Below, one piece after another: positions 1-28,215 of a stretch of 28,215 bases of DNA. Made by a program: the position numbers and the translations under genes. Source of the stretch: a virus; the IMG/VR virus record IMGVR_UViG_3300023172_000143, positions 1 to 28,215 of that record, one strand, 5' to 3'. The first letter of the stretch is position 1; the number at the start of each line of letters is the position of its first letter. The notes below the pieces were generated by a model. The model saw only the letters and a list, made by a program, of their open reading frames with translations. It did not search any database and was not told where the DNA came from.

Positions 1-246
1 GGTGGAAGTGCTGGCGGATCAGATACAGTAATTACTGTTGCAGATACTTATCTGTTCCCAGATAGTGGTCATCTACTGATCTATACAAGTGGTGTTGGAT
101 TTGGAATGAATGTGATTTCTTATAGTGGAAAGACTTCAACATCGTTTACTGGTTGTCAAGTTATTCGTGAGCATGAAACTACACCTGGAAATGGAGGTTT
201 CGTCATTGCAGGAACCACAGAGGTGCAACCAACGACAATTACCTAA
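1..246 (+). CDS. C-terminal fragment of an upstream structural gene (possibly baseplate wedge gp7-like)
   Basis: Frame 1 is open from the window edge to a TAA at 244-246, giving the last 81 residues of a larger protein; its start lies outside the window. The visible part is beta-rich and reads GGSDTVITVADTYLFP, then SGHLLIY, then SYSGKTSTSFTGC. This looks like a short phage structural module of the type 'FPxSGxLxI...YSGKTxTxFTGC' that recurs in tail and baseplate proteins. In T4 the gene directly upstream of 8 is 7 (the wedge initiator), so gp7 is a guess from synteny only. The fragment has no residues diagnostic for gp7. Its stop codon lies inside a late promoter motif. The reading frame is certain; the identity is weak. 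Confidence 0.75.
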   Translation, partial: GGSAGGSDTVITVADTYLFPDSGHLLIYTSGVGFGMNVISYSGKTSTSFTGCQVIREHETTPGNGGFVIAGTTEVQPTTIT

Positions 247-267
247 ATATTGCTATAAATATAAATA
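243..267 (+). promoter_or_regulatory. Late promoter cluster upstream of gp8 (three T4-like motifs)
   Basis: CTAAATA lies at 243-249, overlapping the stop codon of the upstream gene. Two overlapping exact copies of the T4 late consensus TATAAATA follow at 254-261 and 260-267. The last one ends 37 bases before the gp8 ATG. T4-type late promoters consist essentially of this -10-like octamer, read by the gp55 sigma factor with the gp45 clamp. Which of the three is used cannot be told from sequence. Confidence 0.75.
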
Positions 268-304
268 ACTCAGGCACAAATTACAACGTCGGACAAAGAA
301 ACCC

Positions 305-2116
305 ATGGCTGCTATTATTTCTGATAAGTTTCGTATTTTTAACGCGAAGCAATTCCTAGAATCTCTCACTGAGGGCGCGACTGACACCAGTGCAGAGCGT
401 TCACGAATGTATTTCTTCGTGGGTCGTCCACAACCATGGAGAGCATACTTAGAAGTCTACAACAAAAATGCAACGGCATTTACTGTAGGCGATGAAGTAT
501 ATGTTGGAACGTATGGTTCTACTACTTTCCGTGCCACGATTGCTGCTGTTTATGATAGTGCCCTTCTACTGACCGACGTTTTTGGCAGCAATGGTGTTAA
601 CTCTGCTCCTGCATTAGGTAGTGCCCTTAAGTGCCGCACTGGCGGTGCAGGAGGATCCGACACTGGTGCCACCGCAACTTCTGGTGTTTATCGCTACGCT
701 GACGAGAACATCCCACCTCTTCCTCTAGACAATCAGAGAGAAAAGATTGCCCTCTATGACGAAATCATTGCTGCTAAGCGCATTACAGATTCGTATGCTA
801 GAACTGTAGTTCGTCGTTACAACTGGGATCTAGTTGCAAACCCAAGATATGATATGTGGAAGCCTGACTACTCTGACACCCCAGGTGGCGGTGGTCAGAT
901 TGGCAAATCAACTGCTACTGGTGCAACTAGCATTGCTGATGCTAAGTTCTATGTAATGAACTCCCAGTATGAAGTCTTTAAGTGCCTCTATAACGGTGAA
1001 GATCCTTCAAACACCACTGGTCAGGATGCAACCGAAGAACCATCAGTAGCTGGAGCAAACTATGATGCTGCTACTGGTCTCTATACAGAGACAACAGGTG
1101 CTGGTTACATCTGGAAGCACATGTATACCATTCCAACCGATGATGTCTTGAAGTTCCTTTCTTCTGACTTCATGCCAATCGTTCTTCCTTCCAACCCATC
1201 TAGACAAGCAGTAGGAGCACTTGCTGTTGCTGGTGCTATCGATGCAGTTGTTGTTGAAGATGCTGGTGCTGGACTACCTGTTTCACAAACTCTCTACACT
1301 GCAATCAAAGGTGATGGTTCAGGTGGTGTCGTAGAACTAGTAACTAATGGTGCAGGCACAATCACTTCTGCTAGTGTTCAAGCACGCGGATCTGGTTATA
1401 CCTACGGAAACATTCTTCTAGGAGTTGGTAATCTGTTCAGCGATGCTGGATTGAGCACTCCTGTCAATGGTTATTCTGGAAATGCTGCAATTGAGGCAAT
1501 TCTTCCTCCTCAGGGTGGTCATGGTTCTGATCACGAAACAGAACTTAATGGTAAGCGTGTTATGACGAACATTCGTCTAACCTACGCAGAAGGTTCAGGT
1601 GACTTCCCTGTTGACAACGACTTCCGTCGTATTGGTATCATTGCTGATCCTTACAACCAAGGAACCACAACATTTGCAACTGCAGATACTCTTTCTGGTC
1701 TCAAGTCACTCAAGATTACTGGAGCAACTGCAGATTTCAACGTTGATGAGAAGATCGTTCAGACAGTAACTGGCGGAACCGCATATGGAACCGTTGTTTC
1801 TTGGACACTCGATAGCGGTTCTACAACTGCTGGTGTTCTTAAGTATATCCAAACTAATGATGCACACACCGATCAAGGTGTTGTAAGAGCATTTGAAAGC
1901 AACGCAGCAAATGCAGTTACTGGAGAAACCTCCGCTGCATCAGGAACAGTTGACACTGGATATGCTGGTTCACTACTGGGCGTCACGTTTGCTGCTGGTC
2001 TTGCAAATACCGAGATTGAGAACAACTCAGGTGAGGTTATCTACATCGAGAACCGTCGTCTTATCACTCGTGCTCCTGACCAGATTGAAGACATCAAACT
2101 AGTCATTGAATTCTGA
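305..2116 (+). CDS. 8: Baseplate wedge subunit gp8
   Basis: This is a homologue of T4 gp8, a dimeric subunit of the baseplate wedge that links gp7 and gp6 to the outer baseplate. The N-terminus carries SDKFRIFNAKQFLES and a FVGRPQPW segment, like T4 TSKFR...FGRSEPW. The middle has RRYNWD (T4 RRDWGD), a VFKCLYNG segment (T4 VYRCLD) and GYIWKHMYTIP (T4 GYVWEYLFEIP). Next comes RRIGIIADP (T4 RQISIITNP). The C-terminus SGEVIYIENR...DQIEDIKLVIEF closely matches T4 SGEMIYMENR...DQTEEINILFTF. It has 603 residues against 334 in T4. The extra length comes from an insertion near residues 50-120, a GSGY-type repeat region at about 310-400 and a further beta segment at about 470-570. The gene sits between a late promoter cluster and a strong terminator, so it may be transcribed as a discrete unit. 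Ribosome-binding sequence before the ATG is weak. Confidence 0.95.
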   Translation: MAAIISDKFRIFNAKQFLESLTEGATDTSAERSRMYFFVGRPQPWRAYLEVYNKNATAFTVGDEVYVGTYGSTTFRATIAAVYDSALLLTDVFGSNGVNSAPALGSALKCRTGGAGGSDTGATATSGVYRYADENIPPLPLDNQREKIALYDEIIAAKRITDSYARTVVRRYNWDLVANPRYDMWKPDYSDTPGGGGQIGKSTATGATSIADAKFYVMNSQYEVFKCLYNGEDPSNTTGQDATEEPSVAGANYDAATGLYTETTGAGYIWKHMYTIPTDDVLKFLSSDFMPIVLPSNPSRQAVGALAVAGAIDAVVVEDAGAGLPVSQTLYTAIKGDGSGGVVELVTNGAGTITSASVQARGSGYTYGNILLGVGNLFSDAGLSTPVNGYSGNAAIEAILPPQGGHGSDHETELNGKRVMTNIRLTYAEGSGDFPVDNDFRRIGIIADPYNQGTTTFATADTLSGLKSLKITGATADFNVDEKIVQTVTGGTAYGTVVSWTLDSGSTTAGVLKYIQTNDAHTDQGVVRAFESNAANAVTGETSAASGTVDTGYAGSLLGVTFAAGLANTEIENNSGEVIYIENRRLITRAPDQIEDIKLVIEF

Positions 2117-2136
2117 TTAAAATACATATTATTAAG

Positions 2137-2164
2137 TCCCCCGAGAGATCGGGGGATTTTTTTT
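2137..2164 (+). terminator. Strong Rho-independent terminator after gp8
   Basis: A perfect 8-bp stem, TCCCCCGA (2137-2144) with TCGGGGGA (2149-2156), closes a GAGA tetraloop of the stable GNRA class. Eight T residues follow directly (2157-2164). It begins 20 bases after the gp8 stop. It is the only convincing intrinsic terminator I find in the window. Confidence 0.95.
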
Positions 2165-2171
2165 AACTCTA

Positions 2172-2178
2172 CTAAATA
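2172..2178 (+). promoter_or_regulatory. Late promoter motif upstream of the DUF4815 gene
   Basis: CTAAATA lies 8 bases after the T-run of the terminator and 34 bases before the ATG at 2213. It matches seven of eight positions of T4 TATAAATA if the leading AC is read as TA with one change. The same CTAAATA plus AAAG context recurs upstream of the gene at 15928. Its position right after a terminator fits a fresh start of transcription. Confidence 0.7.
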
Positions 2179-2204
2179 CTAAAGACTGGATCCTAGTATT
2201 TGGC

Positions 2205-2208
2205 GGAG
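2205..2208 (+). promoter_or_regulatory. Shine-Dalgarno GGAG for the DUF4815 gene
   Basis: GGAG (in GGCGGAG) sits 4 bases before the ATG at 2213. The spacing is short but it is the best ribosome-binding site nearby and supports this start. Confidence 0.6.
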
Positions 2209-2212
2209 TACG

Positions 2213-5200
2213 ATGCCTCAGAAGACTAACCTTAATGTAAATCCTTATTACGAGGACTTTGACGCGAGTAAGAATTTTTATAAGATTCTATTCCGTCCTG
2301 GATACTCTATTCAAGGTAGGGAGCTAACACAAGTTCAATCTATTCTCCAAAACCAAATTGAAAGTTTTGGTAAGTATGCTTTCAAGCAAGGTGAGCAAGT
2401 TATCCCTGGTGAGGTAGGTCTCAATACAAAGCTAGATTATGTCAAATTATCTTCTGTTTCTGAAGTTGCGGTTTCAGAAGGAGATGAGATCGTATATAAG
2501 AAATATGACATCACCCAGTTACTTGGACAACAGTTGCGTGGTCTGACTTCTGGTGTTGTTGGCACAGTATTGACAGCAAAACTAGCAACAGAAAGCACTG
2601 CTGATACTATTTTTGTAAGTTACATTAATAGTGGCAACTCAAATACAGAATCAACCTTCCGTCAAGGTGAAACACTAGAGGTAGTAGATGGTGTCAATAC
2701 ACCACTTCTCGTAGTAGGAACAGATGGTAGTGTTCTACCAACTAGTATTCAAGTAACTAATCCTGACACTGGAGAAGTAACTTCTCTAGAAAGTCCTGCT
2801 ATGGGATTTGCTTCTGCTGTTAAAGTTCAAGAAGGTATCTATTTTGTCAATGGATATTTTGTTCGTAACGAAGAGCAGATTCTTGTTATCGAAGAGTATT
2901 ATGATAAACCATCTGCTAAAGTAGGATTTACAATCAAAGAAGAGATTGTAACACCAGAAGCAGATGCATCTCTATATGATAATGCAATTGGTTCATCCAA
3001 CTATACAGCACCTGGAGCACATAGACTAAAAATTAGTCTAGAGATGAAAGAGTTTGCTCTAGATGCAATTACAGATAAGAATTTCATTCAACTCCTAACA
3101 GTAAAGAGAGGAGTTGTTCAAAGAAAAGTTTCTACAACAGATTTCAGCGTTCTTGAGCAAACTCTTGCTCGCAGAACATTTGACGAGAGTGGTGATTATG
3201 TTGTCGATAATTTTGATATCGATGTTCGTGAATGGGCACAGAAAGATGGCAACAAAGGTCTTTATGGTGCTGATGAATTTGGTCTATACAATGGATACAC
3301 TGCTAGTGAAGCTTCCAGAAAAATGGTTGCTAGCATTGGTCCTGGTAAGGCATACATTAAAGGATATGAGATTGTTAATAAAGAAACCAAGTATCTCGAA
3401 ATTAACAAGGCAAGAGAAAGTCTCACTAGTGATAACGTAACACTAAAGACTAAGGGACTTCCTACTTTTAGTATTACTAATGTCTTTGGCAGTGTTCCTT
3501 TGAACAAAGAAGGATCGGATCTAACTGCATATCCAGACATTTTCCTATACAGCACTTTCTCAGATGGATCCATTGGTGTAAATGGAACTGAGGCAACTAC
3601 TGATCATAGACAGACTATTTCAAGAAGAGGTCTTACTTTTACAGCAAATGATGCTATCAGAACAATCACTCTAGATGTTCTAGGTCTTAATGGACAACCA
3701 GCTCTTGGAGCATTGACTGATGCCAATTTCCAAACAGAATACAAGACCCTGTATTTCATCAAATCAAGAAGTGCTGATGGCACTGCTACAGATATTGGAA
3801 CTGTAACCACTCTTGCTTATGCTACTATTAACAGACCTGGCATTAGTGACAACGAGAACAAGCAGTTCTTGGAATTGACTGTATTTGGCAATAAAGCAGA
3901 ATTAGAAAACCTTCTTCTTGAATATGATGAGGGAGATTCTGAGAAAAAGAGAAAGATCTTCCTTTCAAACGGAGATGCTCAAGACAATAATGATTATTGG
4001 GCAGAGGTAGTAGACTACAGAAACACAATTACACCTGTTATTGGTAAAGTAAAACCAAGCAACTTCTTCCTTAAGAAAAGAGGTGAAGGATTTAATTCAG
4101 ATTCTGATGTAGTTCTATCGAAGGGTCGCTTGTCTGGTGGATCCGAAACCTATAATAGTATCTTTGGGTTCTCTTACTTTGATCCTCAGTTCTTCACCAG
4201 AATTCTACTAGAAACTGTTCCTGCTGGTTTCGATGAAGGTAAGTATGTATTTGGATTAGAGAGTGGTGCTTACGGTGTTGTCGAAGGACCAGCTTCTGGT
4301 GTTTACTCTACCGACAGACTTCTATTCGTAAAAACTATTTCTGGAAACTTCAAGTCTGGAGAAACAATCAGAGATGAAGATTCAAACACTGTAAAGATTG
4401 CAAAAGACAACACCATTTCTCACTTCATTGTTATCGAGAGAGGATCTGGTTATTCTGCTGGTGCAGAAATTCTATTGAACGGTGTTACTTATGATGCATC
4501 TAAGATTGAACCCACCGTGTATGGTGGTAAAATTTATAAGGTAGCAATCAACAATCAGGCTGCTTTAAGAAATCTAGAATTCACACAACCACCCGAAATT
4601 GTTGTTACTGGAACTACAGACAGTGCAGGTGCTGCTGCTGTTCGTGCAGTTCTTGTTAGAAACGCAGTTACAACATACACACCACAAAACGTAAAATCCA
4701 TTGGTGGTTCATACGGATCTGGTGGCAGTAATAAGTTTAATGCAGACTTGGTTGTAGACAATCAGGCATATTCGAATATTTCTGCTGTAACTGACTATAC
4801 TTTCTTTGGTAAGAAAGGCACCATGTTTGTCGAATCGACAAGTTTCAGTGCTGATGCTTCTAGCATTCTTCAACAGGGCGATCTAATTCAATTCTCAGAT
4901 CAAGATAACAATCTAGTTCGTGCAACTGTTCAATATGCAACTCAAGCGGCAGGTGCTGCTAAGACTAGAATTTATCTAGACACTGCACTTCCTGGTGACG
5001 TAACAAACACCAGTATCGTCCGTCTAAGACCCAGACCAGAAAACACTAACGGTGGCACACTGCTGTTCCCAACTGGAAGTAAGCAGGTTGAGCAAATTTC
5101 TGCTGGGGGAGATGATACCAAGATTAAGTATTACTTCCGTAGAGACTTTGTAACCACTGCTTCTACTTCTGGTGGAACTATTACATTCGCAGCACAGTTG

Positions 5201-8200
5201 CCATTTGGAACGCAAAGATTTGCAGCATTCAGCGAAGAAAATTATATTATTACTGTTCTAGATCCAGGCGATGCTCCAAGCATTGCAAAAGGTGATATCA
5301 TTTATGTTCCTACCGATGCTGTAGAAATTTCATCTTCTACTGATACTGCCAGTGGTCTCACTTCTGGATCTATTAGTCTACAACTAACATCTGATTATTT
5401 TGGAACCATTCCTTCCAATGGTGCGTTCCCTAAACTTAAGTTGACCGCAACCTTGGAAGTATCCAATGCAAAACCAAGACTTAAGACTGCCGTAAGAAAC
5501 AAGAGAATTGTTGTTACATCATCTGGTGACAGAGTTATTCCACTCAGAGGATCTGATTACGATACCGAAGTCATCGAAACTCTATCTTACTCCGATGTAT
5601 TCAAATTAAGATATGTCTACGAAGGAACTCCTTCCCAGGCTCCAGATGTTGATACTGCTGGAAATCTGGTATCTGGCACAGATGTAACTTCTCGTTATAC
5701 GTTCGATGACGGTCAGAGAGACACTGTATATGATGTTTCCAGACTAGTTCTCAAACCAGGATTTGAGGCATCTGTTGGTCAACTCGTGATTGCATTCGAT
5801 TACTTTGAGCAATCTCAAGGTGATTTTGTAACCATCGACAGCTATCTACATGAAGCAGGTGTCCCTGAAGATGAAATTCCTTCATTCAACTCACCTGTTC
5901 TTGGCAACGTAGAACTTAAGAACGTAATTGATTTCCGTCCTAAGGTAGACACAACAGCAATTATCCCAGGTTATCTTGACAAGTCTCTTCTAGAAGTTAC
6001 CGAAGGTTCGTTTGCTGGTCCTGGTGCTGTTGTATCAAGCACTCCTGCTCCAGATGCTGGTATCGAATATACATTCTCGTTCAGCCAAATCCAGTATCTT
6101 GATAGAATTGATGGAGTATTCTTGAACAAGAAGGGAGAGTTCCTAGTAAAAGAAGGTAACTCGTCTCTCAACCCATCCAAACCAGATCCTATTGAAGATG
6201 CTGTTCCTCTGTTCTATGCATATATTCCTGCTTACACTAAAACAAGCAAGGATGTAAGAATTACTCCAGTTGATAATCGCCGTTACACAATGCGTGATAT
6301 CGGCAAGTTGGAGAAGCGTATTGAGCGTCTTGAGTATTACACTACTCTCAGTATCCTTGAGCAGCAAGCTCTTAACATGCAAGTTAAGGATGAAGTAGGA
6401 CTTGACAGATTTAAGTCTGGTTTCTTCGTTGATAACTTCGAAGCACACTCTGTCGGTAACCTAACTTCACTAGACTATGCATGTGCTGTTGATCCTCAGC
6501 AATCCGTTCTTCGTCCACAATCAAAAGAAGACAGCATCAAACTAGTTGAGGTAAACGTAAGAGAAGATCAAAGAGCAGTTTCTGGTTATAAGAAAGTTAA
6601 TAATGTTGTCACACTACCATACTCGAATTTAAATCTCCTTGGCAATGGATTTGCATCGACAAACATCAATCCAAACCCATTTGTTGTTCTTCAGTATGTT
6701 GGTGATGGTGAACTATCTCCATCAATTGATCAGTGGTATGATCAATCAGAAGAACCACTAGTTGTTGATACAAATACAAGTCTCTTTAACATCTTCCTTG
6801 CAAAAGAGAACGTCAAGGAAAGTTTCTCCAGCATCCACAATTCTTTTGTAGTTAACTGGGTTGGTTCTTCCCCATCATTTACTGCTATCAATTCTTTAGG
6901 TGAAGTCAATAGTCAGCAGGCATCAACTAAAGTTAAGTCTGCTTCTGTTGCAAGTTCTTCTAATATCAGTCCACAGAACAATGATATTGGTAAAGGAATT
7001 CAGGCAAAAACTGTAAGGGGCAATCTGGTTTCCAATTCTCTATCATTCTTTGCAAGAAGTGTTCCTGTCAAGTATGTAATCAGAAGAATGAAGCCTAACA
7101 CCAAGATGTATGTCTTCTTGGAAGGTAGAGATATCAGTCGTTGGGTCAATCCTGATCTAAGATTTACTGGTATTGCTGGCAACTCTCTGTCTGCATTTAA
7201 TGGTCCTATCACCACTGATGAATATGGAAATGCATCTGGTTTGATCATTCTTCCTGCTGGTTATCCACCCATCGAAAATGCAACATGGGGAGGAAGTGTA
7301 GATACCGTATCGTATGACACAAACGCAGAAGAAGTATCAATTACATCTGGCATCTTAACGTTCAGATTTACTTCTAGTGCAACCAATGCACCCAAAGATG
7401 AAGTAGATAGCTACACTGAAGTTAAGTATTATGCTACAGGTATTCTCCCAGAGAACCCAGATAGCATTGTTTCTACAAAACCATCTTACTTCAAGTCAAA
7501 CGAAGGTGTTCAGTTAATCGAAAGCAATACTGACAATCCAGTCAGACCTAATCCATTGGCGCAAACTTTTAAGGTCGAGAACCTAGAGGGCGGTTGTTTT
7601 GTAACTGGCATTGATCTTTACTTCAGCAAGAAGAGCAGCAATATTCCAGTCAAGACGTATATTACTAATGTTGATGCAGAAAAACCAGGAAAGAATATTG
7701 TTCCTGGTTCCGAGAAAACTCTTTCTCCAAACACATTCCTTAAGTGTTATGCAAACGGTGACGTTGCAGTCTACAAGGGCGAGAGCGTAACTGGAGTAAG
7801 CTCTGCTGCTTCTGGTCCTATTCTCAAGATCTTTGACAAGAACAACGTAGAACTAGTCGCTTCTTCCTCTGGTAAGTATAGTCTAACTAATGAGCAAGTC
7901 TATACGTTTGTTCTAAGCAATCATAACGGTAAGTCATTTGTTCAAAATGAAGATCTGACTATTCCATCAGTGACCACGGCAAATGCTACTCAGGGAACTA
8001 CTGGAAAGATCACGATTGCTAAGGACAGTGGAAAAGTTTCTAAGGTCAGAGTTACTAACCCTGGTCAGAATTATGATAGTGCAATTCTAACTATTGAAAG
8101 TCCACAACTTCCTGGTGGTTCTACTGCTACTGCTGCAATTAAAGTCTCTGGCGGTAAGATCTACAATGCAGAAGTTTCACTCTCTGGTTTTGGATACACC

Positions 8201-10297
8201 GAAGCTCCTTCAGTCGTCGTCAAAGGCGTCGGAAATGGCGCTGGAGGATGCGAAATTCAAACCTTCATTGAGATTGACACACCTGCAGTTAGAATGGGCG
8301 TAGCGGTCGATAACGAAGGAGTTACGCAATCCACAACCCCAACACACTTTGCATTTGAATATCCAGTATACCTACAAAATGATACTGAGTATGCTCTGGT
8401 TGTAGAAACAGATTCAACAGATTATATGTTGTGGGCGTCGAAGTTGGGTGCTACTGATATTGCTACTAGCACCGTTATCACAACACAACCATCACTTGGT
8501 TCTGTTTATAAGTCACAGAATACTGAGAGTTGGACTGAAGATATCTTCGAGGATCTTAAGTTTGCACTATATCGTGCTGAATTTGACATCAGCAGACCAG
8601 CAGAACTTCTCCTTAAGAATGATAACTTGGGTTACGAACTTCTTGACTACAATCCATTTGAAACAAACGCTAGTGCAAACACTAACGCTACCTCAAAACT
8701 ATTCAAGAATAACAACTCAATCGTTAAGGTTTCCCATAGAGACCACGGATTTGAGACATCTGGTAAGTCGTATGTATTCTACAGAACTGCACAAGAAACT
8801 GGTGGTGTAACCGCCGATATCTTGAACAGCAATCTATTCAAGGTTGCAAACAGTGGTGTTGATACTTACAACATTACATCAACAGCAAATGCTTCTAGTA
8901 ATGCATTTGGTGGTGGAACAAATGTTTATGCATCACATAATAGAAAGTTCGAAACTCTATATCCTCAAGTCAACTACCTCTCATTTACTGGAACAAAACT
9001 TGAGAATTATGTAAAGACTACAAATGTGGTTCCTGTCGATTCGTCAACTACAAACTATACTTCATATTCGCAGACTGATTATGAAAGAACATTCTTGAAT
9101 GAACCACAATACTTCACTAACCAGAAGTTGATTGCATCCGAAATTAACGAGACACTCAATAACCTAGGTCAGTCATTGACATATAAAATGGTCATGACTT
9201 CTACTGTTTCTCACCTCTCACCGCTGATTGATCTTTCATCAGCATCTGTCAAGACATCTACGTCTAGAGTTGAGAATGCAAGTGGTCAAGAAGATAGATT
9301 TGGTAGAAGAGATCAAATTATCAAGTTCTACCCAGTATATCAATTCCAACTTGCTGGAAATGGCGGAACTGAAATTCAGGCTGGTCAGACAATTAAAGGA
9401 GTAACAACTAAAGCATCTGGAACTATTGCAAGAGTAAATGGTTCTGTTGTTTATGTCAGAGTTAAGACAGCACAGTTCTTCCAAATTGGAGAAACTGTTT
9501 CCTTGGGCAACCAAGCATCTCTAACTAATGTCACTGTCGATTCAAATCCAGTCGAATTGTTCTTCGATATCGCTGATGGCGCAACCATTGTTGCTAGAAA
9601 CCCATCGGTCATTCTCGAAACTTATGATAATAAGATCACTGGTAAAACAGTCCTTTGGAACAATAAGACCCAGGAATTGACACTAAGAGTTGATACCCAA
9701 CCAATCAGCAATGACTTCACTGGAAGAATTATTGACAATGTAGCATTTGCAAGAAACGCACAAACTTCTGAGCAAGTTTCTGATATCTTCCGTGTAGGAG
9801 ATTATGTCAAGTATGCTTCTCAGGATGACGTTGAAGCATCTTACTTGGAGGTAGGAAGCATTACATATTCCAATGGCATTGACTTTGTTTCCGAAGATTC
9901 TTCTAAGAACAGTTCTGCAGTTGCTAAGTATGTAACTAAGGAGGTTGCAATTGGTAATCCTGGAACATCTATTGATGTAAGACTTACCGCTAACATCAAG
10001 GATATCTCTAATATCAGAGTTCTCTACAGATTTAAGAAGGCATCCAGTCAAGAAAACTTCGAAGATATTGATTGGGAATACTTCAACTCTGATGGAGGTC
10101 CTGATAATTTAGAGATTGCATCCAGTGAGAACAGCATCTCTGGAACTGTTGAGAAGCAATCTTCATACCAAGAATTGAAGTATAGCGTTGCAGATCTTCC
10201 CGAGTTCTCTTCGTTTGCGGTCAAGATTGTAATGAAGACTGTTGACCCAGCATTCGCTCCTAAGGTTCAAGATATCAGAGCAGTAGCATCGTTCTAA
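2213..10297 (+). CDS. Giant DUF4815-type virion structural protein
   Basis: This is a 2,694-residue structural protein. The N-terminus (NPYYEDFDASKNFYKILFRP, then a GYSIQGRELTQVQSILQNQ segment) is the signature of the DUF4815 family found in T4-like cyanophages, where it lies near gp8 and is part of the virion. GSGY-type beta repeats occur near residues 740, 1946 and 1990. A short coiled coil (RDIGKLEKRIERLEYYTTL) is at about 1357-1380, followed by the SGFFVDNFEAHS motif. The segment RRMKPNTKMYVFLEGRDI is near 1622. From about 1780 a conserved C-terminal section runs LAQTFKVE, TGIDLYFSKK, then FEYPVYLQNDTEYALVVETD (about 2048) and TTQPSLGSVYKSQNTESWTE (about 2090). The exact role (baseplate rim, fibre base or tail-pin equivalent) is not known to me. 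Its place after gp8, where T4 has gp9 and gp10, suggests a baseplate-peripheral appendage. Other-frame ORFs within it are shadows. Confidence 0.9.
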   Translation: MPQKTNLNVNPYYEDFDASKNFYKILFRPGYSIQGRELTQVQSILQNQIESFGKYAFKQGEQVIPGEVGLNTKLDYVKLSSVSEVAVSEGDEIVYKKYDITQLLGQQLRGLTSGVVGTVLTAKLATESTADTIFVSYINSGNSNTESTFRQGETLEVVDGVNTPLLVVGTDGSVLPTSIQVTNPDTGEVTSLESPAMGFASAVKVQEGIYFVNGYFVRNEEQILVIEEYYDKPSAKVGFTIKEEIVTPEADASLYDNAIGSSNYTAPGAHRLKISLEMKEFALDAITDKNFIQLLTVKRGVVQRKVSTTDFSVLEQTLARRTFDESGDYVVDNFDIDVREWAQKDGNKGLYGADEFGLYNGYTASEASRKMVASIGPGKAYIKGYEIVNKETKYLEINKARESLTSDNVTLKTKGLPTFSITNVFGSVPLNKEGSDLTAYPDIFLYSTFSDGSIGVNGTEATTDHRQTISRRGLTFTANDAIRTITLDVLGLNGQPALGALTDANFQTEYKTLYFIKSRSADGTATDIGTVTTLAYATINRPGISDNENKQFLELTVFGNKAELENLLLEYDEGDSEKKRKIFLSNGDAQDNNDYWAEVVDYRNTITPVIGKVKPSNFFLKKRGEGFNSDSDVVLSKGRLSGGSETYNSIFGFSYFDPQFFTRILLETVPAGFDEGKYVFGLESGAYGVVEGPASGVYSTDRLLFVKTISGNFKSGETIRDEDSNTVKIAKDNTISHFIVIERGSGYSAGAEILLNGVTYDASKIEPTVYGGKIYKVAINNQAALRNLEFTQPPEIVVTGTTDSAGAAAVRAVLVRNAVTTYTPQNVKSIGGSYGSGGSNKFNADLVVDNQAYSNISAVTDYTFFGKKGTMFVESTSFSADASSILQQGDLIQFSDQDNNLVRATVQYATQAAGAAKTRIYLDTALPGDVTNTSIVRLRPRPENTNGGTLLFPTGSKQVEQISAGGDDTKIKYYFRRDFVTTASTSGGTITFAAQLPFGTQRFAAFSEENYIITVLDPGDAPSIAKGDIIYVPTDAVEISSSTDTASGLTSGSISLQLTSDYFGTIPSNGAFPKLKLTATLEVSNAKPRLKTAVRNKRIVVTSSGDRVIPLRGSDYDTEVIETLSYSDVFKLRYVYEGTPSQAPDVDTAGNLVSGTDVTSRYTFDDGQRDTVYDVSRLVLKPGFEASVGQLVIAFDYFEQSQGDFVTIDSYLHEAGVPEDEIPSFNSPVLGNVELKNVIDFRPKVDTTAIIPGYLDKSLLEVTEGSFAGPGAVVSSTPAPDAGIEYTFSFSQIQYLDRIDGVFLNKKGEFLVKEGNSSLNPSKPDPIEDAVPLFYAYIPAYTKTSKDVRITPVDNRRYTMRDIGKLEKRIERLEYYTTLSILEQQALNMQVKDEVGLDRFKSGFFVDNFEAHSVGNLTSLDYACAVDPQQSVLRPQSKEDSIKLVEVNVREDQRAVSGYKKVNNVVTLPYSNLNLLGNGFASTNINPNPFVVLQYVGDGELSPSIDQWYDQSEEPLVVDTNTSLFNIFLAKENVKESFSSIHNSFVVNWVGSSPSFTAINSLGEVNSQQASTKVKSASVASSSNISPQNNDIGKGIQAKTVRGNLVSNSLSFFARSVPVKYVIRRMKPNTKMYVFLEGRDISRWVNPDLRFTGIAGNSLSAFNGPITTDEYGNASGLIILPAGYPPIENATWGGSVDTVSYDTNAEEVSITSGILTFRFTSSATNAPKDEVDSYTEVKYYATGILPENPDSIVSTKPSYFKSNEGVQLIESNTDNPVRPNPLAQTFKVENLEGGCFVTGIDLYFSKKSSNIPVKTYITNVDAEKPGKNIVPGSEKTLSPNTFLKCYANGDVAVYKGESVTGVSSAASGPILKIFDKNNVELVASSSGKYSLTNEQVYTFVLSNHNGKSFVQNEDLTIPSVTTANATQGTTGKITIAKDSGKVSKVRVTNPGQNYDSAILTIESPQLPGGSTATAAIKVSGGKIYNAEVSLSGFGYTEAPSVVVKGVGNGAGGCEIQTFIEIDTPAVRMGVAVDNEGVTQSTTPTHFAFEYPVYLQNDTEYALVVETDSTDYMLWASKLGATDIATSTVITTQPSLGSVYKSQNTESWTEDIFEDLKFALYRAEFDISRPAELLLKNDNLGYELLDYNPFETNASANTNATSKLFKNNNSIVKVSHRDHGFETSGKSYVFYRTAQETGGVTADILNSNLFKVANSGVDTYNITSTANASSNAFGGGTNVYASHNRKFETLYPQVNYLSFTGTKLENYVKTTNVVPVDSSTTNYTSYSQTDYERTFLNEPQYFTNQKLIASEINETLNNLGQSLTYKMVMTSTVSHLSPLIDLSSASVKTSTSRVENASGQEDRFGRRDQIIKFYPVYQFQLAGNGGTEIQAGQTIKGVTTKASGTIARVNGSVVYVRVKTAQFFQIGETVSLGNQASLTNVTVDSNPVELFFDIADGATIVARNPSVILETYDNKITGKTVLWNNKTQELTLRVDTQPISNDFTGRIIDNVAFARNAQTSEQVSDIFRVGDYVKYASQDDVEASYLEVGSITYSNGIDFVSEDSSKNSSAVAKYVTKEVAIGNPGTSIDVRLTANIKDISNIRVLYRFKKASSQENFEDIDWEYFNSDGGPDNLEIASSENSISGTVEKQSSYQELKYSVADLPEFSSFAVKIVMKTVDPAFAPKVQDIRAVASF

Positions 10298-10306
10298 TTT
10301 CCGCGT

Positions 10307-10522
10307 ATGTCTTATATCAAAGTTGAAGGGCATGATGGTCTTGTCAGGGACGAGACCACAGGTGCCATCTTGAATTACAACGATTCTGCTATTGAAGCTC
10401 GTCGTAAAATGAAAAGGTTGAATTCCGCGTTAGACGACATAAATATGTTGAAGGATGAAGTCTCTGAAATCAAATCCCTACTTAGAGAGTTAATAAGAAA
10501 TGCCAGCAATTCAAGTCGCTAG
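10307..10522 (+). CDS. Small coiled-coil protein, conserved-type cyanophage hypothetical
   Basis: This encodes 71 residues and starts 9 bases after the preceding stop. The N-terminal third reads MSYIKVEGHDGLVRDETTGA followed by ILNYN. The 'GLVRD...AILN' pattern resembles small conserved proteins seen in other T4-like cyanophages beside structural genes, as far as I recall. The C-terminal half (about residues 28-65) is charged and heptad-like (RRKMKRLNSALDDINMLKDE, then ISEIKSLL-type spacing), predicting a single coiled coil. It overlaps the next gene by 23 bases, which suggests coupled translation with the 1,623-residue protein, possibly as its partner or chaperone (inference). No clear Shine-Dalgarno sequence is visible. 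Function unknown. Confidence 0.8.
   Translation: MSYIKVEGHDGLVRDETTGAILNYNDSAIEARRKMKRLNSALDDINMLKDEVSEIKSLLRELIRNASNSSR
10438..10445 (+). promoter_or_regulatory. Possible internal late promoter motif (CATAAATA)
   Basis: CATAAATA differs from the T4 late consensus only at the first base. It lies inside the small coiled-coil gene, ending 54 bases before the ATG at 10500. It encodes D-I-N in frame, so it could be coincidental. Confidence 0.35.
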
Positions 10523-13500
10523 AACCGATACCTTTGAACAACAAAGGGTAAAAATTAATGAAATTGGATCGCAGATTTTTAATATTTCTGCTGGTGGTAG
10601 TGATTTAGCTACGGGTCTATTAAAAATTGGCGATGGTTCGAGATTAATCCCATCTCTATCTTTTACAAATGATCCCCAACTTGGTATCTATAGACCAGAA
10701 ATTAATACTTTAGGTATCGTAAGTTCAACAAAAAATATTGTTGATTTTTCAAGTCAATCTGTTTTTTATTACAGAGATTTAATTCTTAGAAAAAGAATTT
10801 TAGGAGATACAAACCTCACCATTAATAATGCTGGCAGTGGATATGATGCTGGTCAATACACAGATATATCTCTTATTGGTGGTTCTGGTGAACTTGGGAC
10901 AGTAGATATTGTAGTAACAGAATTTATTGGAACTATCAATAGTGAAGGAAGAAATTATACTCCAGGAACATATACAGCCGTTTTATTAACTGGTGGATCT
11001 GGTTCTGGTGCATCTGTTGATTTTCTCATCGATCCAATTACGGGTGATATTAATGATGGTGGATCTGCATATGTTCCAGGACAATATCAAAATGTTCCAC
11101 TTACTGGTGGTTCTGGATCTGGAGCAACAGCAAACATTACTATTGGCGGAGATACTACTCTCTCTGGTAGCGTTACTAACGCTGGTTCTGGATATACAGA
11201 TAATATTTACAGCAATATTCCGCTACGAAATGTTGCTACCGCTACTTATACGGTAACTACCGTAGCAAATCCATCTCCTCTACCAAATTCACTATATCAA
11301 ATTAATGGAGTAACTCAACAAACTCTTACTCTTGATAAAGGAAATACATATAGATTTGATATTTCCGATGCTAGTGTTAGTGGACATCCTTTTGGATTTC
11401 TTGATGGTTCTGGAAACCTATTAGATTTCCAATTTTACTTAATTAATAAAGTTGGTTCAGAGGGTAGTGCTGGTTCGTTTGTTGATCTTATTATTCTCCC
11501 AGAAGCTCCAACAGAAACAATTCAATATTATTGCACGTCCCATGCTGGTATGGGAGCAACAATTAGTGTTGTATCTGGAACTACTGGAGTTTATGGAAAT
11601 GGAGCATTAGCAAACTTTGAGGTTGTTGGCGGTGTTGTAACTAATTTTGTTTTAGCAGATCAAGGAAGTAGATATAAACAAAACGATCAACTAATAGTTA
11701 CATCAATTGATGCTGGTGGATCTGGATCTGGACTTGTTTATACAATTAATAACGTTGTTTTTACAGGAACCGTAAATGATGTACAAATTCAATCTTCTGG
11801 TCAAAATTACGTTCTTGGAGATCTTTTATCAGCATCCGATTCTGATTTAGGAGGTGGAGGAGGTTCTGGATTTGAGTTTGCTATATCTTCTTCTCCTGGA
11901 ATTATTAGAGACTTAAATTTCATCTCCAAGGGATCTGGATATCAAGTAGGAGATTTGTTAACACTATCAACAGGATTTACTGGTGTTACTGGAGACTTTA
12001 TTGTTAATATAAGTGGACTTGCTGGAAACGCAACTTCAGGATCAAACGTAGTAACTGTTGCTTCTACGGTTGGCATCTATTCTGGAATGCAGATTACTGT
12101 TCTTGGTGGATCTACGGGAGACTTCCCACCAAATGTAACAGTCGATCAAGTTACAGGAGGAACAACATTTACTGCTAGCGATGTTGCTAATGCTACTGGA
12201 GCGTTGTCAATGGATTTGACAAATCCAGGCAACCAAGAAGATGTTCTAGTTTCCTCTACTGCAAATATAAATCAAGGCGATATCGTAACTGTTGCATCTG
12301 GATCGGGAGCACTACCAGCAAATACAACAATCACTTCAGTTAATGAGTTGTCTGGTAGTATTACATTATCAAACACTCCTACTGCTGGTGGTCCAGTTGT
12401 TTTAACAATTAGTCCATCTTTTGGAGTAGGAACAACGCCATTTGAATATGAAGTTCAATCTCTTGGATCTGTAGAATCTTTTCTAGTAAATAATCCTGGT
12501 AATGGATACAATGTAAACGACCTACTAACAGTAGCACCCGAAGATTTAGTCCAACCAATTACATATACTGTTACTGCAAGATCTGTATTAACTATTACTT
12601 TCACCACGTCAGTTTCAGCGACATTCTTTAGTGTTGGTAATTTTATTGATTATGATAATGCTGGATTTATTAATTCTTATGAAATTATTCAAGTAAATAC
12701 TTCTGGATCAAATCTCCAATCGTTATTAATTGTTGGAGATAATTTAGATTCGGGAAGCGTAGTTGTAAAACAAGGCACATCATCTCCACAATTAACTGTC
12801 GATACATCAACTGCTGGTAATAGATTTTTGATAGATACGGGATCTGGACCTCAACTAACTCCAGATTTGACGTTGTATGTCGGAAACACTTATATTTTTG
12901 ATACCACAGATTCAAGTAACGATTCGCATCAGTTTGCGTTTTCAGAATTTAGAGATGGTATTCACGCACCAAGTTTAGTAGAAAATGTATCTACTACCCT
13001 GTCTTCTACATCTGCAGTAATTACTGTTGCTTCTACAACAGGAATTCTTGCAGGTATGCAAGTTACTAAGATAACTGGATCTGGTGAAATTCTACCTGGA
13101 GTTACGGTAGAAAGTGTTGATTCTGCAACTCAAATTACATTATCACAAATACCAACCGTAAGTGGAAATGTTGTTCTTAGTTTTTCTGGCGTAGAATACA
13201 CCTCTGGTATAACAAGAACTGCAGCAGCGGTGACAATTAAAGTTGTAGATACAACACCAAACCTTTATTATTATTGTAATAATTCTGGTGCCACACATGC
13301 AGATATGGGTGGTATTGATAATCAAGAAGCAACTGTTACTATTGATCCAAATAATCCAAAAACATTTGGAAGTGGATTTCAATTAATTGCAAATACTATT
13401 AGCTCCAGCGATACACTAACTTTTGATATTCTAGATGGCGAAATAACTTCAGAAAATATTGTTACGGATGACATTAACGCCACAGAAGGAACTATTGCAA

Positions 13501-15371
13501 CATTTAATGCAACAACTGGAACAATTCCAACTTTAAATACGAATGTCATTACATCTGGTTCGGAATTAGTAATTAGCCCAACTACAAGATTTTCATCTAC
13601 TGTAAATATTGGTTCGAACAATATTACACTAAATCATCTGAATGGTAATATTACAACTCCTGGAATTATAACCACCAACAATTCTTTGAATGTAAATTCT
13701 AAACTTACTATTGTTGACGCAGAGATTTCTTCTATTGGATCCAATGATTTAGAACTTACAGCAGCTCCTGGATATTTAACAAAAGTAACTGGAACTGGTT
13801 CGTTTGTTATTCCTTCTGGAAATACATTAGAGAGACCAATTTTTCTAGCATCGGAAGGAAATGGCGCAATTAGATTTAATACCACAACAAATCAATATGA
13901 AGGTTATAGTCAAATTTCCAGTTCTTGGGCTTCTTTAGGTGGTGTAAGAGACACTGATGGAAATACTTATATTATTGCTGAAGAATCTGTTACTCCATCA
14001 CCAACTAATGATAATCGTCTGTGGTTCTATAATGATGGACAAAATAGTTTTAGATTTACGAACCAATATCAAGAATTCATGACAGCAAAGAGAGTTAGAT
14101 CTCTCAATGTTAATGCTCCAGATTATACAGAATGGGCAGCAAATACCCCTGTTAATGTTGGGGATTATTTAAAATATAACAATGACATTTATGAAGTTGT
14201 AGGTGCTGGAGGAACTGGAACTAGTGGAAATGAACCCAATGATCAGTCAGGCAATCCATTTGTTAATGGAACTGCCACGTTGCAATATTCTACGACTGCA
14301 GTAGGTCCAATTACATTTGAACAAGTTTCGCAAATTAACATTGGACCAACTATTTCGGTTCCAATGGTATTCCAAAATGATCTCCGCATCACGAAAAATA
14401 CTATTGCTACTGATGTTACAGATCTTGAATTCAAACCAAATACTGGTAGAAGAATTATTTGTACTTCTAAAACTCACTTACAAATTCCAGCAGGAACAGA
14501 GAGTGAGAAGAGCACAGGAACTGCAAAGAATGGTTCTATTCGATACAATACAACCAATCAGGTTTACGAAGGTTTTAGTGAAACTACTCAAACTTGGGGA
14601 TCTCTTGGTGGAGTAAAAGACGTAGATCAGAATACTTATATTATTCCAGAACTAGGTCCTGGAACTAACGAAAACATTCTCTACTTCTTCAATGACAATG
14701 TTAATACTCTTCAACTAACAACAACTACACTTGATTTTACAAATATCAATACAGTTTCTTGTTCGTTTGATGATAGTTTAGAAATTACTGCGTCTACAGT
14801 AACATTTGACAATTCATCCACAACTATTGATAATACTGTTTCTGATAGAACATTTATCCACACATCTAAAGATAAGTTGGATCTTGGTCTATCAACTGGA
14901 TTGGTTGTAGATCCACTGTTGAGACTAGATGATCAAGGTGATGTATATTATAATGTTGGGTTTGGATCTGGTTCAGAATCACTAGTCAGAATTTTTGACA
15001 AAGAACTTGCTAACCTAGAAATTTCTAAGTATAGAATTACTACAAGTAATGCTGCTCTATTGAAAGGAACTACTAACAATGGTTCTGCAGTGATCTATGC
15101 ACCATCTACAGAACTTTCTGCTAAGGTTGAATTGGTTGCTCATAATGCAACCACTGGCGCAAAAGAAGTTATTGAGTTCTCTGTTATAGATAATGGTAGC
15201 GATATTTTCTACACTGAGGTAGGAACCATTCAATCAAATGGATCTATCATCGATTATACATTTGATTTTAATGTGAACAATGCTGTTCGTCTAAATTACT
15301 CTCTTGCTACTGGAGTTGCCAACGCAAACGCTGTTAATGTAACTGTTGTCTCAAACGTAATTAAGAAGTAA
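10500..15371 (+). CDS. Modular fibre-like structural protein with cupredoxin-like domains
   Basis: This 1,623-residue protein begins with TDTFEQQRVKINEIGSQIFN, resembling the 'KINxxFxxLY' N-terminal anchor of T4 gp9/gp10-type baseplate appendage proteins. The equivalence is tentative. Residues about 110-240 hold four GSGY-type beta repeats; more lie near 387, 433, 476 and 665. Two cupredoxin-like segments follow the pattern His...Cys-x(n)-His-x2-Met: H296/C345/H348/M351 and H810/C926/H933/M936. Three copies of a 60-residue 'VASTxGIxxGMxVT...ITLS' module start near 505, 580 and 834. A 223-residue spaced duplication (NGAIRFNTTTNQYEGY near 1121; NGSIRYNTTNQVYEGF near 1344) is each followed by SLGGVxDxDxNTYII. 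The C-terminal 140 residues form a predicted compact beta domain ending NVTVVSNVIKK. The start is placed inside the preceding gene; an AGAGAG about 13 bases upstream may serve as ribosome-binding site. Confidence 0.88.
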   Translation: MPAIQVARTDTFEQQRVKINEIGSQIFNISAGGSDLATGLLKIGDGSRLIPSLSFTNDPQLGIYRPEINTLGIVSSTKNIVDFSSQSVFYYRDLILRKRILGDTNLTINNAGSGYDAGQYTDISLIGGSGELGTVDIVVTEFIGTINSEGRNYTPGTYTAVLLTGGSGSGASVDFLIDPITGDINDGGSAYVPGQYQNVPLTGGSGSGATANITIGGDTTLSGSVTNAGSGYTDNIYSNIPLRNVATATYTVTTVANPSPLPNSLYQINGVTQQTLTLDKGNTYRFDISDASVSGHPFGFLDGSGNLLDFQFYLINKVGSEGSAGSFVDLIILPEAPTETIQYYCTSHAGMGATISVVSGTTGVYGNGALANFEVVGGVVTNFVLADQGSRYKQNDQLIVTSIDAGGSGSGLVYTINNVVFTGTVNDVQIQSSGQNYVLGDLLSASDSDLGGGGGSGFEFAISSSPGIIRDLNFISKGSGYQVGDLLTLSTGFTGVTGDFIVNISGLAGNATSGSNVVTVASTVGIYSGMQITVLGGSTGDFPPNVTVDQVTGGTTFTASDVANATGALSMDLTNPGNQEDVLVSSTANINQGDIVTVASGSGALPANTTITSVNELSGSITLSNTPTAGGPVVLTISPSFGVGTTPFEYEVQSLGSVESFLVNNPGNGYNVNDLLTVAPEDLVQPITYTVTARSVLTITFTTSVSATFFSVGNFIDYDNAGFINSYEIIQVNTSGSNLQSLLIVGDNLDSGSVVVKQGTSSPQLTVDTSTAGNRFLIDTGSGPQLTPDLTLYVGNTYIFDTTDSSNDSHQFAFSEFRDGIHAPSLVENVSTTLSSTSAVITVASTTGILAGMQVTKITGSGEILPGVTVESVDSATQITLSQIPTVSGNVVLSFSGVEYTSGITRTAAAVTIKVVDTTPNLYYYCNNSGATHADMGGIDNQEATVTIDPNNPKTFGSGFQLIANTISSSDTLTFDILDGEITSENIVTDDINATEGTIATFNATTGTIPTLNTNVITSGSELVISPTTRFSSTVNIGSNNITLNHLNGNITTPGIITTNNSLNVNSKLTIVDAEISSIGSNDLELTAAPGYLTKVTGTGSFVIPSGNTLERPIFLASEGNGAIRFNTTTNQYEGYSQISSSWASLGGVRDTDGNTYIIAEESVTPSPTNDNRLWFYNDGQNSFRFTNQYQEFMTAKRVRSLNVNAPDYTEWAANTPVNVGDYLKYNNDIYEVVGAGGTGTSGNEPNDQSGNPFVNGTATLQYSTTAVGPITFEQVSQINIGPTISVPMVFQNDLRITKNTIATDVTDLEFKPNTGRRIICTSKTHLQIPAGTESEKSTGTAKNGSIRYNTTNQVYEGFSETTQTWGSLGGVKDVDQNTYIIPELGPGTNENILYFFNDNVNTLQLTTTTLDFTNINTVSCSFDDSLEITASTVTFDNSSTTIDNTVSDRTFIHTSKDKLDLGLSTGLVVDPLLRLDDQGDVYYNVGFGSGSESLVRIFDKELANLEISKYRITTSNAALLKGTTNNGSAVIYAPSTELSAKVELVAHNATTGAKEVIEFSVIDNGSDIFYTEVGTIQSNGSIIDYTFDFNVNNAVRLNYSLATGVANANAVNVTVVSNVIKK
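11238..11580 (+). other. Cupredoxin-like domain 1 within the 1,623-residue protein
   Basis: Residues about 247-360. The order is a beta strand with LTLDKGNTYRFDISD, then SGHPFGF (H296), then about 49 residues later YYCTSHAGMGATISV (C345, H348, M351). Type-1 copper proteins of the plastocyanin/amicyanin class bind copper with one upstream His and a Cys-x-x-His-x(n)-Met loop. The C-x2-H-x2-M spacing here equals that of amicyanin. Similar segments occur in other cyanophage virion proteins, to my knowledge. Metal binding is inference. Confidence 0.6.
12829..13345 (+). other. Cupredoxin-like domain 2, apparently interrupted by a repeat module
   Basis: Residues about 777-948. The strand LTLYVGNTYIFDTTD is followed by DSHQFAF (H810) and, 116 residues later, YYYCNNSGATHADMGG (C926, H933, M936). 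The Cys-to-His loop is C-x6-H rather than C-x2-H. Between H810 and C926 sits a copy of the 'GMxVT' module (about 834-897), which accounts for nearly all the extra length compared with domain 1. Confidence 0.5.
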
Positions 15372-15372
15372 A

Positions 15373-15882
15373 ATGGCAAGCACACTAAAAAACTTTGACA
15401 GCACTGGTGGTCTTTCAATAGATACCGTAACTGTTGTAGATGAAAACAAAAATTTCAAGAATGTCAATTCTTTAGAAATCAAAAACTCATTTTTTGATGA
15501 AGCTAGAACAACAAATTATGTTCTAACTGGTCAAGATACTGCCATCTTGACGATCAACGATGTTTTAGGATCTATTGTCCTCAGAGCAAGCAGTCTCAAT
15601 TTTATCAATACACATGTTGCTGCAGTAAACTCCACTGGTGTAGGTGTATTGACATTAAAATTAGAAAGTGCTGTTAGTTGTGATAATGTAGGTGTAATAT
15701 CAGAGTTATCTACAATGAGAACCATTATTAGAGATGGTGTCCCTTCTGGAGAAAACTGGGATATTGATTTGTATACTGGTGGTGCTGCTTTCAACTTTAG
15801 TTATACAACTACAAAAGCAGGAACTGGAGCGGTTGTTAAGTGGTTTGCATCTGTTCAGGTAGTTAGTATCGACTGGACCTGA
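15373..15882 (+). CDS. Unrecognised beta-rich structural protein, 169 residues
   Basis: The gene starts one base after the previous stop, so it is almost certainly in the same transcript and perhaps translationally coupled. The sequence is soluble-looking, with no signal peptide or membrane segment, and is rich in alternating hydrophobic residues suggesting beta strands (TAILTINDVLGSIVLRASS; GVLTLKLESAV). The C-terminus ends AVVKWFASVQVVSIDWT. I do not recognise a family; it does not match T4 gp9, gp11 or gp12 by eye. Its setting between two fibre-like giants suggests a minor virion component, connector or fibre-assembly factor, which is inference. Confidence 0.8.
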   Translation: MASTLKNFDSTGGLSIDTVTVVDENKNFKNVNSLEIKNSFFDEARTTNYVLTGQDTAILTINDVLGSIVLRASSLNFINTHVAAVNSTGVGVLTLKLESAVSCDNVGVISELSTMRTIIRDGVPSGENWDIDLYTGGAAFNFSYTTTKAGTGAVVKWFASVQVVSIDWT

Positions 15883-15884
15883 TG

Positions 15885-15891
15885 CTAAATA
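15885..15891 (+). promoter_or_regulatory. Late promoter motif upstream of the 3,136-residue fibre gene
   Basis: CTAAATA lies two bases after the preceding stop and ends 36 bases before the ATG at 15928. That is nearly the spacing seen before the genes at 305 (37) and 2213 (34). It is followed by the same AAAG a few bases on as the 2172 copy. Confidence 0.7.
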
Positions 15892-15913
15892 GATAAAGGA
15901 ATATTTTGCGGCT

Positions 15914-15923
15914 GAGGCTAGGA
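15914..15923 (+). promoter_or_regulatory. Ribosome-binding site of the 3,136-residue fibre gene
   Basis: GAGGCTAGGA contains two Shine-Dalgarno-like cores. AGGA ends 4 bases and GAGG ends 10 bases before the ATG at 15928. Together they support this start codon. Confidence 0.6.
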
Positions 15924-15927
15924 TCTA

Positions 15928-18900
15928 ATGAGTTTTCAGATAAATTCAGATAGAGAAAGAATTACTGGTGCTAAGACAAGCATTCTTGGCACAGATGAAG
16001 TAACTATTCGTTCTGGCGATGGAAATTTCGAAACTGAAATTTTTAGAGCGCAGTTAGATCCAGTAACTCGATTGCCACGTATTGGTATTAACAGATCTGG
16101 AAACAGAGTTGAAAGTATTGTTGTAACCAATGGTGGTTCTGGATATACACAGCAACCAACAGTAAACATTGATCCACCTCCAGCTGGTGGTCAGCAGGCA
16201 TTTGCTAGTGCTCAATTTTCCAATGGTGTTGTCACTGGTATTCTTGTCAACGATAGTGGTAGTGGATACATTACTGCACCAGGAGTAACAATTACTGGTG
16301 GAAATGGAAACGGTGCTACCGCAACATCAAATCTCGACACTATTGATTTTGAACTTGATGTTAATGGTGCTATTAGAACATCAACTTCTATCATTTCAGA
16401 TACTGCAAGAATTCTGAACATTGATATTGATAATGTTGTGACACCAGACCTTGTATTGAGAGGTCCAAACTTTAAAACTTACATGAACAATACTGGCACC
16501 GAATGGTTGCCAAGCACTAATATTGATGCTAACGAATATCGTTATTATGCTGGTAATGTTTACCAGACTTTAAATAGTGGAACAACTGCTAACCAAGCAA
16601 ATCCACCACTGCATACCGATGGAATTGAATTGAACGGCAACGTTCAAATGAAGCATATTGGTATTCGTGTTGATAACCCCGATGCTTTTGCATACAACGA
16701 AACTGGTGATGCGGGTGTCTTCCCACGATCTATCACACCTCTACTAGGAGATAGATCAGATAAGATTGCAACTACAGAATACGTCCTTAATCTAGCAACG
16801 AATGACGTTGGTGGTCGTATCTATGTTTCTGAGCAAATTGGTAATGATGCCAATGACGGTCGCTCGGCAGTAAACCCAGTTAGAACTATTAAGAGAGCAG
16901 CACAACTGGCGTGGGCTACTCCTGGCGTAAAGGAATCACTTATTGTCTCTGGTGGCAACTACATCGAAGATAACCCAATTTCACTACCACCCGATTGTTC
17001 GGTTGTTGGTGACAACCTTCGTCTTGTAATTATCAGACCAAACAATCCAAGAAAACACATCTTTAAGTTTGGCGATAAGAACTATGTTATTGGCGTAACA
17101 TATAGAGACTATGTTGATGCTGCCGATCGTTCAGTTCACACCTGGGATTATGCCATGGTGTTTGACGATAAGCAGAGAATGACATATGACGCTACCACTG
17201 GTGGCGACTTCCCTCTCAGCTTTCCAATTGGACACCAGATTTTTGGTCAACAAACATATAGATCAACCTTTGTATCCAACACTGGTTTAACAGCACTATC
17301 TGCTGGACAAGTTCTAGTTGGCGCAACTTCTTCCGCATTAGCAACTTCACTCACAGTTACATTTGATGAGACTGATACCAATGTAGCCGATCACCATGTG
17401 ACTGGCACAATGGACTTCAAAATTGATGCTGGTTCATTCTCATCTACTGACGTATTTAAATACGGTGGTGCAGGATCTAAATTGTATGCAAACGATATTG
17501 CATATGATCTTGGCGATATTGTTTGGACGCCAGATTATACTTATGAAGTAACTATTGCTGGCACTTCTCCTTCAGCTGGTGCTCCTACCCACTCTACTGG
17601 AGCTGTAACTCTAGGAACAGTTGAACTTACTTTTGTAAGAGAGACATATAGTTTCACATCACAAGACGTTATTTCAACTAGACCTGAAGGTGAAGTTGTA
17701 TTTACTGGAGAAGATAACGAAACTGTTCTCCCTATTACAAGAATTGACTTCAGTCTTCAAGGCACATTTACTGACGGATTTGGAGATCCTACTGCAGGAA
17801 TTTTTGGTCCAGAAGAAGATCTTGGTGGTATTGTTATCTACACAAACCAACTACTAGGTTTTGCAAATACTCACGATTATAAAGAAGGAGATGAAGTTTA
17901 TCTTTCTGGCATTCCTAGTCCAGAAGGTGATGTTCTTAATGGTTATCAAAGAATTTACAAAGTCTTAGAAGACGCCGATGGTCGAGCAAGACGATTTGTT
18001 ATTCCCAAAAAGATGCCAGCATCTGAAGGTTATGCAAATACTTCAGAGTATCTTCCTGGTGCAAATGCGTCTGTTAGATCTGCATCTAAGTCGGTTACAC
18101 TATCTCTCTTAAACTCACCAAACGAGTTCCCTGTAGCAACTCCTCTTGCTAGAAGATATCAAGATGCTTCACTACAAATTAGAAACAACTTAGACTTTAT
18201 CGCAGATGAAGTTGTAGGAAGAATTAACGAAGAGTTTGCTAAGTTCTATTATTCAGTATACGATGTTAACATTAATGGTGATGGTGATACTGAATTCAAG
18301 ATTTATCTAGGAACTTCGACATATGCACACACATATGTTAGTGGCGGCACAGTAACATATGGTGGAACTGTATACAACATTATTAATTTTGATTGGGAGA
18401 ACTTCACTACTGGAGTTGCTACGATTACATGTGCGCTAATGTCTCCTTCTCCTGCAGAAGATGACACTGTAAGAATTGATGATATCTTACTAAATTGCAG
18501 TCTTGGAGATAAAGAGTATCCAAGTTTCAGCATCCCTGTTAGCGACGACAAGTGCCGTAGAGACATCAAGCACTACCTCAATGCTATCTTAAGAGACCTA
18601 GAATTTGGTGGCAACTATAACGTCATCGATGCTGCTAAGAGATATGTTGAAGGAACACAGATTGGTCTTGTAGATACTGAGATCGTTCAGACAGTTCGTG
18701 CTTTAGAATACGCAAGAGAACTCGCCATTTATGCAATGCGTAAGTGGAGAACTGGAGATGATGGTTATGGTTCAACATACGTTAAGAAGTATACACAACT
18801 ATTCCCATATATTGATGCTACTGTCATCGATACAGACCCACAAACAGAACCAGAATCTTGTGCAAATGTAAGAGCTGCTATTGATACATTAGCATATCTC

Positions 18901-21900
18901 TTTGTCGATGTTGTTACCAATAACGCATCAGGAACATATCTAGATGCTGGTTATTTGATTGCAAGAAACAGACATCTCATTGCCGATGAAGCATACAAGA
19001 GAGCGATTGCACAGTATCCATCCCTAGCACTAACTGATGTTCAAGAGAGAAAGTGCCGTAGAGATATCAACTATGTTATTACTGGATTACTAAGAGACTT
19101 AGTTTTAGGTGGCAATGCTGGTATTGTTGGTGCTGCTGAAAGTTATTATTCTGGAACTGCTCTCGCTGGTATTCCTGCTGGTCAATTAGATGCCACTGTA
19201 TACGCATTCCAGCAAGCAAGAGACTTATTCATCCAAGCGATGCGTAACTGGTCTGATGGAACGATTGCCGAAGTATCTCCACTAAGTGCTACTTATAACT
19301 CAACCACTGGTGAAGTAACGGTATCTTTCCCAGATCCCACAACTGCTCCAACTACTTCTGACAGAGTTGCATTCAAGGAAGGAGCACTAACATTTAACTG
19401 TGCATCTAACGGTGGTGGAGATCTAGCAAGTCCAGTAGAAGGAGATGCTAACTTTGGTAGAAGTCAACCCATTACCAATGTTTCATCTGCTGGTGGTGTG
19501 ACAACTATCACATGTAACGTTGGAGATGCTGGCACTGCTGCTGGTGTTGCACACACATTCGTAAGCGCACTTGCTAACGGAACTATCCTCATTTATGATC
19601 CCGTAATTCCAGCAAACTCTACAATTCCAACGTTTGAAGACTGGAATATTCTAACATATGGTTCAAATCCACTATGTGCTAACGTAGAATCCACCATCAC
19701 AACTGCGATGGCGTTGTTTGAGGATATTCTAGATGGATCGATTGTTCCTGGTGGAACTATCAGAACATATGGAACTCTATATGTTACAGATAATATAATC
19801 TCATATCCAACTGGAACACTTTATGATGCTGAGGGTAGGATCTTTACACCAAGATCTGATTATGATGATTATCCAATTATTGAAGCATCACCATATACTC
19901 AGAACTCTTCTGTTATCTCTTTCCTAGGTGGTAGTGGTGCTCTAATTGATGGATCTAGAGTTAAGCAACCAAACTGTCCAAAGCCTGGTCTTGAGGCAGA
20001 TCAAAGCGCAACATTCCCCAACCAGGGTAAGTCAATGGTTGCTTCTGCATTCACCATTGTCTCCCAAGGTGGTAATTCTACTGGATATAGAATTACCAAT
20101 GATGGATATGTTCAGTTGGTTTCTGTATTCTGTATTTTCTGTGCAGACGGTGTTATTGCCGAAAGTGGTGGTTATGCATCTATCACCAACTCTGCTACCA
20201 ACTTTGGTGGTGCTGCTCTAAGAGCAACTGGATATAGAGATGAAGCATATATATTTGACTCTGGTAATGGCACAGGTACTGGTTTTGTAAGGGCAACAGT
20301 CTCTAGCATGGTTGCTACCATCACAAACAGAACTGAAGTCGCTGTTACTGGTCTTGGCAGAGCTCCACTTGAGCATTACATCTTCAAGATTGACGGATAC
20401 GAACCAGAAGATCCAGATATCGAATACTTTATCGACAGCATTGATGCTACCAGTGTTTCTAACTCTGCTCCTTTTGCTGCAAGATTTATTCTTTCAGATG
20501 GAACTGGAACTGGACCCGCATCATTCAGAGATAAAGCAACTGGAACTATTGTTGATCCAATTAACCTCGTTGATTATCACCTTGCTAACTATGGTGGTGT
20601 TCCAACATTTGCTCTACACAGACCATCTATCGTTAACTCTTCTTCCCACACTTGGGAATTTGCTGGTTCTGGAACAGACTACAATGCGCTACCAGAGAAC
20701 GGTGGCACCAAAGTAGAATCGCAGGAACAGGTTTCTGAAGGATATGGTCGTGTTTATGTCTCTGGTACTGATGAACTTGGAGACTTCAAGGTTGGAACGT
20801 TTGCACAGATTGAAAACAGAACTGGTAATATCACCTTTACTGGAACGGTTACCATCTCCGAAGTTGAATTCCTCAAACTGAAAGGTGGGGACGTTGTTGT
20901 TACTGGTTTCGATGCATCTTCTACTCTTGGAGGATCTGGTGCTTCTAACTCCAAATTACCAACACAAAAGGCAGTTAGAGACTTCATCACCAACAACCTT
21001 GGTGCATATCTAAACAAACCATATTCAACAAACCCAATCCCCAGAGCTCTGGTTGAACTTACAGATTCTGGTAAGATCTCAGAAGACCAACTTCCTGCAG
21101 TTAAACCATTTACTGTATACACAGTTGGTGATGAAACAGAAAGACTGGCGATTGAAGGTGCGCTCGCAGGTTCTATTGCTATTCAGCAAGATAATAACTC
21201 TTCCTGGATCCTTAATAATGACGTAGATAGTTTGTTTGTAACGTTTGACGTTGATCCAACCATTCAATTCACTCTTGGTGATATCTTCACTGGTGAGTTT
21301 AGAGATGATGGCGCAACTCCTGGATCTGGATCACGTATTCAAGCAACAGAATACAGAACTGGTGTTCTGTATTCTATCACATTAACTGATCCTGGTTCTG
21401 GATATGTTACTGCTCCAACTATTACAATCACTGGTGGTAATCCTGGATCTGGTGCTGTTGCTGCTCAAGCATCATGTACAATTGCTGGTGGTGAAGTTGT
21501 AACTATTACCATTGAACTCTTCAATGGATACTATGGCGGTAAAGGATATACCACACCACCTCAGATTACATTCTCGGCACCTCCTGGATCTGGAACAACT
21601 GCTCAGGCAGATGCTCTGATTGAAAGCAGATTGTATGGTGATATTGTCAATGCCATTAAGATGGTTGAGACTGATAGTATCTTGACAAGTGACACACCAG
21701 CGGTAAGAGTTCCTATTGATAGAGTTGTTAATACATCTGCTTCTGATCTCAATAACTGGGTATCTCTATCTGCACAAAGTATTGCTGCTAATGATATTAC
21801 ATCTGGTGTTATTTCAACTGCTAGACTTGCTCAAAACTCTGGTGCTGCAAACTCGTTTACATTCCTCAGAGGAGATTCCTCCTTCGCTCTAGCAGTTCAA

Positions 21901-24900
21901 TCAATAAAGGGTGCTGAAACAAGATACTTTGGAGCACTCTCATCTTCATCTCCAACTAACTCACAATCTCTTGAGTTTCCAGCAAGTGGTAACTACGTTA
22001 TTGGACACCAATTAGTTGAAAGGAATGGTGTTCCTGCAGATACTTACATTAGCGCAGTATTGACGGAAGGAAATACTACGACCGTAACAATTGACCAAGC
22101 ATTAACAGCGACACTACCAGCTGGAACAGTTCTTGAATTTGATAGGGGTTCATCTCCTGTGCTATTTGATGCATCATATACTCAGGGTGAATTTATTGAT
22201 GACATTGTTATTGTTAATGGTGGATCTGGATATGCTTCCGATTTGGGAGGAAACAACACCTTTAATGGAGTAGAACTCTTCGGTCCACAAGGAACTGCTG
22301 GATCTGGATTAAAAGCAACTATCAAGGTTGAAGGTGGTGTAATCACAACTGTTATTGTTACTGATAGTGGATCTGGATATACTGATGACTTTACTTGCCT
22401 AACTCCAGCAATTCTTGGTAATGGAACTGGTCTTTCACTTGCTGCTAAAGTATCTACTGTTAACAGAAACTATGCAAACGTTTCTATTGACGTTGCCAGA
22501 GCAGGCGGCGAAGGATCCACAATCAGTACCGATCCATATGGAACGGTGGGTGTTGTTAGACTGAAGAAATCTCAGTTTAATATTGGTGTAGACGGAAATG
22601 GTTCCGTAGAACTCAAGACTGGTATTGGTAGTGGTCTAAACGCAGACTTCCTCGATGATAGAGACGGTTTGTTCTATCAGACCGCAACCAACCAGCTGTA
22701 TGGTGTTCTTCCTAGAGGAAGATTGGATGGAGACTACGATATCAGTATCACTGGCACCGCAGATGATGCTAAGATTTTGAATGTTGCTAATGACCAGAGC
22801 ACTGCAACTGTTCAGCAATCCCCAACTCTCTATATTGAGGGTATGTCAGCTGAGAGTAAGTTTAACAATGCAAACATCACTGGATCTTCCACAAACTACT
22901 CTCTATATGCTGCTTGGCCAGAAGTTGGTTTAAACTCACAGCAGACTGGTGGTAACGTAGGAAGACACTTCTTGGTGACTATGAGACCTGGCGGAACATC
23001 CGCTGATACCACATATGGTGGTCTCAAGCAATTGGCATTCTCCGATGATAATAGCATCGGAACAAATATGTATCTTCGTGGTACAGGATTTGGTGTTACC
23101 ACTTGGAAAGACTGGGCAAAAGTTTGGACTTCTTCCAACGATGGTGATGGTTCTGGATTGGATGCTGATAGATTAGATGGAAAGCAATTATCTTGGGTAA
23201 CTGATGTAACACATCACAACGAAGGCACCATGTTTGACACAAGGTTGCCAGGTTTCATGAGCGCCAAAGTATTTGATGAAAAGATTGAAGTTGCAGAACC
23301 ACTAGCAACATCACAAAATGCTGCACTCAATGGAAAGAAAGCATACAGAATTCTATTTGATGGAGTTCTTCTAGACGCTGCTGAATACGGAACCATTTTT
23401 AGTAACGGAACCACTATTAACATGTATGATATCACTGGTGCTCAAGCACTAGGATCTCTATACATCGTCACCATGACGCCATATCCAGATGCAAATGATC
23501 CAACCAATAACTATTCCGAAATTATTGGTGTTCTTGTAACTGGTACAACAATTGATGGTAGTGTTCAGTTTGGTTTAGCAAACAGCCCAGCAGTAACTAA
23601 GTATGCAAAGTGGACTGATTATTCGCTAGCAGATTATAACACGGGTGTTGGTGCTACATTAGAGGTTGTTTCTGGAACTGCAAACCTCAAGTTAGGTAAG
23701 AGAGTTGCTGGTAATACAGCAACCTCTCCTGGAATTTACTTCAGTTCCAGTGCTTCACCTGCACCAAACTACAACTCCGCTATTGTAGCATCTGCTGGTT
23801 CTACTACAGATGGAAGCGGACAACTAAACGTAATTGTTGGTGGAACTACCGCATTTACAGTTAATAGCAACCCAGTATACCATCAGGGCAATACAGTCTT
23901 CACAGATGGCATTGGACAGTCAACATATAATGCTCAAAATGTTCTAACACTAAGAAACGCAGTAATGCGTGATGAGACTGGTAGCTTTGAAGCACATAAG
24001 ATTACTCTAGTAACTTACACAGATCCTAGTAATAATGTAATTCCTGGTCAGATTATTGGTGCAGCATCACTCAACGTCCTTAAGGCGGGTGATGACATGA
24101 CAGGAACTCTCAACATCCTCAATTCTGGGGGTGCTGGAGATCCTACATCTGATCTATATGTTCAGGGTGATATTTCAACAGACCTTACAATGTCTGTTGG
24201 AACTGACCTTACAGTCGGAACTAATGTTCTATTTGTAGATCAGTCTGAGGGAAGTGTTAATATTGGCACTGCTACACATGCTGAGGGAATTAAGTTACAA
24301 GTAAATGCTGGATCTTCAGTAGCAGAAGCTCTTATCACTGGTGGTGGTGGCAATATTGCATCTACACTATCATTTGAGCACCAAGGTGGTGGTAGCAGAA
24401 CCGAAGTAAATGGTAGATGGAACATCGGTTTCGGTTCGGCAGAAAGTGATTTTGGTTCAACTGCTCAAACAGTTGCTGCTACAGAAGGTCTATACTTCTG
24501 GCATTTTGATAGTTCAACAGAAACTACAAATGTTCCTCTGATTGCTAGAAGAGACAAAGAGGTTATTGTAACTGGCAGACTTGGTGTTGCTGGTCGTGCA
24601 GGAACATACACATTAAATGTTAAAGGCAATGCATATGTAGACACCAGTATCCAAATCAGTGATAACGCTAACAATGATGGCGCAACATTATTGTTCACGG
24701 GTGCTGATGGTGGAACTGCAGGCGATGGAGATGGTCTCTATAACTATAGACTTTCTAACCAGACATTTGGAGATGGTATCTTTGCTATTCAACCAAACAT
24801 CTTTACTGGTGCTGGTGCTGGTGCTACCGCATGGGATGCAACACCTGCTATCGCTATTCGCGGTAGGAAAGTTGCTATCAACACCGATGAATTTAGTGGA

Positions 24901-25338
24901 ATTGATGAGACTGATGCTCAAAATCCAATCAATAGAGACTATCAGTTAAATGTTCAGGGCGATATCAATATTAATGGTATTTTATACCAAGATAATGCAC
25001 CATTTGTTACTTCAAGATGGACTGAAGCAGCAACAACATTATTAGACCCAAATAACATTATTAAAGATATCTACAGACTATCTGCTGTTGGTATCAATCA
25101 ACCTCAACCAGCATATCCATTAGATATTGAAGGAGATGCTAACCTAACTGGAAAACTTTACGTCAAGGGTGTAGCACAGTGGTTAGATAGTGGCGGTATC
25201 ATTAGAACTGCAGCAAATCTTATTGATGAGGATGTAAATATTCAAGCAAACTTAACCGCTGTAAGTTTTGGTAGAATTGAACTAAATACTGGTAGAACCA
25301 TGACAATTGGTTCTGGAGCAGTTTGGAAGATTATCTGA
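15928..25338 (+). CDS. Giant tail-fibre-like protein, 3,136 residues
   Basis: This is probably a long tail fibre or whisker component. GSGY beta repeats lie near residues 68 and 109. The phage-fibre motif LGDRSDKIATTEYV is near 271. The segment RIYVSEQIGNDANDGRSA with VNPVRTIKRAAQLA (from about 296) is typical of the start of a pectin-lyase-like beta helix. A helical repeat (KCRRDI...LRDL..GGN...AMR.W) occurs twice, at about 876 and 1043. A VGTFAQIENRTGNITF segment is near 1622, followed by NSKLPTQKAVRDFI near 1674. Further GSGY repeats lie near 1821, 1870, 2097 and 2146. The C-terminal third has T4-fibre-like signatures: GLNADFLDDRDG (about 2235), SGLDADRLDG (about 2410), VYHQGN (about 2650) and LKAGDDMTGTL (about 2718). 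No S74 chaperone catalytic motif is seen at the end, so tip function may lie in the following genes. The N-terminal anchor would face the baseplate (inference). Confidence 0.88.
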   Translation: MSFQINSDRERITGAKTSILGTDEVTIRSGDGNFETEIFRAQLDPVTRLPRIGINRSGNRVESIVVTNGGSGYTQQPTVNIDPPPAGGQQAFASAQFSNGVVTGILVNDSGSGYITAPGVTITGGNGNGATATSNLDTIDFELDVNGAIRTSTSIISDTARILNIDIDNVVTPDLVLRGPNFKTYMNNTGTEWLPSTNIDANEYRYYAGNVYQTLNSGTTANQANPPLHTDGIELNGNVQMKHIGIRVDNPDAFAYNETGDAGVFPRSITPLLGDRSDKIATTEYVLNLATNDVGGRIYVSEQIGNDANDGRSAVNPVRTIKRAAQLAWATPGVKESLIVSGGNYIEDNPISLPPDCSVVGDNLRLVIIRPNNPRKHIFKFGDKNYVIGVTYRDYVDAADRSVHTWDYAMVFDDKQRMTYDATTGGDFPLSFPIGHQIFGQQTYRSTFVSNTGLTALSAGQVLVGATSSALATSLTVTFDETDTNVADHHVTGTMDFKIDAGSFSSTDVFKYGGAGSKLYANDIAYDLGDIVWTPDYTYEVTIAGTSPSAGAPTHSTGAVTLGTVELTFVRETYSFTSQDVISTRPEGEVVFTGEDNETVLPITRIDFSLQGTFTDGFGDPTAGIFGPEEDLGGIVIYTNQLLGFANTHDYKEGDEVYLSGIPSPEGDVLNGYQRIYKVLEDADGRARRFVIPKKMPASEGYANTSEYLPGANASVRSASKSVTLSLLNSPNEFPVATPLARRYQDASLQIRNNLDFIADEVVGRINEEFAKFYYSVYDVNINGDGDTEFKIYLGTSTYAHTYVSGGTVTYGGTVYNIINFDWENFTTGVATITCALMSPSPAEDDTVRIDDILLNCSLGDKEYPSFSIPVSDDKCRRDIKHYLNAILRDLEFGGNYNVIDAAKRYVEGTQIGLVDTEIVQTVRALEYARELAIYAMRKWRTGDDGYGSTYVKKYTQLFPYIDATVIDTDPQTEPESCANVRAAIDTLAYLFVDVVTNNASGTYLDAGYLIARNRHLIADEAYKRAIAQYPSLALTDVQERKCRRDINYVITGLLRDLVLGGNAGIVGAAESYYSGTALAGIPAGQLDATVYAFQQARDLFIQAMRNWSDGTIAEVSPLSATYNSTTGEVTVSFPDPTTAPTTSDRVAFKEGALTFNCASNGGGDLASPVEGDANFGRSQPITNVSSAGGVTTITCNVGDAGTAAGVAHTFVSALANGTILIYDPVIPANSTIPTFEDWNILTYGSNPLCANVESTITTAMALFEDILDGSIVPGGTIRTYGTLYVTDNIISYPTGTLYDAEGRIFTPRSDYDDYPIIEASPYTQNSSVISFLGGSGALIDGSRVKQPNCPKPGLEADQSATFPNQGKSMVASAFTIVSQGGNSTGYRITNDGYVQLVSVFCIFCADGVIAESGGYASITNSATNFGGAALRATGYRDEAYIFDSGNGTGTGFVRATVSSMVATITNRTEVAVTGLGRAPLEHYIFKIDGYEPEDPDIEYFIDSIDATSVSNSAPFAARFILSDGTGTGPASFRDKATGTIVDPINLVDYHLANYGGVPTFALHRPSIVNSSSHTWEFAGSGTDYNALPENGGTKVESQEQVSEGYGRVYVSGTDELGDFKVGTFAQIENRTGNITFTGTVTISEVEFLKLKGGDVVVTGFDASSTLGGSGASNSKLPTQKAVRDFITNNLGAYLNKPYSTNPIPRALVELTDSGKISEDQLPAVKPFTVYTVGDETERLAIEGALAGSIAIQQDNNSSWILNNDVDSLFVTFDVDPTIQFTLGDIFTGEFRDDGATPGSGSRIQATEYRTGVLYSITLTDPGSGYVTAPTITITGGNPGSGAVAAQASCTIAGGEVVTITIELFNGYYGGKGYTTPPQITFSAPPGSGTTAQADALIESRLYGDIVNAIKMVETDSILTSDTPAVRVPIDRVVNTSASDLNNWVSLSAQSIAANDITSGVISTARLAQNSGAANSFTFLRGDSSFALAVQSIKGAETRYFGALSSSSPTNSQSLEFPASGNYVIGHQLVERNGVPADTYISAVLTEGNTTTVTIDQALTATLPAGTVLEFDRGSSPVLFDASYTQGEFIDDIVIVNGGSGYASDLGGNNTFNGVELFGPQGTAGSGLKATIKVEGGVITTVIVTDSGSGYTDDFTCLTPAILGNGTGLSLAAKVSTVNRNYANVSIDVARAGGEGSTISTDPYGTVGVVRLKKSQFNIGVDGNGSVELKTGIGSGLNADFLDDRDGLFYQTATNQLYGVLPRGRLDGDYDISITGTADDAKILNVANDQSTATVQQSPTLYIEGMSAESKFNNANITGSSTNYSLYAAWPEVGLNSQQTGGNVGRHFLVTMRPGGTSADTTYGGLKQLAFSDDNSIGTNMYLRGTGFGVTTWKDWAKVWTSSNDGDGSGLDADRLDGKQLSWVTDVTHHNEGTMFDTRLPGFMSAKVFDEKIEVAEPLATSQNAALNGKKAYRILFDGVLLDAAEYGTIFSNGTTINMYDITGAQALGSLYIVTMTPYPDANDPTNNYSEIIGVLVTGTTIDGSVQFGLANSPAVTKYAKWTDYSLADYNTGVGATLEVVSGTANLKLGKRVAGNTATSPGIYFSSSASPAPNYNSAIVASAGSTTDGSGQLNVIVGGTTAFTVNSNPVYHQGNTVFTDGIGQSTYNAQNVLTLRNAVMRDETGSFEAHKITLVTYTDPSNNVIPGQIIGAASLNVLKAGDDMTGTLNILNSGGAGDPTSDLYVQGDISTDLTMSVGTDLTVGTNVLFVDQSEGSVNIGTATHAEGIKLQVNAGSSVAEALITGGGGNIASTLSFEHQGGGSRTEVNGRWNIGFGSAESDFGSTAQTVAATEGLYFWHFDSSTETTNVPLIARRDKEVIVTGRLGVAGRAGTYTLNVKGNAYVDTSIQISDNANNDGATLLFTGADGGTAGDGDGLYNYRLSNQTFGDGIFAIQPNIFTGAGAGATAWDATPAIAIRGRKVAINTDEFSGIDETDAQNPINRDYQLNVQGDININGILYQDNAPFVTSRWTEAATTLLDPNNIIKDIYRLSAVGINQPQPAYPLDIEGDANLTGKLYVKGVAQWLDSGGIIRTAANLIDEDVNIQANLTAVSFGRIELNTGRTMTIGSGAVWKII
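18541..19260 (+). repeat. Duplicated CRRDI helical module inside the fibre gene
   Basis: Two copies start with the Cys codons at 18553 and 19054, exactly 167 codons apart. Each reads KCRRDI, LRDL, GGN, AA...Y..G, ARxLxIxAMRxW, then a CANV- or NVES-type helix about 25-50 residues later. The DNA encoding KCRRDI is almost identical in both copies (AAGTGCCGTAGAGA followed by c/t ATCAA). This suggests an internal duplication with a constrained motif. The module is strongly helical in an otherwise beta-rich protein. Confidence 0.75.
25282..25288 (+). promoter_or_regulatory. Possible late promoter inside the end of the fibre gene
   Basis: CTAAATA within the coding sequence ends 59 bases before the ATG at 25348. 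The gap between these genes is only 9 bases, so a promoter for the next gene would have to lie inside the fibre gene. The distance is longer than for the intergenic copies, so it may be coincidental. Confidence 0.35.
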
Positions 25339-25347
25339 TTTATACCA

Positions 25348-26208
25348 ATGGCAAGATATTATTCATCTAGATTTCAATCAGAAAGAATTAATTCTTCTGA
25401 TGCATTGCAAGTCCCCATCTACGAAAACGACCAAGACCTCTTGGATGGTGAAGATGGGGAAATGATGTATATTGAAGGTCAGATGCAATATTATTATAAT
25501 GGATCTTGGCAAAACATCAAAGTAAAAAGAAGAGATGGAAGTTCAGCTGCGTCTGCTGCTTTAAATGCAACTGATTTAAAATCAACTCTCGGAGCAAATG
25601 CTGTTAATGGATCATATTGGTATCAATTCAATGATGGATCACAGCAACAACTTTGGACAGACTTCACATCATATGCTCCATATAATTTTGTAATGGTTCA
25701 AAGAACCAGCAATACTACAAATTCTCAATATCAAACTGGATCATTAAATCCTACAGATCTTGCATTAGCTCCAAATGATACTGCACCAACACAAGTTGCA
25801 AAATTATCAGATTTGAATCAAAGGGACATTACTACCAGTGGAACTGTTCGATGGGTTATTGCTGGCGCTGGTCAGATGTGGTATAAAATGGTAGGAGATC
25901 CAGATTGGTATTCTGATTTTGGAGTTGCTGCTTGTTGCTCATGTAATAATCCAAATTTTTATGATGGATATGCTACTCCATCATCAACTCCTATTTGGGA
26001 ATCTGGAATTATTCATAATGGTGGTTGTGGTGGCGGACAAAATAGTGCTGGCGGATGGCTAGTCCTCTCTGGTATTCACCTTAATGATAATAACTACCTA
26101 GGTGGTTATAATGGAGCCTCTACTGGAGTTGGTTCAACTATTTCTCCGTATCTGTGTGGCGGTGGCACAGGTTGGGGTCTCAATGGTTATGTTTTGATGT
26201 CTTGGTAA
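25348..26208 (+). CDS. Candidate fibre-tip protein with fibrinogen-like features
   Basis: This 286-residue protein starts 9 bases after the fibre stop. Residues about 1-60 hold a short anchor with DGEMMYIEGQMQYYYNGSWQ, the same 'G...YN..W' module as the next two proteins. From about 75 the segment SYWYQFNDGSQQQLW, then YNFVMVQR, recalls the start of fibrinogen C-terminal domains (Y-W-I ... GGGWTLVQR). The end, GWGLNGYVLMSW, fits a compact lectin-like fold. Five Cys residues (196, 197, 199, 227, 270) sit in the Gly/Asn-rich last third (AACCSCNN; GGCGGG; YLCGGG), unusual compared with neighbouring proteins. It may be a receptor-binding tip carried by the giant fibre. The fibrinogen relation is a by-eye resemblance and uncertain. 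No Shine-Dalgarno sequence is obvious. Confidence 0.8.
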   Translation: MARYYSSRFQSERINSSDALQVPIYENDQDLLDGEDGEMMYIEGQMQYYYNGSWQNIKVKRRDGSSAASAALNATDLKSTLGANAVNGSYWYQFNDGSQQQLWTDFTSYAPYNFVMVQRTSNTTNSQYQTGSLNPTDLALAPNDTAPTQVAKLSDLNQRDITTSGTVRWVIAGAGQMWYKMVGDPDWYSDFGVAACCSCNNPNFYDGYATPSSTPIWESGIIHNGGCGGGQNSAGGWLVLSGIHLNDNNYLGGYNGASTGVGSTISPYLCGGGTGWGLNGYVLMSW

Positions 26209-26214
26209 TAAATA
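26207..26214 (+). promoter_or_regulatory. Late promoter motif before the first glycine-rich gene
   Basis: AATAAATA matches the T4 late octamer except at the first base. It overlaps the TAA stop (26206-26208) of the preceding gene and ends 25 bases before the ATG at 26240. Confidence 0.65.
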
Positions 26215-26239
26215 TTAAAAAGTAGGTCTGATTTCTATC

Positions 26240-27262
26240 ATGGGAATTTTAAATGTTGGTATTTCAAAAGCGAACTCATCTATATTGCTGCCACAAATTT
26301 CAACGGCACAAAGAAATGCCCTACCGCCAGAAAAAGGACACATAATTTTCAATACAGATGATTTTGAAGTTCAATTCTACAACGGAGTAGAGTGGAAAAA
26401 TGCAGGAGCTGCTCCATTTGAAGCAAATGGTGGAACAGTGACAGATGTTGGCGGATATAGAATTCATACTTTCACTGGAGATAATGCGTTTAACGTTACC
26501 GCTGGAACTGGACTTGTAGAATACCTAATTATCGCTGGAGGCGGTGGCGGAGGCGGCTGGGGCGGCGGCGGAGGCGCTGGTGGTTATAAATCCTCTGTTC
26601 AAGGAGAATTATCTGGTGGTGCAACAACAGCAGAAGGAGCTTTATTAGTAGAAGTAGGATCATATTCAGTTAAAGTTGGTCAAGGAGGATCAAGAGGAAC
26701 TACTGCATACACTGGAGGTGGTGCTGGTGGAGATTCTTGGATTATTGGTCCTGGCGGAATTAATATCACATCTTTAGGTGGAGCTGGTGGCGGTTGGTGG
26801 CAAGGTAATGTTCCTCCAGTAGGTGGTTCTGGTGGTGGTGGATCAGGAACTGGCAATGGTTCTGCGGGAACTGCTGGTCAAGGAACTGCTGGAGCTGCTG
26901 GTCAAGGTAATCAATCTAGTCCTTATCTAGGTCATGGTGGAGGTGGAGGAGCTGGTCAAGCAGGATCTCAAGGTTCTGGTGTTACTGGCGGTAAAGGTGG
27001 AGATGGTTTGACCTCCGCTATCACTGGATCTGCTGTTCAACGTGGCGGTGGCGGTGGCGGACACTCCCCTGGATTGGGCAATAGTGCCACTTCTGTTGGA
27101 GGCGCTGGCGGTGGCGGTGGTGGTGGAAACTACTACAACGCAGCACAAGCAGAAGATGGTCAGGAAAATTATGGAGGTGGAGGTGGAGGAAACTATGGAG
27201 ATAGTTCTAGACTATGTGGTCTTGGTGGAAAGGGTGTTGTTATTATTAGATACCCAATCTAA
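26240..27262 (+). CDS. Glycine-rich adhesin-like fibre-tip protein, copy 1
   Basis: This 340-residue protein has an N-terminal part (1-55) with LPQISTAQRNALPPEKG, IIFNTDD and FYNGVEWKNAG, an attachment-type module shared with the neighbours. After a short beta region (YRIHTFTGDNAFNVT) comes VEYLIIAGGGGGGGWGGGG, the start of the glycine-rich domain seen in many phage and bacterial surface proteins. About 230 residues of Gly-rich blocks follow (GGAGGGWWQGNVPPVGG; GHGGGGGAG; GGGGGGHSPGLGN). It closes with GGKGVVIIRYP, the usual end of that domain. Poly-Gly blocks of this sort form polyglycine-II helices in the gp38 adhesin of T4-like Salmonella phage S16. Receptor binding is therefore a reasonable inference. 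It is paralogous to the next gene. Confidence 0.85.
   Translation: MGILNVGISKANSSILLPQISTAQRNALPPEKGHIIFNTDDFEVQFYNGVEWKNAGAAPFEANGGTVTDVGGYRIHTFTGDNAFNVTAGTGLVEYLIIAGGGGGGGWGGGGGAGGYKSSVQGELSGGATTAEGALLVEVGSYSVKVGQGGSRGTTAYTGGGAGGDSWIIGPGGINITSLGGAGGGWWQGNVPPVGGSGGGGSGTGNGSAGTAGQGTAGAAGQGNQSSPYLGHGGGGGAGQAGSQGSGVTGGKGGDGLTSAITGSAVQRGGGGGGHSPGLGNSATSVGGAGGGGGGGNYYNAAQAEDGQENYGGGGGGNYGDSSRLCGLGGKGVVIIRYPI
26777..26849 (+). repeat. 73-base perfect repeat, copy 1 (second copy at 27841-27913)
   Basis: These 73 bases are identical to 27841-27913 and encode GGAGGGWWQGNVPPVGGSGG plus the following GGSG in both glycine-rich genes. A second identical pair is 26684-26727 with 27751-27794 (44 bases). 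Identity at third codon positions points to recent duplication or gene conversion. Confidence 0.9.
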
Positions 27263-27265
27263 ATA
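27259..27265 (+). promoter_or_regulatory. Late promoter motif before the second glycine-rich gene
   Basis: CTAAATA contains the TAA stop (27260-27262) of copy 1 and ends 20 bases before the ATG at 27286. Confidence 0.65.
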
Positions 27266-27270
27266 CTACA

Positions 27271-27275
27271 AGAGG
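27271..27275 (+). promoter_or_regulatory. Shine-Dalgarno AGAGG for glycine-rich copy 2
   Basis: AGAGG lies 10 bases before the ATG at 27286. It fixes the start of this gene, which runs off the window. Confidence 0.6.
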
Positions 27276-27285
27276 TTTTACTTTC

Positions 27286-28215
27286 ATGTCTAAAATTGTT
27301 GCTGATCAATTAAATGCTACAGAAGCATATAAAGTCCCTAGTTATACAGAAGCACAAAGAGATGCTTTAACTGGAGTTGAAGAAGGATTTTTAATTTACA
27401 ATGATACTTCGGAGCAACTAGAACTTTATTATGCTGGGGAATGGAGAAATATTGGAAACGTAACACAAGCAGGTGGCGGCGGCATTGAAGCTGTTGGAGG
27501 ATCAGTATCAACTTCTGGTGCTTATAAAATTCACACATTTGCAAATGATGATACTTTCACAGTTTCTTCTGGTGGAGGAGAGATTGAATACCTAGTTATC
27601 GCTGGAGGCGGCGGCGGAGGCGGCTGGGGCGGAGGCGGTGGTGCTGGAGGATACCGCAATTCTGTTCTCGGTGAGCAATCTGGCGGAGCAACAGCTGCAG
27701 AATCTAGAGTTACCGTTCAAGAAGGAACCTATTCAATCAAAGTTGGAATTGGAGGATCAAGAGGAACTACTGCATACACTGGAGGTGGTGCTGGCGCGGA
27801 TTCTTCTATCATTGGTCCTGGAGTAAATATTATTGCAAAAGGTGGAGCTGGTGGCGGTTGGTGGCAAGGTAATGTTCCTCCAGTAGGTGGTTCTGGTGGT
27901 GGTGGATCAGGAAGTGGTAGTGGTTCTCAAGGAACTGCTGGTCAAGGAACTGCTGGAGCTTCTGGTCAAGGTAATCAATCTGGTCCTTATCTAGGTCATG
28001 GTGGAGGTGGTGGTGCTGGTCAATCTGGATCCCAAGGTTCTGGTGTTATTGGTGGTAAAGGTGGAGATGGTTTGATTTCTCTTATTACGGGTCAAGCGAT
28101 TACTAGAGGCGGTGGAGGTGGTGGACACTCTCCTGGTCTAGGTAATGCAGGAAAATCTATTGGAGGCGCTGGTGGTGGCGGTGGTGGTGGAAACTACTAC
28201 AACGCAGCACAAGCT
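27286..28215 (+). CDS. Glycine-rich adhesin-like fibre-tip protein, copy 2 (3' end outside window)
   Basis: This frame is open for 310 codons to the window edge. It begins MSKIVADQLNATEAYKVP, then YTEAQRDALTGVEEG, FLIYNDTSE and YYAGEWRNIG, paralleling the anchor of copy 1. After IEYLVIAGGGGGGGWGGGG it follows copy 1 block for block (GGSRGTTAYTGGGAG; GGWWQGNVPPVGG; GQGNQSGPYLGHGGGGGAG; GGGGGGHSPGLGN; GGGNYYNAAQA). By alignment with copy 1, about 45 residues including GGKGVVIIRYP should lie beyond the edge. The N-terminal 100 residues have diverged clearly, while the Gly-rich core is nearly the same, also at DNA level. It is probably a second receptor-binding tip, and the array may continue downstream. 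Confidence 0.85.
   Translation, partial: MSKIVADQLNATEAYKVPSYTEAQRDALTGVEEGFLIYNDTSEQLELYYAGEWRNIGNVTQAGGGGIEAVGGSVSTSGAYKIHTFANDDTFTVSSGGGEIEYLVIAGGGGGGGWGGGGGAGGYRNSVLGEQSGGATAAESRVTVQEGTYSIKVGIGGSRGTTAYTGGGAGADSSIIGPGVNIIAKGGAGGGWWQGNVPPVGGSGGGGSGSGSGSQGTAGQGTAGASGQGNQSGPYLGHGGGGGAGQSGSQGSGVIGGKGGDGLISLITGQAITRGGGGGGHSPGLGNAGKSIGGAGGGGGGGNYYNAAQA
27841..27913 (+). repeat. 73-base perfect repeat, copy 2
   Basis: Partner of 26777-26849; the same reading phase is used in both genes. Confidence 0.9.

Follow-up and report, generated by a model that had tools for sequence, protein, structure and literature searches.

Domains nested within other domains are a known kind of protein architecture, and in cupredoxins such as azurin and plastocyanin the N-terminal His ligand is followed by a strand and then by a loop that is highly variable. 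In amicyanin the ligands come in the order His ... Cys-x2-His-x2-Met, and uninterrupted members of the viral family described below share both this order and its spacing. Amicyanin and plastocyanin are fold matches of a low-confidence model of one phage domain, found with Foldseek, but they have no sequence-level match to it, and they differ from the interrupted phage domain studied here in that the latter carries a 72-residue insert, has often lost its ligands, and is part of a large virion protein. The closest described proteins are the phrog_6005 proteins of cyanophages (S-PM2p086, SRSM4_148 of S-RSM4, and Syn1_099), which are full-length orthologues that share the interrupted domain, here called domain 2. 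We found no description of this interrupted domain, or of the wide marine-virus family that is its parent, in the open-licence literature searched, where cupredoxin in combination with cyanophage, tail fiber, or phage structural protein gave nothing relevant. Taken as a whole, our analysis makes it very probable that domain 2 is a cupredoxin-like sandwich that anciently received one inserted module and now serves as a structural scaffold whose metal site has decayed.

The window, by which we mean the whole 28,215-nucleotide stretch analyzed, is a virus record from the IMG/VR collection. Its 1,623-residue open reading frame (ORF) matches the phrog_6005 profile over its full length (E=0, 1715 bits), and this match together with a conserved gene order places it in that family. 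Thirty-five phage records matched the ORF with at least 80% coverage. The orthologues, at less than 60% identity, come from phages of Synechococcus and Prochlorococcus, most of them Kyanoviridae, and the window's protein is less than 60% identical to any phage record among the matches listed. Compared with the named cyanophage proteins, it has its own module count and a longer Cys-His loop. The gene follows a gp8-like gene and a gene for a DUF4815/gp7-like protein and precedes T4-GC 512, with the same neighbors in reference phages. The DUF4815 protein has 2,694 residues, and its relatives are annotated as gp7 baseplate wedge initiator or as "virulence-associated" structural protein. For C-terminal stretches of the family, P-HM1, P-HM2, and MED4-213 have matches within an ORF whose annotation reads gp7 or baseplate wedge subunit. 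Because of the gp8- and gp7-like neighbors, the protein can be placed in the baseplate region, a location suggested by gene context. A preliminary description of this DNA had called it a phage fibre; a virion structural protein encoded beside baseplate genes falls short of proving that.

Several further features were observed. The gp7 baseplate wedge initiator ORFs of P-HM1 and P-HM2 (L033 and L035) hold a cupredoxin-like domain of the domain 1 type together with C-terminal stretches related to the window's protein, and in these phages the gp7 gene and the window-type gene look as if fused or unseparated. The orthologue in S-B43 (L029; MN018232.1 158988) has a shorter N terminus, and the genes before its ORF lie on the opposite strand, in contrast to the usual gp7-like neighbor. 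In the window itself, the neighboring ORFs 26240-27262 and 27286-28215 both match phrog_2295 and the glycine-rich Pfam domain Gly_rich_2 (slightly below the cut-off for the second ORF), which suggests a tandem duplication.

Table 1. Coordinates of the features discussed, as positions in the window and residues of the 1,623-residue protein
Feature	Residues	Nucleotides	Strand	Remark
gp8-like baseplate wedge gene		305-2116		Pfam Gp8; upstream of the ORF
ORF, virion structural protein of T4-like marine cyanophages	1623 aa	10500-15371	+	phrog_6005, profile match
Domain 1, uninterrupted cupredoxin-like	about 265-360	11292-11579	+	H296, C345, H348, M351
Free-standing module copy A	about 509-571	12024-12212	+	
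Free-standing module copy B	about 581-639	12240-12416	+	
Domain 2, N-terminal half of cupredoxin-like sandwich	776-822	12825-12965	+	
H810		12927-12929	+	domain 2, N-terminal half
Insert in domain 2	823-897 (ends +/- about 2)	12966-13190	+	linker and one module
Module within insert	834-897	12999-13190	+	
Domain 2, C-terminal half	898-945	13191-13334	+	
C926		13275-13277	+	domain 2, C-terminal half
H933		13296-13298	+	domain 2, C-terminal half
M936		13305-13307	+	domain 2, C-terminal half

The starting observation was that the upstream His and the Cys lie 49 residues apart in domain 1 (H296-C345) and 116 residues apart in domain 2 (H810-C926), with a repeat module accounting for the excess. Both distances were correct, as was the translation of module residues into bases, and the excess corresponds to a single module copy of about 64 residues. 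Comparison with uninterrupted relatives gave a whole insert of about 72 residues that combines the module with the linker APSLVENVST. The Cys motif is CTSHAGM in domain 1 (C-x2-H-x2-M) and CNNSGATHADM in domain 2 (C-x6-H-x2-M). The longer Cys-His loop that had been reported is therefore real, and it is a lineage feature, with x2, x5, and x6 all present among orthologues.

The module was also said to stand free twice in the same protein. Copies A and B resemble the inserted copy well above chance: local scores were 110 and 90, compared with 32 +/- 6 and 34 +/- 7 for shuffled sequences, and 0 of 500 shuffles reached the observed values. The phmmer domain E values were about 1e-6 and 1e-3, and tblastn of the module within the window's own record gave 3.4e-8 for copy A and 1.8e-4 for copy B. 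The segment thus occurs independently of domain 2, as free copies in this protein and its orthologues and in other PHROGs. For proteins of phrog_6002 and phrog_17105 the match is confined to the module (E about 1e-3 and 4e-4), and no nesting in a cupredoxin-like domain was seen in these matches. When the module was removed from domain 2, the flanks aligned with domain 1, as predicted: the score rose from 68, for the N-terminal half only, to 76 (shuffled, 29 +/- 5), and the alignment extended through YYC...H.MG. Domain 1 was considered as the direct uninterrupted counterpart of domain 2 and set aside; it can be aligned, but a free marine-virus domain is nearer in sequence.

That domain emerged from the search for uninterrupted relatives proposed in the preliminary description, which found them elsewhere in marine viruses as well as at the orthologous position. 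Searching with domain 2 returned uninterrupted domains in L027, L028, and MED4-213, with His-Cys distances of 44 to 51, and scanning with these three revealed at least 576 viral stretches with an uninterrupted domain, in various tail and fibre proteins. The closer type, common in marine viruses, reads HPFRFSTT-DGTH-EYTTGVT-LYYYCTNHSGMGG, and domains of the form HPFRFSTT..DGTHGGGSEYTTGVT..LYYYCTNHSGMGG match parts of phrog_27200, phrog_30742, phrog_677, and phrog_708. Both halves occur in like order in this domain and in domain 2, with the shared motifs G-x-T-Y-x-F-D, H-x-F-x-[FL]-S, D-G, E-Y-T-x-G-V, and L-Y-Y-Y-C. Unlike domain 2, the free domain has a loop without the module, a gap of 3 residues, and mostly intact ligands. 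In viral contigs L099-L178 and in L028, L179, and L180, we observed a near-invariant His, DGTH, and YYYC-x2-H-x2-MGG, and no Pfam family scored above the cut-off for these domains. L145, L151, and L174 carry two uninterrupted domains in tandem.

We then have a direct comparison of the two forms. When 50 interrupted orthologues were aligned, profile against profile, with 66 uninterrupted domains, the probability was 99.9 (E=1.8e-31), and the one internal gap, of about 72 columns, held the module. The distance separating the halves has a bimodal distribution: of the 104 domains lacking the module, 89 have 3 residues there, and all 85 carrying it have 72 to 78. The segment is not always present in orthologues, either. 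In Synechococcus phage S-WAM2 (L032) and the viral contigs L037 and L038, the site is empty at the orthologous position, and the N- and C-terminal halves abut (...ALSQTQDG-PGEYAPSTVV...LYYFS..., followed by ITIDPNNP). These three have the module solely as a free-standing copy earlier in the protein, and they share the C-terminal region and the downstream gene with the interrupted orthologues. The gp7 proteins of P-HM1 and P-HM2 were rejected as uninterrupted orthologues of domain 2, because they lack domain 2 and the domain they do have is like domain 1. The module is nested within domain 2, as the preliminary description had suggested.

The structure prediction that it had called for was run on interrupted domain 2, with a natural empty orthologue standing in for the version lacking the segment. 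Modeled with 50 orthologues, residues 770-950 (model numbering plus 769) fold with high confidence (mean pLDDT, 95.9; pTM, 0.87) into a nearly all-beta structure in which the long predicted strands 826-835 and 889-896 bound the insert at both ends. Among viral models, an ACG-2014e orthologue matched nearly the whole length at 0.8 A, and other viral proteins, E5ESI3 among them (1.4 A; TMq, 0.44; 170 columns), matched at 1.4 to 2.8 A (TMq, 0.39 to 0.44; 164 to 182 columns). Matches of the E5ESI3 type are what flanks aligned around a gap of about 70 columns would give. Matches to the PDB were weak. The cupredoxin AcoP was the best of its class (E=0.065; prob, 0.60; TMq, 0.27), and it and a laccase were within the top four. 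The top Foldseek PDB match was to a chain in the virion of Arthrobacter phage Bridgette (8eci_1; prob, 1.00), with 25% identity over 83 columns that possibly fall onto the inserted module.

The Bridgette match raises the question of whether the host domain is instead a generic Ig-like or fibronectin-like sandwich in which His, Cys, and Met are incidental. Antibody and fimbrial sandwiches are numerous among the weak PDB matches, and a sequence-level link to cupredoxins is absent: profile searches of Pfam and the PDB placed neither half of domain 2 among cupredoxins, domain 2 had no match above the gathering score to Copper-bind (PF00127) and related families, and L028 reached only 12.6 bits (E=0.19) against Pfam copper-binding profiles, below the gathering score of 21.2. 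In the PDB, sequence profiles of either part found chance antibody or ribosomal matches only, and a match of the interrupted profile to an IgA Fc receptor (E=0.002) was dismissed as weak and without the ligand motif. However, the uninterrupted family shows H-P-x-R-F-S and LYYYC-x2-H-x2-MG with almost no variation. In addition, the natural empty orthologue L037, from the S-WAM2 clade, was modeled as the insert-free counterpart, and cupredoxins lead its matches: copper nitrite reductase (9e-5), amicyanin (3e-4), and plastocyanin (7e-4). Because the confidence of this model is low (mean, 58.4; core blocks, 67 to 79), these matches are supportive rather than proof. We regard a generic sandwich as quite improbable; the term cupredoxin-like is supported by the predicted fold and not by sequence families.

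The nesting had been presented as a snapshot of module shuffling, and this aspect did not survive. The insert is present once, at one place, in 85 of 88 orthologues. Domain 2 is interrupted in 68 of 71 different C-terminal sequences, for which one change on the C-terminal gene tree suffices. If the inserted module were a fresh copy of the protein's own free module in ongoing exchange, the modules within a protein should resemble each other, which they do, and the number of free modules does vary from 0 to 3 among orthologues, so that shuffling of free copies does occur. Yet the inserted copy is always single, in 85 of 85 carriers, and inserted copies group with the inserted copies of other phages and not with the free copies of their own protein. 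In the module tree, inserted and free copies are separated much more cleanly than expected by chance (10 label changes versus 48 when shuffled). Each of the three copies in the window's protein is nearest to same-position copies in L075, L071, or L040; the inserted copy is 67% identical to that of L075. Mean pairwise identity is 41% for the insert and 50% and 46% for the flanks. Given the grouping by position, the single copy, and the single tree change, recent shuffling is very hard to credit, and the insertion is instead old and held. No direct repeat bracketing the insert was seen in the window DNA, which fits an old event. The nested architecture is old and near-fixed among orthologues.

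Whether the empty site of S-WAM2 is primitive, the insertion having followed the split of its lineage, or reflects loss of the module is a narrower question, and here we see even chances. In the C-terminal tree, the S-WAM2 clade forms a long branch beside the midpoint, and one branch separates off all 68 interrupted rows. When rooted with uninterrupted relatives, the flank tree contradicts this polarity by nesting S-WAM2 within the interrupted group, beside the ligand-less Syn1 and S-RIM32 (99/92). However, a flank tree with S-WAM2 outside that group is not rejected (AU p=0.19), and the C-terminal tree rejects S-WAM2, Syn1, and S-RIM32 as a clade (p=0.012). Thus, long-branch attraction is likely to account for the nested placement.

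Domain 2 had further been described as interrupted between its metal ligands. This part stood for the window, which keeps four candidate ligands (H810, C926, H933, and M936), and did not extend to most orthologues, in which the site is degenerate: the full His/Cys/His/Met pattern, that of a type-1 copper site, is found in 28 of 71 distinct interrupted domains, and 17 of 71 have none of it. Ligand-less examples read YYYDRL in L020-L022 and YYFSPL in Syn1. The set of His, Cys, and C-x(2-8)-H-x2-M is kept in 83 of 89 uninterrupted members, a figure that is biased upward because the Cys motif was itself part of the scan patterns. Exactly at the insertion junction (H822, positions 12963-12965) lies a second His (DGTH), which hardly varies in the uninterrupted family; the window keeps it, and most interrupted orthologues have lost it.

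A functional type-1 copper or other metal site, with H810, C926, H933, and M936 binding copper in the virion, would agree with the retention of all four residues in the window, with the His and C-x2-H-x2-M kept by most of the uninterrupted family in amicyanin-like order and spacing, and with the resemblance of the empty orthologue's fold to amicyanin and plastocyanin. The module might then cap or tune the putative site. The scarcity of the full pattern among interrupted domains and the window's Cys-His loop, lengthened to x6 and off the usual spacing, make copper binding unlikely, and the capping or tuning role, considered jointly with it, is equally so. Given how few interrupted domains retain the whole pattern, we consider copper chemistry less likely than a structural role, and because the site has decayed in most orthologues, copper chemistry is probably not what keeps domain 2. 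Ligands have been lost across much of the interrupted family.

In the structural reading that we favor, domain 2 anciently received one all-beta module of about 64 residues, otherwise a free-standing repeat. The loop that received it lies just past the strand following the N-terminal His ligand. The chain would exit the sandwich after DGIH (residue 822), form the module, and re-enter at VEYTSG (898), with strands 826-835 and 889-896 probably pairing as a ribbon and the sandwich still closing around the insert. Within the baseplate region of the tail, domain 2 would most likely act as a structural scaffold. Tentatively, and with somewhat less than even confidence, we suggest that the module is a surface projection that may serve as a spacer, a contact, or a host-facing decoration.

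A broader scenario, which we hold to be speculative and more doubtful than the projection role, is that a cupredoxin-like domain, possibly one that binds copper or iron, was taken up by marine phages as a stock component of tail and baseplate proteins. In phrog_6005, the site-bearing domain may then have become an insertion platform, with the module replacing metal binding as the selected function and the ligands left free to decay. The locus offers a clean example of one domain lodged in the metal-site fold of a virion protein, and natural filled and empty orthologues, free module copies, and many uninterrupted relatives make it testable. It also points to a cupredoxin-like domain, for which no description turned up in the literature searched, that is common in the structural proteins of marine viruses.

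Follow-up and report, generated by a model that had tools for sequence, protein, structure and literature searches.

Genomic context of the two genes

The window, that is, the whole stretch of DNA analysed here, is one entire IMG/VR virus contig, 28,215 bases long, and its source is a T4-like marine cyanophage. Its gp8 (305-2116) is 92.4% identical to that of Synechococcus phage S-WAM2, a member of the Kyanoviridae, and its gene content is that of the T4-like cyanophage tail region, with gp8, a VrlC-like protein, virion proteins and a tail fibre. S-WAM2 has a gene of likewise 8085 bp at the position of the VrlC-like protein, annotated 'virulence-associated structural protein'. On the 3' side of the large fibre gene lie a 286-aa gene and then two adjacent paralogues, called A and B here (Table 1); both lie in the slot for host recognition that separates the tail fibre from the neck gene gp13.

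Table 1. Features of the window discussed in the text
Feature	Position	Strand	Evidence or remark
VrlC-like protein	2213-10297		PHROG 358
Cyanophage tail fibre, 3136 aa, landmark upstream of the slot	15928..25338	+	PHROG 5342 tail fiber protein
286-aa neighbour, N-terminal module related to B, other C-terminal part	25348..26208	+	Orthologues in L004, L005
TAAATA late-promoter-like motif before A	26209..26214	+	31 bp 5' of start codon; also in L004, L005
Paralogue A, 340 aa: N-terminal mount, predicted TNF-like beta-sandwich, glycine-rich loops	26240..27262	+	ORF; PHROG 2295, E 4e-56
A residues 1-98, mount and first beta-strands, orthologous history	26240..26533	+	N-terminal site counts
A glycine-rich loop, residues 99-115, homogenised	26534..26584	+	Pooled loop counts
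A residues 116-147, scaffold strands of mostly orthologous history	26585..26680	+	Pooled scaffold counts
A glycine-rich loop, residues 148-163, homogenised	26681..26728	+	Contains 44-bp exact match 26684-26727
A scaffold strands, residues 164-179	26729..26776	+	Predicted strands, site counts
A glycine-rich loops, residues 180-254, homogenised	26777..27001	+	Nearly all of 74-bp exact match 26776-26849
A scaffold strands, residues 255-269	27002..27046	+	Predicted strands, site counts
A glycine-rich loop, residues 270-304, homogenised	27047..27151	+	Contains 41-bp exact match 27110-27150
TAAATA late-promoter-like motif before B	27260..27265	+	26 bp 5' of start codon; also in L004, L005
Paralogue B, 310 aa visible, truncated by contig end	27286..28215	+	ORF; PHROG 2295, E 2e-39
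Core of B, corresponding to A residues 99-304	27601..28215	+	A/B alignment, exact matches

An earlier reading of the sequence alone had described two adjacent genes with glycine-rich cores and strongly different N-termini, and this description held. Both ORFs are present; their DNA identity is 50.3% in alignment columns 1-66 and 82.1% in columns 106-311, and the amino-acid identity is about 31% in columns 1-66 versus 79-86% in the core. As judged by the membership of both genes in PHROG 2295, a family of unknown function, the N-termini are diverged homologues and not unrelated sequences. A matched the Pfam domain Gly_rich_2 (PF21722) with 51.2 bits, above the curated cut-off of 24.3 bits. B of the window reached 23.5 bits, slightly under the cut-off, because it is truncated at the contig end; its complete orthologues of 346 aa (L004:7049-8089 and L005:7048-8088) scored 46.5 and 45.4 bits, above the cut-off.

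The longest exact DNA matches between A and B measured 74, 44, 41, 30, 28, 22, 20 and 20 bp, all at corresponding positions; of the two perfect stretches reported earlier, the 44 bases were right and the 73 are really 74. The 41-bp repeat lies at 27110-27150 in A and at 28174-28214 in B. The contig end falls one base past the latter copy, the near-identical L003 contig ends within A, and assemblies of the slot probably break at glycine-rich repeats.

The TAAATA motif precedes both genes. It was not enriched across the whole window (22 observed, 23.7 expected); on the plus strand, 9 of 17 copies fell in the 70 bp that precede gene starts, stretches that make up 2.2% of positions. The 286-aa neighbour shares 36% identity with B over 55 aa and had no PHROG match, and its structure model (pLDDT 31) was discarded.

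Relatives and copy number

Three relatives (L003, L004 and L005) were found in viral contigs. When the viral contigs were searched with A, with the A/B alignment, with the mount of A or with the L005 copy of B, the same three came back and no others; the B mount found the contigs of L004 and L005 together with one distant mount match (L048), and the 286-aa gene found the L003 contig alone. L003 is identical to the window across its 6806 bases and stops inside A. In both relatives that continue past A (L004 and L005), the A/B order and exactly two copies are kept, in the order fibre, 284-aa gene, A (340 aa), B (346 aa) and PHROG 7759 gene. Beyond these follow a 221-aa gene, with a DUF6445 match in L004, where it was tested, one more small gene, and then the neck genes, whose names, from gp13 on, we took from the annotated cyanophage genes that they resemble. 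Both relatives have two copies, with an unchanged set of genes after them, so there is no growing array, and the count of copies downstream and across relatives spoke against the copy-number cassette that had been proposed from the sequence.

Of 16 loci, counted after near-identical ones among the 20 examined had been merged, 6 had a small 'MAHFA' protein right beside the glycine-rich gene (L004:8116-8619, L005:8123-8632, L015:8817, L055:7065, L057:6059 and, on the upstream side, L056:4581). It belongs to PHROG 7759 (unknown function) in the four cases tested and, as a guess, could be a fibre chaperone or companion.

Glycine-rich ORFs (120 aa or longer, more than 20% glycine) occurred in 16 of 36 fibre-linked loci, and in 8 loci two such ORFs stood in tandem; several of these loci are near-identical contigs. 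The slot of S-WAM2 holds three different small 'tail fiber' paralogues, and other cyanophages have Fibrinogen_C-type or glycine-rich heads in the slot or nearby; a slot gene of S-CAM4 (L060:17145), for example, had a Fibrinogen_C match. Related N-terminal modules were found repeatedly on different heads in slot genes. The glycine-rich proteins of S-CAM8 (L053:5854-7032) and S-TIM4 (ORF_41) share about 65% identity over their first 176 residues and had no match after that at the threshold used, where low-complexity filtering might mask one; the pattern suggests head exchange. Roseobacter phage CRP-143 (L056:4959-7307; annotated Autographiviridae) also carries a neighbouring pair of glycine-rich genes, which share just one exact match of 19 bp. 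Several annotated 2OG-Fe(II) oxygenase genes cluster beside fibre genes, downstream of the slot, in published cyanophages (L053, L055, L057 and L058).

Two histories within each gene

The history of the paralogues was examined with A and B from three genomes (the window, L004 and L005), compared as three genome pairs; the pairs are not independent, and the pattern is known from these three genomes only. In columns 1-66, the residue sites in favour of orthology numbered 17, 19 and 31 for the three genome pairs, and those in favour of pairing within the genome 0. At silent sites of columns 106-311, summed over two core segments, the relation was reversed, with 22 to 4, 30 to 4 and 21 to 5 sites in favour of within-genome pairing.

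All 105 unrooted trees were compared by the AU test. For columns 1-105 the best tree splits A from B, and within-genome pairing was rejected (p 1.7e-42). For columns 106-311 the best of the 105 trees joins A with B inside each genome; orthology was rejected, marginally when all positions were used (p 0.049) and with p 0.0004 at third positions. When the 15 possible pairs were ranked by silent core matches, the three within-genome pairs took ranks 1-3 (68, 61 and 57 of 100). Fixed residue differences between A and B numbered 19 in columns 1-66, 4 in columns 67-105, and 1, an indel, in the 206 columns 106-311.

When synonymous codons were shuffled within each gene, the observed excess at silent sites was reached in 0 of 1000 shuffles for every genome pair, so shared codon habits are not the explanation. 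Permutation of the longest run within single pairs gave weak results (104 of 5000 for the window pair, 565 and 545 of 5000 for the others), and for this reason we relied on topology, quartets and shuffles. Another clade, in which two glycine-rich genes (372-378 and 471-475 aa) stand in tandem, sampled in 4 of 6 contigs (L030, L033, L035 and L036), served as negative control. It retains orthologous cores, with 58, 72, 76, 59, 59 and 122 residue sites in support of orthology versus 0 or 1 in support of within-genome pairing.

Because each mount is orthologous across the three genomes, A and B predate the split of these genomes. The loops are closer within a genome than to their orthologues, silent sites included, which means that intragenomic recombination has exchanged them repeatedly. 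Likeness within the genome at silent sites and an orthologous flank (columns 1-105), the two marks of concerted evolution, were found together, and on this sequence evidence the cores are judged to evolve in concert by gene conversion. The mosaic that the sequence-only reading had proposed to look for across relatives was thus present, with columns 1-105 orthologous and columns 106-311 grouped by genome.

Conversion in loops and scaffold

We then compared the segments of A listed in Table 1. In residues 1-98, sites in favour of orthology and of within-genome pairing stood at 52:4, 57:9 and 88:3 in the three genome pairs. In the pooled glycine-rich loops the counts were 5:31, 4:41 and 1:31 (silent sites alone, 2:19, 1:29 and 0:21), and in the pooled scaffold 13:10, 13:7 and 21:7. 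The contrast between loops and scaffold gave Fisher p values of 0.0011, 6.5e-06 and 2.7e-09, and at silent sites alone 0.15, 0.0026 and 1.5e-05, the first of which is not significant. The borders were taken from predicted strands when the mosaic was already known, so the contrast is a pattern awaiting confirmation and not a blind test. Glycine makes up 50% of the homogenised segments and 21% of the scaffold. Within these bounds, conversion appears to have acted most strongly on the glycine-rich loops and only weakly on the predicted beta-scaffold. The earlier suggestion that gene conversion is focused on the putative binding domain is supported by the trees, the silent sites, the codon shuffles and the loop counts.

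Predicted fold and comparison with known fibres

The AlphaFold2 model of A was of moderate confidence (pLDDT 75, pTM 0.74), with some loops and residues 1-22 under 50. It could be superimposed on the Pam3 fibre gp24 (7ypx) with a VIA-align Z of 13.2 and an rmsd of 3.0 over 178 residues at 28% identity, and it matched the Bxb1 tail tip protein with the same Z of 13.2. A search of the PDB by sequence gave no match at E 1. The match to the glycine-rich domains of ALK/LTK was weaker than that to the Pam3 fibre (Z 6.3-8.8); this was read as a likeness of architecture, which the Pam3 paper also notes for ALK, and not of function. The model is consistent with the glycine-rich, adhesin-like fold supposed earlier: A and B would each end in a TNF-like sandwich with a glycine-rich head like that of Pam3 gp24.

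According to the Pam3 study, gp24 (PDB 7ypx, 7yfw) has a TNF-like domain with glycine-rich loops, and host binding is proposed to take place at the distal tips of these loops (PMC9608196); the predicted model of A has the same sandwich and loops. As described there, gp24 differs in having its own N-terminal helical bundle, where A has a short N-terminal module with predicted strands, and in having a dedicated chaperone, gp25 (PMC9608196). In residues 1-98 of the A model, whose confidence is low in residues 1-60, no helix of at least 4 residues was present. No gp25-like gene was recognised here; the gene after B in L004 and L005 was classed by its match to PHROG 7759, and no tail-fibre chaperone was identified. 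A further difference is that there are two paralogues here.

The analogy with gp37/gp38 drawn earlier proved to be a loose one, for which the Pam3 fibre gp24 is the better structural match. In T-even phages gp38 caps gp37; among the PHROG matches there was no gp37 homologue next to A and B, whose neighbours are the PHROG 5342 fibre and the 286-aa gene. What is shared with gp38 of T-even phages and S16 is the presence of glycine-rich motifs in a receptor-binding head, and S16 gp38 is set beside gp24 in the accessible text of the Pam3 paper (PMC9608196). S16 gp38 (6F45, a three-layer glycine lattice) was absent among the structural matches listed for the A model.

The slot that holds A and B corresponds to the host recognition cluster described for cyano- and pelagimyophages, a set of variable genes with host-binding domains between VrlC and gp14; homogenised tandem paralogues are not mentioned in the part of that report available to us (PMC7029224). 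For Vequintavirinae, two very similar short tail fibre paralogues are described with one presumed receptor, a precedent for fibre paralogues serving one receptor, and conversion between them is not described in the accessible text (PMC8594841). Intragenomic recombination has a precedent in another cyanophage fibre: the mutations of S-TIM4 ORF108, a YadA-domain fibre, were attributed by the authors to recombination with identical stretches lying close by in that genome (PMC6224464). That case differs in that the recombination took place inside one fibre gene and in the laboratory, whereas here it would have occurred between paralogues and over lineages. Among the papers listed for gene conversion or concerted evolution in receptor-binding or tail-fibre paralogues of phages, none was recognised as describing such a case.

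Discussion

Our preferred explanation, to which we give a probability of about 0.7, is that A and B encode paralogous late tail adhesins: the divergence of their mounts is old, and their binding loops are kept alike by recombination. The sequences themselves show the recombination; adhesion, a place in the virion and any benefit are what we infer.

The strongest alternative accepts the conversion and regards it as neutral: similar glycine-codon DNA recombines, and matching heads bring no benefit. T4-type phages have high recombination rates, and the homogenised segments are indeed much richer in glycine than the scaffold. Segments without glycine codons between the glycine runs, such as the WWQ-NVP segment, were homogenised too, which argues weakly against it. 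We consider neutral conversion quite possible, at rather less than an even chance.

It is unlikely that A and B are tail or capsid decorations, or proteins outside the virion, instead of adhesins. Such a role would suit a family of unknown function like PHROG 2295, but the genes sit behind a tail fibre, the predicted fold is that of a fibre head, and other cyanophage genes of the slot match Fibrinogen_C.

Very little speaks for the view that there was no recombination and that parallel evolution, through the same receptor and shared codon habits, made the cores of one genome alike. The cores are constrained and their loops are half glycine, as this view would have it, but silent loop sites show the same pattern, the codon shuffles never reproduced it, and the comparison clade, glycine-rich too, is without homogenisation. 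The least credible view, suggested by the near-identical stretches when the window was judged alone, is that one gene was recently duplicated in tandem and that the N-termini then diverged rapidly; against it, the diverged N-termini are each orthologous in the three genomes.

Under the preferred explanation, in which recombination maintains the likeness of two old adhesin paralogues, the events might be as follows. The mounts of A and B, which had already diverged when the three genomes split, have stayed apart; long identical runs of glycine codons would seed recombination between the genes, and sequences needed to fit each mount would remain distinct. The phage would then present one receptor-binding surface at two attachment points, and a change in one head could pass to the other. 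That gene conversion through glycine-codon tracts serves to keep the receptor-binding loops matched and so spreads receptor changes is a tentative proposal, which we hold at somewhat under even odds. In phage Mu, invertible tail fibre genes provide alternative heads on one mount, and two mounts with one head would be the mirror image of that arrangement. The switching of host range suggested from the sequence is not indicated, since homogenised heads resemble each other and a pair of alternative specificities would be the reverse of this.

In most discussions, phage adhesins figure as targets of diversification. The recombination signal in A and B is one of homogenised binding loops in three lineages, with the mounts held apart. 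Should this homogenisation be adaptive, it would reveal how a phage that has several adhesins adjusts all of them together to a changing host receptor, and the glycine-rich head would form a natural cassette for recombination, traceable in cyanophage populations.
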